From the IMG/VR virus record IMGVR_UViG_3300043427_001988, positions 1 to 64,000 of that record: 64,000 bases of DNA. One strand, given 5' to 3'. Below, piece by piece: positions 1 to 64,000 of the stretch. Under the pieces are notes generated by a model, which worked only from the letters and a program-made list of their open reading frames with translations, searched no databases and was not told the DNA's origin. The stretch comes from a virus. Every line of letters begins with the position of its first letter. Within the stretch, counting starts at the first letter, position 1. The translations under genes were made by a program, and so were the position numbers.

Positions 1-2
1 TC

Positions 3-152
3 GATGCAGCGGGGCGTGTGGTCTGTCTAGAGTGCTGTACTTCACAGTGTGACCAATGCGGTGATACTCATTATACCATTGATTTGTATGACCTACACCT
101 GCGAAGCCTCTGCGAAGATTGCTACACGGAACTCGCAAAGTACGAAGAGTAA
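3..152 (+). CDS. C-terminal part of a Cys-rich, probably zinc-binding small protein (5' truncated)
   Basis: The frame is open from the window edge to TAA at 150-152, so only the last 49 residues are seen. They contain CLECC, CDQC and CEDC pairs, a spacing typical of a small zinc-ribbon or RING-like fold. I do not recognise a family. It is one of very few rightward genes in this array and is followed by a hairpin and the same G-rich element that follows the leftward genes. The C-terminus of the protein at 11962-12513 is similarly Cys-rich, but I cannot show homology. Confidence 0.6.
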   Translation, partial: DAAGRVVCLECCTSQCDQCGDTHYTIDLYDLHLRSLCEDCYTELAKYEE

Positions 153-170
153 AAAGTTAAACCCTCGAAA

Positions 171-207
171 GCCCCTTGACAAAAGGGGTGAGTAGGGGGT
201 AGGGGGT
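171..207 (+). terminator. Hairpin plus G-rich 3' element after the truncated rightward gene
   Basis: CCCCTT (172-177) pairs with AAGGGG (183-188) around GACAA. TAGGGGGTAGGGGGT follows at 193-207. There is no U-run, so intrinsic termination is uncertain. The G-rich part is the plus-strand copy of the dispersed 3' element described separately. Confidence 0.4.
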
Positions 208-221
208 CGCCCACGCCCCCA

Positions 222-260
222 CGAAAGAACCCCCCGACGATTACTCGCCGAGGGGCTTTC
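222..260 (-). terminator. Terminator of the 86-aa gene (leftward)
   Basis: Read leftward, AAGCCCC and GGGGGTT form a hairpin whose loop contains GAGTAATC, followed by CTTTC. The same GAGTAATC-loop architecture recurs at 2753-2785 and 7297-7330, so this is a conserved terminator type in this phage. Confidence 0.55.
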
Positions 261-266
261 TATTAC

Positions 267-527
267 CTACTCTCCAAATACAGCACGGGCGTTTGTTGGG
301 GTCAAGTCGCTGAACAAGCCTACCTTGTTTGCCCACGTACCAAATGAGCCTTCAGTTTGGCGGAAGTATTCCAACGCCAATGCAACAAAACCACGGTCGA
401 ATTGCTTGCCCTTGTACCAGACCGCCTGACGCTTGAAGCGAACATACACAGTACCCTCATTGTCAAAGCCGACACGGTCAACAGCGGTTGAGCGAACATC
501 CGAAACATTCATCACTACAGTCTTCAA
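267..527 (-). CDS. Small accessory protein, 86 aa, weakly KTSC-like
   Basis: The start is TTG at 527, chosen because AAGGAG lies 7 nt upstream. The internal ATG at 512 has no comparable ribosome site. The sequence VGFDNEGTVYVRFKR, then VWYKGKQFDRGFVAL and a final SFGTWANKVGLF resembles the small KTSC fold found in many phages, but the match is weak and by eye only. It is monocistronic, with its own promoter at 559-587 whose -35 box sits in the end of the upstream gene. Function unknown. Confidence 0.7.
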   Translation of the reverse strand: MKTVVMNVSDVRSTAVDRVGFDNEGTVYVRFKRQAVWYKGKQFDRGFVALALEYFRQTEGSFGTWANKVGLFSDLTPTNARAVFGE

Positions 528-558
528 TGTATTACTCCTTAATTAAGATTACCTAGTA

Positions 559-587
559 ATTATACTACGAAAATCAGTTCTTGTCAA
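559..587 (-). promoter_or_regulatory. Sigma-70 promoter of the 86-aa gene
   Basis: Leftward TTGACA (587-582), a 17-bp spacer, TATAAT (564-559). The -35 box lies within the last codons (Leu-Asp-Lys) of the upstream gene. Confidence 0.85.
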
Positions 588-903
588 GAGATGCTACAAC
601 ACATTCTTGCCAATCGTACCCGTCAGTTGAAAGTACATCTTCGATATACTTGAAATCTTCATGATGCTCAAAAGGTATGTAGGCAACTGACTCGTCAAGT
701 GCATCTTCGTAAAATACGCAATTCTTCGCCAATGGCTCACCGTTTACGTAGAGCGTGAAAACGTCACAGTCTTTGTCAAACTCACGCCCCCATCCAACTA
801 GTTCAATCTTACCTGCTTTGATAATGGTCGCTGTTACATGCTTACCTAGCAACGTATCCACCATCTCAACACGCTCTTGCCGGCTCAACTGTGTAATGTC
901 CAT
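574..903 (-). CDS. Accessory protein, paralogue family A (109 aa)
   Basis: ATG at 903 is preceded by GAGGAG 4 nt away. A longer frame from TTG 918 would put the ribosome site inside the gene, so the shorter start is chosen. The pattern QLSRQERVEMVDTLLG then GKIELVGWGREFDKDCDVFTL recurs in the genes at 3014-3319 and 6784-7140 (Q-[LM]-S-x-x-ER, then G-[YR]-E, then a D-x-[YF]-x-L strand), defining a paralogous family with no function known to me. The protein is acidic, likely cytoplasmic and monocistronic. Its last codons contain the -35 box of the next gene. Confidence 0.75.
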   Translation of the reverse strand: MDITQLSRQERVEMVDTLLGKHVTATIIKAGKIELVGWGREFDKDCDVFTLYVNGEPLAKNCVFYEDALDESVAYIPFEHHEDFKYIEDVLSTDGYDWQECVVASLDKN

Positions 904-931
904 AATACTCCTCATCAATGCTTACCTAGTA

Positions 932-960
932 ATTATACCGCACAATTTACTGATTGTCAA
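932..960 (-). promoter_or_regulatory. Sigma-70 promoter of the 109-aa gene
   Basis: TTGACA (960-955), 17 bp, TATAAT (937-932), leftward. The -35 encodes Leu-Asp-Asn near the C-terminus of the upstream gene. Confidence 0.85.
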
Positions 961-1201
961 GTACCAATTTGTCGTATTCCTCATCAGTCAAGTCGTCAAC
1001 GTGTTTGATACCTTTTCGCTTCATTGATGCATACATACCGACAACATCCTCGCACAATGATACCATCTGCTTGAGCATACGCTCTTCATCTTCAGACCAA
1101 TCACGAAAGCCGTTATTAAGTGCTTCGTGCATACGTGCCTTAACATCGGTCAAGTGGTCAACGGACAATTCTACTGCCATGTATGAATCGTAAACACCCA
1201 T
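947..1201 (-). CDS. Hypothetical acidic helical protein (84 aa)
   Basis: ATG at 1201 follows the stop of the 1203-1469 gene by one base, with GGGAGG 8 nt upstream, so the two genes are translationally coupled. A start further upstream at 1240 would overlap the neighbour and lacks a ribosome site. The sequence is highly charged and mostly helical (DWSEDEERMLKQMVSLCEDV; HVDDLTDEEYDKL). No family recognised. Confidence 0.7.
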   Translation of the reverse strand: MGVYDSYMAVELSVDHLTDVKARMHEALNNGFRDWSEDEERMLKQMVSLCEDVVGMYASMKRKGIKHVDDLTDEEYDKLVLDNQ

Positions 1202-1202
1202 C

Positions 1203-1469
1203 TTACTTACCTCCCATCGGCTTACGCAACCAATCCACAATCTCTACTGATGCGCTATCATCGGTCAACTGTTTGATGCTGTCAATCATCGCCTGCCATT
1301 CGCCCTCTTGATGAGAAACGATATTCCAATCTACGAGATGCAAGGCTGATAAAGTATACTCGGGCGGAAGTTCATTGTTCTCAAGCAAACCGGCAAAGTA
1401 CAAAGCAGTCTGCCCAAGCGTTGCGCTACCAGCACGGTACAAGCGGTCAAGTTGTTGTTTGTTGTTCAA
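1203..1469 (-). CDS. Hypothetical protein (88 aa), first gene of a two-gene unit
   Basis: Probable TTG start at 1469: AAGGAG lies 8 nt upstream, whereas the in-frame TTG at 1475 is only 2 nt from it. The protein is helical with a Trp-rich C-terminal part (EGEWQAMIDSIKQL, VEIVDWLRKPMGG). No family recognised. It is driven by a class I promoter at 1502-1530 with the palindrome at 1541-1556. Confidence 0.7.
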   Translation of the reverse strand: MNNKQQLDRLYRAGSATLGQTALYFAGLLENNELPPEYTLSALHLVDWNIVSHQEGEWQAMIDSIKQLTDDSASVEIVDWLRKPMGGK

Positions 1470-1501
1470 CGTCAATTCTCCTTAACTTCGATTACATTAG
1501 A

Positions 1502-1556
1502 AGTATATCATGCACAAGTACCTGTGTCAAGGGGATTTAGATGAGAGATTTCTCAT
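1502..1556 (-). promoter_or_regulatory. Class I promoter with upstream palindrome
   Basis: Leftward TTGACA (1530-1525), 17 bp, TATACT (1507-1502). ATGAGAAATCTCTCAT (read leftward, 1556-1541) ends exactly 10 bp upstream of -35. Confidence 0.85.
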
Positions 1557-1606
1557 AATCGGCCCTGCTGCGGGGGCCTGGGGGACCCCCTACCCCCTAC
1601 CCGCCC

Positions 1607-1891
1607 CTAAGGGCGAGTAAGGTAGAGATTTCCGCCGGTGACTACTAACTGTAATCCATACTTCTTTAATCTATCATTTACTTCCCAGAACATTTCATGT
1701 ACGACAAACGCAAGATTTTCTGTGAGGTTTTCGTTATCGTTATCCGCTAAATGACTAACCGGTTTTGCAAAGTCGCTCAAAAATGCGTACTGCTTCCATA
1801 GCCATTGTTGCCGTGGTAGGTTATCCCCTACCAAGCAAAGCGTGGGCTCTGCTCGGTAGGATGCCACAAGGTTAATCAGTGGTTTAGACAT
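1607..1891 (-). CDS. Hypothetical protein (94 aa)
   Basis: ATG at 1891 overlaps the stop of the upstream gene by 8 nt (ATGTCTAA), implying coupled translation. The longer frame from 1927 lies wholly inside the upstream gene. The sequence is MSKPLINLVASY, an Asn/Asp-rich middle, then a C-terminal VNDRLKKYGLQLVVTGG strand-helix. No family recognised. Its end is followed by the G-rich element at 1585-1600. Confidence 0.6.
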   Translation of the reverse strand: MSKPLINLVASYRAEPTLCLVGDNLPRQQWLWKQYAFLSDFAKPVSHLADNDNENLTENLAFVVHEMFWEVNDRLKKYGLQLVVTGGNLYLTRP

Positions 1892-2333
1892 GCTTGCTGT
1901 ACTCTCGTGCAAACAAGACAAGTCCACTGTTATCGAATGGGCGTTCCATCAAACAATGCGCAAGGGTCAACCAGAAACTTTCAGGATTCTTACGCAACTC
2001 TTCGGCAAGCATAGCAAAGTCGCCTTGTTTGGTGTGCAGACTGAACATACGCTTTTCCAACTCGTACCGCTCAAGAACAATCGGAGTTCGTGGCGTGCCA
2101 AGAATAAAACACTTTTCCACGTCATCCATCAACTCGTCAAGTTTGCTACGCAAGTCAAGTACATTAGCAGACCAATCGCCAATAGTGCTTTCGATACCGT
2201 CAAGCGTGTACTTCAAGCCGTCAATCTCATCACGCAACGAACCAACTTCTGAATCGTCAATACTGTCGCCCAACGCCTCAATCTCACCCGACAACTTGCG
2301 AAACTTTTCCATCATCTGCTCTTGTGTAAACAA
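1884..2333 (-). CDS. Coiled-coil accessory protein (149 aa)
   Basis: TTG start at 2333 with AAGGAG 7 nt upstream. Residues about 1-80 form a predicted long acidic coiled coil with regular hydrophobic positions (IEALGDSIDDSEVGSLRDEI, LDLRSKLDELMDDVEK). The C-terminal half is a mixed helical domain (FAMLAEELRKNPESFWLTLA). It probably oligomerises, function unknown. It has its own promoter at 2365-2393. Confidence 0.75.
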   Translation of the reverse strand: MFTQEQMMEKFRKLSGEIEALGDSIDDSEVGSLRDEIDGLKYTLDGIESTIGDWSANVLDLRSKLDELMDDVEKCFILGTPRTPIVLERYELEKRMFSLHTKQGDFAMLAEELRKNPESFWLTLAHCLMERPFDNSGLVLFAREYSKHV

Positions 2334-2364
2334 TGTCGTTCTCCTTAACTACGATTACTCTGTA

Positions 2365-2393
2365 AGTATACCACAACTACTCGGACTTGTCAA
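2365..2393 (-). promoter_or_regulatory. Sigma-70 promoter of the coiled-coil gene
   Basis: TTGACA (2393-2388), 17 bp, TATACT (2370-2365), leftward. The -35 box is within the final Val-Asp-Lys codons of the upstream gene. Confidence 0.85.
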
Positions 2394-2634
2394 CCTTAAG
2401 CGGTGCTTTCCATCCCTTGACTTTTTCCTTGTGTGCCTCTTCCAACTCAATCTGCACACGTACCGGAATCTTCAGCAGGTAATCAGAGTAGACACTACCA
2501 GCCTCTTGCTCCCAACCAAGCACGAACGCAATAGGCGTATACGTGTGCAAGTTACCTACCAACTTTGCGTACCAACCGGTATCAGCCATCATTACCCACT
2601 CGCCTTTTACGAAACCTTGTCGCTTTGCAGTCAC
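2377..2634 (-). CDS. Hypothetical protein (85 aa)
   Basis: GTG start at 2634 with AAGGAA about 9 nt upstream. A basic N-terminus precedes a beta-rich middle (EWVMMADTGWYAKLVGN) and a charged C-terminus (ELEEAHKEKVKGWKAPLK). No family recognised. It is expressed from a class I promoter (2665-2719). Its last codons contain the -35 of the next promoter. Confidence 0.7.
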   Translation of the reverse strand: MTAKRQGFVKGEWVMMADTGWYAKLVGNLHTYTPIAFVLGWEQEAGSVYSDYLLKIPVRVQIELEEAHKEKVKGWKAPLKVDKSE

Positions 2635-2664
2635 TTGGTCACTTCCTTTCTTGATTACATAGTA

Positions 2665-2719
2665 AGTATATCATGGGGCGATTCTTTCGTCAAGGGGAAT
2701 TAGATGAGAGATTTCTCAT
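2665..2719 (-). promoter_or_regulatory. Class I promoter with upstream palindrome
   Basis: Leftward TTGACG (2693-2688), 17 bp, TATACT (2670-2665). Palindrome 2704-2719 lies 10 bp upstream of -35. Confidence 0.8.
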
Positions 2720-2752
2720 AATCGGGGGCGTGGGGGACCCCCTACCCCCTAC

Positions 2753-2785
2753 GAAAAAGCCCCCGCCGATTACTCGACGAGGGCT
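2753..2785 (-). terminator. Intrinsic terminator with GAGTAATC loop
   Basis: Leftward AGCCCTCG pairs with CGGGGGCT around GAGTAATC and is followed by TTTTTC. It sits 5 bp after the end of the 2791-3009 gene. Confidence 0.75.
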
Positions 2786-2790
2786 ACTGA

Positions 2791-3009
2791 CTACGGTATG
2801 ATATTTGTTAAGGTGATATTGATTTCAATACAAGGCTTACCAGTAGGGATAACTAAACCAACCTCACGCTCAAATTGAGCAACAGCCGCATTGATGACTG
2901 CGTCCTCGTCTTTTGCCATCGCATACGCATCGGCAGGTACATCAGTTAACACCACTACCCCAAGCATCGCATTGTCAAACACAAACTCTACAGTGTACTC
3001 AAATTTCAT
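2791..3009 (-). CDS. Hypothetical protein (72 aa), last gene of a three-gene unit
   Basis: ATG at 3009 has GGAG 7 nt upstream, located in the last codons of the preceding gene; the gap between stop and start is 4 nt. A longer frame to 3075 has no ribosome site. The protein alternates beta strands and a helix (MKFEYTVEFVFDNAMLGVVV; DAVINAAVAQFEREVG). No family recognised. Confidence 0.7.
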   Translation of the reverse strand: MKFEYTVEFVFDNAMLGVVVLTDVPADAYAMAKDEDAVINAAVAQFEREVGLVIPTGKPCIEINITLTNIIP

Positions 3010-3013
3010 CTGC

Positions 3014-3319
3014 TTACTCCTTACTCCATACACGATAAACAGACATGCGATTTTCCTTGATGTAGTCAATCTCATCTTCGTTAATAACAGCGTGGGTATA
3101 GTTATCTGAATCTAACACATCCTCAAGTCCACCAGCCGTATACACCTCAACGTTCTCAAAGTAAAGCGTGTAATGTGTTGGCTCATCATCGTACTCATAC
3201 CCTAATCCGTGTACTCGTGTATCACCGTGAACCATGAGAATCTTGTTAATCCAGCGACCACGGGCACGACGTAACAACGCTTGACGCTCACCTGTTGAAA
3301 GTTGGTCTACATTACACAT
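3014..3319 (-). CDS. Accessory protein, paralogue family A (101 aa)
   Basis: ATG at 3319 overlaps the upstream gene's stop, with GAGGAG 10 nt upstream. It carries the family A pattern: QLSTGERQALLRRARG, then HGLGYEYDDEPTHYTLYF, matching the genes at 574-903 and 6784-7140. It is the middle gene of a unit transcribed from 3716-3744. Function unknown. Confidence 0.7.
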   Translation of the reverse strand: MCNVDQLSTGERQALLRRARGRWINKILMVHGDTRVHGLGYEYDDEPTHYTLYFENVEVYTAGGLEDVLDSDNYTHAVINEDEIDYIKENRMSVYRVWSKE

Positions 3320-3680
3320 TGTCGGTACTCTCCTCTTTTGTCTTGTCTACAAGAATAATATTACCATTAAACGTTTCGATTGTCAAGTACTTTGTGGGGG
3401 CAATTTTCTTGAGGTATTCCTCTGCCTCTGCCACCACGGTATAGTACTTCACATGCCCGGCCTGTGACGGAAAGATAGGCTCCGCAATAACCCGCACAAC
3501 GTACTCATCAGGTAAACACTGCAATAAAGAAACCCACGCAATATTATACCAATCAGGCTCAATAATCCCATCATCTTGGTCTTCCGCTGAATACCCAATG
3601 TACCGTAATGTGTAATACGGATACTCTAACCACCATCCATCATGTACATCACCAATGTCATTTGCAATTTTCTCTAGCAT
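3312..3680 (-). CDS. Hypothetical protein (122 aa), first gene of a three-gene unit
   Basis: ATG at 3680 follows TTGGAGGG by 9 nt. The frame could extend to 3725, but that would run into the promoter. The protein is rich in aromatic residues (DGWWLEYPYYTLRYIGY; PDWYNIAWVSLLQC) with a strand-forming C-terminus. No family recognised. Confidence 0.7.
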   Translation of the reverse strand: MLEKIANDIGDVHDGWWLEYPYYTLRYIGYSAEDQDDGIIEPDWYNIAWVSLLQCLPDEYVVRVIAEPIFPSQAGHVKYYTVVAEAEEYLKKIAPTKYLTIETFNGNIILVDKTKEESTDNV

Positions 3681-3715
3681 GGCTTTCGCCCTCCAATAAC
3701 TGACTCCCTGTAGGT

Positions 3716-3744
3716 AGTATAGCACGACTGAACGGAAATGTCAA
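3716..3744 (-). promoter_or_regulatory. Sigma-70 promoter of the 3680-2791 unit
   Basis: TTGACA (3744-3739), 17 bp, TATACT (3721-3716), leftward. It is backed by an AT-rich tract of repeated TTTTGAA units (3745-3785) that separates it from the rightward gene at 3881. Confidence 0.85.
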
Positions 3745-3835
3745 ATTTGAATTTTTGATTTTGAATTTTGAATTTTGAATTTTGGAAAACTTTTTTAATT
3801 CTAATGTTTTTCTAATATTTCTTTCGTATTTTCTA

Positions 3836-3844
3836 TGCTATACT
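3836..3844 (+). promoter_or_regulatory. Extended -10 promoter for the rightward pair
   Basis: TGCTATACT (extended -10) lies about 36 nt before GTG 3881. No -35 match is visible. Upstream is the AT-rich TTTTGAATTTT tract. Confidence 0.5.
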
Positions 3845-3880
3845 TATGTTGTAGTTAAGAATTGAAAGGAACGTTAACCA

Positions 3881-4333
3881 GTGAGTAACACACACATTAC
3901 TACCCCAGACAGTGTCCGTGAGTTTGTGAAGTGGATTTACGGTGAGAAAGAGCAGACAGTTATCGGCGTACTTACCCTTGTCCGTAACAATCAGGTAATC
4001 AATTCGGATATACTCGCCGTGGATTACAACGCACTAGCCTATGGTGCGTATCTCCAACCGACTGATTTCATCAAGACGCTATGTCGATTAGATGGTGAAT
4101 CAATTATTGTATTTAAGCGTGGAATGCAGGCAGACTTTTCAGACGTTGACCGTGCCTTTGTTGCGATGATGCGTCCTGCTTTGGAATTACTTAAAGTTAG
4201 TTTTTTGGATTTTGTCCTTATCTCATCAGACTGCAAGACTTGTCGCTCATTCCGTGTAGAAACACTTGCTCGTAAGGATTTGGATAAATGTTGGGATGTT
4301 AATTTTCTTTATAAAAAGGGGTTGCTCAAATGA
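3881..4333 (+). CDS. RadC/JAB-like protein lacking the metal-binding histidines (150 aa)
   Basis: GTG start at 3881 with AAGGA 10-11 nt upstream. Residues about 25-130 follow the RadC/MPN core: VIGVLTLVRNNQVINSDILA as the first strand pair, then ADFSDVDRAFVAMMRPALEL and FLDFVLIS, comparable to the PSxAD helix and the lDHiIvs strand of RadC. The HxHP motif expected before it is replaced by VFKRGMQ, so a metalloprotease-type site is absent. The fold assignment is by eye and tentative. The Cys pair CKTC near 130 is not typical of RadC. Confidence 0.5.
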   Translation: MSNTHITTPDSVREFVKWIYGEKEQTVIGVLTLVRNNQVINSDILAVDYNALAYGAYLQPTDFIKTLCRLDGESIIVFKRGMQADFSDVDRAFVAMMRPALELLKVSFLDFVLISSDCKTCRSFRVETLARKDLDKCWDVNFLYKKGLLK

Positions 4334-4629
4334 ATTACTTTGTGTATAACTTGTGGATTATTGACCCATACGGTAAGTTGTTCTTCTACACACAGTCAGA
4401 TAGTATTGAGGCAATTGAGAAAAGACGCGCGGATTTTATTGCAGTCTACCCAAAGCAACAATACCACGCTACACTCGTTACCATCATGCCACGGGTAAAC
4501 CGCCTGCTCGTATGGGAAGTCCGACAATGGGAAGATTACCACGAAAAGTATGTTGTGCTGCACACAGAGAAGCCGGTGAAAAAGCGCAAGAGCAAAAAGT
4601 CCCCCCAGCCTGAAACTCCCCAAGAATAA
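4330..4629 (+). CDS. Hypothetical basic-tailed protein (99 aa)
   Basis: ATG at 4330 overlaps the TGA of the RadC-like gene (ATGA), so the pair is coupled. An aromatic N-terminal beta-rich part (MNYFVYNLWIIDPYGKLFFY) is followed by a Lys/Pro tail (KPVKKRKSKKSPQPET) that may bind nucleic acid. No family recognised. Confidence 0.65.
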   Translation: MNYFVYNLWIIDPYGKLFFYTQSDSIEAIEKRRADFIAVYPKQQYHATLVTIMPRVNRLLVWEVRQWEDYHEKYVVLHTEKPVKKRKSKKSPQPETPQE

Positions 4630-4638
4630 AAAAAAGTC

Positions 4639-4671
4639 CAAGAAAAAACTCCCCCGAAATAACTTCGGGGG
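4639..4671 (-). terminator. Intrinsic terminator (leftward), between convergent genes
   Basis: CCCCCGAA (4651-4658) pairs with TTCGGGGG (4664-4671). Read leftward, the hairpin is followed by AGTTTTTTCTTG, a good U-run. The downstream stretch 4672-4806 holds no gene: it contains a GGCCT/AGGCC hairpin (about 4687-4710), the CTRGACCG-GTAGT motif, and the inverted G-rich element at 4761-4783. Confidence 0.7.
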
Positions 4672-4806
4672 AAATTTACGTCCAGGGCCTAGACCGTAGT
4701 AGTTTCAGGCCAACGAGCAAGGCTTCTAGCGTTAAAAAAAAAGAAGGTACTTGGGAAAGTAGGGGGGCTGGGGGGTGCGCCCCGAAGGGCTGATTTGTCA
4801 AGATGA

Positions 4807-5088
4807 CTAATCAAGCAATTCCAGCGTATTTTCACGTTTCCAAACGCCCGTTTGTGGGTAGCGTTGCGATGTTTTCCAGTGGTGCTCTGCTATCTTAAGC
4901 CCGAGCGTTTGCACTGTTTCCAGTGTAAATTCCTGCTGTGAGTAGTGATTTGAATATTGATTATCCGCCGCAAGGTCACGCATATCTTCAACGCACAGCC
5001 AAAACGCGTCTGTGTCGTTTTGTGGTAACTCAATAAGGATTTTGTACGTTGCCCAAAACATCACGGTATAGTTAGTCCACTTGTTCAT
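4807..5088 (-). CDS. Hypothetical protein (93 aa)
   Basis: ATG at 5088 with AAGGAG 8 nt upstream. The protein is helical and Trp/Tyr-rich (MNKWTNYTVMFWATYKILIE; DAFWLCVEDMRDLAADN). No family recognised. It is monocistronic, from a class I promoter at 5120-5148. Confidence 0.7.
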   Translation of the reverse strand: MNKWTNYTVMFWATYKILIELPQNDTDAFWLCVEDMRDLAADNQYSNHYSQQEFTLETVQTLGLKIAEHHWKTSQRYPQTGVWKRENTLELLD

Positions 5089-5119
5089 ACGTCGCTCTCC
5101 TTAACTTGCTTACATAGTA

Positions 5120-5174
5120 AGTATACACGATAAACAAACCGGTGTCAATAGCAGTTTTATGAGAAATCTCTCAT
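5120..5174 (-). promoter_or_regulatory. Class I promoter with upstream palindrome
   Basis: Leftward TTGACA (5148-5143), 17 bp, TATACT (5125-5120). Palindrome 5159-5174 is 10 bp upstream of -35. Confidence 0.85.
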
Positions 5175-5204
5175 AATCGGGGCTTGGGGCACCCCCTACC
5201 CCCT

Positions 5205-5234
5205 AAAACCCCTTACACTTTCGTGCAAGGGGCT
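5205..5234 (-). terminator. Terminator of the GP88-like gene
   Basis: Leftward CCCCTTGCAC and GTGTAAGGGG pair (10 bp with one G-U) around GAAA and are followed by TTTT. Confidence 0.7.
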
Positions 5235-5248
5235 AGAGGTGTAAGTGA

Positions 5249-5971
5249 TTAGTGATACTTGAAACCGATTACACGGGGCGTTGTAAGGCTTGGTAATGCG
5301 CTAGGAGCGCACAAGCGACACGCTACACATTTTACAGTACCCTGTGTAATCTGATTTGGGCAAATAACTAACTTTGCCCCGCCTAACATATCCGGTGTAG
5401 GAATATTTTTTACATTTACCGCCAACGTCGTAAGCCATCCTAATGCACGGGCAAGCCGTACTTCGTCTGCTGTATCACATGAAGCCATAAACCATTTTTT
5501 GAGCGGTTGCAATTCATCTAACATCCAGCCGTGAGTGTATCCGATACTTTTTACACCGATTGCATCTAATTGTTCACACGCCCACACTTGTGCATCAATA
5601 TACTCTTTACTTGGCTTATCGTTCTCAAACACATCACCGCTAACATGCCAGCGTACCATTTGTACACGTTTAGCCGCAGTTACGCCCTTGCCTTTATCAG
5701 CGTTGCGTAGCGTCATAAACTTTGACACTTCTACCCGTAACTTAAGAGCATCTACCATACCCGATTTTGCCTGCTGTAAATTAGTGCGCCCTTTTTTGGT
5801 GTAACAGATAGTCATACGCCCGAATGCTTGACGTTTTGCCTCACCGTACTCGTTAGGCTCGGGGTGATACATACACGACGACGGGCAAGAATCACCGGTA
5901 CGGTTGTATGTTACTGCTACTGATTTGTCGGTTGACAGTTTCGCATCGCCACTATTTACTACAAACTTCAT
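5249..5971 (-). CDS. GP88-like phage protein of unknown function (240 aa)
   Basis: ATG at 5971, GAGGAG 8 nt upstream. Features seen: CPSSC near residue 29, the motif VRWHVSGDVF near 106, and a C-terminal pair CVACRLC near 220 followed by RVIGFKYH. The combination of an early Cys pair, an R-x-H-x-SGD segment, a CPNQ segment and late Cys pairs is typical of a widespread phage family (GP88-like), whose function I do not know; metal binding by the Cys residues is an inference. It is the largest gene in this accessory array and is driven by a class II promoter. Confidence 0.65.
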   Translation of the reverse strand: MKFVVNSGDAKLSTDKSVAVTYNRTGDSCPSSCMYHPEPNEYGEAKRQAFGRMTICYTKKGRTNLQQAKSGMVDALKLRVEVSKFMTLRNADKGKGVTAAKRVQMVRWHVSGDVFENDKPSKEYIDAQVWACEQLDAIGVKSIGYTHGWMLDELQPLKKWFMASCDTADEVRLARALGWLTTLAVNVKNIPTPDMLGGAKLVICPNQITQGTVKCVACRLCAPSALPSLTTPRVIGFKYH

Positions 5972-6001
5972 AATCGTTACTCCTCAATCACTTACATATA
6001 T

Positions 6002-6046
6002 AGTATAACATACAAATACCCAAAGTAAAATGAGAGAATGATGAGA
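6002..6046 (-). promoter_or_regulatory. Class II promoter with TCTCAT direct repeats
   Basis: Leftward -10 TATACT (6007-6002). TCTCAT ends 22 bp upstream (6035-6030), and a second TCTCAT lies 5 bp further (6046-6041). There is no consensus -35. Confidence 0.65.
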
Positions 6047-6135
6047 AGCAACACTTTACACCCTTACACCGGCCAGGGCTTTGTGATGCGGTGTTGGCCC
6101 TGGGTGGTGTAAGGGGGCCTGTGGGCGACCCCCTA

Positions 6136-6163
6136 CCCCCTAATTCAAAGTGAATTGGGGGCT
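6136..6163 (-). terminator. Hairpin after the 84-aa gene
   Basis: Leftward CCCCCAATTC and GAATTAGGGGG form a long stem. There is no clear U-run. It is immediately followed by the G-rich element (6128-6143), which overlaps the 3' arm. Confidence 0.45.
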
Positions 6164-6170
6164 GTGGTGA

Positions 6171-6425
6171 CTAGTCGTCGTATGCAGGGTCTGTACCGTC
6201 TTGATGAAAAGTCATTCCTACTCGATTGTAGTTACCGTTAACAAACTCAATGTGTTGAGTAATACGAAAATCAGCGGTTTGTAGCCACTTATCTGAAAAT
6301 GGTATCAGCAGAAACTCGTAACCATCCTCATCCAAAAATCGAATACCATCCTCAACGACAACCAAGCGGTAATCGTGGGTATGTTCCTGCCGACTTACTA
6401 AGTCACCTCGGTTAAAGAATGTCAT
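6171..6425 (-). CDS. Hypothetical beta-rich protein (84 aa)
   Basis: ATG at 6425 with GCGAGG 5 nt upstream. The sequence is a run of predicted strands (YRLVVVEDGIRFLDEDGYEF; FRITQHIEFVNGNYNRVGM), suggesting a small beta barrel. No family recognised. Class I promoter at 6455-6483. Confidence 0.7.
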   Translation of the reverse strand: MTFFNRGDLVSRQEHTHDYRLVVVEDGIRFLDEDGYEFLLIPFSDKWLQTADFRITQHIEFVNGNYNRVGMTFHQDGTDPAYDD

Positions 6426-6454
6426 AACAACCTCGCTTACTAACTTATGTATTA

Positions 6455-6509
6455 AGTATACCGCAAACTAGTGTATCTGTCAACAACAAGTTTATGAGAG
6501 TTTTCTCAT
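6455..6509 (-). promoter_or_regulatory. Class I promoter with upstream palindrome
   Basis: Leftward TTGACA (6483-6478), 17 bp, TATACT (6460-6455). Palindrome 6494-6509, 10 bp upstream of -35. Confidence 0.85.
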
Positions 6510-6548
6510 TTGACGTGCTGCACGGCCTGGGGCACCCCCTACCCCCTA

Positions 6549-6770
6549 CTACGCTGGATTACCCAGGTAGTAGTGGACTTCATATACATCTATCAATTCC
6601 CCGTTTTCGTCGAGTGCCTCAAAGTGACCGTCTACACGCTCTAGTTCATTTTCATAACAATAATCCGCACAATACATATCCGAACGCAATATAAAATCAT
6701 CCATATCATTAATAGTAAAATCATCCACCAACATCAAATCTTCACCCATATACGCACGTACTGTAATCAT
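6549..6770 (-). CDS. Hypothetical acidic protein (73 aa)
   Basis: ATG at 6770 with AAAGGA about 8 nt upstream, after the TAG of the preceding gene. The frame upstream to 6797 overlaps that gene and lacks a ribosome site. It is Asp/Glu-rich (DDFTINDMDDFILRSDMYC; EALDENGELIDVYEVHYYLG). No family recognised. Second gene of a pair. Confidence 0.65.
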   Translation of the reverse strand: MITVRAYMGEDLMLVDDFTINDMDDFILRSDMYCADYCYENELERVDGHFEALDENGELIDVYEVHYYLGNPA

Positions 6771-6783
6771 CTGCTTATCCTTT

Positions 6784-7140
6784 CTACCATACCTCATTAT
6801 TCCAGCGTGGATAGGTTAACCATCGACGAGGCTCAAAACGCTCATCCAGTAATTCCTTCCCAAATACTGCTATTGAATCAATAACATCTTCATCTTCTTC
6901 CCCAAAGTATGCACAAGCGACTACCTTATTCCACTCTTCGGCGTAATAGTGATTCTTCCCTACAATCAGTTCGTATACATCGGGAAATTGTGCATACTCA
7001 TAACCATGCACGAAAAACTTAATATTACCTACATGACGCACAAGATGACGAACACGCCCACCGAGTACCATACGTGCGGCTTCAATTCGCTCTTCCACGC
7101 TCATCTGCTGTACCAAACGCATCACATTCTCTAGGCTCAT
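6784..7140 (-). CDS. Accessory protein, paralogue family A (118 aa)
   Basis: ATG at 7140 has GGAG 6 nt upstream; the extension to 7152 would include that site. The family A pattern is clear: QMSVEERIEAARMVLGGRV, then NIKFFVHGYEYAQFPDVYEL, matching the genes at 574 and 3014. The C-terminus is extended and Arg/Trp-rich (ERFEPRRWLTYPRW). Class II promoter at 7170-7214. Confidence 0.7.
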   Translation of the reverse strand: MSLENVMRLVQQMSVEERIEAARMVLGGRVRHLVRHVGNIKFFVHGYEYAQFPDVYELIVGKNHYYAEEWNKVVACAYFGEEDEDVIDSIAVFGKELLDERFEPRRWLTYPRWNNEVW

Positions 7141-7169
7141 TGTGTACTCCATTTCTTGATTACATAGGT

Positions 7170-7214
7170 ATTATAACACACTTTTGATAACTGAATTATG
7201 AGAACAAGATTAGA
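7170..7214 (-). promoter_or_regulatory. Class II promoter with direct repeats
   Basis: Leftward -10 TATAAT (7175-7170). TCTCAT (7203-7198) ends 22 bp upstream, and TCTAAT (7214-7209) lies 5 bp beyond. There is no consensus -35. The flanking 7215-7260 is a run of TTTTCAGTTTTCA-type repeats. Confidence 0.65.
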
Positions 7215-7296
7215 AAAACGGATTTTCAGTTTTCAGTTTTCAATTTTCAATTTTACTTGACTTTTTTCGATTTTCGGGTTACCCCCTACCCCCTAC

Positions 7297-7330
7297 GCAA
7301 AAAGCCCCCGCTGATTACTCAACGAGGGCT
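7297..7330 (-). terminator. Intrinsic terminator with GAGTAATC loop
   Basis: Leftward AGCCCTCG pairs with CGGGGGCT around a GAGTAATC-containing loop and is followed by TTTTTG. It is nearly identical to 2753-2785. Confidence 0.75.
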
Positions 7331-7346
7331 ATATACATTGTACACA

Positions 7347-7763
7347 CTAGGGAATAGCAAACCGAGAGCGATACCCTTCAATACCTAACTGCTCCGGCAC
7401 ACCTTTACTAATCAGTTCCTCAAACGAAACCGAGTGAGAGTATTGTACCTTCTCTGCTTCCGCATGGTAATGGTATATCTCTACCGTCTGCGTTGACCAT
7501 GTGATTACAGGCAATTCACGGTACTCTGATTCGGGTAGAAACCGACCATACAACGACACACCACCGCCGAGCGTTGATTCATAACTGTTGATGATAGCAT
7601 TCAACGCAATACGATTTGCATATGAATAATCACTCCATCGCCCACTAGCCTGCACAACGGCGTTTTGTGCATCTACCATAGGATGCTTGCCCCAATGTGC
7701 ATACACAAACATGATAGGCGACATCTGCGTATCACGAATACCCACTACTACACGATTACCCAC
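7347..7763 (-). CDS. Conserved phage protein of unknown function (138 aa)
   Basis: GTG start at 7763 with GAGGTG 6-7 nt upstream. MFVYAHWGKHPMVDAQNAV followed by GRWSDYSYANRIALNAIIN resembles a protein widespread in actinobacterial and related phages (pattern vYxHWxGyP, then a W-x-D-xx-Y-x-xR segment). Its function is unknown to me. The rest is beta-rich. It has its own promoter at 7795-7823 and terminator at 7297-7330. Confidence 0.65.
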   Translation of the reverse strand: MGNRVVVGIRDTQMSPIMFVYAHWGKHPMVDAQNAVVQASGRWSDYSYANRIALNAIINSYESTLGGGVSLYGRFLPESEYRELPVITWSTQTVEIYHYHAEAEKVQYSHSVSFEELISKGVPEQLGIEGYRSRFAIP

Positions 7764-7794
7764 TAGCGCACCTCTTTCTATCTCTTACACAAGT

Positions 7795-7823
7795 ATTATA
7801 CCACAATTAAAAATAGCGGTCAA
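7795..7823 (-). promoter_or_regulatory. Sigma-70 promoter
   Basis: Leftward TTGACC (7823-7818), 17 bp, TATAAT (7800-7795). The -35 lies inside the 3' end of the 7807-8073 gene. Confidence 0.8.
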
Positions 7824-8073
7824 TCATATCTTCGTAATCTTCCCCACGCTCATACTCCGAGATACGGTACTTAATACCCTCTGATTCAGCACGGTTAAGA
7901 AACTCCGGCGCATCACAATCCTCTTCGAGATACCACGTACTACCGACACAAACACTAAAACGAGTAGGCTTGAAACTGACACGCTCAACGAGAAACGTGG
8001 GCACTTCCAAATACCCGTGACGTGGCGTGCTTGAGAATACTAGACCGTAGATTACTTGTTGTGTGTTGCTCAT
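7807..8073 (-). CDS. Hypothetical protein (88 aa)
   Basis: ATG at 8073 with AAGGAG 10 nt upstream. A beta-rich N-terminal two-thirds is followed by an acidic helical tail (YERGEDYEDMIDRYF). No family recognised. Class II promoter at 8107-8139. Confidence 0.7.
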   Translation of the reverse strand: MSNTQQVIYGLVFSSTPRHGYLEVPTFLVERVSFKPTRFSVCVGSTWYLEEDCDAPEFLNRAESEGIKYRISEYERGEDYEDMIDRYF

Positions 8074-8106
8074 TTGGCAATTACTCCTTAACTTGACTAC
8101 ATAATT

Positions 8107-8139
8107 ATTATACCAGACTTTTATGAGAATGGGGTGAGA
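8107..8139 (-). promoter_or_regulatory. Class II promoter with direct repeats, close spacing
   Basis: Leftward -10 TATAAT (8112-8107). TCTCAT (8128-8123) ends 10 bp upstream, and TCTCAC (8139-8134) lies 5 bp beyond. The stretch 8140-8279 holds no gene: it has a TCCTGG/CCAGGA palindrome (8151-8163), an AGGACCAAGGTAGTG motif and the inverted G-rich element from 8225. Confidence 0.6.
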
Positions 8140-8279
8140 GAATTTTGGGTTCCTGGACCAGGACCAAGGTAGTGCAGCGACGGCCTCACAAATGCCCCTA
8201 GAAATTTATTAGAGCGACGATAGCCCCAAAGTAGGGGGGCTGGGGGGTACGCCCCGAAGGGCTTGTTGTCAAGTGGTTT

Positions 8280-8513
8280 TTAGAGCAAATCTACCTCATT
8301 TGAACTAATCCAGTGCCCAACGTTATTACGGTAATCCACCACGGCTATAAGCATTTCTTGAAGGTCGTTTAATGTGTATGTAAACTTTTCTACTGTTTTA
8401 TACCATTCCAGCACATCGTTTGATGTAATTTCCAAAAAACAATGATTTTGAGTAATTTCGATGGTCAATGTGTATGCTTTGTACTCGGTAGTGACTTTAT
8501 TAGTCCACATCAT
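8280..8513 (-). CDS. Accessory protein, paralogue family B (77 aa)
   Basis: ATG at 8513 with GAGG 6 nt upstream. It is paralogous to the adjacent gene at 8643-8891: both begin MWT, continue with Y-x-L-x-IxITQ (AYTLTIEITQNHCFLEI here), a helix (LNDLQEMLIAVVD) and end WISSNEVDLL or WIHSNDVDTL. It arose by tandem duplication. Function unknown. Confidence 0.7.
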   Translation of the reverse strand: MMWTNKVTTEYKAYTLTIEITQNHCFLEITSNDVLEWYKTVEKFTYTLNDLQEMLIAVVDYRNNVGHWISSNEVDLL

Positions 8514-8544
8514 AACGCACCTCACTTAACTTGATTACATTAGT

Positions 8545-8599
8545 ATTATAGCGCAGGTAATAACCCGTGTCAAGAGGAAGTAGATGAGAGTTTTCTCAT
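8545..8599 (-). promoter_or_regulatory. Class I promoter with upstream palindrome
   Basis: Leftward TTGACA (8573-8568), 17 bp, TATAAT (8550-8545): full consensus. Palindrome 8584-8599, 10 bp upstream of -35. Confidence 0.9.
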
Positions 8600-8642
8600 T
8601 TGACAAACGCCCCGGTCTGGGGCACCCCCTACCCCCTATCGC

Positions 8643-8891
8643 TTACAACGTGTCTACATCATTTGAATGAATCCATACCTTGAAGTTGAGGTAGTTATCA
8701 ACTACCTTCATTAATAGTGCTTGTGCATCTTCTAAGGATGCATCGCCACGGTTAATTATATGTGAAAATACCGGCGGGCTATCATATTGATTTGGTGCAT
8801 CAATGAATAGGATATAATCCCGCTGAGTAATCACAATTTCCAAATTATACAACTCATAATCCCGCGATGCTCTCACTGTCCACATGTCCAT
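8643..8891 (-). CDS. Accessory protein, paralogue family B (82 aa)
   Basis: ATG at 8891 with GAGG 6 nt upstream. It is the second member of family B (LYNLEIVITQRDYILFI; LEDAQALLMKVVDNYLNF; WIHSNDVDTL), with a short insertion relative to the 8280 gene. It has its own promoter at 8923-8951. Function unknown. Confidence 0.7.
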   Translation of the reverse strand: MDMWTVRASRDYELYNLEIVITQRDYILFIDAPNQYDSPPVFSHIINRGDASLEDAQALLMKVVDNYLNFKVWIHSNDVDTL

Positions 8892-8922
8892 GATGTACCT
8901 CACTTAATTTGATTACACTAGT

Positions 8923-8951
8923 AGTATACCATGAACCTAAACCAATGTCAA
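8923..8951 (-). promoter_or_regulatory. Sigma-70 promoter
   Basis: Leftward TTGACA (8951-8946), 17 bp, TATACT (8928-8923). The -35 overlaps the stop region of the 8948-9160 gene. Confidence 0.85.
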
Positions 8952-9160
8952 TAAGTTTGTGAAATCCGCTGTAATTGACCGTCTGCATCAACGGTAAAAT
9001 CAAAAGCGTGGGAATCTAAATCAATAAAATCATCACCAAAATCTGTGGGCGTGTAGGTTATTGAACTTAACACTGCACCATCTTGAGCATAGGCAGTTAC
9101 GTCAAAGGTATCAAATCCACGAATATGAACTTGGATGCGAACTTGTTGAATCTGGCTCAT
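8948..9160 (-). CDS. Hypothetical beta-rich protein (70 aa)
   Basis: ATG at 9160 with GGAG 8 nt upstream. The open frame up to 9214 only translates the promoter and leader. The sequence is alternating strands (VRIQVHIRGFDTFDVTAYAQ) with a D-rich segment (DFGDDFIDLDSHAFDF). No family recognised. Class I promoter within the duplicated 115-bp block. Confidence 0.65.
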   Translation of the reverse strand: MSQIQQVRIQVHIRGFDTFDVTAYAQDGAVLSSITYTPTDFGDDFIDLDSHAFDFTVDADGQLQRISQTY

Positions 9161-9176
9161 GTCATTAACTCCGTTA

Positions 9177-9291
9177 CTTAACTTGATTACATTAGTAGTA
9201 TAAACGATATTCATACTGTTGTCAAGAGCAGTTTTATGAGAGTTTTCTCATTTGACAAACGCCCCGGCCTGGGGCACCCCCTACCCCCTAC
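9177..9291 (-). repeat. 115-bp regulatory block, duplicated at 9795-9909
   Basis: 9177-9291 and 9795-9909 align over 115 bp with a single visible difference (gagCagt versus gagTagt). Each copy holds leader, -10, -35, palindrome, GCCCC/GGGGC hairpin and G-rich element. This looks like recent duplication or conversion of a whole intergenic control unit. Confidence 0.9.
9197..9251 (-). promoter_or_regulatory. Class I promoter with upstream palindrome
   Basis: Leftward TTGACA (9225-9220), 17 bp, TATACT (9202-9197). Palindrome 9236-9251, 10 bp upstream of -35. Confidence 0.85.
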
Positions 9292-9296
9292 GCAAC

Positions 9297-9331
9297 GAAA
9301 AAAGACCCGCCCTGATTACCAGGGCAGGTCT
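9297..9331 (-). terminator. Intrinsic terminator overlapping the end of the 55-aa gene
   Basis: Leftward AGACCTGCCCTG and CAGGGCGGGTCT pair and are followed by TTTTTTCG. The stem includes the last codons and stop of the 9316 gene. Confidence 0.8.
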
Positions 9332-9483
9332 GACAAGTCAACAATCGGACTAGTATCAGCAGGGATAATTACATCTTGCTCATCAATCCACTGCTCCCAC
9401 ACTTGCTCAAAGTCGGGGGCGATTTCGTCAACTTGCTCATCCATCATGAAGTCGGTGAGGAAGATAAGTGGTAAGTTTGGCAT
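9316..9483 (-). CDS. Small acidic protein (55 aa)
   Basis: ATG at 9483 with AAGGAG 7 nt upstream; the frame extending to 9558 is leader translation. A hydrophobic start (MPNLPLIFLTDFMMDEQ) is followed by very acidic Asp/Glu/Trp-rich sequence (EQVWEQWIDEQDV). Such acidity is typical of small phage host-interaction proteins, but no function can be assigned. Confidence 0.6.
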   Translation of the reverse strand: MPNLPLIFLTDFMMDEQVDEIAPDFEQVWEQWIDEQDVIIPADTSPIVDLSDLPW

Positions 9484-9513
9484 TTCGCATCTCCTTAACT
9501 TGATTACATACGT

Positions 9514-9542
9514 AGTATAGCACACATTGAAACCGGTGTCAA
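9514..9542 (-). promoter_or_regulatory. Sigma-70 promoter
   Basis: Leftward TTGACA (9542-9537), 17 bp, TATACT (9519-9514). The -35 overlaps the stop of the 9539 gene. Confidence 0.85.
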
Positions 9543-9784
9543 GTGAGTATTTTTTCAATTACCACATACGGGGCAATAAACATACATACATCACTTGGTA
9601 ACATAAGATGTAATGAAACAGTATCTTTATTTTGCACATATGCAACCATCTCGGCAATCTCACGGGCACGCTCTTCTGTAATCGTAGCCGCAATACGCTC
9701 ATCTTCGGTTAATTCAATACGCCCGACAATCTCGCCGTTGTGAGTGATTTTGATGTGTGTCCACGGTGCAAGTGTGTTGCTCAT
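9539..9784 (-). CDS. Hypothetical protein (81 aa)
   Basis: ATG at 9784 with AAGGAG 7 nt upstream, the same leader (AAGGAGATGCGAAATG) as the 9316 gene. It has beta strands, then a helix (ERAREIAEMVAYV), then a hydrophobic C-terminus. No family recognised. Driven by the second copy of the 115-bp block. Confidence 0.65.
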   Translation of the reverse strand: MSNTLAPWTHIKITHNGEIVGRIELTEDERIAATITEERAREIAEMVAYVQNKDTVSLHLMLPSDVCMFIAPYVVIEKILT

Positions 9785-9814
9785 TTCGCATCTCCTTAAC
9801 TTGATTACATTAGT

Positions 9815-9869
9815 AGTATAAACGATATTCATACTGTTGTCAAGAGTAGTTTTATGAGAGTTTTCTCAT
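9815..9869 (-). promoter_or_regulatory. Class I promoter with upstream palindrome
   Basis: Leftward TTGACA (9843-9838), 17 bp, TATACT (9820-9815). Palindrome 9854-9869, 10 bp upstream of -35. Confidence 0.85.
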
Positions 9870-9905
9870 TTGACAAACGCCCCGGCCTGGGGCACCCCCT
9901 ACCCC

Positions 9906-10007
9906 CTAGTCCTCGTCGAAAAGTTCTGATTTAATCCGCCCGCTAATTACTAAAACAAAACCCACAATACTTACATAACCCATATAAACCAAAATCATCT
10001 CTAACAT
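9906..10007 (-). CDS. Single-span membrane peptide (33 aa) downstream of the tmRNA-like gene
   Basis: ATG at 10007 preceded by AAAGGG about 8 nt upstream, and stop TAG at 9908-9906. MLEMILVYMGYVSIVGFVLV is one hydrophobic segment, followed by a charged tail (RIKSELFDED). It begins about 20 nt after the CCA end of the RNA at 10028-10160 and is probably on the same transcript. Function unknown; small phage membrane peptides often act on host membranes, but that is only analogy. Confidence 0.6.
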   Translation of the reverse strand: MLEMILVYMGYVSIVGFVLVISGRIKSELFDED

Positions 10008-10027
10008 AGTACACACCCTTTCTATAA

Positions 10028-10160
10028 TGGTGGAGATGTCGGGAATCGAACCCGAGTCCAAAATGCTTTACACCATTGAAGGTAGGCGGTTTTCGCGTCT
10101 TACCGTGGGCAGTTATCACTACTCACCGCCAAAACACCCTGTCAATACCGTGTCATCCCC
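10028..10160 (-). ncRNA. ssrA-like: tmRNA-like RNA, very short (133 nt)
   Basis: Read leftward from 10160, the 5' end GGGGATGACACGGTATTGAC and the 3' end GGGTTCGATTCCCGACATC plus TCCACCA match tmRNA termini. GGGGATG pairs with CATCTCC over 7 bp including a third-position G-U, the alanine identity pair of tmRNA. The T arm is TCGGG-TTCGATT-CCCGA with an encoded CCA. GTGTTTT and AAAGCAT can form helix 2. GGCGGT/ACCGCC plus GGTA/TACC suggest one H-type pseudoknot. Bacterial tmRNA is about 350 nt with four pseudoknots and a tag frame. Here only one pseudoknot fits, and one frame reads TAG TGA TAA after it. The 5' end directly follows the stop codon of the upstream gene, so maturation would need RNase P. 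Confidence 0.75.
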
Positions 10161-10397
10161 TTATTGCAAATCCAGCGTATTCGTCACAGGATTAAAGTAG
10201 CGCACCGTTTTTGAGCCTTTAGCAAACAACGGGTTACGAATTGGGGCACTAATTAACCACCGCCCATCATCCTGTGCAATAATCGAAAAATCCTCTAATC
10301 GTTGACCGCACATCTTCATCTCACGGTGTGAGAAAAACAGAGGATGATTCTCTTTGGTCAATCGCTTAATCTCGTGAATCGTTGGTCGCTTGTTCAT
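10161..10397 (-). CDS. Hypothetical protein (78 aa) co-transcribed with the tmRNA-like RNA
   Basis: ATG at 10397 with AGAGG 7 nt upstream; the TAA (10163-10161) is immediately followed by the first G of the tmRNA-like RNA. Basic N-terminal helix (MNKRPTIHEIKRLTKENH), then beta-rich sequence (DGRWLISAPIRNPLF; KTVRYFNPVTNTL). No family recognised. Position suggests, but does not prove, a shared role with the RNA. Confidence 0.65.
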   Translation of the reverse strand: MNKRPTIHEIKRLTKENHPLFFSHREMKMCGQRLEDFSIIAQDDGRWLISAPIRNPLFAKGSKTVRYFNPVTNTLDLQ

Positions 10398-10428
10398 CGT
10401 GTCACCTCTTATCTAACCTTATGTATTA

Positions 10429-10483
10429 AGTATACAGCACAAATACCAGCGTGTCAAGAGCAATTTTATGAGAGTTTTCTCAT
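10429..10483 (-). promoter_or_regulatory. Class I promoter of the 78-aa gene, tmRNA-like RNA and 33-aa peptide
   Basis: Leftward TTGACA (10457-10452), 17 bp, TATACT (10434-10429). Palindrome 10468-10483, 10 bp upstream of -35. Confidence 0.85.
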
Positions 10484-10519
10484 TTGACAAACCCCGCGGC
10501 CTGGGGCACCCCCTACCCC

Positions 10520-10735
10520 CTATCGCTGAATATGCTCATATTTTGCTTCACATTGTTTACAAATATGTTTCACCCCGACGTTACCATCATAGAAACAATA
10601 TTCATAAAAGGTATAAAAGCCTGCTGGGAAAGTAAACACCCGCAAATTATACTCTTCTTTACCACACGCCTGACAATGCGTATCAAAATATCGCTCAAGC
10701 CGACCATCATCACCGATACGTAGTTTAGCCTCCAT
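10520..10735 (-). CDS. Small zinc-ribbon-like protein (71 aa)
   Basis: ATG at 10735 with AAGGAG 6 nt upstream. CQAC near residue 21 and CKQC near residue 59 give a four-Cys arrangement typical of a zinc ribbon, with an aromatic beta core between (RVFTFPAGFYTFYEYCFYDG). Metal and nucleic-acid binding are inferences. Class II promoter at 10765-10809. Confidence 0.65.
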   Translation of the reverse strand: MEAKLRIGDDGRLERYFDTHCQACGKEEYNLRVFTFPAGFYTFYEYCFYDGNVGVKHICKQCEAKYEHIQR

Positions 10736-10764
10736 AGCACACTCCTTAACTAACTTACAAGTAC

Positions 10765-10809
10765 ATTATAACACACATTCATACTGAGTTTTATGAGCGC
10801 AAGATTAGA
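10765..10809 (-). promoter_or_regulatory. Class II promoter with direct repeats
   Basis: Leftward -10 TATAAT (10770-10765). GCTCAT (10798-10793) ends 22 bp upstream, and TCTAAT (10809-10804) lies 5 bp beyond. An AT-rich TTTTGAATTTT-type tract follows at 10812-10865. Confidence 0.6.
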
Positions 10810-10917
10810 AAATCAAATTTTGAATTTTAGATTTTGAATTTTCAATTTTAAATTTTAATTTTTCTTTTAATTTGACATTTTTTGAAATTCGGGCTACCCC
10901 CTACCCCCTGAACGCCA

Positions 10918-11094
10918 CTACGAGTAGTAGCGTTCGACCAACTCTTCACCATTTGCCCCGATGAAGTAGAGCAGGAACATAGTTTTCGGCATCATGACTT
11001 TGAGCAGTTGAATAGTCAACAGTGCCTTATCCAAGCCCTCTACATCCATTGAGCCGTTCCCGTGAGCGTATTCCATCTTGATGCGGTATGTCAT
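10918..11094 (-). CDS. Small hypothetical protein (58 aa)
   Basis: ATG at 11094 with AAGGAG 6 nt upstream, stop TAG at 10920-10918. The protein reads MTYRIKMEYAHGNGSMDVEG, a Leu-rich helix (LDKALLTIQLLKVMM), then a hydrophobic strand (MFLLYFIGANGEELVERYY). No family recognised. The strong ribosome site, its own promoter and the trailing G-rich element (10896-10911) support it as a gene. Confidence 0.65.
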   Translation of the reverse strand: MTYRIKMEYAHGNGSMDVEGLDKALLTIQLLKVMMPKTMFLLYFIGANGEELVERYYS

Positions 11095-11123
11095 ATCAGA
11101 CTCCTTACTTAACTTATGTATCT

Positions 11124-11177
11124 ATTATACACCAAAAAAGTACGCTGTGCGCGACTTTTCATGAGAATTAGATGAGA
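11124..11177 (-). promoter_or_regulatory. Class II promoter with direct repeats, distant
   Basis: Leftward -10 TATAAT (11129-11124). TCTCAT (11166-11161) ends 31 bp upstream, and a second TCTCAT (11177-11172) lies 5 bp beyond. There is no consensus -35. Confidence 0.6.
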
Positions 11178-11226
11178 AAACAGGGGGGCTGGGGGGTGCG
11201 CCCCGAGGGGCTTTTTGTCAAGCGGG

Positions 11227-11640
11227 CTACTCTTTTGGTATTGGATACCAGCCAAGTAGTTTACCTGATTCATCACAAGTAAACATGTAACCATCAGCGG
11301 ATAGTCTATCCAAATCACTTGCGATTTCTTTCCAAAGTGATACCCAATCTTCTTGAGAGATTTGCTCTACATCGGTTACATCATTCTCAAGATACGTAAA
11401 AACCCGCCCCAACATATTATCTGACAAATACCTACATGAAATATCCACCAAATCAGGAATAGGCAAGTCAATAGGCGCAAACATACGATTAGCAAACATA
11501 GCACTCTGCTCCTTTTTTACTGAATCTGTAGCCTTTGATGATACTGAACATTTCACAAGTACCGGTTGCTTTGGTACAAAAGAATCCCGCACATCGTTAT
11601 TCAACCACTCTTGCAATTCACTAATCGTCATATCACTCAT
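11227..11640 (-). CDS. Hypothetical protein (137 aa)
   Basis: ATG at 11640 with AAGGAG 6 nt upstream. The frame extending to 11700 crosses the promoter. Helical N-terminus (MTISELQEWLNNDVRDSF), a Pro-rich middle (IDLPIPDLVDI), and a C-terminal helical segment (QEDWVSLWKEIASDLDRLSA) ending in a beta hairpin. No family recognised. The inverted G-rich element follows at 11183-11210. Confidence 0.7.
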   Translation of the reverse strand: MSDMTISELQEWLNNDVRDSFVPKQPVLVKCSVSSKATDSVKKEQSAMFANRMFAPIDLPIPDLVDISCRYLSDNMLGRVFTYLENDVTDVEQISQEDWVSLWKEIASDLDRLSADGYMFTCDESGKLLGWYPIPKE

Positions 11641-11665
11641 AACATACTCCTTACTTACATACATA

Positions 11666-11694
11666 AGTATACACGAAATGCAGAAAAAAGTCAA
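11666..11694 (-). promoter_or_regulatory. Sigma-70 promoter
   Basis: Leftward TTGACT (11694-11689), 17 bp, TATACT (11671-11666). No palindrome upstream; a terminator abuts it instead. Confidence 0.8.
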
Positions 11695-11740
11695 ACGCAA
11701 AAAAAAAAACTCCCCGACGCTGGGCCGGTGTAGTGGGGAA
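11695..11740 (-). terminator. Terminator closing the leftward parS-region operon
   Basis: Read leftward, TCCCC and GGGGA bracket about 20 nt and are followed by GTTTTTTTTTTT. It lies just upstream of the 11666 promoter and would stop transcription arriving from the 12-15 kb cassette region. The segment 11741-11830 holds a second copy of the CTGGACCGGAGTAGTGG motif and no gene. Confidence 0.65.
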
Positions 11741-11869
11741 ATGGCCTATACAGGAAATCTCTCGGAGCTGGACCGGAGTAGTGGCCCCTGCGGTTATCTA
11801 TACGACCTTCAAAAAAAAAAGGGCGTTTTTCGGGGGCGGGGGCGCGCGCGTTATGTCAAGTTGTCGGGG

Positions 11870-11940
11870 CGTGTAGCGGGGCGGGGCGTGTAGCGGGGCG
11901 GGGCGTGTAGGGGCGTTTGGGGGCGTGTAGCGGGGCGGGG
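11870..11940 (+). repeat. 17-bp G-rich tandem repeat (CGTGTAGCGGGGCGGGG)
   Basis: Full units at 11870-11886, 11887-11903 and 11924-11940 with a degenerate unit between, then TAGGGGTAGGGGCGGG. The plus strand is a string of G4 runs spaced by 1-7 nt, able in principle to form quadruplexes. It marks the left edge of the compositionally distinct parS region. Confidence 0.85.
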
Positions 11941-11961
11941 TAGGGGTAGGGGCGGGCGGGT

Positions 11962-12513
11962 TTACCATGATGTGACGTAGTGATACCCTACACAACAATC
12001 AATACACGAACCACAATATGCACATGTTTCACCCGTCAAACAATCGAAACAATCAGTACATGTACAATGATAGCGGGTATCGTTGCATCGTTTGCATTGT
12101 AATTCACTACGGTATACATCTGTTATGTATTGCGGGGTTTGACGGTATGCAATTACATCGTCTACTACGTAGTGAACCAATTCATTTACGATAAACGCTA
12201 TAGACGGTTTACGGTGTGTACGAACGGGGGCGTAATTCATATGTAAACCCGTTTGGTAGTATTTGGTATTTAACGCCCGTACATATCCAAACGTATCATA
12301 GTGAACCGTTGCATAAATATGCGTTCGTTCAATTATGCCAGGTATCGTATACAGCGTATGTAACGCCCCGTTATGGTACGTATGTGCGGGTAAATCAATA
12401 TTGATAGATAACGCCCCGTTCGTATCACGGTGAACCCCTACGCTATACCCCGCAACAATCGTATTAATATAATCACCCCAAACCGTTCGTTTGATAGAAT
12501 AATTCCTATTCAT
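11962..12513 (-). CDS. Protein with C-terminal Cys-cluster (183 aa)
   Basis: ATG at 12513 overlaps the stop of the upstream HNH gene by 8 nt. Residues 1-135 are mixed alpha/beta with no recognised family (RTHIYATVHYDTFGYVRAL). The last 45 residues hold CKRC, HCTC, CFDC, CAYC, CIDCC: enough cysteines for two or more zinc sites, compatible with a RING or zinc-ribbon-like nucleic-acid or protein binding module. Third gene of an overlapping operon. Its codons share the CGCCCC/CpG-rich character of the region. Confidence 0.65.
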   Translation of the reverse strand: MNRNYSIKRTVWGDYINTIVAGYSVGVHRDTNGALSINIDLPAHTYHNGALHTLYTIPGIIERTHIYATVHYDTFGYVRALNTKYYQTGLHMNYAPVRTHRKPSIAFIVNELVHYVVDDVIAYRQTPQYITDVYRSELQCKRCNDTRYHCTCTDCFDCLTGETCAYCGSCIDCCVGYHYVTSW

Positions 12514-12991
12514 GATTAACCCCCGATACAGTATTAATAAACTTACGAATTGAATTGATAGATAAATCCACGTTCACAGAGTAGGGTAGTAACAGTAGTA
12601 TTTGCTGCGGGGTTAATACATCACGTTGCAACGAATTACATTTACTACAATCTACATACAAATTGAACGGGGTTAAATTACCCCCGAATATTCGGGGTAT
12701 CTTATGACATATTGCAAGTTTATCACCCCCGCAATTTATGCATTTGGGGCGTTCGGGTAAATCCAAACCGAACCGTTTGCAATTATCGTACACGCCCCTA
12801 TGTGGTAAATGTTTAAATGATGTATCACCCCCGATACTACCCGCTATCAAACCGTTATGCTCTAATAGGATTACATCATGATAGCGTTTATTAAAATCGG
12901 TAATTATTGCATCTGTAAGATACATAGATAATGCATCAAACGCCCCGCCCCCGTTTAATAAACGGTTCACTAGAATTAGTGGTATTTTCAT
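12506..12991 (-). CDS. HNH-type endonuclease domain protein (161 aa)
   Basis: ATG at 12991 shares one base with the upstream TGA (TGATG). After about 85 residues of unknown sequence comes CINCGGDKLAICHKIPRIFG and a short distance later CSKCNSLQRD. The CxxC, H-K-I-P, GG, N and CxxCN order fits an HNH nuclease with structural zinc. Catalytic His would be in CHKIP; the last motif residue is Asn (CNSL), as in many HNHN variants. In phages such proteins are homing nucleases or packaging partners; here it is a free gene in the parS region. Confidence 0.65.
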   Translation of the reverse strand: MKIPLILVNRLLNGGGAFDALSMYLTDAIITDFNKRYHDVILLEHNGLIAGSIGGDTSFKHLPHRGVYDNCKRFGLDLPERPKCINCGGDKLAICHKIPRIFGGNLTPFNLYVDCSKCNSLQRDVLTPQQILLLLPYSVNVDLSINSIRKFINTVSGVNHE

Positions 12992-13584
12992 CACTCACCC
13001 CGCAAATTATCTGTATGAACGCCCCGTTTGATATATTCATAACGCCCCGAACCAAACGCCCCCGCTACATATTCGGTATGTTTGAATAATCGTAAATCGG
13101 GTATACGTAAACGAACCGCTACGCTATCACTATTCACAAACGCATTATCAATATAGATGTAATCAATAACGGTATTTGTATCGTCTACCATATCCAAACG
13201 TAAACGATTTAACGCCCCGCTATTCAATTCAATATTAATAATGCATTCATTCGGTAATAGATGATTTACGGGGTTATATTCATACCCGTAAAATATCACC
13301 CGATTATGATTATTAAATCGAACCCGTTCGTTAAATTGTTCTATTGCATCGTGTAGCGTGTAGTGGTTCGTTGTATCGTATAAATACCCCCCGTCGTTTA
13401 CTACGCTAGTATGAAACAAATCACTATAAGAGTAGCAGATGATTTGTAGTGTAGCGGTTTGGGTTTGTGCTACTGCAATAGCATTAACGTCAATACCCCC
13501 GTATGTTGTAACAATACGATATGTAATACTTGAATAATCTACCCGTTCACCATTTGCATAAATATGCGTTCGTTTGTTAATCAC
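12991..13584 (-). CDS. Hypothetical beta-rich protein (197 aa)
   Basis: Probable GTG start at 13584, because AGGGG lies 7 nt upstream at the same position as in the other cassette genes; the frame further up to 13647 crosses the hairpin module. A long run of strands rich in Tyr, Asn and Val (ITYRIVTTYGG; YDTTNHYTLHDAI; INIELNSGALNRLRLDM). No family recognised. First gene of the 13584-11962 overlapping operon. Confidence 0.65.
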   Translation of the reverse strand: MINKRTHIYANGERVDYSSITYRIVTTYGGIDVNAIAVAQTQTATLQIICYSYSDLFHTSVVNDGGYLYDTTNHYTLHDAIEQFNERVRFNNHNRVIFYGYEYNPVNHLLPNECIINIELNSGALNRLRLDMVDDTNTVIDYIYIDNAFVNSDSVAVRLRIPDLRLFKHTEYVAGAFGSGRYEYIKRGVHTDNLRGE

Positions 13585-13653
13585 TACGATACCCCTATCA
13601 ATATAATAGCGGGGGCGTATATCACCCCCGCAACGAACCCGCTGCAAACCGAT

Positions 13654-13669
13654 TGTTTCACGTGAAACA
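13654..13669. other. parS: parS site 1 (TGTTTCACGTGAAACA)
   Basis: Perfect 16-bp palindrome identical to the canonical bacterial chromosomal parS bound by ParB (Spo0J). It directly abuts the TAA of the 13670-14050 gene. Confidence 0.9.
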
Positions 13670-14050
13670 TTAACCCCGTTTGATTGTTGTAATCAATACG
13701 TCTAATGCATCACGGGTATTTTTTGCATCATTCGAATATGTTTGTAGACGTGCTACTAATGCATTATTACGTTGAATTAACCCCCGCAACGTTTGTTTGT
13801 ATGAACGTCGTAATTCTATATCGTACCATTTGGTATCAATAAGTAGACCGCTGATAATAGTAATTTGTTTCGTTACATCGTTCAATTCTACGGTGTCAAC
13901 ATGGGTAAACCGTTCGATAGTTTGTAGCACGTCTAGTGTAGTACCAAATGTTGCAATTTGTAGCGGGTTCATATTCTTAACCCGTTCGTTCAATACCCGC
14001 TTATATTCGCTAGAATTAACCGGTTTACGTTGCGTTTGTTTGTTATCCAT
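13670..14050 (-). CDS. Helical coiled-coil-like protein (126 aa)
   Basis: ATG at 14050 with AGGGG 6 nt upstream. Basic N-terminus (MDNKQTQRKPVNSSEYKRVL) followed by predicted long helices (VDTVELNDVTKQITIISGLL; RRSYKQTLRGLIQRNNALVA). Looks like an oligomeric adaptor or DNA-binding protein; no ParB, ParA or CTPase motif is present. Its stop codon touches parS 1. Confidence 0.65.
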   Translation of the reverse strand: MDNKQTQRKPVNSSEYKRVLNERVKNMNPLQIATFGTTLDVLQTIERFTHVDTVELNDVTKQITIISGLLIDTKWYDIELRRSYKQTLRGLIQRNNALVARLQTYSNDAKNTRDALDVLITTIKRG

Positions 14051-14064
14051 TGTGAACCCCTATT

Positions 14065-14151
14065 CTATACTAATGCTAAAAATACAAATACTGCTATCAC
14101 CCAAACATACACCCATACACAAACCCAAAAAATAAACGTCAAATTATCCAT
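14065..14151 (-). CDS. Single-span membrane peptide (28 aa)
   Basis: ATG at 14151 preceded by the cassette leader (AGGGG, 6 nt), stop TAG at 14067-14065. Sequence MDNLTFIFWVCVWVYVWV then IAVFVFLALV is one strongly hydrophobic helix. The stop is followed at once by AATAGGGGTTCACAATG for the next gene. The conserved leader is the main support. Confidence 0.6.
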   Translation of the reverse strand: MDNLTFIFWVCVWVYVWVIAVFVFLALV

Positions 14152-14156
14152 TGTGA

Positions 14157-14235
14157 ACCCCTATCAATATAATAGCGGGGGCGTTTATCACCCCCGCAAC
14201 GAACCCGCTGCAAACCGATTGTTTCACGTGAAACA
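14157..14235 (-). repeat. parS cassette module (five near-identical copies)
   Basis: Read leftward, each copy runs parS, about 20 bp of GGTTCG-type sequence, GCGGGGG-N9-CCCCCGC hairpin, TATTATATTGATAGGGG and a start codon. Copies: 13591-13669, 14157-14235, 14527-14605, 14791-14870 and 15152-15228. Hairpin arms: 13609/13631, 14175/14197, 14545/14567, 14810/14832, 15167/15189. The hairpin would act as terminator or as 5' mRNA stem, the AGGGG as ribosome site of the next gene. Confidence 0.85.
14220..14235. other. parS: parS site 2
   Basis: Perfect TGTTTCACGTGAAACA, one base from the TGA of the 14237-14521 gene. Confidence 0.9.
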
Positions 14236-14236
14236 A

Positions 14237-14521
14237 TCACCCACGGTGTCCAAATGTGAACCGGTGTATGTACACCCCGTCGTATTTACCATGTTTGATT
14301 AACTTGCGTACACGGTGTATTAACTTACGTGCTACCAAATCATCACCCCGTAACAATGCGTTATATGCATCATCTAACAATCTACGTAATCTACCATAAT
14401 AATCGTATACGTACACCTCATTTACCCCCAAATTGTAATCATCACATGCACGTTGTAGCATGATACCCGTTGTAACATGTAAGAGAAACAAACGTTTACC
14501 TAATTCACTAATGCTATTCAT
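14237..14521 (-). CDS. Helical basic protein (94 aa)
   Basis: ATG at 14521 with AGGGG 6-7 nt upstream (GATAGGGGTATCGA). Helix-rich with an Arg/Lys-rich C-terminus (YYGRLRRLLDDAYNALLRG; ARKLIHRVRKLIKHGKYDG). Could bind nucleic acid; no family recognised. Confidence 0.65.
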   Translation of the reverse strand: MNSISELGKRLFLLHVTTGIMLQRACDDYNLGVNEVYVYDYYGRLRRLLDDAYNALLRGDDLVARKLIHRVRKLIKHGKYDGVYIHRFTFGHRG

Positions 14522-14589
14522 TCGATACCCCTATCAATATAATAGCGGGGGCGTTTATCACCCCCGCAACGAACCCGAACCGAACCCAT

Positions 14590-14605
14590 TGTTTCACGTG
14601 AAACA
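14590..14605. other. parS: parS site 3
   Basis: Perfect TGTTTCACGTGAAACA, one base from the TAA of the 59-aa gene. Confidence 0.9.
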
Positions 14606-14606
14606 T

Positions 14607-14786
14607 TTACACCATTGACCATTGCATAAACGCAACATAGCGGGGCGTATCGTATACACCCGCCCGTACATACCGAACGTATGGAACGCTATCACCCATG
14701 TACCATGTAGCAGTACCGACAATCACCCCGCCCCGTACCAATTGAATGATGTATGCATCGCTATACATCGTATGTTTGTAATCCAT
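14607..14786 (-). CDS. Hypothetical small protein (59 aa)
   Basis: ATG at 14786 with the cassette leader (AGGGG, 6 nt) and stop TAA at 14609-14607. Sequence begins MDYKHTMYSDAYIIQLVRGG and continues with strands (VIVGTATWYMGDSVPYVRYV). No family recognised. Framed by parS modules on both sides, which supports it as a real cassette gene. Confidence 0.65.
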   Translation of the reverse strand: MDYKHTMYSDAYIIQLVRGGVIVGTATWYMGDSVPYVRYVRAGVYDTPRYVAFMQWSMV

Positions 14787-14854
14787 TGTGAACCCCTATC
14801 AATATAATAGCGGGGGCGTATATCACCCCCGCAACGAACCCGAACCGAACCCAT

Positions 14855-14870
14855 TGTTTCACGTGAAACA
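14855..14870. other. parS: parS site 4
   Basis: Perfect TGTTTCACGTGAAACA, two bases from the TAG of the 14873-15145 gene. Confidence 0.9.
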
Positions 14871-14872
14871 AT

Positions 14873-15145
14873 CTATAACCCGTTGCGTTTGTCGGTATGG
14901 TATATCATTGTTTGAATGTATACCAAATCTAGAATTGACGGTTTACGCTTGTTTTCAATAATGCGTTCACCGTAGCACGTCGTAATAGCGTATGGGTTAT
15001 GTACCGTTTTGTATACCGTGATGTAATAATCACGAACGTACACGAATGTGTAGATTGTTTCATTGCCGTTCACGTCGTTAACCGTTAACGTCGTTGCGGG
15101 TGAACCGTCAAACGTCGTATTACCCCAAATCAAACCATGCTCCAT
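14873..15145 (-). CDS. Hypothetical beta-rich protein (90 aa)
   Basis: ATG at 15145 with AGGGG 7 nt upstream. N-terminal strands (TLTVNDVNGNETIYTFVYVR; YYITVYKTVHNPYAITTC) and a short helical C-terminus (PSILDLVYIQTMIYHTD). No family recognised. First clear gene of the cassette row. Confidence 0.65.
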   Translation of the reverse strand: MEHGLIWGNTTFDGSPATTLTVNDVNGNETIYTFVYVRDYYITVYKTVHNPYAITTCYGERIIENKRKPSILDLVYIQTMIYHTDKRNGL

Positions 15146-15212
15146 TGTAAACCCCTATTCATAATAGCGGGGGCGTTTATCACCCCCGCAACGAACCCAA
15201 ACCCGAACCGAT

Positions 15213-15228
15213 TGTTTCACGTGAAACA
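15213..15228. other. parS: parS site 5
   Basis: Perfect TGTTTCACGTGAAACA; only 21 bp separate it from site 6. Confidence 0.9.
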
Positions 15229-15249
15229 TTTACCCGAACCCGAACCCAT

Positions 15250-15265
15250 TGTTTCACGTGAAACA
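15250..15265. other. parS: parS site 6
   Basis: Perfect TGTTTCACGTGAAACA, the rightmost copy. Confidence 0.9.
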
Positions 15266-15540
15266 TTTTCACGTATTGACGGGCGGCATTTACCGATACA
15301 ATCGGGTATTACGCCCCCCCCGTCTATTGAATTGTCAATGTACCGTGATAGCGGGGGTTCGTTTACGCTACGTTTACCGTATGGGGGCGTTCGCAGTAGC
15401 CAAACCGTGAACCCCCCCGAACCCATATCACCCGCCCGTATCGGCGTGGACACCCGCCCGTATGGGGGCGGGGCGTAATTTAACGCTACGGGTATTGTAA
15501 CAAATCCAATACCCCCGTGCCAAAAAATAGATTAACGTTT
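15266..15540. other. GC-tract region without a convincing gene
   Basis: No confident gene. It has repeated CCCGCCCGTAT and TATGGGGGCG words and a degenerate cassette-leader-like GGGGTTCACGG at about 15397-15407. A leftward frame 15217-15453 is open but reads straight through both parS sites, so it is not called. It may be a decayed cassette. Confidence 0.5.
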
Positions 15541-15558
15541 GATGAGAGAATTATGAGA
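15494..15558 (-). promoter_or_regulatory. Possible leftward promoter of the parS cassette row
   Basis: TTGGCA (15523-15518), 18 bp, TACAAT (15499-15494), with TCTCAT-N5-TCTCAT direct repeats at 15558-15542, 42 bp upstream of the -10. The repeats match class II promoters of the first 11 kb. Confidence 0.45.
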
Positions 15559-15693
15559 AAAAACACTTAAAACCGTTTTTATTCATATTTTCTTAACAAT
15601 CCAGGGGTAGAACAAATGTGCTACTTTTTGGGGTACGGACTATACACAGACCCTCAAAAATTTTTAAAAGCCTCCCCTTCCTTTTTACCCCCA

Positions 15694-15766
15694 GGAACCC
15701 CACATAAACCCCACATAAACCACCAAGAACCACCAGAGAACCACCAGAGAACCACACATAAACCAC
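15694..15766 (+). repeat. Short direct repeats (CCACATAAACC, GAACCACCAGA)
   Basis: Three CACATAAACC units (about 15700, 15711, 15746) surround repeats of AGAACCACCAG. No gene lies in 15541-15790 apart from these repeats, the direct-repeat operator and the terminator at its right edge. Confidence 0.6.
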
Positions 15767-15767
15767 A

Positions 15768-15802
15768 CAATAAAAAAGAAGAGGAGCATGTTACTGCTCC
15801 TC
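15768..15802 (-). terminator. Terminator of the long leftward operon
   Basis: Leftward GAGGAGCA pairs with TGCTCCTC around GTAACA and is followed by TTCTTTTTTATT. The 5' arm includes the last codons and stop of the 15791 gene. Confidence 0.85.
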
Positions 15803-16144
15803 CTCCGTGCTATTATTCGTATGTCTGCTCATGCGCAACCGCCGCTCTTCTACCGGCCTGGATAAATATTCTTCTCGCACATATTCATAGGGAACGTAAT
15901 CAAGTAATCCCTTCGGGTCATCAAACGACGTAGGGCTATTCAGGTGTTTGCGTACATACCATTTCAAATCGCGAGATGGTTTGAGATTAAGCACGGTCAT
16001 CGTAGGGCCGTAGTGTACGCGTACTTCTTTATCATCCCAGGCCATGAAATACCCTGCACCCCATCCTTCTTTTGGTTTATAGAATTCTATCCAGCGTTCT
16101 TCAATACTCCCGCCGATAACAACGACTTTACGAAATAAACTCAT
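15791..16144 (-). CDS. Hypothetical protein (117 aa)
   Basis: ATG at 16144 overlaps the upstream stop by 17 nt, with GAGGAG about 11 nt upstream; the open frame beyond is only a shadow of upstream genes. Beta-rich N-terminus (MSLFRKVVVIGGSIEERWIE), a Trp-containing middle and a charged Arg/Glu-rich tail. No family recognised. Last gene of the operon that starts at the lipoprotein. Confidence 0.65.
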   Translation of the reverse strand: MSLFRKVVVIGGSIEERWIEFYKPKEGWGAGYFMAWDDKEVRVHYGPTMTVLNLKPSRDLKWYVRKHLNSPTSFDDPKGLLDYVPYEYVREEYLSRPVEERRLRMSRHTNNSTEEEQ

Positions 16145-16394
16145 CGCGCGGTGCTCCTCGGTAATTGACGACGATAGTGTCGATAAAGAGATACCAGAAG
16201 TATATGGCAGTAACCTCGGCGGGAAGGAAGCCGGTGGTATCAAAAAAGGCCAGGACGATACTCGCCGACCAGGTGTACCGCCAGAGCAAAAAGGGGATTT
16301 GTAAGAGAAAGATAGGGCTCGCCAAATCGGGCAACCAGTCATAGGCTACGGCAAGGGCACTAGACCCGAGCGCAAGAAGTAGGGTTGCCACCAT
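16128..16394 (-). CDS. Small membrane protein with three hydrophobic segments (88 aa)
   Basis: ATG at 16394 chosen; an earlier ATG at 16511 would overlap the VanW-like gene by 166 nt. Hydrophobic stretches MVATLLLALGSSALAVAYDW, PIFLLQIPFLLWRYTW and IYFWYLFIDTIVVNY predict two to three membrane spans. Holin-like size, but a better holin candidate lies beside the endolysin at 20926, so its role is open. Overlaps its neighbours at both ends. Confidence 0.55.
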   Translation of the reverse strand: MVATLLLALGSSALAVAYDWLPDLASPIFLLQIPFLLWRYTWSASIVLAFFDTTGFLPAEVTAIYFWYLFIDTIVVNYRGAPRDEFIS

Positions 16395-16903
16395 GAAGCC
16401 TGTACGATAAACGAGTCTGGTTTCATCTCCAGCTGCATCGTAATAAAAAACGAACTTGTATTGGTAATCCGCAAGTCTTGCTCTTGCGTTGCTGAGCCAT
16501 CCATGTTCCATATTGATACGTTGTCCTGTCGTTCTACCTCTAAGAGAGGAGTGGAATGAAGGGGAAACTCACGTTCCAGGCCAAATACCCGCGCGAGTTC
16601 TGCGTAGCGTGATGCTAAATCACACCACCCACCGCCATAGACTCCCCCAGCGGTGATGAGTGGGTACATATCGGGATGACCGACCGTACCGTTAAAAGAC
16701 CAGGTTTCTCCTGGCGCAATCGTGACTGTTTCCAAGGGAGGAACAATCAGCGCAATATTGGTATCTCGCTCATGTCCACGCAGGATTGGCGTGGCCGTAT
16801 AGACCACCTGGCGCGGAATGAGGGAGAGGATAAAAATAAGAAAAAATGTAATAAAGCTAGAGACGGCGTGCGTCGGTGACATAGACTTCCACGTCATTTT
16901 CAT
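16346..16903 (-). CDS. VanW-like exported protein (185 aa)
   Basis: N-terminal hydrophobic stretch (FITFFLIFILSLI) after a short basic start fits a signal peptide or anchor. The remainder shows the VanW/YoaR core: IAPGETWSFNGTVG (PGe-x-FSFN-xx-vG), then GGVYGGGWCDLASRYAELAR (GGGxCQxSS in typical members) and a DLRITNTSSFFI segment. VanW-like domains occur in exported cell-envelope proteins of unknown biochemistry; they are rare in phages. The change of CQ-x-SS to CDLAS is notable. Start uncertain; ATG 16882 is an alternative. Overlaps the preceding gene by 47 nt. Confidence 0.65.
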   Translation of the reverse strand: MKMTWKSMSPTHAVSSFITFFLIFILSLIPRQVVYTATPILRGHERDTNIALIVPPLETVTIAPGETWSFNGTVGHPDMYPLITAGGVYGGGWCDLASRYAELARVFGLEREFPLHSTPLLEVERQDNVSIWNMDGSATQEQDLRITNTSSFFITMQLEMKPDSFIVQASWWQPYFLRSGLVPLP

Positions 16904-17132
16904 CTTCGATACGTTTCCACAGGTCCACGTCGAGGTGTTTCACAAAGAGCTGCAGTACATATGCCTTATCGGTGCGATTCGTAAACACCGGTACTTTTGC
17001 TTCTTTTTCAATGTGTTGGGTAAAGGCGCGAATTGCGGCGGGGTTTACCCAGTCTTGTAATTTAAGGGTAATCGTAATTACGTGATATGGTTTAATTTCC
17101 TTTCCTCGTTCATCTAGGAGCCGTGGTTTCAT
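16857..17132 (-). CDS. Hypothetical protein (91 aa)
   Basis: ATG at 17132 with AAGGAGG 4 nt upstream; the frame to 17189 is leader sequence. Alternating strands and helices (YHVITITLKLQDWVNPAAI; AYVLQLFVKHLDVDLWKRI; VEVYVTDARRL), like a small ferredoxin-type fold. No family recognised. Confidence 0.65.
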   Translation of the reverse strand: MKPRLLDERGKEIKPYHVITITLKLQDWVNPAAIRAFTQHIEKEAKVPVFTNRTDKAYVLQLFVKHLDVDLWKRIEDENDVEVYVTDARRL

Positions 17133-17374
17133 AAAGCCTCCTTTGTATATTTTGGGTGTACCTGGTCTAATGCAACAACTTCCAGGCATGTTTCATTTTC
17201 ATAAAATTCAATTAAATAGATAAATGGGTTTTCGGGTTTGCCCATGAGATAAAATCCGCCGTATCGTACTCCTACGCGTCCTTCCTGGGCGGGTAACTCT
17301 ACAATACCGCGGAGTGCCCCATGGGCTTCCAGTTCATAGCGGTCGGTACATTGAAAGATATGGTTGGTGTTCAT
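17129..17374 (-). CDS. Tandem paralogue, family C member 3 (81 aa)
   Basis: ATG at 17374 overlaps the upstream TGA (ATGA). It shares with the two preceding genes an N-terminal C-x-[DS]-xxEL-xx-[HY]G motif (FQCTDRYELEAHGALRGIVE) and a beta-rich C-terminus. Most divergent of the three, with a longer end (HPKYTKEAL). Function unknown. Confidence 0.65.
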   Translation of the reverse strand: MNTNHIFQCTDRYELEAHGALRGIVELPAQEGRVGVRYGGFYLMGKPENPFIYLIEFYENETCLEVVALDQVHPKYTKEAL

Positions 17375-17628
17375 AACTCCTCTACCTGTGTAATAATAAT
17401 CCCTCGCCCGGGAAATGTCCGGTAGGTAATTAAGAACTTCCCGTCGCTATCTTCAAAAACGGTAGTATACTCATCTGGATACTTCGTGGAGATTTCGTAT
17501 TGTATCCACATGCCGTCTGCTACAGGCTTAAAATCCCGATGCCAACCGGTTTCCTTAATATCGGATACGGTTCCGTATTCACGCAGTTCATCAAGGCTAT
17601 TCACATGCATAATGATTCCTAGGTTCAT
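17371..17628 (-). CDS. Tandem paralogue, family C member 2 (85 aa)
   Basis: ATG at 17628, GGAG 5 nt upstream, ATGA overlap with the gene before. Motif MHVNSLDELREYGTVSDIKE and C-terminus ITYRTFPGRGIIITQVEEL align with members 1 and 3. Function unknown. Confidence 0.65.
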   Translation of the reverse strand: MNLGIIMHVNSLDELREYGTVSDIKETGWHRDFKPVADGMWIQYEISTKYPDEYTTVFEDSDGKFLITYRTFPGRGIIITQVEEL

Positions 17629-17903
17629 GCTTTCTCCACATGTTCAACAATAATTCGATTTCCGGCGAATTCTTTATAGTAGATAAGAAGCTCCACGTCC
17701 CCTTGTAGTAAGTTCACAGTACCTTCGCCCATGAATCTATACAAGAACCCAAAGATACTATCGCTTAAGCCCATTCCATTAGGTTCAACGGGTCTTGAGT
17801 AAAGTCCTTCGTTAAAGAGATGGCCGTACCGTGCGAGTTCTTCCATACTCCTACATTTGCGAATAGCCGTTAGGTCTAAGTCATAAAATTGATTAGTGTC
17901 CAA
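17625..17903 (-). CDS. Tandem paralogue, family C member 1 (92 aa)
   Basis: Start uncertain: TTG 17903 has AAGGAG 13 nt upstream, TTG 17915 only 1 nt. Motif RKCRSMEELARYGHLFNEG and C-terminus IYYKEFAGNRIIVEHVEKA match the next two genes, so this is a tandem triplication. Overlaps the RNase H-like gene's stop. Function unknown. Confidence 0.6.
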   Translation of the reverse strand: MDTNQFYDLDLTAIRKCRSMEELARYGHLFNEGLYSRPVEPNGMGLSDSIFGFLYRFMGEGTVNLLQGDVELLIYYKEFAGNRIIVEHVEKA

Positions 17904-18297
17904 GTTTTGCGACAATCTCCTTTCGTTTCACAGTGTAATAGTGAAACCCCTTAAAGCGTTCAAGACGCTCTCTAATTCTGCCGGTCAGGTAGGTAAACAC
18001 CTCATTCGTGTGTAGTTCTCCCTTCCAGTTTCCCTCAACGCGTTTTCCTATCATCTTTGGTACGAGGGTATTATCCCCGTAGATTTCGATAAAGAAATCG
18101 CTTGTATCCTCGTAGTGAATATGCAACCGGCGGAGCATTCTCAGGAGCATTGTAAACTCGCCCTGGTTACTGTCGCCAATTCCGTCCATATCAAACTTGT
18201 GGTGGTATAAAATAGTTTTTGGGGATACGTTATCAACATAGATAACATAGCTACCATGTTGCGTACCCCCATCAAAATAACAGATTAACTTCGTCAC
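17893..18297 (-). CDS. RNase H-fold protein, probable ribonuclease H (134 aa)
   Basis: GTG start at 18297 overlapping the lipoprotein's TGA (GTGA). Motifs in RNase H1 order: CYFDGG (first Asp,  near residue 9), NQGEFTMLLRMLRRL (Glu, near 46) and IEIYGDNTLVPKMIGK (third Asp, near 74). RNase H hydrolyses RNA in RNA-DNA hybrids, for example replication primers. The fourth acidic residue is not certain by eye. Being in an operon with an exported lipoprotein rather than the replication module is unusual. Confidence 0.7.
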   Translation of the reverse strand: MTKLICYFDGGTQHGSYVIYVDNVSPKTILYHHKFDMDGIGDSNQGEFTMLLRMLRRLHIHYEDTSDFFIEIYGDNTLVPKMIGKRVEGNWKGELHTNEVFTYLTGRIRERLERFKGFHYYTVKRKEIVAKLGH

Positions 18298-19451
18298 TCA
18301 GACTTGCCGGTAATACCGGAGAGCAATTTCTTTTGATACCAGATTTGCTGTGTTGATGCAACCACCCCTGCATCAAGGAACGGCGTGCCATCCTGGTATA
18401 CAAGTGGTCCCTTCCAAAGGGTTTTACCACTAGCCAGCATCGCAATAAACTGGTCTAATGCAGCGTTTTCCGTAAAGGCCTCTCCGCGAGTAAAGCCGAT
18501 ACCATTTGTGTCCATACTGTCAAAGTCGTCCCAGTTTGGTGCAAACCATACAAAGTCTGGTTGGTATGCGCGGTTCTTTTGTGCGTCGGCAAGGCGCATG
18601 TACTCTGGGTACCAGTTAAAGTACGGAACACCAAGACATGCTTCAGGACCTTTCTCACAGGCTTCTGGGTGGTCATAGGGCAGTGAGTACACGTCCTTTC
18701 CATCAGCACGGTGCTTTGCGACTTGTACCGCAACGTCTGGGGTGTCAATACCGCCCATGATAACATCGTGACCGGTAGATACAAAGTCCCCCACAATCGT
18801 TACGGGGTCAAGCGTAACACCTGGGATATTAAACCAGAATCCTACCCATACGACATTAAACGAAAGTGGTTCGGTTTGCCCGCGGAGTGCAGTCCAGCAG
18901 TAGTTCGCGCCCAGGTAGGCCGAGTTGACAAGACGGCGGGTTTCGTCGTTAATGAGTGGCCCGACGTAGCCAATCTTACCGGTCTTCGTGGAAAGGGCTG
19001 CTGCACAACCGGCAATCATCTTGCCGTATTCCATCTGACCCATCACGTTCCCGAGGTTATCTGGAGCCTTTCCTGTGATACGGTCATCGCCTGATGCGTG
19101 AACAAACTTGATTTGGGGATGGGCAAGAGCCGCGTTGCGGGTGCCGTCCTTAAAGTCATCCGAGTTGGTGATAATCATGGTAGCACCCTGACCAATCAAC
19201 TCCTCAATTACTTGCTCTACCTTAACATTGGGTCGGTCAGCTGGGTTAACCTTGTCTACATAGACGTACTTAATTCCCGCATCTTTCTCCACACGAAGCA
19301 TGGCATCGTGGTGTGCTTGGCTCCACCCGCCGTCGTTAATTGGCCCGACCAACACCATACCAATCGTGGTGGTCTGGGTTTCTGCGGGACTTGCCCCACA
19401 GGCCATGAGCATTACGGCGATAATCGCCATCAGTACTGTTCGCAAAATCAT
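18294..19451 (-). CDS. BMP-family (PnrA-like) substrate-binding lipoprotein (385 aa)
   Basis: ATG at 19451 with GAGGAG 3-4 nt upstream. Signal peptide with lipobox (LMAC at about 15-18) indicates lipidation and surface display. Core motifs of BMP/Med/PnrA proteins: IGMVLVGPINDGGWSQAHH, a GATMIITNSDDF segment and KTGKIGYVGPL. Cellular homologues bind nucleosides or similar for ABC import. No permease or ATPase is encoded nearby, so it could scavenge for a host transporter or alter the cell surface. Length agrees with bacterial homologues; an extra WYPEYMRLADAQK insertion near residue 270 is present. Probably acquired from a host. Confidence 0.8.
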   Translation of the reverse strand: MILRTVLMAIIAVMLMACGASPAETQTTTIGMVLVGPINDGGWSQAHHDAMLRVEKDAGIKYVYVDKVNPADRPNVKVEQVIEELIGQGATMIITNSDDFKDGTRNAALAHPQIKFVHASGDDRITGKAPDNLGNVMGQMEYGKMIAGCAAALSTKTGKIGYVGPLINDETRRLVNSAYLGANYCWTALRGQTEPLSFNVVWVGFWFNIPGVTLDPVTIVGDFVSTGHDVIMGGIDTPDVAVQVAKHRADGKDVYSLPYDHPEACEKGPEACLGVPYFNWYPEYMRLADAQKNRAYQPDFVWFAPNWDDFDSMDTNGIGFTRGEAFTENAALDQFIAMLASGKTLWKGPLVYQDGTPFLDAGVVASTQQIWYQKKLLSGITGKSE

Positions 19452-19641
19452 TTCTCCTCAAAAATATGGTACGGCAAAGTGCGTAGTAGCCCGCCGTGGG
19501 CCGTTCACAGGTGCCACCTGTAGGTTCTTCTAGCTACGTTTTCATAAAGTCATGATAGTACTCGTATGGCTAGTACTTCGCTATCATGTGCACTTCGGCC
19601 GTGCCAAAGCTACCAAGAATAGTAGAAACTACGCTTAACCT
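19452..19641 (-). ncRNA. Structured ~190-nt 5' leader of the lipoprotein operon
   Basis: Between the promoter and the ATG lie several complementary segments (leftward): GCGTAG near the 5' end with CTACGC near the 3' end, closing the whole; CATGAT/ATCATG with AGTACT/AGTACT; ACAGGT-GGC-ACCTGT; GCCC-ACGGC-GGGC; and an alternative ACGGC/GCCGT pair that would compete with the closing helix. This layout resembles a riboswitch or leader attenuator. I recognise no known class. Confidence 0.45.
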
Positions 19642-19647
19642 ATAGAT

Positions 19648-19676
19648 AGTATAGCAGGTTTTGTTTCCCTTGTCAA
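19648..19676 (-). promoter_or_regulatory. Sigma-70 promoter of the lipoprotein operon
   Basis: Leftward TTGACA (19676-19671), 17 bp, TATACT (19653-19648). Confidence 0.85.
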
Positions 19677-19680
19677 GAGA

Positions 19681-20880
19681 TTAAAGGTTCATTGGGTTCT
19701 GTGCTTGCCAATGTGCAATACGTTTCTCGGCGATTTCTTTATATTCCTCGCTAAGTTCAATTCCAATAAACTGCATCCCCTCTAATACAGCCGCACATCC
19801 CGTACTTCCACTCCCCATAAACGGGTCTAATACAACTCCATTTGGTGGCGTGACGAGGCGCACGAGGTAGCGCATGAGGGCAATAGGTTTGACGGTGGGG
19901 TGGTGGTTGGCTCGTGCATCGCTCGCATCCAGCCCAGCCTCCCGCTCAGCCTTCGACGCTTTGGCGGTGTAGAAAAAGCGTGACGGCGTTGCATCACTCT
20001 GCTCGTCCAATGCCTCGCCTGCGCTCTCGTCGAGGATGACGTTGGCAGGCCAGCGGCCGGAGGGTTGCACGAATTGGCCCGCTCCACCTGGCTTTTTACC
20101 ATTGAAGTACTGGTCTACTTCTCGTGTGGTATTTCCATATGAACCACCATTCAAATCATCATCCGTCGCCACCCTGCACCCATCAATGTTGAGCGCACCG
20201 GTGCCCCACGTCAAAACATTGTCGGCAACGGTGCCGGTCAGTGGTTTGCGGGCAAGCACGGCAGGCTCATGAGCTGGCTTGATGGCAGTGCCCCAACCGT
20301 GCCACTGCTTTGCGAGGTCGGTGGCGGGAGTGTTTCCAGCGTGTTCGTGATAGCCAACTTCTCTTGCTTTAGTTAGCCGGGGTCTTTCGTCAAGTTCATT
20401 TGATAAACCTTTTCCGGCTGTACTTTTTGGAGTAATTGGAGTTCTTATTAACTCCCTCTCCGCACCTGCCTGCTTATCCAACGCCTTGCTGACATCGTGC
20501 GACTTCGGAAACCCCGAGCCATACAGCCACATAATTGTATCTCTAATTTCAAAGCCTGCTAAACGAAGTGATATAGTCATCAAATCAACAGTACGTGTCC
20601 CTGCGAAACAAATAAGATGTCCGCCGGGTTTTAATACACGAAATACTTCAGACCAAATAGCAGGTGGGGGTACAAAGCCATCCCAGTCTTTCCCCATAAA
20701 CCCTTTTCCTTCAGGAATGTAGGCTGGGTCATTTGTTAGCCATGTAGTAAGCGTTGTGCGGATTTTCTTTTCATCAAAAGAACTTAACCCGTAGGGTGGG
20801 TCAGTTACTATTGAATCAACACTGTTATCCGGAAACTCTTTTAGCACTTCTAGGCTATTTCCTACTCGTAAATCAATCAT
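19681..20880 (-). CDS. Site-specific DNA methyltransferase, beta-class (399 aa)
   Basis: ATG at 20880 with AAGGAG 4 nt upstream. Motif IV DPPY at about residue 27 precedes motif I DPFMGSGSTG near 355, the order of beta-class amino-methyltransferases (N6-adenine or N4-cytosine). Segment FRVLKPGGHLICFAGTRT and the C-terminal IGIELSEEY fit the SAM-binding fold. A variable insert (about 130-300) would hold target recognition. No restriction enzyme is adjacent, so it likely protects or marks phage DNA. Confidence 0.85.
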   Translation of the reverse strand: MIDLRVGNSLEVLKEFPDNSVDSIVTDPPYGLSSFDEKKIRTTLTTWLTNDPAYIPEGKGFMGKDWDGFVPPPAIWSEVFRVLKPGGHLICFAGTRTVDLMTISLRLAGFEIRDTIMWLYGSGFPKSHDVSKALDKQAGAERELIRTPITPKSTAGKGLSNELDERPRLTKAREVGYHEHAGNTPATDLAKQWHGWGTAIKPAHEPAVLARKPLTGTVADNVLTWGTGALNIDGCRVATDDDLNGGSYGNTTREVDQYFNGKKPGGAGQFVQPSGRWPANVILDESAGEALDEQSDATPSRFFYTAKASKAEREAGLDASDARANHHPTVKPIALMRYLVRLVTPPNGVVLDPFMGSGSTGCAAVLEGMQFIGIELSEEYKEIAEKRIAHWQAQNPMNL

Positions 20881-20888
20881 ATAACTCC

Positions 20889-20923
20889 TTAAAATAAAAA
20901 GAGAACGCCCCCGAAGGGGCGTT
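20889..20923 (-). terminator. Strong intrinsic terminator before the methyltransferase
   Basis: Leftward AACGCCCC-TTCG-GGGGCGTT (20923-20904), a UUCG tetraloop stem, followed by CTCTTTTTATTTT. It separates holin and methyltransferase genes; no promoter fits between it and the methyltransferase start, so the latter depends on readthrough. Confidence 0.9.
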
Positions 20924-20925
20924 TC

Positions 20926-21354
20926 TTAACCCTCCGCTTTCTGAATGCCAATCTCGACAACGAGTTGTTCAGGCTTGTCTTGCCGAAGAATATTCTCGGC
21001 AATTTCCTTTGTTAACACGGGTTCCATGTTCTCTACAGCGAGTTGTTTTGCGTGGCTCGCTACCACGTCCTGGGGATAGATAAACCAATGCAGGTTTAGT
21101 GCCTTAAAGAACGTTTGATATACACCCTGACTAATCGTAAAGATAGTCAGGAAGTTTGCGGTAAGCGATGTGGGGGTTAATTGCCCTTCAATATACGCGG
21201 TAAGTGTCGCGAGTACAACCGAAAGAGCCACCGCTAAACCGAACTTATAGTGACTCGGCCAGCTCAAACGCTTTAGCCACAGGATAACAATAGGGATAAC
21301 GGTACCACTCAACACCATACTAATCGTTTGGGCGAGTTGCATTTCTGGGTTCAT
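20926..21354 (-). CDS. Probable holin (142 aa)
   Basis: ATG at 21354, ATGA overlap with the preceding gene, GGAG 5 nt upstream. Three hydrophobic segments in the first 90 residues (VLSGTVIPIVILWL; FGLAVALSVVLATLTAYI; ANFLTIFTISQGVYQTFF), then a charged cytoplasmic-type tail. Size, topology and position next to the endolysin fit a holin, which opens the membrane at lysis. The long C-terminal tail is unusual. Confidence 0.65.
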   Translation of the reverse strand: MNPEMQLAQTISMVLSGTVIPIVILWLKRLSWPSHYKFGLAVALSVVLATLTAYIEGQLTPTSLTANFLTIFTISQGVYQTFFKALNLHWFIYPQDVVASHAKQLAVENMEPVLTKEIAENILRQDKPEQLVVEIGIQKAEG

Positions 21355-21671
21355 AGATGCTCCATTTTCTCGCTCATTTCGGCGAGTTTCTTTTCTAAAT
21401 GTTCTACTCGTGCAATCAAGGCCTGCCGCTCAGCGGTAAGTTGGGCGTTTAATTGCACAAGCTCTTGATTACGCTCAGAGAGTCTGCGATTATCTTCTTC
21501 TAGAGCACTGATGCGTTCGCTGTGTTGTTTAATAAGTTGGAGAAGGTCATCTCGAAAGTTTGTTTCGGCGGAATTTTTATTCCCTTTAAAGGCAACAAGA
21601 GAACCGACTGCTCCAACAATAAGACTGACAAGGGCGGTGAGCGCATCGCTTAAATTAAAGTTTTCTGACAC
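21351..21671 (-). CDS. Membrane-anchored coiled-coil protein (106 aa)
   Basis: GTG start at 21671, GGAG 6 nt upstream, 3 nt after the endolysin stop. One membrane span (ALTALVSLIVGAVGSLVAF) followed by about 70 residues of coiled coil (ISALEEDNRRLSERNQELVQ). In a lysis cassette this could be a holin partner, antiholin or spanin-like protein; no lipobox is seen. Confidence 0.65.
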   Translation of the reverse strand: MSENFNLSDALTALVSLIVGAVGSLVAFKGNKNSAETNFRDDLLQLIKQHSERISALEEDNRRLSERNQELVQLNAQLTAERQALIARVEHLEKKLAEMSEKMEHL

Positions 21672-21674
21672 AAG

Positions 21675-22391
21675 TTACTCCACAGTGTGATGATGAGATA
21701 AAAGTGGCTCAAAGATATAGCCGAGGCCAAGTGCGTATCGCCACCGGTTATTTCCGGTAATCTCCTCACCAAAAACTACATCACCACCAAAAGAAAACAC
21801 TGAGGAATTCTCTGGGAGTGTTGTAATTACTTGGGAATTTCGTGTAGGACTTTTTCGTACATTCGTGCGTGTGTTAGTTTTATAGATAGTATATGGGCGT
21901 AAAAAGTGCTTCGACCAGTATGTAAAAAATTCGTCAGTAACCCCAGATGGGTCAATCTTTCTCCCTGGTGGAGTAGCGATGTAGCGGTGGGTAACTCTTT
22001 CTAAAAGAGGGAACTTACGCGCTAGCGTGGTGATACCCATCCACATCTCTCCAGTCCAAAACCCCTCGCCTGGCGTAAAGTGAACCTCTACACCAACTGC
22101 ATGAGGATTTCCATATTTATTTAAGTCTCTGGTGCGTCCTGTATGCCACGCCATGTAGTTTGCAGGGTCAAGCATCTGTACTACCTCACCTTGTTTTGAA
22201 ACAAGATAGTGTGCAGATACATCGGGGGAGTTTAAAAGAAAATTAAGCTCATTCTCAAACTTCGTTCCTACTCGTCCGTTCGTAGTATGGATAACAAGGC
22301 TTCGATATGGAATTGCGTTACTCCTCTGGCTGTACCCCGTCCCTGGCGGGAGGCGATTGTTCTTCTGGAACTCGGGGCGAACTATTATCAT
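21675..22391 (-). CDS. Endolysin: N-acetylmuramoyl-L-alanine amidase (Amidase_2) with SH3b (238 aa)
   Basis: Amidase_2 core: SLVIHTTNG (zinc His near 35), DVSAHYLVSKQGEVVQML, AVGVEVHF, VTHRYIA (His near 142) and GRKIDPSG (Asp near 153). A C-terminal SH3b-like domain (RTNVRKSPTRNSQVITTLPE) probably binds the cell wall. It cleaves the amide bond between MurNAc and L-Ala. Start uncertain: ATG 22391 overlaps the portal gene by 74 nt and has AGGAGG 12 nt upstream; an ATT at 22311 has GAGGAG 7 nt upstream but would leave only a few residues before the domain. Confidence 0.8.
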   Translation of the reverse strand: MIIVRPEFQKNNRLPPGTGYSQRSNAIPYRSLVIHTTNGRVGTKFENELNFLLNSPDVSAHYLVSKQGEVVQMLDPANYMAWHTGRTRDLNKYGNPHAVGVEVHFTPGEGFWTGEMWMGITTLARKFPLLERVTHRYIATPPGRKIDPSGVTDEFFTYWSKHFLRPYTIYKTNTRTNVRKSPTRNSQVITTLPENSSVFSFGGDVVFGEEITGNNRWRYALGLGYIFEPLLSHHHTVE

Positions 22392-23757
22392 TTTCGGTTG
22401 GCACCTCCTGTACGACTTCGGTATCAATTTTCTCCTGCTCATCCTCATAGGTAGTACCGTAAAGTTGAGCAATTGTGTCTTTACTGATAGCCCCAATCTG
22501 CTGTGCTTGTATCGCCAGCTGAGTGAGCGCAGTAATATCTTGAATGGGTATTGGACTAAAGAATGGCTTTGGGTACCAAGAAAAGTTATTGGCTTCTGCA
22601 AGCTCTTTGTATGCGTGTTCAACCCATAGAAGAATCGCTTCGCGTAGGTCATTGAGTGTGGAAATTGGTCCAAGACTTGCGGTCTTATTATCAGTTGAAT
22701 TACTGCGTAACGTTTCCCCCACGGCTAGGATTCGCGGGAACCCGAGGGCGAGGAAGATGTCCGCATTTGGTTCTACGTACTTAGCCTCATTTAACAGGGC
22801 TTCCATTGGCGGAAATACCCAGCTGATTTCTACCGTATGATTCGTGAAGAGGTTAAACACCCTATCACCAGTCACTGCGGCGTTTGCTAGGACCGTCTCG
22901 GTTGCATTGATGTCATCATCCGTTGCGGGGAATGTGTCGCTACCAATCTTTACATGGCGCAAAAGCTCACTCGCTCTTGCAGCAATACTGCGGTCCATTT
23001 GTTTCAAATAGTACTTATGCTGGAGTGCGTAGAGTGCATTTTGAAGAAATGGCTTTGGATAATCGTCGTAAGAACGGAGCTTTCGGTAAATTGGGCGCAC
23101 ATTTTCCAGCGGGAAAAGGCGTTGCCCTTTTTCTACTGCACGGACAAATGCAGGGAATTCGCGCACGAGTTCTTGATACCCTTGCTTATCGCTGGTACCG
23201 TCTCTGCGCTTTCCCTTGGTCAGAATAAAGTCTACCTCAGCGTCTGGTACTTTGAAGAATACCAGGCGAGACGTACCGATAGGGCGACGCTTCAGCTCAA
23301 TAAACTCAGGATTACGCACCCAGAACTCATTCGGGAACTGTACACGCTTTCGCCCCAGCGTAGAATCAACTTTATTTCCCATGATAGACTGCGTGGTCAT
23401 TTCAGGAACACTCATTCCATGAATGAAGTAATCCAACGCAACAATCTTGAGATACGGCTGAAGAAACTCTGCGACCGCATCGAAGTACTTTACACCCTCT
23501 TGAGGATTATCTTTATCACGGCGATTGCGAAGTTGCGTCATCGACATATCTACCATGCGGTCAATCACGGTACCGACAATGGTATCGTTATCGTAGTAAA
23601 ACCGGCAGAACTTAATTAACTCGTGGTAGGTGTACTTTTTAGAATTATCAAAAGGCAACGTTGTGGGGTCATAATACCCAGCAACGAATTGGTTATTTAC
23701 GAAGAATGGAGACGGCATATATGCCGCTACACTTCGTTTAGGTTGCGCTAAAGTCAT
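22318..23757 (-). CDS. Portal protein (479 aa)
   Basis: ATG at 23757, AGAGG 4-5 nt upstream, one base after the terminase stop. Directly downstream of the large terminase, it is mostly alpha/beta with segments such as KFCRFYYDNDTIVGTVIDRM and a Gln/Pro/Glu-rich flexible tail, as in dodecameric portals that form the packaging vertex. The LGFPRILAVGETLRSNS segment resembles the portal region before the C-terminal helix. Assignment is by position, length and composition. Confidence 0.75.
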   Translation of the reverse strand: MTLAQPKRSVAAYMPSPFFVNNQFVAGYYDPTTLPFDNSKKYTYHELIKFCRFYYDNDTIVGTVIDRMVDMSMTQLRNRRDKDNPQEGVKYFDAVAEFLQPYLKIVALDYFIHGMSVPEMTTQSIMGNKVDSTLGRKRVQFPNEFWVRNPEFIELKRRPIGTSRLVFFKVPDAEVDFILTKGKRRDGTSDKQGYQELVREFPAFVRAVEKGQRLFPLENVRPIYRKLRSYDDYPKPFLQNALYALQHKYYLKQMDRSIAARASELLRHVKIGSDTFPATDDDINATETVLANAAVTGDRVFNLFTNHTVEISWVFPPMEALLNEAKYVEPNADIFLALGFPRILAVGETLRSNSTDNKTASLGPISTLNDLREAILLWVEHAYKELAEANNFSWYPKPFFSPIPIQDITALTQLAIQAQQIGAISKDTIAQLYGTTYEDEQEKIDTEVVQEVPTENDNSSPRVPEEQSPPARDGVQPEE

Positions 23758-23758
23758 G

Positions 23759-26362
23759 TTACCTCTCTGTAGTCTTTGCGGATGGTCTGCCTAGGGCGAC
23801 CGATTGTGCGATGTTATCAATTTTTCCACGAAGTGCGTAAATAAAACACAAGTAACTTGCAAAGATGTGGTCATCATCAGCAGCCCCGCTTCCACGGTCG
23901 CTCATAATGAAGTAGTGGTCGTTTCCAGTAATTCTACGCTGTCGGGTTAATCGCTCGAGTTGCGAAATACCCTCCACATCAATTTCCGAAAATACCACGC
24001 GCCCTTCTGTAACCATTCTGGCAAGCTCCTTACCACCCCATGAACGGAAAACTTCAGTGAGTTCAGTATCGTCCTCGGTTCGCCCAACTGGCACACGCTC
24101 GTTAAATAGTACGCTAACCACTCGTTCAGAATATTTATTATTTGCATATTCAGGCCTTGTTGTTAAAGATTGGATAATGCCAGGACCTCCACCACCAGCA
24201 CCTACGTCAATAGCGATGCGACTGGGGTTATAGTGTTTTGTAAGATAGTGAATAATACGTTCTTGCTCTGGATAGTCAATCTTGGTAAGTCGGTATCGCA
24301 CAAATGTTCTATACGTATTTTCGTACAATCCAATAACTTGAATAATCGTCGGGTCGGTAAACCCTGTGTCAATAGACAGAATGATTGTTTCTTGGTTCTT
24401 GACGTTGTGTAGTTTTAGCACTTCTTCGTAGCTTTTTCCCTTCATCTTATCGTTGTTACTAAAGCGATAACTGTAAAAGTCAAACGCTTCGGTTACAAAC
24501 GCATCGCGAGGGATTACCTGGAAGCTTGCACTACCGTGTTTACCAAGTACGAGTTGTTGGAAAATGTCTTCCTCAATACCACCGTATTTCCGTAAAGAAT
24601 CGTTCCAGTCATCTAGCGTGAAGTACGGATTGTTCGGAGAAGGGATGCGGTACTTCTTGTACTTCGCTCTTCGCATATCTAAGTCGTATAGTGCTGAATT
24701 TCTGAGGCCGTTTGGCACGCCGCAGTACACTTCCTGTACCTTTGGTTCCCAGGTATTCAACGTGGGTTGAAGCTGATTAAACGCGGTCATTGGGAATAAC
24801 TGCATCTCATCACCAGCAATCTTAGGGATATGCAGACCGACCAAGTTGTTCGATTCCTTTGTACCCGCAATACGCGCGTAGAAGCGATGATTCCGCCCAC
24901 CAAACTTAAAGTCAAGCGTACCTTTTGACCTATTCACATTATTCCCTAAGAACTCACGTAATAGCGGTGACGTAGTGAATTTGAGAATTACGCGGTCGAG
25001 AAGCGGTGTTAACTGGTTTGTGTTTGGCGTGACTAGTAATTGTTCTGCTGTTTTTGGAAACTCGATGTCATTGTTTACAATCTGGTACGTGAGTAAATCT
25101 TCAATAATTACCGAGTTATGCACAATGACGTACTCAGAAATATAGGTTTCATCAGTATAGACAGACACTGCATACGTAGCGACTTTGTACGGACGCTGTG
25201 TGCGTTTTTGAAGCGGTTCCCAGCGCACTAATGGCGGTGGGTCAATGTCGTCATAGTTGGCTTCAACTCTAACCCCAGGGATTTTAAACGTCTGCCAGAA
25301 CCGTGTTGCAAACTCTTTGCTGATTGTTTCTACGCGCCACATATCGCGATTGTACCGTAAGTTTCGCGCGCTATACTCATCATGCATTCCGATGTGTACC
25401 AGCTTAGTCGCTACGCCAAAGTAGGACAGTACTTCTTGGAAGTCTTTTGCGTATCGTGTGTTAAACACAGGGATGCTGACTTTTTCAAGACTAAGTGTTC
25501 CATACTGGGCGAATACCGCCTCAAGAAAGATTTTAATATTATCAAGTTTTTCTTTCTTTAACCAGTCCAAAGTAGCCGACCGGCGGTATCTTCTCTTTAA
25601 TGTACCAATCTCTTGCTGAATTTGAAAAAGGTAGTGCCTCGATTGCCCCGTGTTATAACGGTCGAAGTAATAATACCCATCCTCAATACGCAGTTTTGTA
25701 AAGATGTTATCGTTAATAAACTTTAACTCTTCTGCAATCTGCTTGTACTTCGGCTTGATTTTTAAATGACTCTTTAGCCGCATACGAGAGAGGGCATCAT
25801 ACCCCAAAAGGCGTAACTCAAACCAGCTGTACGAATCGTTTACGCAGTGGTCAGTAGGGAGGTAATTTGCAATACCGACTAAGTCGCCGAGTTTTAAGTC
25901 ACCAGCCAGTACAAATCCATGCGGAGTGAGTACGGGGTGATTTTCAGTACATTCTAGCTCGTGTCCAGTAGGAAACTCATATGTGTACGTGTATGTCCAT
26001 TTGTCAGGAGTTACTACCCCTCGACGCTGACGAAACTTCCCGTCAGTTGTGTACGCGTAGGTAATAAAGGAGCCTTTCTGCTCAAGTTGTCGGATAGACT
26101 TAAATCCATCAATCGTGTAGATTTTCGCGTTGAGTGGTTGGCACTTACCGATGGAACGCCCGCCAGTAATAATAATGTGCTTGTTTTGGTCGGTGAGGAT
26201 TTCTTTTTGATATGGTCGGTGTTTGAATTCTTCCGCAGGCCAGTTATTCTTGTTCATGTCCCCGTTATTTGTAGAACGGAGAAACTCATTAAGCCAGATA
26301 GGGTCTTCCATAATCTCAAGGAGAGCTAACTCTGGCTCTTCAATCTTTTTCTGGAGTGGCAT
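23759..26362 (-). CDS. terL: Terminase large subunit interrupted by an intein (867 aa precursor)
   Basis: The extein ATPase has Walker A GGRSIGK-S (split by the intein after Lys73), Walker B-like IAGDEMQ, and a C-terminal RNase H-fold nuclease with LSIDTGFTD, IAIDVGAGGGG and DDDHIFASY. It pumps DNA into the prohead and cuts concatemers. The mature spliced product would be 524 residues. ATG at 26362 overlaps the preceding gene by 23 nt. Without splicing the P-loop is broken, so packaging depends on intein excision. Confidence 0.9.
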   Translation of the reverse strand: MPLQKKIEEPELALLEIMEDPIWLNEFLRSTNNGDMNKNNWPAEEFKHRPYQKEILTDQNKHIIITGGRSIGKCQPLNAKIYTIDGFKSIRQLEQKGSFITYAYTTDGKFRQRRGVVTPDKWTYTYTYEFPTGHELECTENHPVLTPHGFVLAGDLKLGDLVGIANYLPTDHCVNDSYSWFELRLLGYDALSRMRLKSHLKIKPKYKQIAEELKFINDNIFTKLRIEDGYYYFDRYNTGQSRHYLFQIQQEIGTLKRRYRRSATLDWLKKEKLDNIKIFLEAVFAQYGTLSLEKVSIPVFNTRYAKDFQEVLSYFGVATKLVHIGMHDEYSARNLRYNRDMWRVETISKEFATRFWQTFKIPGVRVEANYDDIDPPPLVRWEPLQKRTQRPYKVATYAVSVYTDETYISEYVIVHNSVIIEDLLTYQIVNNDIEFPKTAEQLLVTPNTNQLTPLLDRVILKFTTSPLLREFLGNNVNRSKGTLDFKFGGRNHRFYARIAGTKESNNLVGLHIPKIAGDEMQLFPMTAFNQLQPTLNTWEPKVQEVYCGVPNGLRNSALYDLDMRRAKYKKYRIPSPNNPYFTLDDWNDSLRKYGGIEEDIFQQLVLGKHGSASFQVIPRDAFVTEAFDFYSYRFSNNDKMKGKSYEEVLKLHNVKNQETIILSIDTGFTDPTIIQVIGLYENTYRTFVRYRLTKIDYPEQERIIHYLTKHYNPSRIAIDVGAGGGGPGIIQSLTTRPEYANNKYSERVVSVLFNERVPVGRTEDDTELTEVFRSWGGKELARMVTEGRVVFSEIDVEGISQLERLTRQRRITGNDHYFIMSDRGSGAADDDHIFASYLCFIYALRGKIDNIAQSVALGRPSAKTTER
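25115..26143 (-). other. Intein in the terminase P-loop (343 aa)
   Basis: Residues 74-416 of the precursor. N-terminal block A CQPLNAKIYTIDG, block B TENHPVLTPHG, block F/G YISEYVIVHN followed by Ser as the +1 residue. The central region has vestiges of a LAGLIDADG nuclease (RLLGYDALS; FLEAVFAQYGTLS) in which the acidic catalytic positions look lost. Splicing restores GGRSIGKS. Confidence 0.9.
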
Positions 26363-26978
26363 CGCTCAGAATTACCTCCTCATCAGTTTCTGGAATTAGC
26401 TTATCTTCGCTAGTTTCGGGCTGAATTACCTCGTACAAATACTGCTTGCGCCATTTGTAGTCCTTAATATCAAAAAGCACCCCTTCCGAAGCCGCTTTCC
26501 GCGAGGCCGTAACGCGCTTGCTGCACTGACTGCATTGACACTCGAAGTGAAACGCTGTGTGGTCCATTACTGGAGAAAACCGCGCCAACAGTATTTTACA
26601 ATCTGGGCAGTACACTTTAATCAACCGTTTCTCAAGAAAGTTCTGCGCGTTTACTTTTAAGTCAGTAATGTACGTAGCAAGGCTATCTGTGTTTTCCGAC
26701 TTGCGTGTCTTACGGTCAAGCGCAAGTGCACGTTCAATTTGCAGGTTTCTTTCAATCAAATCGCGCATCGCATTACCGATTTGCTTTACTTCCTCAATGT
26801 TATCAACGGCGGATACCTCTGTGACCGCAAGCATCTCTGCTTGAAGTCGTTCAATAATTACTTGATTATTGATAAGCATGGTGAGATTTGCCTTGTCGTT
26901 GGGTGAATCTAACGTTTCAATATCGTATTTCTGCCCATACTCCTGCAAAATCTCATCAAATCTCTTCTTTTTCGCCAT
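26340..26978 (-). CDS. Zinc-ribbon protein upstream of terminase, candidate small terminase (212 aa)
   Basis: ATG at 26978 with AAGGGG 5 nt upstream. Helical residues 1-110 (coil-like, LIERNLQIERALALDRK) are followed by CPDCKILL and a FECQCSQCSKRV segment, a probable zinc ribbon near residue 125-155, and an acidic tail. Position just before TerL suggests a small terminase or terminase co-factor; no HTH is evident, so this is tentative. Confidence 0.55.
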   Translation of the reverse strand: MAKKKRFDEILQEYGQKYDIETLDSPNDKANLTMLINNQVIIERLQAEMLAVTEVSAVDNIEEVKQIGNAMRDLIERNLQIERALALDRKTRKSENTDSLATYITDLKVNAQNFLEKRLIKVYCPDCKILLARFSPVMDHTAFHFECQCSQCSKRVTASRKAASEGVLFDIKDYKWRKQYLYEVIQPETSEDKLIPETDEEVILSDATPEKD

Positions 26979-26991
26979 AAAAACCCCTTTT

Positions 26992-27031
26992 AGGGAGGGT
27001 AAGTCTCCAAAACTAGAGAAAAACCCTCCCT
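26992..27031 (-). terminator. Long-arm hairpin between ribonucleotide reductase and terminase genes
   Basis: AGGGAGGGT (26992-27000) pairs with ACCCTCCCT (27023-27031), 9 bp with a 22-nt loop. Leftward it is followed by AAAAGGGGTTTTT, which also holds the ribosome site of the next gene. It may attenuate rather than fully stop transcription. Confidence 0.5.
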
Positions 27032-27055
27032 AACCTTATAACAAGTTTTTATACA

Positions 27056-29200
27056 CTACCGTACTGGACAGGCACCGCCAACACAGTCAGCATCCAACTC
27101 ATCCTCATCAAACATAATAAACTCGCGCTGTGACAATTCCTGCACAATACGCTCCCAGGTTACATGCTCAACTTCATTCTTACGCTTCGTATATTCCTTC
27201 TCGGTAATCTCCTCATAGGGCATGAGAGGATATGCGCCGGTGTTCTTTGGAAGGAACGATACGCCAATGTAACTATCCCACCGCTCAAGAATCAAGTCGA
27301 TAATCGCATCAACTTCCTCAGGAGCAAACGTCACTGTAATTGACGTGTTGTGGTCGGTATAGTTGTTCTGCAAAATGAAATAGCGATTGAGCTGGTCAAT
27401 TGCTGACTCCGTGTTTGCTGAACGTGGTGCTGAGGTCTTAATTGGGAACTCAATTACCCACGTCTGCGCACTATCGAGTACCTTCATGCGCTCGAAGTTT
27501 GAGAGCTTAATAAACTCTTCAGGGCGCATGGTCGTGGCCTCTGGATAGACTGGATAGCCAACGGCCAACATCGTCTTAGCCAATGGGTCAAACGACGAAA
27601 TACGAACACGGCGGATGTAGTATGGCGCGTATGAGCTATGTGCCCCTGACGACACAGTTGGGAGTTGGCTAATCGTACCCGATGGCTTCACAGCGGTAAC
27701 GAGCAAAGGCGTTTGGATACGCATTTCTGATGCGTACACCTGTGCAGTTGTATTTGCGCCACTACTCAACTCAGCCAAGAACTCATAAAGCGTAATGTCT
27801 GAATCGTAACCGCCCCAAAGTACTGGTACTCGTGAAAGTTCTTCAGTACTATCCACACCAACCGCATCCATAGCCTCCACATACCCAGTAAGAGAAACGC
27901 CCGTCAGACGGTCACGCTTCTGAACCTTATCCCAGTGAGGAAGTTCAAGAGTTACATTAGTCATGCGCAACCCAATACGGGTTGCAGTCTCCACAGCCCA
28001 GCCAAGTGCATCGAGGTCAATGACCTTCTTACCGTTATGCATCTTCACAAATGCCGCAACATTGACTTCGGACAAGTTACAGACCCCGTTGTCAGCGAGC
28101 AAAATCTCGGCACAGGGGTTCGTACCAGCATACCACGGGCGACGACGGCTTGCGGCTTCGGCATTAATAAAACCTGGCTCACCATTGTTCAGCACGCGGT
28201 TAAAGATGTCTACCAACTGCTCTCGCGTAGGCTTTTCAGTGAAGTACACCGAATTGTTACTCATACCACGATAGAAATACTTTTCCTTCGCACGGTCAAT
28301 CCACAGGTCAACCTTCGCGTCCATAACCTCTGTGTCGTTAATATCAAAAAGGGTAATCTCTGATGAACGACGCACACCACCAACAACAACGCATGAGCCA
28401 ATAATGTTCATGATGTCCATGGCTTGGACTGTTGAAAGTTTTGTACCACCACGGCAGACTACTTCGTGAATTTGCTTGAACATAGTACGAAGTGCGGTAT
28501 GCCCTGAGGCACGCCCACCGAAAGTCTTCAAGATTTCGCCTTGAGGACGGACGTTGTCGTAGCTAATGATAATTGATTCAACATGTGCATCACCAGTCAA
28601 CAGCTCGAAATAGATTTCAAGGGCACGAACCCAGCCTTCTTTTGAGTCCCCAACTACGATGTACTTGTCTCCTGCGTCCTCAAACAACTGAGTGTCCTCG
28701 TAACGCTCGCTCTTGGCTTTTTGGTGGTAAGGCTTATGCGCAACCACAACGTTATTTTTAATTTCCGGAAGCTCCGCAACATCGCTTGGAAGCACACGGA
28801 ATCCTACACCAGTACCGAGCATCATCAAGTAGAACGCATCCACAAACGATTGAAATGAATCTACAACTGTGAATGAACAGTTGAAGTTAGCTAGCGGGAA
28901 TTTCTTTGCGGCTTCAGTACCGCCAATCCACATGGTACGCCCCGCGGGGAAAATACGCAAGTGGAACATATTATCGAAAAAGGACTCAGCGTCAACGCGC
29001 AGTGTTGTAATATCCGCCGGACCGTTATACAATGACATGCTATATTCTACAACACGCTGGCAGGTCTCTTTCCAGTGCTCACGACGCTTTGCCTCGTTGT
29101 TCCAGCGTGAATAGGTGCGCAAGTAGACAAATTGCCCCAGTAGAGAATTCCACTGGGGATTGTCAGGATACTTCGCAAGAAACGATTCGCTCAAATACAT
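27056..29200 (-). CDS. nrdJ-like: Adenosylcobalamin-dependent (class II) ribonucleotide reductase, monomeric type (714 aa)
   Basis: Reduces ribonucleotides to deoxyribonucleotides for phage DNA synthesis. FPAGRTMWIGG (84-94) and GTGVGF (129-134) are typical of the monomeric, triphosphate-type enzyme; the active site NPCAEI (361-366) carries the thiyl-radical Cys363; Cys108 (NCSF) and Cys374 (GVCNLSEVN) form the redox pair; C-terminal Cys706/Cys711 (CVGGAC) shuttle electrons. Length matches Lactobacillus-type enzymes. It would need host B12. First-line partner genes (MazG-like, DUF1599-like) lie directly upstream. Confidence 0.9.
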   Translation of the reverse strand: MYLSESFLAKYPDNPQWNSLLGQFVYLRTYSRWNNEAKRREHWKETCQRVVEYSMSLYNGPADITTLRVDAESFFDNMFHLRIFPAGRTMWIGGTEAAKKFPLANFNCSFTVVDSFQSFVDAFYLMMLGTGVGFRVLPSDVAELPEIKNNVVVAHKPYHQKAKSERYEDTQLFEDAGDKYIVVGDSKEGWVRALEIYFELLTGDAHVESIIISYDNVRPQGEILKTFGGRASGHTALRTMFKQIHEVVCRGGTKLSTVQAMDIMNIIGSCVVVGGVRRSSEITLFDINDTEVMDAKVDLWIDRAKEKYFYRGMSNNSVYFTEKPTREQLVDIFNRVLNNGEPGFINAEAASRRRPWYAGTNPCAEILLADNGVCNLSEVNVAAFVKMHNGKKVIDLDALGWAVETATRIGLRMTNVTLELPHWDKVQKRDRLTGVSLTGYVEAMDAVGVDSTEELSRVPVLWGGYDSDITLYEFLAELSSGANTTAQVYASEMRIQTPLLVTAVKPSGTISQLPTVSSGAHSSYAPYYIRRVRISSFDPLAKTMLAVGYPVYPEATTMRPEEFIKLSNFERMKVLDSAQTWVIEFPIKTSAPRSANTESAIDQLNRYFILQNNYTDHNTSITVTFAPEEVDAIIDLILERWDSYIGVSFLPKNTGAYPLMPYEEITEKEYTKRKNEVEHVTWERIVQELSQREFIMFDEDELDADCVGGACPVR

Positions 29201-29209
29201 AACTCTTAT

Positions 29210-29503
29210 TTACTCCTGTGTGTTATTTATATCAATGAAACTCGCTTGAACGTCGGTTGTCCACGTTAAGTCCATGAGTTTCATTTTCGTTACTTGTAGT
29301 CGCCGTAGGTTCATAATGTACATCGTAATAACCGACTGTACTTTTTGTGCGAATTCATACGGGTCTTCAAACGTATACTGAATAGGAACTTTATGAAATT
29401 CGACATGCTCAGTCTCCTGGTTCGCAACGCAAAAGGCCACGGTGAACGTACTTGTCGTGCTATCGTAGGTCCAGTGAGTAACTGAAAACTTATGTCGGCT
29501 CAT
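29210..29503 (-). CDS. Hypothetical beta-rich protein (97 aa)
   Basis: ATG at 29503 overlaps the MazG-like stop (TAATG). Predicted strands (FSVTHWTYDSTTSTFTVAF; VEFHKVPIQYTF) then a helix (EFAQKVQSVITMYIMNL). No family recognised. In a nucleotide-metabolism operon. Confidence 0.65.
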   Translation of the reverse strand: MSRHKFSVTHWTYDSTTSTFTVAFCVANQETEHVEFHKVPIQYTFEDPYEFAQKVQSVITMYIMNLRRLQVTKMKLMDLTWTTDVQASFIDINNTQE

Positions 29504-29853
29504 TAGCGATTATCCCCGCTTCCCTTGAGCACACCGCGTGCTTGTCGGCTTTGTAACTTCATGTAGTTATCATAGAAAATATCGCTAATCTGTACACCAA
29601 GGTCGTCTGCGGTTGCAGTAACGTACCAGAGAACATCCCCAAGCTCAGCAATCAACGATTCAAAGCTTTCCTGACTCAACTGACCATCCTCGTCGCGCAT
29701 AATCTTCTTGAGCTTACCAGCGACTTCTCCTGCCTCGTTTGCAAGACCGAGAATAGGATAAACCAGCTCGTACTCCTTGTCGTATACTTTGGTTGACTTC
29801 ACAAACCGCTGGTAATCTTCCAGACTCTTAAACTCATTTGGTAACTCTTCCAT
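29503..29853 (-). CDS. MazG-like nucleotide pyrophosphohydrolase (116 aa)
   Basis: ATG at 29853 in TAATG overlap with the gene before. YPILGLANEAGEVAGKLKK gives the first metal motif (ExxE-like) and LIAELGDVLWYVTATADDLG the second (ExxD), as in all-alpha NTP pyrophosphohydrolases. Such enzymes hydrolyse (d)NTPs and, in phages, may lower ppGpp or clean nucleotide pools. Confidence 0.8.
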   Translation of the reverse strand: MEELPNEFKSLEDYQRFVKSTKVYDKEYELVYPILGLANEAGEVAGKLKKIMRDEDGQLSQESFESLIAELGDVLWYVTATADDLGVQISDIFYDNYMKLQSRQARGVLKGSGDNR

Positions 29854-30179
29854 TACTTCCCCCACTTTCCTCGTTGTAATACTAATGCAATTATAGCATA
29901 ATTCGCCAGGTCAAGCAAGTTATCCTCAATACTTTCATTCTTTGGCGAACGTTTACCCTTGAATTCCCCCGTCGTAATATCGAATCCATAAAGATTCATT
30001 AGGCGGGCTGTTTTATCCCAGATGCGAACGACCGCACCAACTTCTCCAGTGCCCAGCATATTGTAGGGCGAGTAGTCAATGTTTTTGACGGTGAGAATAT
30101 GACGAAGTGTTTCAATAATCTCGTCAATCTCAGCCTCTTGTTCTGGGAACGGTGCATACGCAGTCTTCTTCTCGCTCAT
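29853..30179 (-). CDS. DUF1599-like protein (108 aa)
   Basis: ATG at 30179 with GGAGG 4 nt upstream. Pattern KNIDYSPYNMLGTGEVG, then RIWDKTARLMNLYG and ESIEDNLLDLANYAIIALVL matches the DUF1599 family of small all-helical proteins found near phage nucleotide genes (function unsettled). First gene of the leftward nucleotide operon. Confidence 0.75.
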   Translation of the reverse strand: MSEKKTAYAPFPEQEAEIDEIIETLRHILTVKNIDYSPYNMLGTGEVGAVVRIWDKTARLMNLYGFDITTGEFKGKRSPKNESIEDNLLDLANYAIIALVLQRGKWGK

Positions 30180-30237
30180 AATACCTCCATAAAGTTTGTG
30201 AAGTTATGCCCCTCAACACAACTTAACAACATGACTA

Positions 30238-30266
30238 AGTATACCACAGATACTTTTGCGTGTCAA
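30238..30266 (-). promoter_or_regulatory. Sigma-70 promoter, proximal, of the nucleotide operon
   Basis: Leftward TTGACA (30266-30261), 17 bp, TATACT (30243-30238). Confidence 0.85.
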
Positions 30267-30279
30267 GTACTTTCAAAAA

Positions 30280-30400
30280 AAAAATCCCCCTATATACCCC
30301 CTAGTAATATAACTAGAATAATAATTATAATAATATAAATAAAACAATAGTAATATAACTATATTAATAACTAGGGTTAATAGCCCCGGGGGCTTATCCA
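30280..30400. other. AT-rich intergenic region with direct and inverted repeats
   Basis: No gene between 30180 and 30517. TAGTAATATAACTA occurs at 30302-30315 and 30348-30361; CCCTAGT (left) and ACTAGGG (30370-30376) bracket it; AGCCCC-G-GGGGCT lies at 30382-30394. The tract is almost pure A/T between these. It could be an unwinding element or a transcription leader. Confidence 0.6.
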
Positions 30401-30401
30401 G

Positions 30402-30430
30402 ATTATATCACATCTTGAAAGTTTTGTCAA
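30402..30430 (-). promoter_or_regulatory. Sigma-70 promoter, distal, leftward
   Basis: TTGACA (30430-30425), 17 bp, TATAAT (30407-30402): full consensus. Its -35 is 14 bp from the -35 of the rightward promoter, with GTAC-TTTT-GTAC between them. Confidence 0.85.
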
Positions 30431-30444
30431 GTACTTTTGTACAC

Positions 30445-30496
30445 TTGACTTTTTTTCAATTGCGTAGTATAATTTTAGTGGGGTAATATTATACCC
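30445..30496 (+). promoter_or_regulatory. Rightward promoter with downstream inverted repeat
   Basis: TTGACT (30445-30450), 17 bp, TATAAT (30468-30473). GGGTA/TACCC inverted repeat at 30481-30496 sits over the start of transcription, a likely operator. Drives the zinc-ribbon/HTH and GIY-YIG genes. Confidence 0.8.
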
Positions 30497-30517
30497 TCTA
30501 TTTATACAGGAGTTATT

Positions 30518-30892
30518 ATGAAAAAATGTATTATTTGCGATAATTTTGTAGTACGGAATACGCAATTCTGTAGCGAGTGTAGTATATTATATCAGGGGAT
30601 GGAACAAGAACAATGGTTTAAAGACCTCGCAACAATGATGAAAAAGCAGCGTTATATTGATGATATGGAACGATTTAGTCTACACAATGTAGAAAATGGT
30701 CGTAGGGTTAAAGCACGGAGAGCGAAGATAGGAAGACCCCCAGTTCCTTTGATTGTAAAAGAATTAATTTTATCTATTTACAGAGGAGACCATGTATTAT
30801 CCTTACGCGAAATTGAAAAGATTTGTAAGAACAGCGGTGTGTCGGTTTCTATAGGAACTATCCGCAAAATACTTCTTGAGTATAAAGAATAA
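30518..30892 (+). CDS. Zinc-ribbon plus HTH DNA-binding protein (124 aa)
   Basis: ATG at 30518, AGGAG 7 nt upstream. N-terminal CIIC and CSEC pairs (residues 4-22) form a zinc ribbon. The C-terminus GRPPVPLIVKELILSIYRG, LREIEKICKNSGVSVS, IGTIRKIL aligns with the C-terminal domain of the next gene's GIY-YIG nuclease (GRPSMPDIVRNSIQDLYRE; VSRETVRSL). It lacks a nuclease domain, so it may regulate the nuclease or be a remnant of another. Confidence 0.7.
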   Translation: MKKCIICDNFVVRNTQFCSECSILYQGMEQEQWFKDLATMMKKQRYIDDMERFSLHNVENGRRVKARRAKIGRPPVPLIVKELILSIYRGDHVLSLREIEKICKNSGVSVSIGTIRKILLEYKE

Positions 30893-31584
30893 TGTTCCGC
30901 AAATATTACTATTACTATCTCAGAGACCCAGGTACAGAAGAAATTCGGTACATAGGAATTACACTACGTCCTAAAGATAGGTATTACGACCACATACATG
31001 ATGCAAAAACAGGTAAAGAGAAAAATACATGGAAAGCAAACTGGATAAAAAGTTTACTTGCGCAGAATAAAAAACCGCGCATGGATATTTTTCGCGTATT
31101 TATAACGAATACTGCTGATGAGGCATATAACCTAGAGCAGGATTTACTTGAAGAGCATTTTAAAAACGGACACAATCTTGTAAATGTTTTAAAAGTCCCC
31201 TATTCAGGCAGTAATCCAGGCAGTGTACGCAAGAAAGTTTATCAGTACGATGGGGTTACTGGTGAATTTATACAAGAGTTTCCTAGTGTAAGTGACGCAT
31301 CAAGAGCAGTTAATGCAAAGATTGACGGTAGCGTTCGTCGTCCTGGTAAAAGTATAGCAGGCGGTTACTGCTGGTCTTTTGATAAAAAGGAGCGTATCGT
31401 TATTTCCATTATACCACGCGGGAGACCCTCAATGCCGGATATTGTAAGAAATTCAATCCAAGATTTATACAGAGAAAATCCTTCGCTATCCGTTAGACAG
31501 TTATGGAGGCTTTGTAAATCGAAGGGGTTTAATGTATCTCGAGAAACTGTAAGAAGTTTAATGAATGCTGTAAAATTAACATAA
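30892..31584 (+). CDS. GIY-YIG homing endonuclease (230 aa)
   Basis: ATG at 30892 overlaps the preceding stop (TAATG). GIY-YIG module: YYYYLRDPG (5-13), RYIGIT (19-24), an Arg-containing helix and a later Glu (NLEQDLLEEH). Then a NUMOD1-type segment (KKVYQYDGVTGEFIQEFPSV, A-x-R-A, GGYCWSF) and an HTH at about 170-225. Free-standing homing endonuclease inserted between the nucleotide operon and the head genes. Confidence 0.85.
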   Translation: MFRKYYYYYLRDPGTEEIRYIGITLRPKDRYYDHIHDAKTGKEKNTWKANWIKSLLAQNKKPRMDIFRVFITNTADEAYNLEQDLLEEHFKNGHNLVNVLKVPYSGSNPGSVRKKVYQYDGVTGEFIQEFPSVSDASRAVNAKIDGSVRRPGKSIAGGYCWSFDKKERIVISIIPRGRPSMPDIVRNSIQDLYRENPSLSVRQLWRLCKSKGFNVSRETVRSLMNAVKLT

Positions 31585-31646
31585 ACTTAACCTGCTGTAT
31601 AAAAACAGAGTAGAAGAGTGTAGAGATATTTTTTTTAGGAGGTTCC

Positions 31647-32432
31647 ATGGGAATTAATGTTCCGAGTTCAACGCCCATTACTATTTCTGCTGTACAGGCG
31701 AATGATGAGTATTATCAAACGTTTACAATTGCAAATAGTGTCGGCGAGTTAATTACCGAAGCAACGCCACTTCCTGTGGCCGTATCCGTTTCAGGATACT
31801 CAGGAACAGCTTCAACGTATCAGGGAACGGTTGTTCCTATTGGCGGTGTCTACATCAACGATATGGCTGGTGGCGATTTTGTGGAAATGCTTGACGGTGA
31901 GGTAGGCACTGTGCGTGTAAATTCACGCAGAGCTATGCTTACTGCCTCAGATGGGCAAGTAACAATTTTAAATAATTCCGCCATCACTAACTTTCACGAC
32001 ACAGTAGTAGCTTCTGGTACATTTGATGGTAATGTAGTTCCTGCATACGCAGGTTTCTTTACGTACACAAATAGTAATTCAGAGCGGCATGTCTACATCC
32101 CAATTTCCCGCGCTGGATTTCGGCGATTAAACTTGTTTTTCCGACACACGCTACTTAATGACTCAACGAGTACTGGGGCAGTTGTTCCAATTAGTGTGTA
32201 TTTAGACTTTGGGCAATTTGATACTGACTTCCCTGTGTATTACGGCACTGTTAGTGGTGTTGCTGGTGATTCAGTAAGTCGTGCGTTTCTCAGCTATCAG
32301 CCAACAACTTCTGGTGTAAACTACCAGTACATGCCTGAGTTTGATAGCCCAGTAGCAGGGATTATTTTTACACTTGCACCAAGTGAGTCAGTTACTGGAG
32401 CCTTTGAATTATACGCGAGTAAGTCAGCATAG
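31647..32432 (+). CDS. Probable virion protein (261 aa)
   Basis: ATG at 31647 with AGGAGG 4 nt upstream. Composition is Ser/Thr/Val/Gly-rich beta sequence with no charged helices (LPVAVSVSGYSGTASTYQGT; GVNYQYMPEFDSPVAGIIF), typical of capsid fibre or decoration proteins. First gene of the rightward structural operon. No family recognised. The 62 bp before it show no clear promoter. Confidence 0.6.
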   Translation: MGINVPSSTPITISAVQANDEYYQTFTIANSVGELITEATPLPVAVSVSGYSGTASTYQGTVVPIGGVYINDMAGGDFVEMLDGEVGTVRVNSRRAMLTASDGQVTILNNSAITNFHDTVVASGTFDGNVVPAYAGFFTYTNSNSERHVYIPISRAGFRRLNLFFRHTLLNDSTSTGAVVPISVYLDFGQFDTDFPVYYGTVSGVAGDSVSRAFLSYQPTTSGVNYQYMPEFDSPVAGIIFTLAPSESVTGAFELYASKSA

Positions 32433-32440
32433 GAGTTTCA

Positions 32441-33001
32441 ATGAGAGTTGGACAGTTTGTAGAATGGGATTCCTCGGGAGGTACAGCCCGCGGGAAAATT
32501 ACCCAAATTATCCGTAATGGAACTGTACCAAACATTGACGCTAAGATTACAGGCACGAAAGAAGCCCCCGCTGCGCGTATTCAAGTATACCGAGAAGATT
32601 CAGATGGTAACTATGAAGCAACAGATACATTTGTAGGGCATAAGCTCACAGAACTTCGAGGCATTAAATCACTCGCTGAGGATGAGATGCTTAATAACAG
32701 ACAGCGCATGTTAATCGAATCGTATATTACTACAGTAGAATATATGGGTATGTTTAACAAGGGCGTTGGTGCTGATGGAGCGCATTACATCCCAGCAGAA
32801 AAGAATGTGTTTGCATCTGAAGGTATTGCCTGTAAGAACTGTGTATTCTACGCAGAGGACTCTGGTTCATGTTCCATCGTTAGTGGCGAGATTGAAGAAA
32901 ACGCCGCATGTAAACTTTGGGTTATTGAAGAGGAATACTTAGGCACAGGTATGCCTGAGGAAGAAGACAATGAGGAGGACGACGATGAGCAAGTACTCTA
33001 A
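32441..33001 (+). CDS. HVA1/DUF2945-like plus Cys-cluster protein (186 aa)
   Basis: ATG at 32441, AGGAG 5 nt upstream. N-terminus VGQFVEWDSSGGTARGKITQ resembles the small SH3-like hypervirulence-associated (DUF2945) fold. Near residue 130, CKNCVFY, CSIV and CKLW give four cysteines in a HiPIP-like spacing. Acidic tail (EEEDNEEDDDEQ). Similar domain pairs precede the prohead protease in other phages, suggesting a role in head maturation. Confidence 0.6.
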   Translation: MRVGQFVEWDSSGGTARGKITQIIRNGTVPNIDAKITGTKEAPAARIQVYREDSDGNYEATDTFVGHKLTELRGIKSLAEDEMLNNRQRMLIESYITTVEYMGMFNKGVGADGAHYIPAEKNVFASEGIACKNCVFYAEDSGSCSIVSGEIEENAACKLWVIEEEYLGTGMPEEEDNEEDDDEQVL

Positions 33002-34202
33002 CATTAACTTTAATCCTCCAGAGGGTGTTCGCAGTGCCGCAAAACGCGGATTAGAGTTGCACGAGAAAGGCCTAAGTGGTGGTGGGTTAGAAGCCGCAAC
33101 CGTTGCTTGGGCGAGAAAATACGTTAGTGGTGACAATGTCAGCCCAGAACGCGCTCGTATGGGTAACCGATTCTTTGGGAGAAATGCACGGTTTGCGAAA
33201 GCACCGAAAGATTCTCCGGCATGGGTCAGTTGGCTTTTATGGGGTGGCGGTGCTGGTAGAGCATGGTTCGCCAGTTTAGTGAGGCAAATGGATAACGCAG
33301 ACAAAGCAAAATCAAGTGCGTCAACGACAGTCAACGGATACCTTCGCTTGGCTGAGGATTATACGCACCCACTTCATAAAGTTGTAGAGATGATTCTGAC
33401 CGACTTTGAGGTAAACGCAAACAACGAGGCAATTCCTCAATCCGAGACGGTCAACATTATTCGCACCGCGAAGTACTCACCAATTAAGATTGCAGCTTCA
33501 AAGGCTTCTTATGGTGGACACGACGGTGCAATTCCTATCGGGCCTATTATTGATGTGTACGAAGGTACATATAAAGACAAGCTCGTAATTATGGCGAAAG
33601 CCCTTATCTGGAGTGATGAATTCTCAGATATATATTCGCTCCTCAAATCAGAAGCAGGGGAGCGTGAATATATAGGTACTTCTTGGGAGTTATACCATCA
33701 AGGTTCGGAAGAGATTGACGGCGTAACGTGGCTCAAGAATGTAACCTTTGCGGGAACGTGTATTGTAAACAGCCCTGCATATGGTGAACGTACTAAATTA
33801 TTAAAGGTTGCAGAAAACAAGAAAATGGAAGAATTACAAAAAGAACTGGAGCTTATTAAAGCTTCACTTGCCGAGAAGGAGGCAGAATTAGATGGCTTAC
33901 GGAAAGAAAACGAAACCTTCAAAGAAGCCGATGAGCGGCGGAAGCAAGCCGAAAAGAAGCAGAGCGTAGTCACGCGTCTGGCTCAAGCAGGTTTTAGTGA
34001 GGCTGAGATTCAAGAAAAACTTGATTTTTACCTTACACTCAACGATGAAACCCTTGACGTTATTGTAAAGGATTTCTCGAAAATCAAACGCAGTGAATCA
34101 AGTCAAAAACCTGATGTAGCAATTCCGGAGCCTCGTGAGCCCGATGCCGTGTTGGACCCTGCTACAATCGCTCGAGAACTTAAGAAGATTATTCGTAAGT
34201 AA
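32985..34202 (+). CDS. Prohead protease with N-terminal extension and C-terminal scaffold (405 aa)
   Basis: ATG at 32985, GAGGAGG 6 nt upstream; overlaps the gene before by 17 nt. Residues 1-100 match a common phage module (INFNPPEGVRSAAKRGLEL; VSWLLWGGGAGRAW). Then an XkdF-like protease region about 130-270 (KYSPIKIAASKASYGGHDG; EREYIGTSWELY; AGTCIVNSPAYG) and a coiled-coil, Lys/Glu-rich region about 285-345 that resembles a scaffold. It probably scaffolds then cleaves the head precursor. Catalytic residues not certain by eye. Confidence 0.7.
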   Translation: MSKYSNINFNPPEGVRSAAKRGLELHEKGLSGGGLEAATVAWARKYVSGDNVSPERARMGNRFFGRNARFAKAPKDSPAWVSWLLWGGGAGRAWFASLVRQMDNADKAKSSASTTVNGYLRLAEDYTHPLHKVVEMILTDFEVNANNEAIPQSETVNIIRTAKYSPIKIAASKASYGGHDGAIPIGPIIDVYEGTYKDKLVIMAKALIWSDEFSDIYSLLKSEAGEREYIGTSWELYHQGSEEIDGVTWLKNVTFAGTCIVNSPAYGERTKLLKVAENKKMEELQKELELIKASLAEKEAELDGLRKENETFKEADERRKQAEKKQSVVTRLAQAGFSEAEIQEKLDFYLTLNDETLDVIVKDFSKIKRSESSQKPDVAIPEPREPDAVLDPATIARELKKIIRK

Positions 34203-34429
34203 TGCCTTACGATTACCGAGAGAACGAGGGAAGGATTTTTGATTACTGCGTGTACCGCCAGGGAGATGAGAAACCGATGCAGTGTTTTGAAACTGCGGAG
34301 GAAGCCCAGGCGTACTGGATGGCTCTGACAATTGCAGATGCTACGTCTTCTGAAGCTGGTACAAAAGAGTACTCTCCAAAAGAACTCGCCGCATTTATTA
34401 AGGAATCGCTAAAAAATAAATGGCGGTAA
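34202..34429 (+). CDS. Hypothetical head-region protein (75 aa)
   Basis: ATG at 34202 shares a base with the protease TAA. Mixed sequence with an acidic helix (FETAEEAQAYWMALTIADAT) and a basic end (KESLKNKWR). No family recognised. Overlaps the next gene by 10 nt. Confidence 0.6.
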   Translation: MPYDYRENEGRIFDYCVYRQGDEKPMQCFETAEEAQAYWMALTIADATSSEAGTKEYSPKELAAFIKESLKNKWR

Positions 34430-34956
34430 TTGTATCCGCACGGTATACAACGCAAGCGGTTGCAGGTAAGCATTCTGTAATTGAGGGACGAGCAGTGGTA
34501 CTCACGAACGCCTATGCTGTAGGTGACTTACCTGGTGTGGAATATCCAGACCACGTAAACCCAACGCGCGTATGGGTTGCGATGATGCCATCAGACAACT
34601 TCCCGCTACCAACTCCGCACGATTTATTCACTGCACCATCCACGCGAAGTTACCGAGTTACTGACCCTGCGATTTACACAAACCCAATACTAACGGGAGA
34701 GGATTGGTTAATCCCTCATTCAGCAATAGCTGTTCCTGTTATTCACCATTATGAGAAAGTTGCGCTAGTACGAGGAGTTGTTGGTATTACTATTGAATGT
34801 TACCAAGAAAGCGTAGAAGTAGAAACTCCGGGAGCTTTACTCGCAATCAATCCAAATGGGTTGTTTAGAAAATCAGATAAAAATCATCCCATTGTTGTAG
34901 CGCAGACCGTGTATTATTCACACAGTACTGGAATGCTTTACATCAACGTATTTTAA
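34420..34956 (+). CDS. Capsid decoration-like protein, paralogue 1 (178 aa)
   Basis: ATG at 34420 inside the previous gene's end. Paralogous to the next gene: MAVIVSARYTTQ and VIEGRAVVLTNA versus MAVLVTSLRSRQ and IVEGRAVVVGAS; shared MPSDNFPLPT / FPPDNFPRPT, IYTNPILTGEDWLIP / LYGDPTLTQTQYLVP and GITIECYQ / GITSGCFI. Beta-rich, just upstream of the major capsid gene: likely head decoration or cement proteins. Confidence 0.6.
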   Translation: MAVIVSARYTTQAVAGKHSVIEGRAVVLTNAYAVGDLPGVEYPDHVNPTRVWVAMMPSDNFPLPTPHDLFTAPSTRSYRVTDPAIYTNPILTGEDWLIPHSAIAVPVIHHYEKVALVRGVVGITIECYQESVEVETPGALLAINPNGLFRKSDKNHPIVVAQTVYYSHSTGMLYINVF

Positions 34957-35003
34957 CCCGTAGGCTACGGTTTAGCCAAACTTTAAAAGAGGTATTAATA
35001 AAA

Positions 35004-35531
35004 ATGGCTGTACTTGTTACAAGTCTCCGCTCACGTCAAGGCGTGGCTGCCGCTACGATTGTAGAAGGCCGTGCTGTAGTGGTAGGTGCTTCGGGTGTCC
35101 GAAACGACCTGCCAAATGTGACGTATGCGACGGCAAACACTGAGAAGGGCGTTTACGTGGCCTTCTTTCCCCCAGACAATTTCCCGCGCCCAACTATTGC
35201 GGATTACTACACCGCTCCGTTTATTCAAAGCTACAATTTGAATAACGCTGCATTGTACGGCGACCCAACTTTGACCCAGACGCAGTACCTTGTCCCACGT
35301 TCACAGTGGCGCGAGCCGATGGTTTACAGCGGTGAGTTGGTTGGCTTGCATCATGGCAAGATTGGTATTACCAGCGGTTGTTTCATCGCCTCTGCCGATA
35401 TTCGCGTACCTGGAAACAAGATTAAGGTTGCCGCCAGCGGTCTTTTTGAGTACACCTCAGGCACCTACGCCGTTGGTGAAATTGACCGTTACGATGCCCA
35501 GACCGACACGTTGTACATTATCCTTTACTAA
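35004..35531 (+). CDS. Capsid decoration-like protein, paralogue 2 (175 aa)
   Basis: ATG at 35004, AGAGG 10-11 nt upstream. Second copy of the pair described for 34420. Its codons are noticeably richer in CGT/GGC/CTT choices than paralogue 1, like the neighbouring capsid gene, which suggests high expression. A small CCGTA/TACGG hairpin sits in the 47-bp gap before it. Confidence 0.6.
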   Translation: MAVLVTSLRSRQGVAAATIVEGRAVVVGASGVRNDLPNVTYATANTEKGVYVAFFPPDNFPRPTIADYYTAPFIQSYNLNNAALYGDPTLTQTQYLVPRSQWREPMVYSGELVGLHHGKIGITSGCFIASADIRVPGNKIKVAASGLFEYTSGTYAVGEIDRYDAQTDTLYIILY

Positions 35532-35554
35532 CTTTGGAGAATATAAAAGAAAAA

Positions 35555-36505
35555 ATGGAAAAGAACGATACTTTGAAGGCATTGGCAGAGATGGCTAAGA
35601 CTGCGGGTCAAAGTCCCTTTGGTAAGTCAGCCTTCGCAGAAACAATTATTCAGTTGGTAGAGCCGAACCACTTGTCACTTGACTTGTTCAGCACCTTCAT
35701 GCCAACTCGACAGGCCGCTCTTGGCGATACGATTATTAAGCGTGTTCGTCGCGGTCGTTATGGTGTGCAGACGATGGTTCCTGGCACCAATCACTTGGTG
35801 TCGCAACCAACCGATGTACAAGATTACCACACTTACGTATTTGACCGCCTTATTGGTGGTGTACGTGAGTCAACGTGGAATCTTCGTAATGGCGACTTGA
35901 CCACGATTGATGGTATGCGTCAGCAGTTGCAGTTTGACCTTACGGACAACTTGATTGCAAAGGTGTTCAATCTCTTGACCTCGGTCTGGAACACAACTGA
36001 CACCCCATCAAACTACGTTGAGACCGCTTCACTTACGTACCCAACTTTGGATACGATGATTGAGAACATTCTTGACTTCTCGGGCGATGTACGGGCCATT
36101 ATCGGTACTCGTAGAGCTTTGCTCCCAATCTATCAGTTCGCTGGCTGGCGTGAGTATCAGTACATGGATAACACCATCAGTGATATTGCCTATCCAGTAA
36201 CTCCTAAGTTGCTCGAGTACCTCAACACCAACCGCGTTTCAACCTACAAGGGTATTACGCTTGTTGAGCTGCCACAGGTGTTCAAGAACCAGCTTCCAAA
36301 CATGCGCGAGCGTTTGATTCCTGACGACAAGATTCTTGTTGTTGGTGGAAACGCTGGTGAGATTCTCATGTACGGTGGCGTGGAGTTCCAGGATTACACC
36401 GACATGACCATTCAACCCGCCGACTATATCCTCAACGCGTGGATGTCATACGGTATGATTGTTGATATGCCAGAGAATTTGGGTGTCATTAAGTTGACTG
36501 CTTAG
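35555..36505 (+). CDS. Major capsid protein, HK97-fold type (316 aa)
   Basis: ATG at 35555 chosen; GGAG lies 15 nt upstream, and a TTG at 35534 is possible. N-terminal acidic arm, then PFGKSAFAETIIQLVEPNHL, a Gly/Arg-rich strand (VRRGRYGVQTMVPGTNHLV), P-domain helix and an A-domain end (TDMTIQPADYILNAWMSYGM). Length, location after protease and decoration genes and high-expression codons fit the capsid subunit. Followed by a terminator. Confidence 0.8.
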   Translation: MEKNDTLKALAEMAKTAGQSPFGKSAFAETIIQLVEPNHLSLDLFSTFMPTRQAALGDTIIKRVRRGRYGVQTMVPGTNHLVSQPTDVQDYHTYVFDRLIGGVRESTWNLRNGDLTTIDGMRQQLQFDLTDNLIAKVFNLLTSVWNTTDTPSNYVETASLTYPTLDTMIENILDFSGDVRAIIGTRRALLPIYQFAGWREYQYMDNTISDIAYPVTPKLLEYLNTNRVSTYKGITLVELPQVFKNQLPNMRERLIPDDKILVVGGNAGEILMYGGVEFQDYTDMTIQPADYILNAWMSYGMIVDMPENLGVIKLTA

Positions 36506-36522
36506 TATAAAGAAAAGGAGTG

Positions 36523-36543
36523 GGGGAGCTTTGCTCCCCTTTA
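36523..36543 (+). terminator. Terminator after the major capsid gene
   Basis: GGGGAGC (36523-36529), TTT, GCTCCCC (36533-36539), then TTTA. Short U-run; probably partial, giving more capsid than downstream transcript. Confidence 0.65.
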
Positions 36544-36549
36544 AAGGAT

Positions 36550-37059
36550 ATGTCTAAAGAAAATATTTATCCAGAACTTGCTGATAAAGTGGTAAAACGG
36601 TACGCAAAGGTACCAGTGCATATGGTCTCAGGCTTCCGCATTGACCCGTATGATACCCGTAAACAAGTCGCGTGGTTGCTCGCAACACGACCTGAGAACT
36701 ACGATGTGAAGACAAAAGCCCGCACGTTTGAATACGAGGACGAGGTTATTGAACTCTATAGTGAGTTTGAGGCTGAGGCGTTTATCCGTCTTAATCGAAA
36801 ATTGATTGCGCAAGGACTTCTCAAAGTTTATGAAGGTGTGAATAATCAAGTGAATGAAGTAAATACCATGAGTGATACACAGGTACTTGAGATTATTAAT
36901 ATCCGCGCAAATACTGATTTTCAGAACGAGCTTGAAAAGATTACAAGCCCACTCACTCTTATTCGCATGAAACATATGGCAACCGATGCGGGAAAGTCAA
37001 TCAAGCGTATTCAAATGATTGATTCTCGTATTGAGGTGCTTGACAATGGCAATAATTAA
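36550..37059 (+). CDS. Head-tail connector region protein (169 aa)
   Basis: ATG at 36550, AAAGG 3 nt upstream; frame upstream to 36520 is the terminator. Helical with a WLLATRPENYDVKTKART segment and a C-terminal coiled part (LTLIRMKHMATDAGKSIKR). Position between capsid and stopper genes suggests an adaptor or neck protein. No family recognised. Confidence 0.55.
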   Translation: MSKENIYPELADKVVKRYAKVPVHMVSGFRIDPYDTRKQVAWLLATRPENYDVKTKARTFEYEDEVIELYSEFEAEAFIRLNRKLIAQGLLKVYEGVNNQVNEVNTMSDTQVLEIINIRANTDFQNELEKITSPLTLIRMKHMATDAGKSIKRIQMIDSRIEVLDNGNN

Positions 37060-37426
37060 CCCAAACGATATTTTACTTATTCGGCAGAAAGCAGAGGAGT
37101 TTCTTTTAAGCACTGCTGAACTTTACCGCTATCAAGGTACCACCGCCGTAGATGGTGAAATTACCGTAGCATATAGCGAGCCTGAAGCTATTCAATGTAG
37201 AATTATTAATCGCTCAGGTGACGTGACCAGTTCCGTGGCTGCTCAGTTTAGAGCACTTCAACAATCAACCGCCCGCCAACTATACCGATTACAGATTCCA
37301 TATTCATTAACGGTAAATATTAAAGATAGAATTAAATACAATGGGCGGTTTTACGATATTAAATATGTTCCCATCAAACATGAAATGATGGGCGCACAAA
37401 TACTCTTCATTGAGGAGCTTGACTAA
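37046..37426 (+). CDS. Head-tail joining (stopper) protein (126 aa)
   Basis: ATG at 37046, GAGGTG 7 nt upstream, overlapping the previous stop. Pattern of stopper proteins: an EFLLSTAELYRYQGT start, IQCRIINRSGDV, then YRLQIPYSLTVNIKDRIKYN and GRFYDIKYV (the D-x-I-x-YNG-x-x-Y-x-I signature). Closes the portal channel after packaging. Confidence 0.7.
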   Translation: MAIINPNDILLIRQKAEEFLLSTAELYRYQGTTAVDGEITVAYSEPEAIQCRIINRSGDVTSSVAAQFRALQQSTARQLYRLQIPYSLTVNIKDRIKYNGRFYDIKYVPIKHEMMGAQILFIEELD

Positions 37427-38493
37427 TGGCACAGGCGTTTAATCTCCAGATTCAACCAACGCTGAAAACAAAAAATATGGGAATTATCAACGGTATTGCC
37501 CAGTTTGTAGAAAATAGTGAAATTATGCGGTATGAGTTGGAGAAACGTTCTTTGCGAGCTGCAAAAGAGGTTGCTCCTGAACGGGCTGGCGGTCTTAAGA
37601 AAGCAATTGAAATTTCTAAGTCCACTCCAAATGGGTTTACTTTAGGTGTTAGCAATAGCATTAGTTCAGGTAAAGCCGCGGTACGCACCACAAAAACTTA
37701 TACAGGAGTACTTAACTACAGCTCAACTCCTGAAAAATATCGCCCGAAGTTTTTAAAAAGACGTAAAATAGAAAAGCCTAGTAGGTATAAAGATGACCCG
37801 GATGACTTTTTTAATGTCCTTGAAAAATCATCTGAAGAGTACGCAAAAGACATGGACTCGTATAATCAGGCGGTGAAGGAAGAGGATGACCGCGTAAACG
37901 CACTTTTGAGCAAAGGATACTTAAAAAAGTATAAAGTTACTAAATCGTTTCAACGCGGTAAAAACTATAACCCATATAGAGACGGCGGTGGTAAAATTCG
38001 TGCGAATATGCAAGAGTTTGGGTATCCATATAAAACAACGTACTGGGGTCCGTATAAACCAAACCCAAATGCTAAAAAGGGTCCTGAAGGTAAAGGTTAT
38101 CTACGCTTAGGACAAGTACTTGCAGCGAAATCCCTAACGAAGGACTCGGTAAACTACAATGTTAATGTTACAGACGCGGAAGTAGTCCGTTACGAGAAAA
38201 CAATTGAAGCCGAGATGGTAAAAGCCTACACTAAGCTTCTTGCAAAATATTTACGCGGGCAAAAACTCCCCGCGTACTACAAAGGAATTGATAAATTAAA
38301 GCAGAAAGCACCAATTCCAGACAGAGCTTTGGCTTATGGTAATGTTACAAACATTAACATTGACTTACCATTACAATTCCCTGAAAACCCCTACTCGTGG
38401 ATGAATCTCGGAAATAAACTTAAAGGCGTGACTACGTCGCTCAATCAAAATCGTCCATTTGAGCCTGGCTTTAGTTTTTTAATTGATGAGTAA
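37426..38493 (+). CDS. HK97-gp10-like tail component with a large insertion (355 aa)
   Basis: ATG at 37426 overlaps TAATG. Early segment AAKEVAPERAGGLKKAIEI fits the AP-x-xxG-x-Lxx-I motif of gp10-like tail completion proteins, which are about 130-150 residues; here residues about 95-240 form a Lys/Tyr-rich insertion (KYRPKFLKRRKIEKPSRYKD). Function inferred from position. Confidence 0.55.
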   Translation: MAQAFNLQIQPTLKTKNMGIINGIAQFVENSEIMRYELEKRSLRAAKEVAPERAGGLKKAIEISKSTPNGFTLGVSNSISSGKAAVRTTKTYTGVLNYSSTPEKYRPKFLKRRKIEKPSRYKDDPDDFFNVLEKSSEEYAKDMDSYNQAVKEEDDRVNALLSKGYLKKYKVTKSFQRGKNYNPYRDGGGKIRANMQEFGYPYKTTYWGPYKPNPNAKKGPEGKGYLRLGQVLAAKSLTKDSVNYNVNVTDAEVVRYEKTIEAEMVKAYTKLLAKYLRGQKLPAYYKGIDKLKQKAPIPDRALAYGNVTNINIDLPLQFPENPYSWMNLGNKLKGVTTSLNQNRPFEPGFSFLIDE

Positions 38494-38501
38494 GGAGATT
38501 T

Positions 38502-38933
38502 ATGCACGACCCCGTTCTTTACGCGAATGTCTGGAGAATAATTGGCCGCAGTTTATCAGGCATTTTACCTACGTATAGTGGGCGTGTATATTATCAAGCG
38601 GCCCCATTAAATACAACATTTCCCATTCTAGTCTATCAGCCGGTAGTTAATCAAGCCTACGCAAACTTAATGCTAAATGATAGTTACTGGGAAGGTGCTG
38701 TTATTTTTCGCAGTATTGCGCCGAGCTTTGTTGAAGCGCAAGAACTTTTAGGTACGGTAGCTGTGTATCTCGACGGAGTAGTAAAACCCGTTACAATTAG
38801 CGGATTAAATCCTTACACAGTGCAGTATACGATACGCGAAACCCCGAGTTTCCCTGTAGAGCGATTGACCGACGGGTATATATACACCGCCGCAATTACT
38901 ACGGAAACAGTTATATTTCCAACCGATTATTAG
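38502..38933 (+). CDS. Tail terminator/completion protein (143 aa)
   Basis: ATG at 38502, AAGGAG 5 nt upstream. Pattern resembles DUF3168-like tail completion proteins: an N-terminal helix, AAPLNTTFPILVYQPV, a strand then SFVEAQELLGTVAVYLDG helix. Caps the tail tube at the head-proximal end. By position and pattern. Confidence 0.6.
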   Translation: MHDPVLYANVWRIIGRSLSGILPTYSGRVYYQAAPLNTTFPILVYQPVVNQAYANLMLNDSYWEGAVIFRSIAPSFVEAQELLGTVAVYLDGVVKPVTISGLNPYTVQYTIRETPSFPVERLTDGYIYTAAITTETVIFPTDY

Positions 38934-38942
38934 GAGAAAAGA

Positions 38943-39389
38943 ATGACCATTATTAGAGGTCTTGACGGCTGGTTGAAGGTACGCACCAGCGCAAGCGGTT
39001 ATGAGAACGTTCGCTTTGTGAGTTCATGGAACGCCTCGTTGCAGACCGCACAGGTGGACCAAGGTCCTTTCTTGAACGATGAGGGTAAAATCTACACGTT
39101 CACGACTTCAAAGCGAATCACTGGCTCGTTTGATGTGACCTTGCCGATTAACCGTACTGATGTACACACGGCCTTGATTAATGCCGCGAACAGCGGTATT
39201 GAAGTAGGCCTTCGCCTGATTTCAAAGGGTGGGTACACTTGGACTGTTCCAAGCGGTATCCTTACAAACTATAACGTCACGAATAGTGCGGGGGACGCTG
39301 TTACCATGAGCTTTGACTTTACGGATAACGGCGGATTTGTGGTGGAGAACTCAACGACTACCAACAGTAATACTGAGTACCCATCGTAG
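38943..39389 (+). CDS. Major tail (tube) protein (148 aa)
   Basis: ATG at 38943, AGGAG 5-6 nt upstream. Beta-rich (TSKRITGSFDVTLPINRTDV; VTMSFDFTDNGGFVVEN), high-expression codons as in the capsid gene, and its own strong terminator just after. Located before the chaperone pair and tape measure as expected for the tube subunit. Confidence 0.75.
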   Translation: MTIIRGLDGWLKVRTSASGYENVRFVSSWNASLQTAQVDQGPFLNDEGKIYTFTTSKRITGSFDVTLPINRTDVHTALINAANSGIEVGLRLISKGGYTWTVPSGILTNYNVTNSAGDAVTMSFDFTDNGGFVVENSTTTNSNTEYPS

Positions 39390-39402
39390 GTAAAACAAAA
39401 AT

Positions 39403-39432
39403 CCCCCCAGAGTATTCTGGGGGGTTAATTTA
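39403..39432 (+). terminator. Terminator after the tail tube gene
   Basis: CCCCCCAGA (39403-39411), GTAT, TCTGGGGGG (39416-39424), followed by TTAATTT. Confidence 0.85.
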
Positions 39433-39456
39433 CATAGATAAAAAAGGAGTGTACAA

Positions 39457-39855
39457 ATGGTATTAGATTACGTAGTAGGGCAAGGTGAATATTACGAGGA
39501 TATTGATGATTTTTTGAAGGACGACCCTACACTTGAAGTAGACGTAAAGGCGACCGGGATGCGAAAGCGACTACGTATTCGAGCATTGACGTTTGCACAG
39601 ATGGAGCGAATTAACAAGGCATCCATTGTAGACAACAAGGTAGATAACACTGAGTTTGTTCTTAACACGCTCGTTGAAGGTATTGTTCGCCCGAAGTTAA
39701 ATACAGCACAAGCACGAAGGCTCCTGGATGCCCACGGAGAAACGGTGAAGGAAATTGCAGACTCAATCTGGCAACTTGGAAGAGTATCACGCGGTGCTTT
39801 TGAGCAGTACATCAAAGCACTACAAGAGTCCAGCGACCTACCTACCGACGAGTAG
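39457..39855 (+). CDS. Tail assembly chaperone, upstream frame (132 aa)
   Basis: ATG at 39457, AAGGAG about 9 nt upstream. Helical protein (LRIRALTFAQMERINKASIV; FVLNTLVEGIVRPKLNTAQ) directly before the tape measure, the position of lambda gpG-like chaperones. A second open frame overlaps its end and continues past its stop, as in gpG/gpGT pairs. Confidence 0.75.
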   Translation: MVLDYVVGQGEYYEDIDDFLKDDPTLEVDVKATGMRKRLRIRALTFAQMERINKASIVDNKVDNTEFVLNTLVEGIVRPKLNTAQARRLLDAHGETVKEIADSIWQLGRVSRGAFEQYIKALQESSDLPTDE

Positions 39856-40129
39856 TTATAATGGGCTACATCATACAATTACAAAAGCGTTACTTATTTA
39901 CGAAGAAACCGCCCAATGGGTATATTCGTTTATACCATCAGATAAAATAAACATTCTCCATATTAAAAGGATAAGAGACATATCAGTCGTTGACATCGGT
40001 ATTTTGCTAAAACTACGCACTATCGACAAAGAGGCTGAGATTGCACGAAAGCGCAAAAAACTTGCGGAGAAGGAGAAACAAGAAATACTTGAAGAGGAGG
40101 CAGTCGTCCGTATGATTAACGGAGGCTAA
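39755..40129 (+). CDS. Tail assembly chaperone, downstream frame, probably expressed by frameshift
   Basis: Open in the +1 frame relative to the upstream gene from about 39755 and ending at 40127-40129. After the upstream stop (39853-39855) it reads SYNGLHHTITKALLIYEETA, a mostly helical, Lys/Glu-rich extension (EIARKRKKLAEKEKQEILEE). No ATG/GTG with a ribosome site starts it. Expression thus needs a +1 (or -2) shift rather than the -1 of lambda. The slip site is not certain. Start coordinate marks the open frame only. Confidence 0.6.
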   Translation: MQTQSGNLEEYHAVLLSSTSKHYKSPATYLPTSSYNGLHHTITKALLIYEETAQWVYSFIPSDKINILHIKRIRDISVVDIGILLKLRTIDKEAEIARKRKKLAEKEKQEILEEEAVVRMINGG

Positions 40130-40134
40130 GAAAG

Positions 40135-43100
40135 ATGACTACACCATCACCCAGAATTAGTATTCTGTTTGACTCAAACGCAAAGTCAGTTGCGAAGCAA
40201 GTTAAGGATTTGGAGAATGTCCTTAGCGATATTAATAGAAAAGGCTCCGGAAGAAGAAGAGCTGTGTCAGGTCAATCGCGCACGGCTATTGGGGCTGTAG
40301 CTGAGCAGATTAACCGTGCGGATATGACACGACCTGGCTCACAGAACGTCATTAGAGCTGCAAGTCAGGCTGGCTTAGGAACACAACTGGAAGCCACAGC
40401 CACGATGGCCGGGACTATGATTGGCGGTGTACTTGGAAAAGAACTCCAACAAGGTATTGGGTATCTCGTCAATGAAAACATGCGCCCCATTAAACAGGCT
40501 ATCGCTCGTTTACGAGAGCAAGCCGCATCATCAACAAGCCCTGCAATAGCTGCGAACATAACACAGACTGCCGACGATTTACAGGCGCAATTATCTGCGT
40601 ATCAAGAACTAGCAGTCTCAAGAAAATCCGCACTTCAATCCTTACAAGAACCAAAAGTTCTTGAAAATCTAGAGAGAGTCCGTTCCCAATACAACCGATT
40701 AGGTTTAGACGTTGGTTCAATAGGTGACTTAGGGAAGTTTGCTTCTCAGTTATCAACGATTAGTCCTGGAGTTGCTGGGTCTATTTCAATGCTTACAGCT
40801 AATGTAGAGAACTTAGACCCGCAGGAGTATACAAAACAATTTCAAAGAATCGCAAGTGAAGGTTTAAAACAAGTTGATTCTCAGAAAAGAGAATTAGAAG
40901 CGGCTATCCAACGGCAAACCAGCAGGTCTGACCGCAGAATGGGGACTTCATTTACAAGAGTTTTTGAAGACCGCTTCGGTAAAATTGCGGACTTTTTAAG
41001 TGGCGCGGCTACTTTTGATAAAAGCTCCTTACCCAATCAAATGGCGATGTCTGTGTTTAGAGACCAGATTAAGGCAACCGCACCAAGCTCTATCCGAAGT
41101 CAATTAGACGCGCGGAATATTTCGCAGTTACAAGCCTTAGCCAGTGCTCGTGCTGGAGGAGACCCTGCACAAGTAGCGACCGCATTAGTAGCCGCAGAAA
41201 AGGCAATCCAACGCAGAATAAGGGCTGTACAGGAAGACTTAACAAAGCTTACAAAAATAGCTGAGGCTAGTGGAGACAACGACTTAAAAGCGGCGATTAA
41301 TCAGTTGCGTGTAACTGCTAACGAGGCGCAACAAAAGCTTCTAAATCAGGTAACTGGCGCACAGCGTTCTATTCAAACCGGCATGATGCGTCAGCTGGAC
41401 GCATCTCTTAAAACCTTCACCGACTCTGTATCAGGGGCTGGTGGAGATAGGGCCGGAATAACAACCCGCCAAGGATTACTTGAATACAACAATCGCCTTA
41501 CTGGGTATATTGGAGACTTATTTCAAGCTACTAATAAATCGTTTGCAAATGTGCAATTTCAGTCCTTAGGTGGGCAGAGCCTTGCACAACTGTTTCCCGG
41601 TAAGGGCGGTGGTCTTGGTGCAAAAGCGAACTTCCTAACCAATCAGGTTCTTGCTCCAACAGGATTTTTTAAAGAAGCTACTGCGGAGGGTAGAATATCC
41701 GCATTAGGCCAGGCAGTAGACCAGGTAGAGCCGAAGTTAAAAGCACTCGGTCTAAGTGGGCAGGAGCTTGCTGATGCGTCAGAGCAGTTACGTGCTGTTC
41801 TTTTGCGGGTAATGAAGTCGTATGAGCCAGTCATCTCTACAGCAAACCGTCTTAACGCGGTGCAGTTTGAAGCTGCAAGAGCTAGAGCAGAGAGAGCTAT
41901 TGCAACAGGTGACTACGCAGGTGCTCGCGCAGCAATTACTGATTTACAGAACTATACTACAACAACAGTACCTACAAGTAGAAAAGCCCCGCTTACTACT
42001 GAAGCACAAATGACTGCTCAGGTAGCGGGTGATTTATCTCCTAAAGGCTTAATTAACTACGAAGAAAACATTGATAGAATTGAGCGTGATATTGAACGTG
42101 CTCAAAATCGTGCAAATCGAGATGGATTATTTACTCGACTCGGCCGTTTTGCGGGCCGTGCGCTGTCTATCTTCGGTGGTTTGCAGTTTGCTATTGGCGG
42201 TACGGCTCAAGCTATCGGAACTTTAGTTGAACAAGCTAACGCGCTAGATAGAGCAGCAGCTACGGTTAATGCATTGTCAGGTTCTTTTAAAGGATTTAAT
42301 CAGGTTCTGACGCTTGCGGCTACTCAACAAGCAAAGTTTGGTGGTACGCTAGAGCAGAACTTGCAGGGTTTTAACAGTCTTATTCCTATCTCAAAAAGAT
42401 ACGGCGCAGACTTACTGCAATTAGATAATATCGCTCGGCGTTTAGCTGTGATTGACCCTTTGCAAGGGTTTGCAGGTGCTTCTATTGCGCTTAAAGAATT
42501 CTTTTCTGGCGACATCACTTCACTTTCACGGCGTTTTGAAATTGACCGTAAGACTCTTAACAGCATTAAAGACGCGGGTGGTCAGTTAGAACAGCTCCAG
42601 AAGCTTGACGAAGTACTTGCTGATTTGGGTATTTCCAATGCGGTGCTTGAGGCGAGAACCCAAACAACAGCGGCAACCTATGACCAATTCGGCGCGACAC
42701 TTAGCAATTTTACGACACTGGTTGGTAAACGATTACAAGGTGGTTTTGAGGGGCTAGTTCTTGCGATGACTAACAGTTTAGATGTGACCAATACACTAAA
42801 TGAAGCACTTGCAAACGAGCAAGCCTATATTAACTTATCTACAAATATTGAACGAGTCTCTCGTAAAATTAACATGCTGCAAACAGAAACAGAAAAAATT
42901 GAAAACCCATTAACTAAGTACACAGGCGACTTTGTAAACTTAGATGCACTAGTAGATAAAAATGCGAAGTCAGTTTCTGAGTTAGTAGATGAGTGGAACA
43001 GCTTAATTATAGAATTAAATAGACTACGCGCTTTAGAGGGTAAGCCACTGCTCGCCTTGTTTAGTCAGCAAGATACACAACTCATCCAAGACTTAGTTGC

Positions 43101-45708
43101 ATTAAGCAATCGTACTGGAATATCTGTAATGAGTTTGCTTGAGGGTCGTGACCCTATTACAGGTCAGATGCTCTCTACAGAGCAGACCTTTCAACAAGCT
43201 TCTGGGCAAGTCGCGTGGTGGGAAGAGGCTCTTGCAAACTTGTTTGCGTATGAAACGGAGAATGTACGGCGCAGAAATGATATTGCAGCTCTCGCTGGTA
43301 GACCTGGAGGTCAAGGTGGTCTTGCAGGTATTCGTCAGTTTACAGACCCATTATTTTTAGCGGAAAAGTATTTTTCAGAACAGTCCATGAATCGTGTACA
43401 AGAAGACTACGGTATCTTTGGCGGACTAATTCCTATGGTTGGATTTGATTTACAAAAGAACTTGGATAAGGTCGCCCCTGCATACTTAGAGCAACTACAA
43501 GCACAAACAAAGGCACTAGATACTAATACAGGATTTTATGAAGCACAAGCAAGAGTTCTGGAAGAGCAAACAGGGATTAATTATGCAGAAACCGCAGCTG
43601 AGTACCAACGACAACTTCAATCCGGTGAGTTGTCACAAGAAGAAGCGAATGCAATTGTCCTTAAACTTATTGAGTTAAACAAAAAACTTCTAGAAGTAAC
43701 AGAGGAGCGAGTTCGCTACGAGTCGGACTACATTACACAGAATCTAGCTACAGCGTCTTCTTTCGGCGGTCAAGCTCTTAATGAAAGTTTGGTTGGAAGA
43801 ATCAACCAGATTACTCAAGACAATGCATCAGTCGCTCAGCAGATTATATCACAAATGTACTTAGGCCTTGGTGGTGGTGCGTCCGCGGCAGGTATGTCCC
43901 CTCAACTACGCGCACTAGTCAAATCTGCGGAGGAAATGTATGGATTAACGCGCGAGCAGTTATACTATATGTCTCAATTAGAACGTAGACAAGCTAAGCT
44001 TACGTTAGAGGCGAACAAAAGCGTTTCTGCATACGGTGCCTTGAATGCCCAGATGTCTGGAATGCAGATTACCCTTCAGGACGCGGTTAGGCTTGCCATG
44101 GAATTTAACGAGGGTGTTCAAGGGATTGTATCAGGTACAATGCTTGGGCAACTTTCTTTAGATGACCGATTGCGATTCTTCCAAGGTGAGTATTCTAATC
44201 CGATGTCAATGCAGAATCAAAGTGACGTACTTGGTAATTTAGATTCTATTCTAGGATTAATACTCGAAAAAGAGCAGGAACGTTTAGACCTTGCGGCTGA
44301 AGAAAAAAATCTCGCGCAAGAAAGAGCCGAGGAGGCACGCAAGGCAGACGAAGACCGCGTTGAATACGAGAAAGACCGTAATGACTTAATTAAAGACGCT
44401 GAAAAAGACCGTGTAGATTTACAAAAAGATTATGAGGATAAGAAGTTAAAACTTCTTGAGGACTACGAGGAAAAGAAAACTGACCTTGTAGAAGATTTTG
44501 AAAAGAAGAAACTCCAAGCAATTCTTGATGCACAACTGTCGGTAAAAGAAAACCGCACAGACTTTTTTAGTGCATTAATAGGTGCTGAAACTTTAACCGA
44601 GGCTGATAGAAATAGGTTTACTGGTGAATATGATAAACTAGTAGAAGAGGCTGCAAGATTGCGTGAGGGTGGTAGCTTTGAAGCTGCTGAACAAGTGTTA
44701 CGGTCAGGCCTTGAATTACTAACAAATCAAATTAATCTTTTGGACCAGCTTAATCAAAGTCAAGAAGAGTTAGCGGAAACCAGCAAGCAACTTACCGAGA
44801 TTACAAAAACCTCGCAGTCAGGTATTTTTGGTACTGGTTTATCAAAAGAAAAAGACAAACTGGAAGAAGATTCTAAAAATCTTCAAGAAGAAATTGCACG
44901 TCTTGAACAGCGTATTAAAGACTTGAAAGTACTTCAACAACTGCAATATGACGAGGACCTTACTCGTTTAGAGCAGGCTCGTAAACTACGGGATAAAGAA
45001 AAGACTGAGTTCAAAGACATGCTTGACGAAATGAATGACGACTATAAGAAAAGTCTTGGAGAGATGGATGAGGATTATAAAAAATCGTTAACTGAGCGTG
45101 AGGCAGACTTCAAGGAGTCGTTAACTACTCTGGATGATGAGTTTCAAAAGAATCTTAATAAACAAAAAGACGCAACTATAGAGGCTGAAAAAGCGCAGAT
45201 TATATCCTTTGACGATATGATGAAGTTTAGACAAGCTGGTTATATTGCGATGGAGGCTGCTAGACTTGCAGCCGAGGGTGGTAATCGAGAGGATATTCAA
45301 AAACAATTGAGCGGGCAGTTATCATCAGTTAAAGATTATTTTTCACAGAGAAACACACCTGCGGCCAGAGCTATTCTTGAAGCCTTAACAAAGCTTGAAA
45401 CATTACCTCCAGGAATACAACAAGGCTTTAATCCAGCGATAGCGAGTGCAATCGGGACTAGTACTCAAAATAACCCATATCTAGAGGAGATGCTCCGTGC
45501 TGGAGTTTCTAAAGAAGATATGATGGCTGCACCAGCAATTGCACCGTTCCAAGCAGCTCTTATTTCTAATACGGGCGAGTTGGAGACTAACACGAGTGCT
45601 ATCAAAAAGTCTACAGAGGCTATAAAACGTTTAGGAGATATTCTAGAAAAGCGTCCTGCGCCACCATTAAATCGTCCTATACAACCAGGAAGTTCAGCAG
45701 TTGGTTAA
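40135..45708 (+). CDS. Tape measure protein (1857 aa)
   Basis: ATG at 40135, GGAGG 10 nt upstream. Sets tail length. Helix-rich throughout; a hydrophobic/Gly segment (FGRFAGRALSIFGGLQFAIG, near residue 680) may insert in the host membrane. Charged coiled coils near 1380-1475 (DRVEYEKDRNDLIKDAEKDR) and 1570-1680 (KKSLGEMDEDYKKSLTERE) show an internal heptad-like repeat. By the usual ~1.5 angstrom per residue rule the tail would be long (inference). Confidence 0.9.
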   Translation: MTTPSPRISILFDSNAKSVAKQVKDLENVLSDINRKGSGRRRAVSGQSRTAIGAVAEQINRADMTRPGSQNVIRAASQAGLGTQLEATATMAGTMIGGVLGKELQQGIGYLVNENMRPIKQAIARLREQAASSTSPAIAANITQTADDLQAQLSAYQELAVSRKSALQSLQEPKVLENLERVRSQYNRLGLDVGSIGDLGKFASQLSTISPGVAGSISMLTANVENLDPQEYTKQFQRIASEGLKQVDSQKRELEAAIQRQTSRSDRRMGTSFTRVFEDRFGKIADFLSGAATFDKSSLPNQMAMSVFRDQIKATAPSSIRSQLDARNISQLQALASARAGGDPAQVATALVAAEKAIQRRIRAVQEDLTKLTKIAEASGDNDLKAAINQLRVTANEAQQKLLNQVTGAQRSIQTGMMRQLDASLKTFTDSVSGAGGDRAGITTRQGLLEYNNRLTGYIGDLFQATNKSFANVQFQSLGGQSLAQLFPGKGGGLGAKANFLTNQVLAPTGFFKEATAEGRISALGQAVDQVEPKLKALGLSGQELADASEQLRAVLLRVMKSYEPVISTANRLNAVQFEAARARAERAIATGDYAGARAAITDLQNYTTTTVPTSRKAPLTTEAQMTAQVAGDLSPKGLINYEENIDRIERDIERAQNRANRDGLFTRLGRFAGRALSIFGGLQFAIGGTAQAIGTLVEQANALDRAAATVNALSGSFKGFNQVLTLAATQQAKFGGTLEQNLQGFNSLIPISKRYGADLLQLDNIARRLAVIDPLQGFAGASIALKEFFSGDITSLSRRFEIDRKTLNSIKDAGGQLEQLQKLDEVLADLGISNAVLEARTQTTAATYDQFGATLSNFTTLVGKRLQGGFEGLVLAMTNSLDVTNTLNEALANEQAYINLSTNIERVSRKINMLQTETEKIENPLTKYTGDFVNLDALVDKNAKSVSELVDEWNSLIIELNRLRALEGKPLLALFSQQDTQLIQDLVALSNRTGISVMSLLEGRDPITGQMLSTEQTFQQASGQVAWWEEALANLFAYETENVRRRNDIAALAGRPGGQGGLAGIRQFTDPLFLAEKYFSEQSMNRVQEDYGIFGGLIPMVGFDLQKNLDKVAPAYLEQLQAQTKALDTNTGFYEAQARVLEEQTGINYAETAAEYQRQLQSGELSQEEANAIVLKLIELNKKLLEVTEERVRYESDYITQNLATASSFGGQALNESLVGRINQITQDNASVAQQIISQMYLGLGGGASAAGMSPQLRALVKSAEEMYGLTREQLYYMSQLERRQAKLTLEANKSVSAYGALNAQMSGMQITLQDAVRLAMEFNEGVQGIVSGTMLGQLSLDDRLRFFQGEYSNPMSMQNQSDVLGNLDSILGLILEKEQERLDLAAEEKNLAQERAEEARKADEDRVEYEKDRNDLIKDAEKDRVDLQKDYEDKKLKLLEDYEEKKTDLVEDFEKKKLQAILDAQLSVKENRTDFFSALIGAETLTEADRNRFTGEYDKLVEEAARLREGGSFEAAEQVLRSGLELLTNQINLLDQLNQSQEELAETSKQLTEITKTSQSGIFGTGLSKEKDKLEEDSKNLQEEIARLEQRIKDLKVLQQLQYDEDLTRLEQARKLRDKEKTEFKDMLDEMNDDYKKSLGEMDEDYKKSLTEREADFKESLTTLDDEFQKNLNKQKDATIEAEKAQIISFDDMMKFRQAGYIAMEAARLAAEGGNREDIQKQLSGQLSSVKDYFSQRNTPAARAILEALTKLETLPPGIQQGFNPAIASAIGTSTQNNPYLEEMLRAGVSKEDMMAAPAIAPFQAALISNTGELETNTSAIKKSTEAIKRLGDILEKRPAPPLNRPIQPGSSAVG

Positions 45709-45717
45709 GGAGAACTT

Positions 45718-46092
45718 ATGCCACAAATATTTATTAGCGGGTACTACTCCGGTAGTACCCCTTTTCACTACGAAATTAAACCCAACAGTATAAACATGTC
45801 CATAGAAAACTTTGGGGATGATGTACGCGCTTTAGACGGTACTAATCATCGCTATCACCGCGCCTATAAGCGTAAGTGGAGTTTGTCTTTTCAAAATGTT
45901 TCTTCAGGAATTGCGAATACATTAGACCGAATCTTCACCACGCCTGACGAGTTTGTGTTTCAGGACATAGAAGGTAATACATATAGTGTATTTACCGACG
46001 CAAATACATTCCGCCGGACTATTTCGGCAACGACCGTGTCTCTACAAGGGGTAAGATTGTACACCGTTACATTCGACTTATGTGAAGTATGA
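45718..46092 (+). CDS. Distal tail-like protein (124 aa)
   Basis: ATG at 45718, AAGGAG about 6 nt upstream. Beta-rich (KRKWSLSFQNVSSGIANTL; TPDEFVFQDIEGNTYSVFT), directly after the tape measure where distal tail proteins lie, but shorter than typical. An intrinsic-terminator-like hairpin lies within codons 8-16. Confidence 0.55.
   Translation: MPQIFISGYYSGSTPFHYEIKPNSINMSIENFGDDVRALDGTNHRYHRAYKRKWSLSFQNVSSGIANTLDRIFTTPDEFVFQDIEGNTYSVFTDANTFRRTISATTVSLQGVRLYTVTFDLCEV
45739..45765 (+). terminator. Terminator-like hairpin inside the start of the 124-aa gene
   Basis: GGGTACTAC (45739-45747), TCCG, GTAGTACCC (45752-45760), then CTTTT. Nine perfect base pairs encoded within the sequence for GYYSGSTP. 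Could attenuate transcription into the tail-tip genes. Confidence 0.5.
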
Positions 46093-47786
46093 TTAAAAAT
46101 TCGCGACAGTACTTAAAGATTACATACAACGACGGAGTAACATCACTCGTTATTCCACCCAGGTACATCGCAGATGTGCAAGGAAGTTTTTCAGCTGAGT
46201 TTAATCCAAACACGGAGTTAATGACGGGGATTGCTCCTCCAAGCACCGCACAGGTACGTATCTTGCGTCCAAGTGATTTTCCTCAACTAACTGCATTTCT
46301 TTCACGCTCGTTTGACTGGCGTATGACCAAGGTTGAAATGTTTTACAGTGATAATAGTGGTCAAAACTTTTTTAAAGTAAACGAGGGTTTAATATTTGTT
46401 CGACAAGAGACTAACGTTGATGTAACTTTTACTATCCGTGGTTATCTTGATTTATTCAATATTACATTAGTAGAAAGTCCACTATTCCGCAATCGTCAAG
46501 TTGCCACAACAATCCCCACCGGCTCTACTGACGCGGAAAAAGCAGGTTTACTACAAACACAAAATCCGTACATTTTAGCAGGCGCAGGAGTTGGGGTATT
46601 AAATGCACTTCTCTGGGCAATTGGCGGCCGTCCTTATAACTACAAGTCACTGTATGATAATCAGTACACAACTGTTTCAGGTGAGTACCCTAAGTTTTAC
46701 TTTGACATGGATGCATCAGTACTAAACCCTGAATGGGTTTGGTTTAATTATGAAAATTTACTTGAGGATATTAATTCACTCTGTAAAGCTTCAGGGGGTA
46801 TTTTACGCCAAGACGGGAACGGAGTTATTCGTTTTGAAAACATACTTAACTTTAGAAAACAATTTAGTGGAATAACGTTAACGGATGCTCATTACTCTAC
46901 GCTGGCTATTGAAGAACTTGGTACAGAACCATATAATCGAATTGTAGGAACGTATACACCAAGGTATCTTAGTGGTTCTCAAATAGTATACTCAGAAGCC
47001 TTACGCGATAATTTATCGTACAACTCAAGCCTTACTAGACAGATTAGTTTTGAAAAACCCGTCTGGAAAATTTTAAACACTACGGTTTCTGGACAACTTA
47101 GTGATACCGTAGTAAGTAGTTCTTACCGAGTAGTTAATGACTCTGAGCAAATTGAGTCATTAGATTACGTCGGAACAACTCGTCCAATTTCCTTTAGAAT
47201 ACTTCCCCATACTACTTTTTGTGTTACTAAGTACGTAGCTTCTGGAACTGCTGGTAATTTTGCGTTAGTTCAGGATTTAAATGTAGTGTCCAGTCAAGCA
47301 ACGACCCTAGATATACTAAACAATCAAGTAAGTGATTTTTCAAGTTTATACATAGGTGAAGTTAAGCTATATGGCCGTTCGCTAGAGTCTGCTACACAAC
47401 AGCGGTATATCCTTCCAATAAGACAGTATGCAACAATCAGTGGATTTAAAGAACTAACTCTCCCTGATAACCCATACGTTCAATCATCGAACCACATACA
47501 AAGACTTGCGGTTGTTTCAAAGTACCTTATGGAAAATAATCGTATGCGCGTCGGTCTTGGGGATGTTCCGTTTATAAGCGGTCTTGTTCTTGGGAGTGTG
47601 GTACGTATCAATAGTGCGCTAAATGAGTTAGATGATTATTTTAAAGTAACGCAGATAACACACACAGATGCATTTAGTCGTATGGACCTAGAGGTAATTT
47701 CTGTTTCAGGCTTATACATGCAGGATGATTTGTTCATTGTAGGTAATTCTTATACAAACACCGATGTAAAGGTACTTTCTTTTTAG
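46089..47786 (+). CDS. Tail hub/baseplate-type protein (565 aa)
   Basis: ATG at 46089 overlaps TGA (ATGA). Beta-rich, with a fold order suggestive of tail-associated hub proteins: an N-terminal domain with VTFTIRGYLDLFNITLVES, a long middle (NYENLLEDINSLCKASGGIL RQDGNG) and a C-terminal domain with LGDVPFISGLVLGSVVRINS. Second gene after the tape measure. Position-based assignment. Confidence 0.6.
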   Translation: MIKNSRQYLKITYNDGVTSLVIPPRYIADVQGSFSAEFNPNTELMTGIAPPSTAQVRILRPSDFPQLTAFLSRSFDWRMTKVEMFYSDNSGQNFFKVNEGLIFVRQETNVDVTFTIRGYLDLFNITLVESPLFRNRQVATTIPTGSTDAEKAGLLQTQNPYILAGAGVGVLNALLWAIGGRPYNYKSLYDNQYTTVSGEYPKFYFDMDASVLNPEWVWFNYENLLEDINSLCKASGGILRQDGNGVIRFENILNFRKQFSGITLTDAHYSTLAIEELGTEPYNRIVGTYTPRYLSGSQIVYSEALRDNLSYNSSLTRQISFEKPVWKILNTTVSGQLSDTVVSSSYRVVNDSEQIESLDYVGTTRPISFRILPHTTFCVTKYVASGTAGNFALVQDLNVVSSQATTLDILNNQVSDFSSLYIGEVKLYGRSLESATQQRYILPIRQYATISGFKELTLPDNPYVQSSNHIQRLAVVSKYLMENNRMRVGLGDVPFISGLVLGSVVRINSALNELDDYFKVTQITHTDAFSRMDLEVISVSGLYMQDDLFIVGNSYTNTDVKVLSF

Positions 47787-47794
47787 GGGGTTAA

Positions 47795-50203
47795 ATGATT
47801 ACTGATTTTCAAGCAGTACCGCAGTTTAATAACGGACAGGCAATTTCAGCGTCTGATTTAAACGCCCTGCTATATAACAACTCGCTAATCGAGCGAATTG
47901 CAAACTCAAATCAACCTTTGTTTATGATGAGTCACGCATACTCGCCGACGTTTCTTCCTGCGTCTTGGCTTGATTCTGACTACAACTTCTGGGAAGGGTC
48001 GTTTTTGTACCGCGAGGGTATGCGATACGCGTACATTGGGTTTTGGTATAAATTGGAAAACGCATTAGACATTACAAATGAGTTTGCATTGGGTAACTTG
48101 CGAGGAGACCCCTCGCCAACCCAGATGGCTTTGCATATCTGTGCTTCTTTAAATTCAAAGGAGCGTCCTGTGAGCTACAGCAACACCGGCGTGCAGTACT
48201 TTGCATTTGCAGACGCTTCTCGTGCATTGACCACTAACACTACGGGAACCACTACGGAGGGGAAGGAGTTTCAACACACGATTACTATTCGTGAAGGTGC
48301 GGGTTCTGGTTCACAGAGTACGCAAGTTAATGCTGGACAAACGTACATTACACCAAATTCTCGTGTATCAACCGTGCGCATGGATATTGGTAATATGGGA
48401 TTTTCTGATGGTGAGATTGTTACTGTTCGGTTATGGATAGGCACATACTCAAGGTATGCAACATATTTCGACCAATTTGCGTCTATACGAGACGTTTTAA
48501 GAAGTAACACAACTAATCCTGGGTCGATTCCTGGTTTTTTCGATACATACTTTATCAACTACGGGGTTTTGTACGCACAAACCGACGGTGACTTATCATA
48601 TACAGCTAACTGGCCTAGTACTAATTATTCAGGAACATTATCCCAGAATGATTTAGGTATAATTACAAAAAAACAATCTTATATCAAGGAACGCATACAG
48701 CAAAGACCTAGACCGCTTACAGGTTCCATTGTGTACATAGGTACTAGAGGTGGAACTGCTTCTTTATTTTACCCAAAGGGAGACCATAACCTTGGAGACC
48801 CTGACTACACTAAAGAAAATTACTGGATGCCAAGAAGTTCTACAACGTTTGAACCGATGTACGCAGATTCTGTAAACATGGTAACCGGCTATAATATTAA
48901 CTCTTGTTTAGCTTCTTTTTCATGGAATCCCTATTTATCTAAATACGATACTATTTATTTTGATATGCGGTTCTTTGGTAGAGGAAATACACGACAAGTA
49001 CTATTAGCAGATTTAGCAGAACAACCAACGGGGTTGTCATCGTTTAGGCGTGTCCGCAGGGCAGACGACGCTAGTAAATTGTATCCTTATATACTTGGAG
49101 ATGTTATCTCAAGTGATGCAAACAGTTCTTTTTACGGGGCTTATGGTTCAGCAAGTGCGTTATCCGCGGGTGTTGAGGAGCCTTATAATGCGGCTAGGTT
49201 TAAAACTTATTTAAATAAAGCGTTTAACGTGCGTATACCGTCGCCATACACACCGGTATATTCACCAGAGTTACAAGTTTATTCAAACCAAAATAACGCA
49301 CGCACTAATTACTATCTAGCAAGCGGATTATGGGAAGACTCTATACCTATACGCTTCACTGAAGACGTTGTTGACGGTATATACACTTCGTGGGGTTTAT
49401 TTAAATCTGATAATCAAACAGTGCAGTTTGGTTTTCGCAGTGACCTTGACCCTGCTATTATTAATAGCACGTTCCCTTTAGAAATTCCCGTACCCAATGG
49501 TGAAAGATTTTATGCTCACTCGTACCAGGCTATCTATAACGGCCCTACTTGGAAGTGGGTTACTGCAAATGGTGTTCGTGGATATGCCCCTGTATTTATT
49601 AATTTATACGACCACTCAGGTACTGATAACGTTAATAAAGAAAATTATACAAGCTTTATACATGTTTTTGGTATGAGTACTGGTTCTCCAGAGTATAGAG
49701 ATTATGCAACCCCTGTGGACTACAGTGCGGAACAACAACTAACCTATAGTGGTTTAGTTAACGAGTTAACCAGTATTCACACAGAGTTAAATACGTATTA
49801 TACAGAACTGTTTTCAGTGAATCCTTACTTTTCTCGGTACGACATGTTCTGGGGTGCTCCAAAATCACCCACTGACTACATGCCATTACTAACGGAGTAC
49901 AAAGAAAAATTTTTCTATTTTAGTGGGCAACGGCAAGGTAACTACTTGATTCTAAGAGGAAAAGATGTTACAATGTATTGGGGAGAGGTAGAAGAAGTAA
50001 ATCTTACTGACGAGATTAAAGGAAGTCTTTACCCAGCTTCATCGGTAAACCTCACGTTTAGTGATAGTACAGGACTTATTAGCGGGGACACAGAGGAAAC
50101 GGTCATTGTAAATCTAGACGCTTTAGGCATACCGCTAGGTTCACGCTATCATCTACAAGGAGAGGTAATTTATGCGGCAGAGTTTTTTGAGGAGCCACTA
50201 TGA
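47795..50203 (+). CDS. Minor tail / tail-tip protein (802 aa)
   Basis: ATG at 47795, GGGGG 6 nt upstream. Starts ITDFQAVPQFNNGQAISASD, a pattern seen at the N-terminus of virion fibre or tip proteins, then long Tyr/Asn/Ser-rich beta sequence. Codon use shifts mid-gene (5' part uses C/G-ending codons, 3' part more A/T), hinting at a mosaic origin. Likely host-contact structure. Confidence 0.6.
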   Translation: MITDFQAVPQFNNGQAISASDLNALLYNNSLIERIANSNQPLFMMSHAYSPTFLPASWLDSDYNFWEGSFLYREGMRYAYIGFWYKLENALDITNEFALGNLRGDPSPTQMALHICASLNSKERPVSYSNTGVQYFAFADASRALTTNTTGTTTEGKEFQHTITIREGAGSGSQSTQVNAGQTYITPNSRVSTVRMDIGNMGFSDGEIVTVRLWIGTYSRYATYFDQFASIRDVLRSNTTNPGSIPGFFDTYFINYGVLYAQTDGDLSYTANWPSTNYSGTLSQNDLGIITKKQSYIKERIQQRPRPLTGSIVYIGTRGGTASLFYPKGDHNLGDPDYTKENYWMPRSSTTFEPMYADSVNMVTGYNINSCLASFSWNPYLSKYDTIYFDMRFFGRGNTRQVLLADLAEQPTGLSSFRRVRRADDASKLYPYILGDVISSDANSSFYGAYGSASALSAGVEEPYNAARFKTYLNKAFNVRIPSPYTPVYSPELQVYSNQNNARTNYYLASGLWEDSIPIRFTEDVVDGIYTSWGLFKSDNQTVQFGFRSDLDPAIINSTFPLEIPVPNGERFYAHSYQAIYNGPTWKWVTANGVRGYAPVFINLYDHSGTDNVNKENYTSFIHVFGMSTGSPEYRDYATPVDYSAEQQLTYSGLVNELTSIHTELNTYYTELFSVNPYFSRYDMFWGAPKSPTDYMPLLTEYKEKFFYFSGQRQGNYLILRGKDVTMYWGEVEEVNLTDEIKGSLYPASSVNLTFSDSTGLISGDTEETVIVNLDALGIPLGSRYHLQGEVIYAAEFFEEPL

Positions 50204-52041
50204 CGAATAAGAATAGTCCAGTTCGTATTATTGACCAGAAGGGAACGCCCCTTGTAAAAAACCCCCCTGCAACTACTGCTAAATTCAATCCATACACAGG
50301 CTCACTTATTAAACAAGGTGAGGCCAAATCATATGGCGTTTGGCTACGTAGTACAGGGGGTGGATTAACCCGCACTATCCCTGTTACAATTTCAGCAACA
50401 GACACTAGACTAGTCTTTATTCGTATCGCTATCCCAAACGTCGTTGTGCGGTTAGATAACCCTAATTACACTCTAGAAAAACTAAAGTTCTTCTTTACGT
50501 TCTCGCCTGAAGTTTTTAATCAATATCTTGAATCACAGTACTTTCTTGGGAATGATGACAACCTAGATAAAATAGTTACACTTGATAGTACTTCAGTACT
50601 TTCTCTTAGAAATACAAGTGGTCAAGGTGCGTTAGAGATAAGTGCACACATCGCACGGTTATTCCGAAAATACACGCTAGCTGATTTAGTAATTTTAGTA
50701 GGAGCTGCTTCAACAACAGAGGGCTTAAGCTCAGATGACTTGTTGAGATTATTTAAAGCGAATGAATCTCGTCTTGTGCTACATTGTCAAGTAGGTTTTC
50801 AAGACCTTGTACCCCTTAAAGCCGGTAGAAAAGTACCCTATGTAAAACGAACAAATACAACAGTCCAATTTACTTTTAGTGATGAGCGTTTACAAGAGGA
50901 TAGCTTAGGTGATATAAATTTTTCTGTAGAAGGCACCGAAAAAATAATTCAGTTTACAAAAAAGAATATCTCGCGTATTGAATACAGTGTTTATTCTATA
51001 TCTTTTGGAGCGCGTGTAAAGGTACTTACAGGATTTATTGGCCCGCTACGTGCTGAACAAGACCAGTTTAAAGAAAGTATAAAGTACACACCGTCTATTA
51101 CCGACTTTAGCTGGATTAATAATCTTGCTGGAAGCGAGCAGCAACTTGTGGAGTTTTTACATAGGTATAGTAGAAATCTACAATTGTCTATTGACCGCGT
51201 AGTAACTGCAAAAAATGTATCTTATACAGGGACTACACTACGTGAGCGGTATGGCCTGGATGAATTCTACACCGCGGATACTACTCAAGAAAGTTTCGTA
51301 AAACCATCTATGCGTTATAGTATGAAATATTCTTTTACAAAAGGTACTCGTACTTTTGTTGTTGACACTGGAGGACCTACTCAGGACGTTGTAGGTTTTG
51401 CTATTATATACACAGGTGCATCTTCTGACGGTGGTATAACATACCCTTCTTTTTCAAGAGTAATTCCTAAAAAAACACAGGCTATGTCTGACGAAACGCG
51501 GTACGTTATCGTTGATGGACTAACCTCTAAATTTTACCCTATCCCACAAGCAAACTTGAGGATTACAATCTATACACTATTAAGTAACGCGCACGTTGGT
51601 AGTGTGGTTGTGCAGTTTAACTCCCCGCCACGTATTCGTTTACAAAAACTGATACCAACTCAAACACAGAATGTGGGGTATTTTAATCAAACAATTAAAT
51701 TGAGCACCGATAAAAACTCAATAGTATTCAATGAGTTCGGTAAGAGGGGTAATGCTTTAGAGGCAATTACGGATTTTAATTTAGTTGTCCAGCGACTTGT
51801 TGGTACTAGATGGGTCACATTGACAAATGGGATTATTCAATGTACAATGGAGTATAACCCTGATTATACTGGGGTACGCATTTTTAACGCACAGGGAAAT
51901 CAGATTAGTAGTATCTCTATCGCTAGATTAACTAGCGCGCGGGGAACTTATCGAGTACTTGCCGAGCCGAAAATTAATGCGGCGTATTCTCTATACTATG
52001 AATCAACCACAAGTCTTACCAGAATACAATTTACTAGATAG
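50200..52041 (+). CDS. Minor tail protein (613 aa)
   Basis: ATG at 50200 overlaps TGA. Beta-rich with repeated strands (LTRTIPVTISATDTRLVFIR; AYSLYYESTTSLTRIQFTR). No specific domain recognised. Co-transcribed with flanking tail genes. Confidence 0.6.
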   Translation: MTNKNSPVRIIDQKGTPLVKNPPATTAKFNPYTGSLIKQGEAKSYGVWLRSTGGGLTRTIPVTISATDTRLVFIRIAIPNVVVRLDNPNYTLEKLKFFFTFSPEVFNQYLESQYFLGNDDNLDKIVTLDSTSVLSLRNTSGQGALEISAHIARLFRKYTLADLVILVGAASTTEGLSSDDLLRLFKANESRLVLHCQVGFQDLVPLKAGRKVPYVKRTNTTVQFTFSDERLQEDSLGDINFSVEGTEKIIQFTKKNISRIEYSVYSISFGARVKVLTGFIGPLRAEQDQFKESIKYTPSITDFSWINNLAGSEQQLVEFLHRYSRNLQLSIDRVVTAKNVSYTGTTLRERYGLDEFYTADTTQESFVKPSMRYSMKYSFTKGTRTFVVDTGGPTQDVVGFAIIYTGASSDGGITYPSFSRVIPKKTQAMSDETRYVIVDGLTSKFYPIPQANLRITIYTLLSNAHVGSVVVQFNSPPRIRLQKLIPTQTQNVGYFNQTIKLSTDKNSIVFNEFGKRGNALEAITDFNLVVQRLVGTRWVTLTNGIIQCTMEYNPDYTGVRIFNAQGNQISSISIARLTSARGTYRVLAEPKINAAYSLYYESTTSLTRIQFTR

Positions 52042-52049
52042 GAGATTTA

Positions 52050-54110
52050 ATGGAACCTGATGCTTTAAGCCCTGGCTCTAGTCCGTATTACGACTTCGTG
52101 TATAACAACGAATCCGATGTAGAACCTACATACTGGCCGTTGATTATATCGCAAATGCAGACAAAAAGAGCCGCGAACGAATTATACACGGATGACCCCT
52201 CTCAGTATATTACATACAGTGGGTCCTGGCAATCTCTTTTAGTGGCACGAGAAAAAGAGGGGCGTTATAGAAACTTTAGTATCCGAGCGTACTCTGGGGA
52301 TTCTTTTAACTTTTATATCAGTATTCCTTCTGGCGAGCTATCTACGTATTATTCTGGTCCCGTTACCAGCTCGGGGGCATACTCGGTACTCACCGCTTAT
52401 GACCTAGAAACTGACGCGCAGCAAACTCCCGTAGTCTTTCAAGCTCCCGATGATAACATACGCGTTTATACACTACCCTCTATTCAAGCAGTTGACTGGG
52501 TACGGTTACATCATGAATCAGTAGTAAGCGGACAAGCCTATCGTATCTATCAATTTCTACCGCGCACACTTATTCAAGTAGACGACCTAGAAGCTGACGT
52601 AATCGACGCGGTGACTATTCGTGTATCGGATAGTATTGTAGTAAGTGCTGATGATTTAGCCCCCGGAAGTATTACTGGTGAAAAAATTCTTGCGGGTACT
52701 ATATCGGGAGTGTTAATAACCCCGGGCACTATTACCGCAAACGAAATTAACGTAACTCAGTTGGATGCTTTAGCGTCTAATATGGGTACTTTAACAGTCA
52801 ACAGTGGTCTTACTTTGGGTCAAGATGGATTTCTGTGGACTGGTTATAGTAAAAGCGGTGAGTATACACTCTCAAAAAAGGGAGTTAGAGTAGTAAATTC
52901 TTTTACTGTTGGTGCAGAGGCTTACTTCCCTGGTGGTGGTAGTGTTGTAAGCTTTGGTGACTTGGATGACGCTGCCAAAACAGTTGCCTATCCCCCTACT
53001 TATTTTACTACTCCTAGTGGTACACTTTCAAATCCTTTGTATACTCTTAGTCCTTATTCCGGTGAACTTAACTACTTTCAAATAGTTGCTAATCAGTTCG
53101 GTAAAATAAATCAATCACAGTCAGCGTTTAATGGATACAACGCCGATATTAGATTAGGATTCTCACCAGACATAGTTGATGACTTTAATAGTAATTATAG
53201 TTCTTTTAAAATAGGGGTGATAGCTTCTGGGTACTCTCTACTAAGCTTGTACAGTAGAGGTTACTATACAGGTTTAACCCCCGAGTCCTCTAGTATAAAC
53301 TTAGAAAACGGCGAGACTTACATAACCAGCACTCACAGAATACAATTAAACAGCCCGATAATACGCTCTGTTGATAGCTTTAAAGTCTCGAAAGATATTT
53401 CTCAGTCTTTCCCTTACATAGAAATGTACTCAGATGTGCTTTCTGTAGACAGTACAAACTTTGTCTACAGTAAACCAAGTGCCGGTTTAGGCTCGCCTGC
53501 GGTAGAGAGATTACGTATTACAGCCGAGGGTCAGGTGTCAATTAGCGGTGCTTTAACTGTTAGCGGTAACATTGTTGGTACGGGTGTACTTCAAGTATCT
53601 GATGGTTCTGTTTCAGCTCCTACACTTTCCTTTAGAAACGACACAGATACCGGATTCTACAAAGCAGAGGACAATGCTATAAGAATTGCTACAGGTGGTA
53701 ACTTCACCGGACTGTTTGCTACAAATCAAATTCAAATGGCATCAGGAACAGAAGCATTACCCTCCTATACATTTGTAAATGATAACGATACTGGTATGTT
53801 CCGGAGTGCGGCTAACGCTGTAGCTTTATCAGCAGGTGGTAATCAGATTCTCACTGCGGCCGCAGCTGGGCAAGTACTAATTTCCACAACTAACAGTAAT
53901 GGTCAGCTAACTATTGAAGTACCAAATGGAACTGCTCGAAACTTAACTACATGGAGACAGTTTAATGATGCAAGCGCGTATATTAATTTTGTCTCTAATA
54001 CCATCACAGCGACTACACCCATACAAACGTCGGCACTAGGAACTTACTACGGAAAGGCAAGAGTACAGGTAAACGGCACAGTTCGCTGGATTGCCTTGTA
54101 CAATACTTAA
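52050..54110 (+). CDS. Tail fibre / receptor-binding-type protein (686 aa)
   Basis: ATG at 52050, AGGAG 6 nt upstream. Residues about 190-260 carry a fibre-shaft motif (DDLAPGSITGEKILAGTISG; NVTQLDALASNMGTLTVNSG) seen in trimeric tail fibres. The C-terminus has two copies of a S-x-P-x-[LY]-[ST]-F-x-ND-x-DTG-[FM] repeat (APTLSFRNDTDTGFYKAEDN; PSYTFVNDNDTGMFRSAANA). Probably trimeric and involved in host recognition. Confidence 0.75.
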   Translation: MEPDALSPGSSPYYDFVYNNESDVEPTYWPLIISQMQTKRAANELYTDDPSQYITYSGSWQSLLVAREKEGRYRNFSIRAYSGDSFNFYISIPSGELSTYYSGPVTSSGAYSVLTAYDLETDAQQTPVVFQAPDDNIRVYTLPSIQAVDWVRLHHESVVSGQAYRIYQFLPRTLIQVDDLEADVIDAVTIRVSDSIVVSADDLAPGSITGEKILAGTISGVLITPGTITANEINVTQLDALASNMGTLTVNSGLTLGQDGFLWTGYSKSGEYTLSKKGVRVVNSFTVGAEAYFPGGGSVVSFGDLDDAAKTVAYPPTYFTTPSGTLSNPLYTLSPYSGELNYFQIVANQFGKINQSQSAFNGYNADIRLGFSPDIVDDFNSNYSSFKIGVIASGYSLLSLYSRGYYTGLTPESSSINLENGETYITSTHRIQLNSPIIRSVDSFKVSKDISQSFPYIEMYSDVLSVDSTNFVYSKPSAGLGSPAVERLRITAEGQVSISGALTVSGNIVGTGVLQVSDGSVSAPTLSFRNDTDTGFYKAEDNAIRIATGGNFTGLFATNQIQMASGTEALPSYTFVNDNDTGMFRSAANAVALSAGGNQILTAAAAGQVLISTTNSNGQLTIEVPNGTARNLTTWRQFNDASAYINFVSNTITATTPIQTSALGTYYGKARVQVNGTVRWIALYNT

Positions 54111-54119
54111 GGAGGACTT

Positions 54120-54398
54120 ATGGCTTTAGCTAAAACAAAATCTACTAATTTTGGTGTTGATACCACGTATCATAAGCTAGGTACAATTAATATCTCGTGG
54201 CACTTCAGGACTTGTTTTGTTGACGTTTTTAGTTACTTAAATCAAGATACGAGGGAGCAAGAAAAATCACCGCTATCTACTTCCTATCACGAGTTTACAG
54301 AAGATAACTTCACGTTTGATATTACTGGTAACATTAGCGAACAAGTTTACGAAAAATTAAAACGATTACCGGAGTGGCAAGATGCAACAGACTGCTAA
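54120..54398 (+). CDS. Hypothetical tail-region protein (92 aa)
   Basis: ATG at 54120, AAGGAGG 4-5 nt upstream. Mixed beta sequence (LGTINISWHFRTCFVDVFSY; NFTFDITGNISEQVYEKLKR). No family recognised. It overlaps the next gene by 17 nt. Confidence 0.6.
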   Translation: MALAKTKSTNFGVDTTYHKLGTINISWHFRTCFVDVFSYLNQDTREQEKSPLSTSYHEFTEDNFTFDITGNISEQVYEKLKRLPEWQDATDC

Positions 54399-54582
54399 TA
54401 ATATGACAGTAGAACAAGCTCTCACTCTCTTACAACAGGCTACGAGTCAGTTTAAAGGTACGCTACAAGACCACCAGCTTATTCTACAAGCGTATCAAGT
54501 AATTATCGCGGCAATTAACGAGCCAAAAATTAATATCCAAGCAGAAGCGGTAGAGGTGGCCCAGGACTTGACAGGGAGATAA
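54382..54582 (+). CDS. Small helical protein (66 aa)
   Basis: ATG at 54382, GGAG about 9 nt upstream in the previous gene. Gln/Leu/Ala-rich helix (MTVEQALTLLQQATSQFKG; LQAYQVIIAAINEPKIN), possibly a chaperone or coiled-coil. Its end carries the -35 of the next promoter. Confidence 0.6.
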   Translation: MQQTANNMTVEQALTLLQQATSQFKGTLQDHQLILQAYQVIIAAINEPKINIQAEAVEVAQDLTGR

Positions 54583-54596
54583 AAATCTGGTACAAT
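54568..54596 (+). promoter_or_regulatory. Sigma-70 promoter 11 bp before an ATG
   Basis: TTGACA (54568-54573), 17 bp, TACAAT (54591-54596). ATG at 54607 leaves at most a few nt of leader after the expected start near 54603, so the AGGAG at 54598 would be largely outside that transcript. Confidence 0.6.
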
Positions 54597-54606
54597 CAGG
54601 AGAAGC

Positions 54607-55185
54607 ATGATTACAACACCCACAAACATTGATTACATGATTGACCAAGTGCGCTTGCGTCTTGGTGATTTTGATGGCACGGTTTACTCAGACACGCTAG
54701 TACGCACTGCGTTAGTTTCGGCAATCAAGTACTTGCAAAAACGATGGAGAAGTAAGTACCAGGTAGTCACCTCGGGAACGTACACAGGGAACAATGAGCT
54801 AGCCCCAAGTGGATTTGCGCAAGCGAATACTATTGACGGTATGGCCTACATTCCAGACGGACTCGTAAATAACGACGTATTCCGTAATCCGTACATTACG
54901 TTTAATTCTACACAACCACCAGTTATTGAACAGAACGACGAGGACGCAATCGTACTGGCTACTGCGTACATTGTACATTTGGCTAAGCTTACAAATAGCT
55001 CAAGTACATTTGTATCCTGGTCTACTGAAGATATTCGCTACACAAACACAACCGCCGCAAATACTATGCGTGCAGTTTTAGAAACATTACAAACGGAGCT
55101 GAACACTGTATTCGCTACACGTATTGCACAACCAGTAGTGAGTCGTCAGCCTGTTAATATTATTACCGGAACGAAGGTATACTAA
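54607..55185 (+). CDS. Adaptor-like virion protein (192 aa)
   Basis: ATG at 54607, AGGAG 4-5 nt upstream. N-terminal pattern IDYMIDQVRLRLGDFDGTVY and SDTLVRTALVSAIKYLQKRW is that of head-tail adaptor proteins that bind the portal. Being encoded after the tail fibre rather than next to the capsid genes is unusual. Assignment by eye. Confidence 0.55.
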   Translation: MITTPTNIDYMIDQVRLRLGDFDGTVYSDTLVRTALVSAIKYLQKRWRSKYQVVTSGTYTGNNELAPSGFAQANTIDGMAYIPDGLVNNDVFRNPYITFNSTQPPVIEQNDEDAIVLATAYIVHLAKLTNSSSTFVSWSTEDIRYTNTTAANTMRAVLETLQTELNTVFATRIAQPVVSRQPVNIITGTKVY

Positions 55186-55195
55186 AGGAGAAAGT

Positions 55196-56392
55196 ATGGC
55201 AAGGGAATTACCAAAGATGCTGTATGTTGGAGACTTTCCAGCACCTACAGGGTTCGGCATCGTATCGCGAAATTTGATTAAAACGTTTCGTAAGCACTAC
55301 GATATGTACATCGTGGGAATTAATTACTATGGTGATTATGACCCGTTGTGTGAGGGTTTAAAGGTCTATCCGGCTTCGGCGGGTACTGGTGATGTGTATG
55401 GCGGACCGAAACTTCAAGATTTATTGTTTACAATTAAACCAGACGTTGTGTTTGTTCTTAACGACGTTTGGATTGCGATGGACTATTCACGTATTATTAC
55501 AATGTATCGAGAAAAGTTTCCAGACGCAAAAACTAAATTTATTCTTTACACTCCTATTGATGCAGAGAACATTAAGAAGATGTTTCTTGATGGAATTGTT
55601 CAATATGACCACGTAATTACGTACACTGAATTTGGGCGAGACCAGATTAAGCACGCAATCTCCGCAGAAAAACTCCACGTTATTCCACATGGAGTTGACT
55701 TGAAGAACTTCCGCAAATTGGATAAAGCTAAACTACGGAAGACCATGGGAGTTGGTGTTGATGATTTTCTTGTACTTAATGTAAGTCGTAATCAACCACG
55801 CAAACGTCTTGACCTTTACTTCTACATCTTTGCAGAATGGGTAAAACGGTACAATCTTCCGAAGACTGTTCGCGTCTATTATCACGGCGCGTTGCAGGAT
55901 GTTGGTATTGATATTATTCAATGGTGTCAGTATCTTCAGATTGAAGACCGTCTGGCAATTACGTCAACCGACCTCACGCCGGATAAAGGTATCACTGATG
56001 AACAGATGAATATGGTGTACAATGCGGCGGATGTATTTCTCACAACCGCACAAGCAGAAGGCTGGGGTCTTCCAGTTGCAGAAGCGATGGCTGTAGGACT
56101 TCCGACAATTGTACCTCGCCACTCAGCTCTTGCAGAATGGCCTGAAGGGAACGCAATTGAAGTTGATTGCGTAAAGTTCCCTATTCTTACCGACCGTGGC
56201 TTGAATACAATTCACCATTTGATTGATGTGGAGGCGGCTATCCAAGCGTTACAGTATCTCTACGAAAATGAGTCTGTGCGTAAGGTGTACAGTGAGCGTG
56301 CTGAGAAGCACATGAAAAATAAAAAGTTTGACTGGGAGCGCATTGGTTCGCAGTTCTTGGAGATTATGAAAAATGGAAAAGTCAGTGATTGA
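55196..56392 (+). CDS. Glycosyltransferase, GT-B fold, GT4-like (398 aa)
   Basis: ATG at 55196, AAGGAG 5 nt upstream. N-terminal YVGDFPAPTGFGIVSRNLIK, central VIPHGVDLKNF, donor-binding AEGWGLPVAEAMAVGLPTI containing the E-x7-E motif. Retaining glycosyltransferase using an NDP-sugar. In a phage it may glycosylate virion proteins, DNA or a host surface polymer to block superinfection; no modified-base pathway is visible to choose. Confidence 0.85.
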   Translation: MARELPKMLYVGDFPAPTGFGIVSRNLIKTFRKHYDMYIVGINYYGDYDPLCEGLKVYPASAGTGDVYGGPKLQDLLFTIKPDVVFVLNDVWIAMDYSRIITMYREKFPDAKTKFILYTPIDAENIKKMFLDGIVQYDHVITYTEFGRDQIKHAISAEKLHVIPHGVDLKNFRKLDKAKLRKTMGVGVDDFLVLNVSRNQPRKRLDLYFYIFAEWVKRYNLPKTVRVYYHGALQDVGIDIIQWCQYLQIEDRLAITSTDLTPDKGITDEQMNMVYNAADVFLTTAQAEGWGLPVAEAMAVGLPTIVPRHSALAEWPEGNAIEVDCVKFPILTDRGLNTIHHLIDVEAAIQALQYLYENESVRKVYSERAEKHMKNKKFDWERIGSQFLEIMKNGKVSD

Positions 56393-56534
56393 GGGGCTCG
56401 CGAAAAAATACGCGCGCAGACTCTTGACAAAGTTGGAAGAACTTGGTATACTTAATCCTGTCGTGAGGAAATACGTTCTAGACGAGATGAATAATCTTGC
56501 CCGAGAGTTATCCAATACCGATAAGACTAAATAA
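56373..56534 (+). CDS. Small helical protein (53 aa)
   Basis: ATG at 56373 overlapping the glycosyltransferase end, GGAG about 10 nt upstream; stop TAA 56532-56534. Basic N-terminal helix (MEKSVIEGLAKKYARRLLTK) then an acidic helix (LDEMNNLARELSNTDKTK). No family recognised. A promoter for the next gene lies inside it. Confidence 0.55.
   Translation: MEKSVIEGLAKKYARRLLTKLEELGILNPVVRKYVLDEMNNLARELSNTDKTK
56424..56452 (+). promoter_or_regulatory. Sigma-70 promoter of the replication module
   Basis: TTGACA (56424-56429), 17 bp, TATACT (56447-56452), inside the 53-aa gene. Starts transcription about 95 nt before the single-strand binding protein gene. Confidence 0.85.
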
Positions 56535-56553
56535 AATCTTTTGAAGGAGAGTT

Positions 56554-57432
56554 GTGAACCGTATGGGATTCGGAAGTATGCTTGATGTTGCGAAGAGTGC
56601 AGTGAAAGAGTCGATGGGTGATGGTGTTCGTATGCCGAATGCGTTTTTGGATGTGCGTGAGGGGAAGCGAACGTTCCGCTTTATCCCTGACCCAAAGAAT
56701 CCTGGGGAGCCATTACAGGGCGAAATCGTGTTGAGCGTGTGGATTCCTGTGATGAAGGATGGGAAACTCGTAGAGCGTCGTGTGTTTATTGATGAGCAGG
56801 GTCGTCGCTTGTTGAACGAAGCAGACAAGGCGGCTGGACGTGATGGTGATACCGCGTGGGCTAGTAAGATTAAGCGTCGCTTCTTCCTGAATGTCTACGA
56901 CCGCACTCGTGTTATCAAGTTGCCTGAGGGTACGATTGTGTACCCGAACTTGAAGAACGAGTACTGGCAGAAGAGTGCTGAAGGCAAGATGAATCAGATT
57001 GCTGGTACTCCACAACCAAACAACACGGTAATGGTTTTGGAGGGCTCTGTCTCACTCCGCGCTGACCGTCGTGGTGGCTTGCTTAATGACCTGGACGACT
57101 TGTCGAAGATGATTTACGATGAGAGTGGTACCAAGTTGGTTCCAATTACTCATGTAGACATTGAGATGGTTACGAAAGGTACTGGCCTTGCAACCAGCCG
57201 GACCGTACACCCTGGAATGAACCGTGAGGCATTCCCTGCTGACCCAGCCACGTTGCCGGTGTACGACCTTAAGGCTTTCACGAAGGCATGGCCGATTGAC
57301 GCAATTGGCTTGTTGTTGAACGGTACTGAGTACACCGAGGTTGTGAAGAACTTCGGCTTGTCAATGGTACCGCAGATGACTCAAACTGATTCTAAGACGG
57401 CTGTTGCTGACTCGGATGACCTGCCATTCTAG
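56554..57432 (+). CDS. Probable single-stranded DNA-binding protein, gp32-like (292 aa)
   Basis: GTG start at 56554, AAGGAG 4 nt upstream. Ends in DSDDLPF, the acidic protein-interaction tip typical of phage and bacterial SSBs. Core contains strands (KRTFRFIPDPKNPGEPLQGE; KIKRRFFLNVYDRTRVIKLP) and YWQKSAEGKM. Codon use indicates high expression, and a terminator follows. First replication gene. Confidence 0.75.
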   Translation: MNRMGFGSMLDVAKSAVKESMGDGVRMPNAFLDVREGKRTFRFIPDPKNPGEPLQGEIVLSVWIPVMKDGKLVERRVFIDEQGRRLLNEADKAAGRDGDTAWASKIKRRFFLNVYDRTRVIKLPEGTIVYPNLKNEYWQKSAEGKMNQIAGTPQPNNTVMVLEGSVSLRADRRGGLLNDLDDLSKMIYDESGTKLVPITHVDIEMVTKGTGLATSRTVHPGMNREAFPADPATLPVYDLKAFTKAWPIDAIGLLLNGTEYTEVVKNFGLSMVPQMTQTDSKTAVADSDDLPF

Positions 57433-57447
57433 GATACAATGGAACAA

Positions 57448-57482
57448 GGGGCGTACTAATACTACGCCCCACTTATTTTTAT
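57448..57482 (+). terminator. Terminator after the SSB-like gene
   Basis: GGGGCGTA (57448-57455), CTAATAC, TACGCCCC (57463-57470), then ACTTATTTTTATT. Confidence 0.8.
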
Positions 57483-57494
57483 TAGAGGTGTGCT

Positions 57495-58370
57495 ATGAAT
57501 TATAAAACAACCTGCCCACGCTGTGGCGGAAATGACTTCTACGTAACACCGCATAATGGGATGGGTTATTGTTTCCATTGTACGTACTTAGAGAAGAGTG
57601 GAGAATCTCGCGAGGTTACACAGTTAACGTATTCTATCGAAGCGGTTCGTGGGGCGTATAAATATCTCGCCGACTACTACCACTCATCGCTTACAGAAAC
57701 TGCACGCATTTATCTTAACAGCAGAGGATTTGATGACACAACAATCCAACGCCTTAAGTTAGGATATATTACCGAAGAGTGTCCGAAGATGTTTGATAAA
57801 GCCCTAGCGCGAGATACTGGGCTTTTTGTAGATGGTAAGTCTGTACTTGCTGGGCGTATCTCGTTTCCCTATCTGGTAAAGGACGCGGTTACGGATATTC
57901 GAGGACGGTCTCTTGATAAGACCCATCCAGTTAAGTACAAGTCACCGCTTGGTTCTTCTGAGGTACGTGGCGCGATATTCCCCTACAACTTTGATGACGC
58001 ACATACAACACACGTAGTGACTGAGGGTGAGATTAAGGCTGCAATCTCTAGCCAGGCTGGCGTTCCGGCAGTGGCACTGCCTGGAATTGTTTCATGGAGA
58101 CCCCGATTACGGTGCGGAGAAAAGCAGGTTATTGTGTTTGACTCCACCACAAACCGTAGTACGCGCGAGATTACACTCCGTGCAATCGACTCGCTTGCAA
58201 GTAAGCTCGTAAATCCATATGTAGCTATGCTTCCCCTACGCGGGAATGAGAAGATGGATATTGATACCTACATCCTAACTTACGGTGAATCTGAATACCG
58301 TTTGATTATACAAAATGCCCTACCGTACAACGAGTGGGCTACACTACAAAGGAGACCAAATGTACACTGA
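57495..58370 (+). CDS. DNA primase, zinc finger plus TOPRIM (291 aa)
   Basis: ATG at 57495, AGAGG 6 nt upstream. N-terminal CPRC (7-10) and CFHC (26-29) zinc ribbon for template recognition; TOPRIM-like VVTEGEIKAAISS (Glu177) and VIVFDSTTN (Asp216). The usual DxD has Thr as its second acidic position, so metal binding may differ. T7-like primase organisation but without the fused helicase, which is the next gene. Confidence 0.75.
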   Translation: MNYKTTCPRCGGNDFYVTPHNGMGYCFHCTYLEKSGESREVTQLTYSIEAVRGAYKYLADYYHSSLTETARIYLNSRGFDDTTIQRLKLGYITEECPKMFDKALARDTGLFVDGKSVLAGRISFPYLVKDAVTDIRGRSLDKTHPVKYKSPLGSSEVRGAIFPYNFDDAHTTHVVTEGEIKAAISSQAGVPAVALPGIVSWRPRLRCGEKQVIVFDSTTNRSTREITLRAIDSLASKLVNPYVAMLPLRGNEKMDIDTYILTYGESEYRLIIQNALPYNEWATLQRRPNVH

Positions 58371-59547
58371 CACAACAGCAGAATGGCGACTACTTTCTAC
58401 ACTGATGGACAGCCCTGCGATGCTCCATAAACTCACAAGGGAGATTTTCACGGAGGAGCGTCAGGATATTTTAGAGGCCATGCGCGGTGCCTACATTAAG
58501 TACGGCGAGCTGACATACGAAAGTGTACGCTTGGCTTTACACGGAAATATTCCGCCCCAACTTACTAGTGGAGTTGTGGCAAATCAACAAGCACTCGTAG
58601 ACGAATTAGTACTTATTGCACGCCGTCGTCAATTATACCGTGCGGCGCAAAAGCTTGAGGAGCAGAGCCGTTTGTTTGTACCCGATGAGGTAGAGATTGA
58701 ACGTAGTCTTACCTTTGAGCCACTCGCATCAACGGCTGATACAACCATTGTACCAGGTGCGCAAAAGATGCTTGGAGATTTGTTTCAAAAGACCAACGGA
58801 CAGTATCAATTCCTACGCACTGGTCTAAAGTTTCTGGATTCTATGATGGGCGGTGAGTGGATGCCAAAGACGCTTACGGTAATCATGGCAAAGCCAGGGA
58901 CTGGTAAGACTGCACTTGTGGGGCAGTCAATGATTGAGATGGCTCGTCAATACAACGTACCGTCTATGTTGATTAGTCTTGAGATGGCAAAAGAGCAGTT
59001 GGTACTTCGATGGGTATCGTATATGCTCGAGATTGATTCAAGCAACTTGCTTGTAGGGCGTATCACAAAGGACCAACGTGACCAGGTTGAAGAGGCTGTG
59101 CTTGAGTTACAGCAACTTCCCATCCATGTCATTGATACACCAACACTCCGTCTTGACCAAATCAAGAAAGAGATTAAAGAGTTCGCACAGCGTGGTGGGC
59201 GTGTGGTTTTTCTGGACTATGTGCAGATTGTGAACCACATGAACACTGGGATTAAAAACTATGACCTCGGTGAGGTTGCACAGGCATTAAAGGAAAGTGC
59301 GAAAGAAAACAACATCGCAGTTGTTGCGTTATCACAGATGAATAAAGGTGAAGGTCTTGACGCTATTCGAGACTCAGGAGAAATCGCACAAATTGCCGAC
59401 ACCGTTATTCAACTCTCGCCAATTGACGAGTTTGCTGATGACCATGGTATCCGTGGTATCAGTATTGACTTTCACAAAAATCGTAATGGGAGACTTGGAA
59501 AGAGTTCCGTTGCTTTTAATGGAGCCTTCCAAAAGTTTATTTCATGA
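58360..59547 (+). CDS. dnaB-like: Replicative DNA helicase, DnaB-like (395 aa)
   Basis: ATG at 58360, AAAGGAG 5 nt upstream, overlapping the primase by 11 nt. N-terminal helical domain (about 1-110), RecA-type core with Walker A AKPGTGKT (177-184), MLISLEMAKEQL, Walker B VVFLDYVQIV and ALSQMNKG, SIDFHKNRNGRLG (arginine-finger region). Hexameric 5'-3' unwinding of the fork. Confidence 0.9.
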   Translation: MYTDTTAEWRLLSTLMDSPAMLHKLTREIFTEERQDILEAMRGAYIKYGELTYESVRLALHGNIPPQLTSGVVANQQALVDELVLIARRRQLYRAAQKLEEQSRLFVPDEVEIERSLTFEPLASTADTTIVPGAQKMLGDLFQKTNGQYQFLRTGLKFLDSMMGGEWMPKTLTVIMAKPGTGKTALVGQSMIEMARQYNVPSMLISLEMAKEQLVLRWVSYMLEIDSSNLLVGRITKDQRDQVEEAVLELQQLPIHVIDTPTLRLDQIKKEIKEFAQRGGRVVFLDYVQIVNHMNTGIKNYDLGEVAQALKESAKENNIAVVALSQMNKGEGLDAIRDSGEIAQIADTVIQLSPIDEFADDHGIRGISIDFHKNRNGRLGKSSVAFNGAFQKFIS

Positions 59548-60146
59548 CCGTTAACCGAATCGTAAAGCCTGTGCCAATCACAAGCAAAAGGAGATTTGCA
59601 CAGTTGGAAAAGAACCGCAAAGAAATTAATCGCCTGAATCGACAGCGAGCGAAAGCTATGGAAAAGCGAGTAGCTCGCTACCTGGATGGTACGCAAACAC
59701 CACAGTCCGGGGCTGGCTCTGCAAAGGGAGATATTCTTATTGACTTTGTAAACCGCCCCGGAAAATACATGATTGAATGTAAGATGTCCTCAGAGACTAC
59801 TGATGGAGAGGCTTCAATCACTGCATATAAACTGTGGTTTGATAAGATGTATAAAGATGCAAGGGCTATGCGTGCGCTGTTTCCTATTTTGGTAATTCAC
59901 TACCACAATCGCCAAGGCGACTATGTAGTTGCGCCAAAGGAAGGGCTGCTTAAGTTAGGCATTACGTTTGATGAAGTTGGGGCATTCGTCAAAACATATA
60001 ATACAACGGCAAAGTCGTTTAAAATCCATTCACGACATGCGGATACCACAAAGAAACCGCCCTACTATATTGTAATTATCATTAATGATGTGGTATACTA
60101 TTGTATGACGTTAGAATACTTTAGGGATATAATGAAGGAGATTTAG
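59544..60146 (+). CDS. PD-(D/E)XK nuclease, Holliday-junction-resolvase-like (200 aa)
   Basis: ATG at 59544 overlaps TGA. After a basic N-terminus: AKAMEKRVARYLDGTQTPQS, GAGSAKGDILIDF (catalytic Asp), YMIECKMS (E-x-K). This is the core of archaeal-type resolvase and VRR-like nucleases, which cut branched DNA during recombination and packaging. Located between helicase and polymerase. Confidence 0.75.
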   Translation: MTVNRIVKPVPITSKRRFAQLEKNRKEINRLNRQRAKAMEKRVARYLDGTQTPQSGAGSAKGDILIDFVNRPGKYMIECKMSSETTDGEASITAYKLWFDKMYKDARAMRALFPILVIHYHNRQGDYVVAPKEGLLKLGITFDEVGAFVKTYNTTAKSFKIHSRHADTTKKPPYYIVIIINDVVYYCMTLEYFRDIMKEI

Positions 60147-60147
60147 T

Positions 60148-60495
60148 ATGGACACTATGAACGAGAAGGTATTGCTTCCTGTGTGGTCGATTATTGAGCA
60201 AGAGCCTGGAGTAATTCGAGATGACTGGCCTGGAGATATTGATGCGGATGCGGCTATTCAGTCCGTAACGTTCTTTGACCGCTGGACATTTGAGGCTTAC
60301 TATAGCAAAGACCAGACTTCTATTTACATGCTTCAGTTTGATGACCAGCTGGATATGGAAGTGGTCTGTGTTGCAGAGTTTAACGATGCACGAATTAATA
60401 ATCCAACAAATTTCAAGGCGTTTGCCATGTATTATTTCTTGGAGTTCGTGAAGTCTGAGGGTATTACTAAGATTGTAGAACCGGAGCAGGAGTAA
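60148..60495 (+). CDS. Hypothetical acidic protein (115 aa)
   Basis: ATG at 60148, AAGGAG 7 nt upstream. Acidic, aromatic-rich beta sequence (SVTFFDRWTFEAYYSKDQTS; IYMLQFDDQLDMEVVCVAEF). No family recognised. In the replication operon. Confidence 0.65.
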   Translation: MDTMNEKVLLPVWSIIEQEPGVIRDDWPGDIDADAAIQSVTFFDRWTFEAYYSKDQTSIYMLQFDDQLDMEVVCVAEFNDARINNPTNFKAFAMYYFLEFVKSEGITKIVEPEQE

Positions 60496-60498
60496 ACA

Positions 60499-60831
60499 AT
60501 GCAAAAGTTACTGATTGATAACGGATTGTTTGAATCATTACAAGGGAAGTCAGTATCTATTAGTATTAAACAGGGCGACGTTGTTTCGCATGTCCTCGGT
60601 CCGATTGTGTTTCTTGGTGTAGAAAAGCAGAAGCTTACCGGTATGAAGAATGCGCCTGAGAAGCGTACTGCAAACGACAAGTCCTATACCCCAGGTTGTT
60701 TCGCGTTGTTATTTGAAAATAACGCCCGCCTTGTATTCGTAGAAGAGGATACAAAAATCCTTGCACGGCATCAAGGTGTACGTCTAGTACTTGACAATAC
60801 TACAGTAGATGTGGTAGAATATACAGTATGA
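60499..60831 (+). CDS. Hypothetical beta-rich protein (110 aa)
   Basis: ATG at 60499, AGGAG 6 nt upstream. Strand-rich (KSVSISIKQGDVVSHVLGPI; CFALLFENNARLVFVEEDTK), resembling an SH3 or OB-like small fold. No family recognised. It ends in ATGA overlap with the polymerase and contains that gene's promoter. Confidence 0.65.
   Translation: MQKLLIDNGLFESLQGKSVSISIKQGDVVSHVLGPIVFLGVEKQKLTGMKNAPEKRTANDKSYTPGCFALLFENNARLVFVEEDTKILARHQGVRLVLDNTTVDVVEYTV
60791..60820 (+). promoter_or_regulatory. Promoter just before the DNA polymerase ATG
   Basis: TTGACA (60791-60796), 18 bp, TAGAAT (60815-60820). With ATG at 60828, transcription would begin at or next to the start codon, predicting a leaderless polymerase mRNA. 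Confidence 0.55.
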
Positions 60832-62765
60832 ACACATACACTATTTTACGAACAACTACCGAGATTTCCTCGGTAGTTCACTCCCTCCGCAATCGCCCTA
60901 TTCTGTACCTTGATACAGAGACCACTCACCTGGACCCACATCGAGCACGCTTACTTACAGTGCAGGTATACGACGGTGAGGAAGCCTATGTAATCGACTG
61001 CACGTCCTTGTCAGATATTTCGGTAATTTCTCCGCTGTTCACAGGAACTGCCCTGAAGGTATTTCACAATGCGGCGTATGACCTAAAGATTATCTACAAG
61101 AACTTTGATTATCTTATCCGTGATGTGTATGATACCATGATTACCGAGCGTATGCTTACCGCAGGATTTCCTAGCGCACTGTACTCGTCGGCCTTAGGAG
61201 CAGTCGCTGAGCGTCGTCTGCAAATCAAGCTGGATAAATCGGTACGAAGTACCTTTACAACCAGCGAGATTTCAGTCTTAAGTCAGGAGCAACTTGACTA
61301 TGCAGTCAACGACGTATTTGTGCTTAAGCCTATCCATGAACAACAGATGCGCGAGGTTCAGGAGCACAGCCTGCAGAAAGTACACGAGTTAGAAATGCGC
61401 TTGTGTCCTGTAACAGCGATGATTGAGTACACAGGTATGCCATTTGACGATGAGCATCTGAAAGAACTCGCCCCGACGTTTATTCGTCTTATTGAAGAAT
61501 CTGATAAAGTACTTCAAGACGTATTCATCAGTGCAGGGGTTTGTGACCAGATTGTATTTAGTCGAGACGGCTATCGTGCAATCAACCCTGGGTCATCCCA
61601 ACAAATGGTAGAGATATTCAATAAGGTAGGTATCAACGTAACGAGTCTTAATGCTCGTGTCGTTATGCAGTGGGATTTTAAGAACAAGAAGAAGGCAAAA
61701 GATTTCACAGTGGACTTTGCTGAGTTATCACAGGATGCTGACCTGGGTGAGGCGATGGATAGGTTCGGTAGCTTTGAGAACAAATACCTACAAGCGTATG
61801 CGTTCTACACTGCGGCTAAGAAGATTTATTCCACGTATATCAAGGCTCTTCCTGAATTGCGGAATCCTGTAACAAAACGGATTCATTGTTCGTTTAATCA
61901 GTATGGTGCGGCTACCGGTCGTTTCTCAAGCTCATCTCCAAATCTGCAAAACATTCCGTCAGACCAGAAGATGAAAAACTTGGGAATCTCATCAAGTATC
62001 CGTCATGCGTTCAAGGTGTCATCTCCAGGGCGTAAGTTAATCATCGCCGACTACTCAACTATTGAGCTGGTCATTATTGCAGATGCAAGTGGTGATGAAG
62101 GTCTGATTAAGAATCTAGATGACTTGCATACGTTTGTTGCTCGTGAAGTTCTTGGCGTTAAAGATATTAACAATAAGAATAAGAAAGAGCATCCCTATAA
62201 ACTCTGGCGCGATGTAGCCAAGATGGTGAACTACTCAATCGCCTACAACGTCGGCGGTGATAGTCTTGGTAAGCAGATGTCGATTGCCCTATCCCCTCTG
62301 GGTGAGAAGATTTCTGCGGAACGTGCTGAGAAGATTATTGAGGATTGGAAGGGACGCTTCCCCCAGGCCGCACAGTGGCTTCGTAATAGTGCACGGTCAG
62401 TGATGCTTTACGGATGGGTAGCAGATAGTTATGGGCGCAAACGCTTCTGGGACCGAAGCGAGTTTGGTAATAAGTGGCGACGACTGGCCGCGGAGCGAGA
62501 AGCGATGAACTTCCCAATCCAAGCGTTGTCAGCGTCAATGGTTAAGTTAGCATTGGTTGGTACGTTTGACCGCCTTGACCCCTCACGAGGTCGTATTGTG
62601 TCAACGGTGCATGACGAAATCATTCTCGAAACCACGAAGAGCTACGCAGAAGATGCGGCGCAAATACTCAAGGAAGAAATGGAGAAAGCGGCGCAAGCTG
62701 TACTACCGAACCTTGGTCCAACGGTAGAAGTAACGCCCGCAATATCAGACAAATATGACAAATAG
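60828..62765 (+). CDS. polA-like: DNA polymerase I, family A, with 3'-5' exonuclease (645 aa)
   Basis: ATG at 60828 in ATGA overlap. Exonuclease motifs LYLDTETTHLD (near 28), FHNAAYDLKI (near 80) and YAVNDVFVL. Polymerase motif A IIADYSTIELVIIA (near 407; the usual Arg after IEL is Val), motif B KMVNYSIAYN (near 467; Tyr in place of the common Phe, Asn in place of Gly) and motif C VHDEIILE (near 594). No 5'-3' exonuclease domain. Replicative polymerase of the phage. Confidence 0.9.
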   Translation: MNTYTILRTTTEISSVVHSLRNRPILYLDTETTHLDPHRARLLTVQVYDGEEAYVIDCTSLSDISVISPLFTGTALKVFHNAAYDLKIIYKNFDYLIRDVYDTMITERMLTAGFPSALYSSALGAVAERRLQIKLDKSVRSTFTTSEISVLSQEQLDYAVNDVFVLKPIHEQQMREVQEHSLQKVHELEMRLCPVTAMIEYTGMPFDDEHLKELAPTFIRLIEESDKVLQDVFISAGVCDQIVFSRDGYRAINPGSSQQMVEIFNKVGINVTSLNARVVMQWDFKNKKKAKDFTVDFAELSQDADLGEAMDRFGSFENKYLQAYAFYTAAKKIYSTYIKALPELRNPVTKRIHCSFNQYGAATGRFSSSSPNLQNIPSDQKMKNLGISSSIRHAFKVSSPGRKLIIADYSTIELVIIADASGDEGLIKNLDDLHTFVAREVLGVKDINNKNKKEHPYKLWRDVAKMVNYSIAYNVGGDSLGKQMSIALSPLGEKISAERAEKIIEDWKGRFPQAAQWLRNSARSVMLYGWVADSYGRKRFWDRSEFGNKWRRLAAEREAMNFPIQALSASMVKLALVGTFDRLDPSRGRIVSTVHDEIILETTKSYAEDAAQILKEEMEKAAQAVLPNLGPTVEVTPAISDKYDK

Positions 62766-62976
62766 GGAGCAGTATGAAATCTCAATACACGGATACGAAC
62801 ATGAAGGTAGTTATAATTACGATATTATTTTTTATTGTTACACCACTGATACTGTGGTTTTTCGGGAAAGACTATCTGGAAGAAATCGCGCAGAATCTGG
62901 AATAAAGCTTAGCACAGCACTACGTGCATATTTAGGAGGGGTAGAATGGCAAAAAGTGTTAGCTTCGAGGGAATGA
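62755..62976 (+). CDS. Hypothetical small protein (73 aa)
   Basis: ATG at 62755 overlaps the polymerase by 11 nt and lacks a good ribosome site; its end overlaps recA by 31 nt. Protein-like sequence (YEISIHGYEHEGSYNYDIIF; RNRAESGIKLSTALRAYLGG). A different frame at 62774-62905 has GGGAG 4 nt before its ATG and encodes a 43-aa hydrophobic peptide, so which frame is used is unsettled. Confidence 0.5.
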   Translation: MTNREQYEISIHGYEHEGSYNYDIIFYCYTTDTVVFRERLSGRNRAESGIKLSTALRAYLGGVEWQKVLASRE

Positions 62977-63911
62977 GTATGGCTGAGACAGTGCGGGAAC
63001 ACTTGTGGTTCCCCTCTAGTCTCCCAAGTGTGAATTACGCGCTGGGTGATATGCGCGGTATTCAAGGTGGTAGTATTGTGATGCTACTCGCTGAGCCTGG
63101 GCATGGCAAAACAACCATGGCCTTAGACCTTATCGCACAAGCACAGCAAAAAGGCGAGCTTAAGGAAATAGAGGTTAAAATTGATAAGGGTATGCGCATA
63201 ATTAATGCGCTGTTCGTTGATTTAGAGCGAACGTTTGATGCAGAGTACGCTAGTCGTATAGGTGTGGATGTGAACAAGCTCGCCGTGTACAAGCCGAACT
63301 ATGCAGAACAAGCCCTTCCAGTTATTGAGCACTTACTTGAGCAGGGACTTCAGCTTGTGGTATTTGATAGTGTACCTGCGATGATTACGAAGGATGAATT
63401 TGACAAAGATGTTGATGAGCCAGCTCGTATGGCTGGTTCTGCAAATCTGCTTGCGCGTTGGCTTGTTCGTCTACTGGGTTTAGTTGATAATGCAGACGCA
63501 CTGTTTGTATTCATCAATCAATACCGCGCAAATATTTCACCAATGGCCCGCTCTGAGAAAAAGCCATACGGTACACGAGCACTGCGGTACTTCTCTAAGA
63601 TTATCCTGGAGCTAGTGAAGATTAAAAATGAGGAAGACCGCTCTACTATTCAAATGACTGTGAGCAAAAACAAACAAGCTCCGGAAGGTCAGAAAGTAGA
63701 GTACCTCATGCGCAAGGGTCAGGGCATGTCTGCGGCGCACGACGTGTTTGCCTGTGCTGTAGATGCTGGGCTTATTCGTAAGAGTGGTAGTTGGTTTGAG
63801 TATGACGGGCACAAAGCCCAAGGCGCAGATTCTGCAATTGCCCAGTTCCCAATGGCTGAAATTAGAATGAAAGTGGAGGCTGAACTATCCAATGACCTCA
63901 CGCGTAAGTGA
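62946..63911 (+). CDS. recA-like: RecA-like recombinase (321 aa)
   Basis: ATG at 62946, AGGAGG about 7 nt upstream. Walker A EPGHGKTT (50-57), Walker B QLVVFDS (136-142), VFINQYRANIS and ELVKIKNEEDR as in phage RecA/UvsX-like proteins. Shorter than bacterial RecA and lacking the acidic C-terminal domain. Strand exchange in recombination-dependent replication and repair. Confidence 0.85.
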   Translation: MAKSVSFEGMSMAETVREHLWFPSSLPSVNYALGDMRGIQGGSIVMLLAEPGHGKTTMALDLIAQAQQKGELKEIEVKIDKGMRIINALFVDLERTFDAEYASRIGVDVNKLAVYKPNYAEQALPVIEHLLEQGLQLVVFDSVPAMITKDEFDKDVDEPARMAGSANLLARWLVRLLGLVDNADALFVFINQYRANISPMARSEKKPYGTRALRYFSKIILELVKIKNEEDRSTIQMTVSKNKQAPEGQKVEYLMRKGQGMSAAHDVFACAVDAGLIRKSGSWFEYDGHKAQGADSAIAQFPMAEIRMKVEAELSNDLTRK

Positions 63912-64000
63912 CTGGTTAGAAAACCCGCCGGATTATTACGACATGACCACCGCCTATCAACGCCTTGGTGAACTTCGGGCAAAAGTCATCAAATTAAAGC
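63892..64000 (+). CDS. Start of a further replication-module gene (truncated at the window edge)
   Basis: ATG at 63892, GGAGG about 12 nt upstream, overlapping recA by 20 nt. Visible sequence MTSRVSDWLENPPDYYDMTT then AYQRLGELRAKVIKLK. No family can be named from 36 residues. Confidence 0.55.
   Translation, partial: MTSRVSDWLENPPDYYDMTTAYQRLGELRAKVIKLK

Follow-up and report, generated by a model that had tools for sequence, protein, structure and literature searches.

Palindromic and tandem copies of a predicted activator half-site lie at helically phased distances from promoters in a phage family

The window analyzed here comprises the first 64,000 nucleotides of the 68,926-base record IMGVR_UViG_3300043427_001988 (G000), from an uncultured bacterial virus. 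Within it lie eight copies of the palindrome ATGAGA-N4-TCTCAT, all upstream of minus-strand promoters, a strand that the initial annotation had left unstated. Read 5′ to 3′ on the minus strand, these promoters consist of the palindrome, 10 bp, a TTGAC box, 17 bp, and TATACT or TATAAT. The first palindrome (1541–1556) precedes a −35 box at 1530–1525 and a −10 box at 1507–1502 and drives ORF 1203–1475; the second (2704–2719), with a −35 box reading TTGACG at 2693–2688 and a −10 box at 2670–2665, drives ORF 2377–2634. In the third (5159–5174; −35 at 5148–5143, −10 at 5125–5120; driving ORF 4807–5088), the central four bases are reversed in orientation relative to the copies at 1541 and 2704. ORF 6171–6425 is driven from the fourth (6494–6509; −35 at 6483–6478, −10 at 6460–6455) and ORF 8280–8525 from the fifth (8584–8599; −35 at 8573–8568, −10 at 8550–8545, TATAAT). 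The sixth (9236–9251; −35 at 9225–9220, −10 at 9202–9197) drives ORF 8948–9214, which likely begins at a later start codon because the first one listed lies upstream of the −10 box; a later start is also likely for ORF 9539–9832, driven from the seventh (9854–9869; −35 at 9843–9838, −10 at 9820–9815). The eighth (10468–10483; −35 at 10457–10452, −10 at 10434–10429) drives ORF 10161–10397, after which comes a tmRNA-like gene (10028–10160).

All eight 16-mers are perfect, with 0 mismatches in either 6-bp arm, and stand where the initial annotation had placed them (each interval above opens with the plus-strand start). The same annotation had described a fixed 10-bp gap to TTGACA; the gap is exact in all eight, and the box is TTGACA in seven, the copy at 2704 having TTGACG. 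Setting the −10 box at −12 to −7 puts the palindrome at −61 to −46, with its center at −53.5, in agreement with the location first proposed. The core elements of these promoters are near-perfect (11–12 of 12 in seven), and an A-rich flank, AAA, follows the palindrome in five of the eight. A motif search of the entire 68.9-kb record returned these eight copies and none elsewhere, and the reversed pattern, used as a control, gave 0 matches across the 68,926 bases. When up to two mismatches were allowed, the window held 10 matches against 2.06 expected (maximum 7 in 100 dinucleotide shuffles), the remaining two being 2-mismatch matches at 1496 and 39001. In IMG/VR, the palindrome followed by 10 bp and TTGACA had one match, within coding sequence of the unrelated contig L005, which was treated as chance.

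The palindromes at 9236 and 9854 sit in two copies of a 114-nt block with 99% identity to each other (family D1) and, because of this identity, are taken to be a recent duplication. In family D2, whose 67-nt blocks are 61–79% identical to the reference, no copy deviates in the arms, TTGAC, or TATA. On the plus strand, four copies (8584, 9236, 9854, and 10468) directly adjoin TTGACA and one (6494) adjoins TTGACG. A divergent promoter was considered for the plus-strand TTGACA and rejected, as no −10 box follows either hexamer on that strand; we read it as the tail of the preceding unit, which would be TTTGTCAA on the minus strand. Directly before the palindrome, four copies have a GC-rich hairpin sequence with such a TTTGTCAA tail, and a terminator scan found terminator-like sites ahead of two palindromes (at 2785–2758 and 9331–9303); judged from its sequence, the hairpin could be a terminator. 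This setting would suit a palindrome that acts as RNA, forming a 6-bp hairpin between units, as part of a terminator or a processing site. We regard such a role as extremely improbable: no U-run follows the palindrome, it is missing from the output of the terminator scan, and the direct repeats of related phages, described below, form no hairpin.

Five further minus-strand promoters in the window carry direct repeats. TCTCAT-N5-TCTCAT occurs at 6030–6046, 22 and 33 bp from the −10 box at 6007–6002 of the promoter driving ORF 5249–5971, which has no good −35 box (4 of 6), and again at 11161–11177, 42 and 31 bp from the −10 box at 11129, where the promoter drives ORF 10918–11094 and has no −35 box (3 of 6). 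The remaining three also have no −35 box: TCTAAT/TCTCAT at 7198–7214 (33 and 22 bp from the −10 box at 7175; −35 match 2 of 6; driving ORF 6784–7152), TCTCAC/TCTCAT at 8123–8139 (21 and 10 bp from the −10 box at 8112; 2 of 6; ORF 7807–8073), and a degenerate TCTAAT/GCTCAT at 10793–10809 (33 and 22 bp from the −10 box at 10770; 3 of 6; ORF 10520–10735). Across the left arm, of 15 promoters preceded by an intergenic gap (or, at 3721, by a divergent gene), 13 had a site, as opposed to 0 of the 7 that extend into the end of the gene before them; the promoter at 11671 follows a gap yet has no site. This distribution lends support to the earlier suggestion that a regulator would control a set of small genes.

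Many promoters of related phages contain one half of the palindrome, YTCTCAT, in most cases repeated directly every 11 bp. The palindrome itself, with up to one mismatch, was found in 0 of 12 relatives; among 12 motif-hit records, six had a palindrome match, exact in two (G016 and G020). Half-site to −10 box distances were compiled over 18 related or motif-matched viral contigs, a set that includes a distant relative (G015) and a probably unrelated record (G020); G007, a near-duplicate of G000, was left out of all counts. Distances peaked at 10, 21–22, 32–33, 43, and 54 bp (7, 42, 81, 25, and 8 pairs, respectively), with little between. On 16 contigs, with G009 and G018 left out, this grid captured 138 pairs, whereas 20 shuffles averaged 4.5 and never gave more than 8; pairs inside one tandem array are not independent of each other. 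Phasing of the half-sites gave a Rayleigh R of 0.79 at a period of 11.0 bp. Small off-grid clusters were seen at 2 and 12–13 bp, some off-grid pairs being TAAAAT words counted as −10 boxes. Each repeated promoter sequence entered only once into the grid count, the comparison of repeats across contigs (from which G009 was likewise left out), and the −35 comparison below (without G009 and G018).

Unsupervised ranking of 6-mers upstream of promoters placed TCTCAT first in G005, G008, G009, and G016, second in G014, and third in G000. An A-rich flank after TCTCAT, followed by TTGACA, is similar in G000, G005, and G010, and sites that mix inverted and direct half-sites occur in G005 (at 14332), G014, G016, and G020. 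Phased half-sites numbered 0 of 11 in G011 and 1 of 10 in G003, other partial contigs gave little or no signal, and G015, at 78 kb, has one such promoter only. Scanning IMG/VR with the direct repeat alone returned members of the same phage family, to which the motif is restricted apart from chance-level matches elsewhere. The strict palindrome layout of the initial annotation is real in this phage, but its relatives rely mainly on direct repeats with an 11-bp period, placed at several helical positions; the palindrome with its 10-bp spacing is this phage's version of a family half-site system and not a general feature.

Half-site position is linked to the state of the −35 box. A good −35 box was present in 3 of 55 promoters with proximal sites versus 22 of 53 with distal sites (p = 7e-6) and, when G000 was omitted, in 3 of 52 versus 13 of 43 (p = 0.002). 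Within G000, the −35 box matches at least 5 of 6 positions in all eight palindrome promoters and at most 4 of 6 in all five direct-repeat promoters; the direct repeats of the relatives are found both with and without a −35 box. Of the proposal that a regulator works together with RNA polymerase, the helical grid locked to the −10 box and the proximal sites without a −35 box speak in its favor, while the palindrome would not be the general form of its site.

The reading we favor, with moderate confidence, is that YTCTCAT is an activator half-site used in both class I-like and class II-like layouts across the family. Read on the minus strand, the half-site would point at the promoter, and bound copies would share one face of the DNA, spaced by one helical turn (about 11 bp) and set at fixed intervals from the −10 box. 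A proximal pair, 10 and 21 or 22 and 33 bp from the −10 box, would replace the absent −35 box in the manner of a class II activator, the 22 and 33 pair being centered at about −43. With the pair one turn higher, a consensus −35 box could stay, and the protein would act from the α-CTD region in a class I-like manner. The eight palindromes would then represent the class I-like layout in which the outer half-site is reversed, with a direct TCTCAT at 33, an inverted ATGAGA at 43, and their center at −53.5. They would start transcription units of small, poorly conserved genes, with the genes deeper in these units driven by plain TTGACA promoters. The sequences themselves show the positions, the phasing, the trade-off with the −35 box, and use of the half-site throughout the family; from them we infer binding, activation, and a single protein for both arrangements.

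Promoters with strong consensus −10 and −35 boxes should need no activator, and the palindromes might tune, repress, or time them. UP elements are A/T tracts, and −46 to −61 overlaps the UP-element zone. A UP-like DNA element for the RNA polymerase alpha subunit, acting without a dedicated protein, would also accommodate the AAA flank in five of the eight promoters. We nevertheless consider it very improbable, since the palindrome is not made of A/T only, the C and G positions of TCTCAT/ATGAGA are invariant, and TCTCAT forms a dyad in eight promoters and tandem copies elsewhere. A repressor operator, of phage or host origin, that damps strong constitutive promoters or silences small genes in the way of L5-like stoperators fits the near-perfect cores in seven promoters, which would fire unaided, and has a parallel in CtrA, which is reported to activate several phage promoters but to repress one (PMC9437464). 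Yet a center at −53.5 leaves the core promoter free, the same half-site accompanies absent −35 boxes in relatives, HTH_3 (PF01381) was found in 0 of 8 phage records, and an integrase (PF00589) scored above the cut-off in 0 of the 8, which may be fragments; we therefore judge a repressor operator improbable. One sub-threshold integrase match was noted, in G016 (E 0.0077).

A limited literature search found no description of this motif. In late promoters controlled by P2 Ogr and P4 delta, a dyad near −55 recurs in a set of phage promoters, and the activator contacts the alpha subunit; the palindrome has a similar center, but the Ogr dyad is TGT-N12-ACA. The pho box of Escherichia coli has the consensus CTGTCAT, and half-sites at 10 and 21 bp reproduce its spacing. 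YTCTCAT partly resembles this consensus, with which TCTCAT is not identical. The eight palindromes are not two 7-bp direct repeats with a 4-bp spacer, and, unlike Pho boxes, the arrays slide over five helical positions, with tens of sites in one phage. In Streptomyces, PhoP binds 11-nt direct repeat units with a conserved 7-mer, GTTCACC (PMC6988585); TCTCAT differs from this 7-mer, while the relatives and five window promoters share the 11-bp direct repeats of a 7-mer, some half-sites being degenerate. In E. coli, the pho box replaces the −35 box and PhoB meets sigma (PMC3413638); likewise, 52 of the 55 proximal-site promoters have no good −35 box, whereas the palindromes keep theirs.

Other comparisons concern phage genomes. 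At the middle promoter Pm of phage Mu, the element used by Mor is likewise 16 bp long, contains short inverted repeats, and lies upstream of a sigma-70 promoter (PMC4390567). Mor's element is centered at −43.5 and replaces the −35 box, whereas the palindrome is centered at −53.5 with a −35 match of at least 5 of 6. Host CtrA, of the OmpR family, binds many clustered promoter sites in alphaproteobacterial phage genomes; its site is TTAA-N7-TTAA, clustered in gap regions and terminal repeats (PMC9437464), and, unlike in those phages, the YTCTCAT sites are spread over single-gene promoters in fixed phase to the −10 box. Host PhoB binds cyanophage promoters (PMC10976474), where the pho box is a different one, PyTTAAPyPy(T/A), at only a few genes per phage.

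As to the protein that would bind, an OmpR/PhoB-type response regulator of the host is our first candidate, at slightly below an even chance, because the layout is similar to the boxes of such regulators and none of them was detected in the phages (Trans_reg_C domains: none in 11 phage records). A perfect palindrome is unusual for such proteins, which bind head-to-tail. A phage-encoded binder, commanding a middle or delayed-early regulon like those of Mu Mor/C, P2 Ogr, or T4 MotA, is also quite possible, if less probable. One candidate is the protein encoded at 30518–30892 on the plus strand, whose gene opens the rightward arm and lies next to a divergent promoter pair. It has a zinc-ribbon-like N terminus (CxxC...CxxC) with four invariant cysteines and a C-terminal helix-turn-helix (GRP...SRETIRRIL), is present in 12 of 17 other contigs, and has a predicted structure of helix-turn-helix type (pLDDT 80.5) whose best PDB matches are mostly helix-turn-helix DNA-binding domains, none below E 0.5. 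The confinement of the motif to this phage family also favors a phage protein. On the other hand, its helix-turn-helix is similar to the C termini of transposases and homing endonucleases, and G015 keeps the protein and its recognition helix despite having almost no sites. Domains of known regulators were absent from the phages searched: besides HTH_3 and Trans_reg_C, the Mor family (PF08765) and the Ogr/delta zinc finger (PF04606) were each found in 0 of 8 records.

If the activator reading is right, these phages offer a natural series of activator–promoter geometries, with five helical positions, both orientations, and promoters with or without a −35 box, of the kind usually built by hand in work on bacterial transcription. 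The site would mark the heads of units and so predict co-regulated genes among many small unknown phage genes. Should the bound protein prove to be a response regulator of the host, host signals would gate a large set of phage genes, beyond the CtrA phages and the cyanophage PhoB case. A broader scenario, which we offer as speculation and regard as doubtful in its entirety, is that one regulator governs the accessory-gene arm of the whole family by way of a promoter grid, in which a 7-bp half-site can take any of about five helix-phased positions, in either orientation at the outer ones. Position would set whether the activator is needed (no −35 box) or boosts (consensus −35 box), each insulated cassette would have its own copy, and new genes would thereby join a common, probably host-signal-gated, early program.

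Several searches bear on the host and on individual proteins. The portal protein had 0 matches in 400 Chloroflexota and 386 Cyanobacteria genomes, an empty result that proves little, and terminase and portal had no match among 50,697 phage records. A genome-collection scan with the direct repeat gave 20 matches in unrelated phyla, about the chance level by our own estimate, with no consistent grid placement among them; a looser repeat occurred 1–4 times per genome in those 20, at least one being guaranteed by selection. The closest class II ribonucleotide reductases are from Thermus phages (about 40%), the polymerase is below 30% to all listed matches, and a capsid-region protein had one Microcystis phage match (24%); we draw no host from these. 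For the 240-aa left-arm protein encoded at 5249–5971, a pattern scan confirmed no relatives, and tblastn against the fetched contigs found it in 7 of 17.

An analysis of the window from sequence alone had placed the palindrome ATGAGA-N4-TCTCAT exactly 10 bp before TTGACA at eight positions (1541, 2704, 5159, 6494, 8584, 9236, 9854 and 10468). The positions are exact, the 6-bp arms perfect and the 10-bp spacing constant, but the -35 box is TTGACA at only seven of them, that at 2704 being TTGACG. At all eight, the minus strand reads palindrome, 10 bp, TTGAC, 17 bp and TATACT or TATAAT; on alignment, the linkers and a minor part of the -10 box vary, whereas both arms and TTGAC are the same throughout. 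The genome-wide motif search that had been proposed confirmed the set as complete, with eight palindromes and no more in the 68,926-base contig and none for the reversed control. Two of them lie inside a 114-nt block, 99% identical between its two copies, and are thus recent copies of each other; the remaining palindrome promoters are 61-79% alike to the reference over a 67-nt block. A 30-nt G-rich repeat (TAGGGGGTAGGGGGT / ACCCCCTACCCCCTA), often adjoining hairpin sequence and possibly a terminator or G-quadruplex element, occurs at 11 places in the left arm, the small-gene region at the window's start (193-222, 1571-1600, 2723-2752, 5177-5206, 6114-6143, 6520-6549, 7267-7296, 8610-8639, 9262-9291, 9880-9909 and 10494-10523).

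Relatives were gathered via ribonucleotide reductase (17 loci), among them contigs of 72-78 kb collinear with the window; a 49.7-kb contig near-identical to the window's (G007) ends short of the left arm. The palindrome, allowing up to one mismatch, was found in none of 12 relatives, whose left-arm promoters bear TTCTCAT-N4-TTCTCAT in its place. In an enrichment run without a preset motif, TCTCAT ranked top or near top in the window's own phage (G000) and in G005, G008, G009, G014 and G016, was only the fourteenth word listed in G002, and was absent from the words listed for G011, the distant relative G015 and the probably unrelated G020. A blind direct-repeat scan of IMG/VR returned 22 stretches, several of them relatives already known; L072, L073, L075/L089, L076 and L084 encode homologues of these phages, and the remaining stretches look like chance matches.

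We measured the distance from each of 372 YTCTCAT half-sites in 18 contigs (G007 excluded) to a same-strand -10-like hexamer. The distances peak at 10 (7 pairs), 21-22 (42), 32-33 (81), 43 (25) and 54 bp (8). Few values fall elsewhere, apart from minor clusters off the grid at 2 (9) and 12-13 (10). With repeats counted once (16 contigs), 138 pairs were on this grid, whereas 20 dinucleotide shuffles gave 4.5 on average and never more than 8; the Rayleigh R was 0.79 at 11.0 bp. These figures overstate the number of separate events because pairs within one tandem array are not independent. When the half-site was permuted in 25 ways, phased counts reached at most 48 (TCATCT), followed by 37 (TTCTCA) and 25 (TACTCT); TCATCT and TTCTCA overlap the motif. 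The upstream regulatory element that the initial annotation had proposed for the small-gene set is real and its nature was well guessed; the palindrome is one way of arranging a helix-phased half-site that is used across the phage family.

At the palindrome promoters, a direct TCTCAT stands at 33 and an inverted ATGAGA at 43. G005 (52), G014 (53, 54, 64), G016 (53, 54, 63) and G020 (64) likewise combine inverted with direct half-sites, here too with a step of about one turn, and the flank TCTCAT-AAAAC...-TTGACA is common to the window, G005 and G010. These arrangements support one putative binder that could take either orientation at the outer position; taken over all ATGAGA words, phasing is only weak (R 0.31 at 10.5 bp; n = 104, eight from the window).

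Two layouts emerged from 108 promoters with a perfect on-grid half-site (16 contigs), classed by position with up to one mismatch allowed: the half-site lies at 10 in 9, at 22 in 46 and only at 33 or beyond in 53. A -35 box matching at least 5/6 is present in 0/9, 3/46 and 22/53 of these, respectively (proximal versus distal, p = 7e-6; without G000, 3/52 versus 13/43, p = 0.002), and TGn precedes the -10 box in 3/9, 39/46 and 31/53. As a half-site at 22 shares just one base with the -35 hexamer, the -35 need not be lost for lack of room, and one promoter, at 31417 in G014, combines a half-site at 23 with TTGACT. Such a trade-off would be the trace expected from an activator able to replace the -35 contact. 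The centre of the proximal 22+33 pair falls near -43, as does that of the 16-bp Mor element of phage Mu, described as taking the place of the -35 from -43.5 (PMC4390567); the palindrome is centred at -53.5, one turn higher.

Across the window's first 12 kb, 22 promoters on the minus strand were classed by context and are named here by their -10 positions. Seven (564, 937, 2370, 3363, 7800, 8928 and 9519) share sequence with the 3' end of the gene before them, all with a -35 of at least 5/6 and none with a site. The other 15 come after a gap, or in the case of 3721 after a divergent gene. The palindrome is present in eight of these, five (6007, 7175, 8112, 10770 and 11129) have TCTCAT, intact or degenerate, as a direct repeat, and two (3721 and 11671) have no site. 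Sites are thus present in 13/15 versus 0/7 (p = 0.0002), a comparison confounded by space, since the overlapping promoters have coding sequence upstream. The -35 matches at least 5/6 in 8/8 palindrome promoters and at most 4/6 in 5/5 direct-repeat promoters. UP-element-like AT-rich AAAATTC / GAATTTT repeats, several at a 14-bp step, lie upstream of promoters 3721, 7175 and 10770 (3729-3797, 7214-7254 and 10802-10890).

Tandem 11-bp units and -35 replacement are characteristic of response regulators of the OmpR/PhoB type. In Streptomyces, PhoP boxes are described as 11-nt direct repeat units with a conserved GTTCACC (PMC6988585); in E. coli, a pho box is described as standing where the -35 would be, with PhoB contacting sigma (PMC3413638). 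Use of host regulators is reported for alphaproteobacterial phages (CtrA, of OmpR/PhoB type; PMC9437464) and a cyanophage (PhoB; PMC10976474). Trans_reg_C was detected in 0/11 phage records and in 12/14 control genomes; eight phage records yielded no HTH_3, Mor or Ogr_Delta domain and a single, sub-threshold integrase match. A phage-encoded candidate remains, a zinc-ribbon and helix-turn-helix protein (30518-30892) found in 12/17 other contigs, with 22 invariant columns across 11 aligned sequences and a predicted helical, HTH-like structure for which comparison with the PDB gave no significant match. Against this protein as the binder, its recognition helix is conserved in G015, where there is only one such promoter. 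The adjoining GIY-YIG/NUMOD1 homing-endonuclease-like ORF (30892-31584, plus strand) has a C-terminal helix-turn-helix resembling that of its zinc-ribbon neighbour, and a comparable one recurs in another ORF of the relative G012. We filed the system as a phage regulon with an upstream activator site, a variant of that known kind, and not in a named family, because the defining features tested for Mor, Ogr and repressor-operator systems were not found and those of pho boxes only partly.

Elsewhere in the window, TATTATATTG comes after each of four copies of the GC-rich hairpin GCGGGGGTGAT..ACGCCCCCGC (13609-14832, minus strand), and the 867-aa large terminase ORF (23759-26362, minus strand) has a weak, below-cut-off Pfam match to an intein-splicing domain. 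The promoter-like consensus word TTGACAAAGTTGGAAGAACTTGGTATACT (56424-56452), which may be conserved coding sequence, is the same or nearly so in G002, G005, G007, G008, G009 and G011. A tmRNA-like RNA of about 133 nt (Rfam RF00023, 72.6 bits) lies on the minus strand at 10028-10160 and in three other stretches (L057:6052-6184, L133:3689-3821 and L122:12277-12408, all minus strand). ARAGORN did not detect it at 10028-10160 and no tag reading frame is obvious; the RNA is conserved at its acceptor and T-arm ends and shows T-stem covariation across three sequences. In G005, this RNA begins directly after a YTCTCAT promoter.

Follow-up and report, generated by a model that had tools for sequence, protein, structure and literature searches.

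Sequence comparison indicates that the virus record IMGVR_UViG_3300043427_001988 encodes a small tmRNA-like RNA, here termed mini-tmRNA, in which the tRNA-like half is complete and the pseudoknots and tag message of tmRNA have been exchanged for a conserved three-way-junction domain. The gene lies within the window (the 64,000-nt stretch of this record that was analyzed), and the coordinates of its parts are collected in Table 1. With a small, conserved, folded domain standing where the message half would be, the RNA probably competes with or bypasses host tagging.

The original prediction, made from the letters of the window, described an RNA far below the usual length of tmRNA, with tmRNA-like ends, a G-U pair in the acceptor stem, a T arm, and an encoded CCA. 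All of these are present, and the length of 133 nt compares with 374 positions in the family model. A covariance-model search (cmscan) with the tmRNA family confirmed the affiliation: RF00023 aligns across model positions 1–374 of 374 at 72.6 bits (E = 2.8e-26), exceeding the gathering score of 47, and this is the sole RF00023 match across the entire 68,926-base virus record. ARAGORN made no call at the locus. A pattern for the tmRNA-specific D-loop and T arm matched once in the window and in none of 100 shuffles. The tRNA-like domain comprises a 7-bp acceptor stem with G3-U70 (a pair kept in 5/5 class members), a T arm, a CCA end, and a D-loop without a D stem; a long P2 helix, 96% paired across five sequences, leads from this domain to the interior. 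Folding of the window RNA as a single sequence was unremarkable (z = −1.49), so that the case for the gene is carried by the family model and its relatives rather than by single-sequence folding.

Table 1. Features of the mini-tmRNA and its flanks, in window positions; columns refer to the alignment of five class members
Feature	Position	Strand	Evidence or remark
Mini-tmRNA, whole	10028..10160	-	RF00023 match; four other distinct class members on viral contigs
Acceptor stem 5' strand GGGGAUG, columns 1-7, including G3 of G3-U70	10154..10160	-	Sequence; 100% paired across 5/5 class members
Acceptor stem 3' strand CAUCUCC, columns 123-129	10032..10038	-	Alignment of five
Encoded ACCA 3' end	10028..10031	-	Sequence; 5/5 class members
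D-loop region without D stem, columns 8-19	10142..10153	-	tmRNA consensus match in cmscan alignment
T arm UCGGG-UUCGAUU-CCCGA, columns 106-122	10039..10055	-	100% paired; 4 pairs with compensatory change
P2 helix 5' strand, columns 20-29	10132..10141	-	10 pairs, 6 changed on both sides
P2 helix 3' strand, columns 93-102	10059..10068	-	Partner of P2 5' strand
S1 helix 5' strand GGCGGU, columns 31-36	10125..10130	-	6/6 pairs with compensatory change
S1 helix 3' strand ACCGCC, columns 71-76	10085..10090	-	Partner of S1 5' strand
Loop E / sarcin-ricin strand 1, AGUA, columns 38-41	10120..10123	-	Invariant in five sequences
Loop E / sarcin-ricin strand 2, GAA, columns 67-69	10092..10094	-	Invariant in five sequences
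3-bp helix 5' strand GUG, columns 42-44	10117..10119	-	Alignment of five
3-bp helix 3' strand CGC, columns 64-66	10095..10097	-	Partner of GUG strand
Apical loop AUAACUGCC-N7-AGA, columns 45-63	10098..10116	-	12/19 positions invariant in five sequences
Third junction arm, hairpin of 4 bp capped by a six-base loop, columns 77-90	10071..10084	-	100% paired; two compensatory pairs
TAG TGA TAA, columns 40-48	10113..10121	-	Spans UA of AGUA, 3-bp helix, and start of apical loop
78-codon ORF just upstream of mini-tmRNA	10161..10397	-	Stop codon abuts RNA base 1
Sigma-70-like promoter TTGACA-17-TATACT, upstream of 78-codon ORF and RNA	10429..10457	-	11/12 consensus match; candidate only
33-codon ORF directly downstream of mini-tmRNA	9906..10007	-	AAAGGG before ATG

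Other viral contigs yielded four more distinct members of the class, of which three measure 133 nt and one 132 nt. Collection scans with patterns fixing only the T arm and D-loop gave further short tmRNAs, and these included the window-type interior in L015 (with an identical copy in L038) and L044, both 133 nt; L050 (133 nt) came from a scan with the interior core, and the fifth member, L081:11267-11398 (132 nt), from one with nothing but the 16-base core. Because each scan depends on fixed positions, either in the T arm and D-loop or in the core, the resulting lists of short tmRNAs are lower bounds. The alignment of the five class members (A4) is almost gap-free. A model built from these members (R1) scores them at 136–150 bits and the next-best short tmRNA at 77; as members match by construction, these scores separate classes and are not independent evidence. 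Several candidates were rejected as relatives. A short match in L049, a Balneolaceae MAG, ends in ACAA beside a repeated tmRNA 3' end and was left out, a degraded host gene located at an att site being its probable origin. BLAST matches in Stenotrophomonas and Acinetobacter phages are ordinary permuted tmRNAs with tags and not relatives; Pseudomonas SM1, Xanthomonas Rb1, and crAss-like cr50_1 carry permuted forms, and the MrMagoo tmRNA is a full-length form.

The structure supported on A4 contains 35 pairs, with 97.1% of cells paired and compensatory changes on both sides at 21/35 pairs. Compared with 500 shuffles, four measures of pairing and covariation were never reached and the fifth was reached by 1/500; slid controls of the same structure were only 42–47% paired. 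RNAalifold, run alone on A4, recovered the same helices and one weak apical helix. The layout proceeds from the acceptor through P2 to a three-way junction, where S1 and a 4-bp hairpin branch from P2. Within S1, opposed 5'-AGUA-3' and 5'-GAA-3' strands lie between covarying helices and match the loop E / S-turn consensus AGUA/GAA (PMC4695836); the module may therefore be expected, from its sequence, to adopt the loop E three-dimensional fold. In the 3-bp helix, the column pair 43/65 is C-G in three members, U-G in one, and U-A in one. Among all helices tested on the five sequences, none formed a covarying pseudoknot, and a full PK1-PK4 set is ruled out because 133 nt is too short to hold four pseudoknots. 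The one pseudoknot that the original prediction had fitted thus yields to a nested three-way junction, which covariation backs; a different partner for the S1 3' strand, columns 54-59, was rejected because that pairing falls out of register across relatives. The same prediction spoke of a "reduced messenger domain"; the messenger domain is indeed gone, but is better described as replaced by a different structured domain.

No tag frame with a resume codon and hydrophobic end is conserved across the five relatives, a conclusion drawn from comparison of their frames. All five members have frame 1 stops at columns 40 and 46; stops in frame 2 fall at scattered columns, and frame 3 has none past the core in 3/5 (the window, L050, and L081). 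In E. coli, the first codon begins four bases after A86 (PMC2481249); applied here, this rule indicates frame 3, whose stop is not kept. The absence of an evident hydrophobic tag, noted from the window alone, extends to the class: no frame retains a tag, and none ends in hydrophobic residues. The TAG TGA TAA run noted at the same time is present in the window but not conserved (TGA is CGA in L015, L044, and L050) and was rejected as a release signal, as it also sits within a structural module.

The mini-tmRNA shares with standard one-piece tmRNA (SsrA, RF00023) the G3-U70 acceptor, the absent D stem, the conserved D-loop and T arm, the CCA end, and the long P2; unlike SsrA, it is 133 nt long, lacks a conserved tag frame, and has, in place of pseudoknots, a three-way junction that carries a loop E consensus. 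It is filed here as a message-free tmRNA variant, because its score and tRNA-like half mark it as a tmRNA relative while two defining features of working tmRNAs were not found. The order of permuted two-piece tmRNA (RF04321) was not observed, the mini-tmRNA having the normal 5'-to-3' order. Tagless tmRNAs have precedents. As described in two later accounts, the tmRNA of mycobacteriophage DS6A extends scarcely beyond the tRNA-like domain and inhibits endogenous tmRNA in E. coli, perhaps through titration of SmpB (PMC11915505, PMC4131195). On that description, the DS6A and mini-tmRNA molecules are alike in being phage-encoded, without a tag message, and intact in the tRNA-like domain, and the mini-tmRNA is set apart by an extra conserved domain of ~65 nt. 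Mitochondrial tmRNAs of jakobids and oomycetes also lack a tag and are thought to aid with incomplete mRNAs (PMC11915505); compared through the literature, they resemble the mini-tmRNA in having no tag reading frame, but are organellar and mostly permuted two-piece molecules.

The best explanation of the mini-tmRNA, held by analogy and with confidence just short of even, is that it can be charged with alanine and works against host trans-translation as a decoy or competitor. The DS6A precedent makes this the best-supported reading, with tag-free rescue a close second on account of the conserved added domain; inhibition is directly documented in the DS6A-like RNA only, and would be carried over from there to the mini-tmRNA. 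Inhibition of trans-translation and tag-free release had both been named as options in the original prediction. As a decoy or competitor, the mini-tmRNA would be released from a short phage transcript through the tRNA-processing enzymes of the host; host AlaRS would attach alanine to it, and host SmpB and EF-Tu would bind it. Host factors are proposed as partners because no SmpB was found in the eight virus records searched, which may be incomplete and do not include G008. SmpB, AlaRS, or stalled ribosomes would then be taken up by the mini-tmRNA instead of host tmRNA and, with no message to resume on, host tagging would be lowered. The loop E domain probably raises affinity for the ribosome or a factor. 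However, an extra domain of ~65 nt with a conserved core is needless for a pure SmpB decoy, and points to a more active role. Tag-free rescue, in which the charged RNA would take over the stalled chain (plus one alanine) and the ribosome would be freed without a tag, is possible though on the unlikely side; exit would come about either through drop-off or through termination, with the conserved UAG/UAA in the core as stop signal. In this way the phage would recycle ribosomes while its own proteins stayed unmarked for degradation. Strong conservation of the core, with the rest variable, is as expected for ribosome contact; UAG and UAA hold one frame in 5/5 members, and the tagless mitochondrial tmRNAs offer a parallel in their supposed help with incomplete mRNAs (PMC11915505). 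However, the UAG consists of the UA of AGUA and the G of a covarying helix, an overlap that gives its conservation a structural reason, and the E. coli A86 rule would place neither UAG nor UAA in the A site, but AUA or GYG (PMC2481249).

It may also be proposed, though doubtfully, that the mini-tmRNA represents a horizontally exchanged RNA family whose tRNA half and loop E domain enter stalled ribosomes and release them with one alanine or none; such message-free trans-translation would be run by the phage and would spare phage proteins from tagging. A tRNA-like RNA acting outside trans-translation altogether, as a loop E platform for a phage protein or as bait for an RNA-targeting defense, is improbable: loop E modules are frequent binding sites, and in two contigs a second, 162-nt CCA-ended tRNA-like RNA follows within 1–2 nt, but the retained G3-U70, CCA, D-loop/T-arm signature, and P2 point to AlaRS and SmpB. 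A very short or unusual tag, among the possibilities raised in the original prediction, now seems highly improbable. A41 with U40 and G42 would fit the U85-A86-purine rule, the frame then reading (GYG) AUA ACU GCC; a stop at column 66 in two relatives gives (A)ITAHGKT and (A)ITAYKQT, and some bacteria have two-residue tags. However, this frame stays open past the core in 3/5 members (the window, L050, and L081); the other frames are not conserved, a hydrophobic ending occurs in none, and in no frame do the five relatives retain a start region together with a stop. The short tag is further disfavored because the TAG and TAA triplets form part of the invariant AGUA/GAA module flanked by covarying helices. 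Hardly credible is a decaying tmRNA fragment or assembly artifact; though the RNA is short and missing its usual domains, and partial copies of ssrA are frequent at att sites, this reading is contradicted by five distinct 132–133-nt homologues on separate contigs with compensatory changes.

The 78-codon ORF upstream of the RNA returned no Pfam or PHROG family, and no family was found for the 33-codon ORF downstream; a homologue of the former lies close to the RNA in L055. Three near-identical promoter-like TTGACA-17-TATACT sites stand ahead of small ORFs in the window (9514-9542, 9815-9843, and 10429-10457, minus strand). Additionally, a G-rich element, GGGGGTAGGGGGT, occurs at twelve window sites, including 9276, 9894, 10508, and 10896; it is also present in L055, L056, L057, and L081, and absent from L058.

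No close named phage was found for the window virus (TerL 22%, PolA 29%). TerL at 69–70% is common to the window phage and G001-G003, and PolA at 67–70% relates it to G001, G003, and G008 (G002 lay outside that search). G004 shares neither TerL nor PolA, and within 16 kb only the RNA itself matched; its RNA is nevertheless 82% identical to the window RNA, versus 63–70% for nearer relatives. As the closest RNA resides in a phage without detected shared proteins, horizontal transfer is the simplest reading, and these data suggest that the mini-tmRNA has spread horizontally between phages.

In L044 and L050 the mini-tmRNA is followed within 1–2 nt by a second CCA-ended RNA. This tRNA-like RNA, exactly 162 nt in both cases (L057:7826-7987 and L058:7498-7659, plus strand), lies directly after the mini-tmRNA; it has 7 Watson-Crick acceptor pairs, a T arm, CCA, and, by eye, no D stem, together with a long P2-like helix and a shared hairpin with a GACG loop. 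ARAGORN and the Rfam tRNA model missed it, and a scan found it in these two contigs only.

Tagless tmRNAs are very rare in the current database, with 9 "standard, no CDS" entries among 97,179. A scan for shorter forms identified tmRNAs of 77–85 nt in 17 viral contigs (L096-L112), representing about ten distinct bodies; all acceptor stems are 7/7 paired with G3-U70, and the Rfam cut-off was passed at 49–80 bits in the 12 contigs scanned. These RNAs are scarcely more than a tRNA-like domain; many lack an encoded CCA, and several lie among tRNA genes. An isolate, Streptomyces phage BRock (KX925554; L116:352-432), carries an unannotated 81-nt message-free tmRNA scoring 64.5 bits. The ~80-nt viral tmRNAs, BRock included, resemble the mini-tmRNA in being phage-encoded and message-free with an intact tRNA-like domain, but their P2 is closed by a small hairpin and they have no loop E junction domain. 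A conserved, covarying, message-free phage form and many ~80-nt forms together suggest that phages repeatedly turn to interference with host ribosome rescue or to rescue without a tag; the mini-tmRNA also makes testable an old question, namely the capacities of the tRNA-like half of tmRNA alone.

Short viral tmRNAs of 122–125 nt were also found (L002:1727-1851, L022:354-475, and L003:3424-3546). These match RF00023 and are, like the mini-tmRNA, short and without an evident tag; however, their interiors differ, and model R1 gives them 63–77 bits versus 136–150 for the mini-tmRNA class. By eye, L002 and L022 look to retain the first pseudoknot. One further viral contig holds two different permuted tmRNAs (L016:8151-8446 and 9078-9439), plus tRNAs, inside 1.3 kb.
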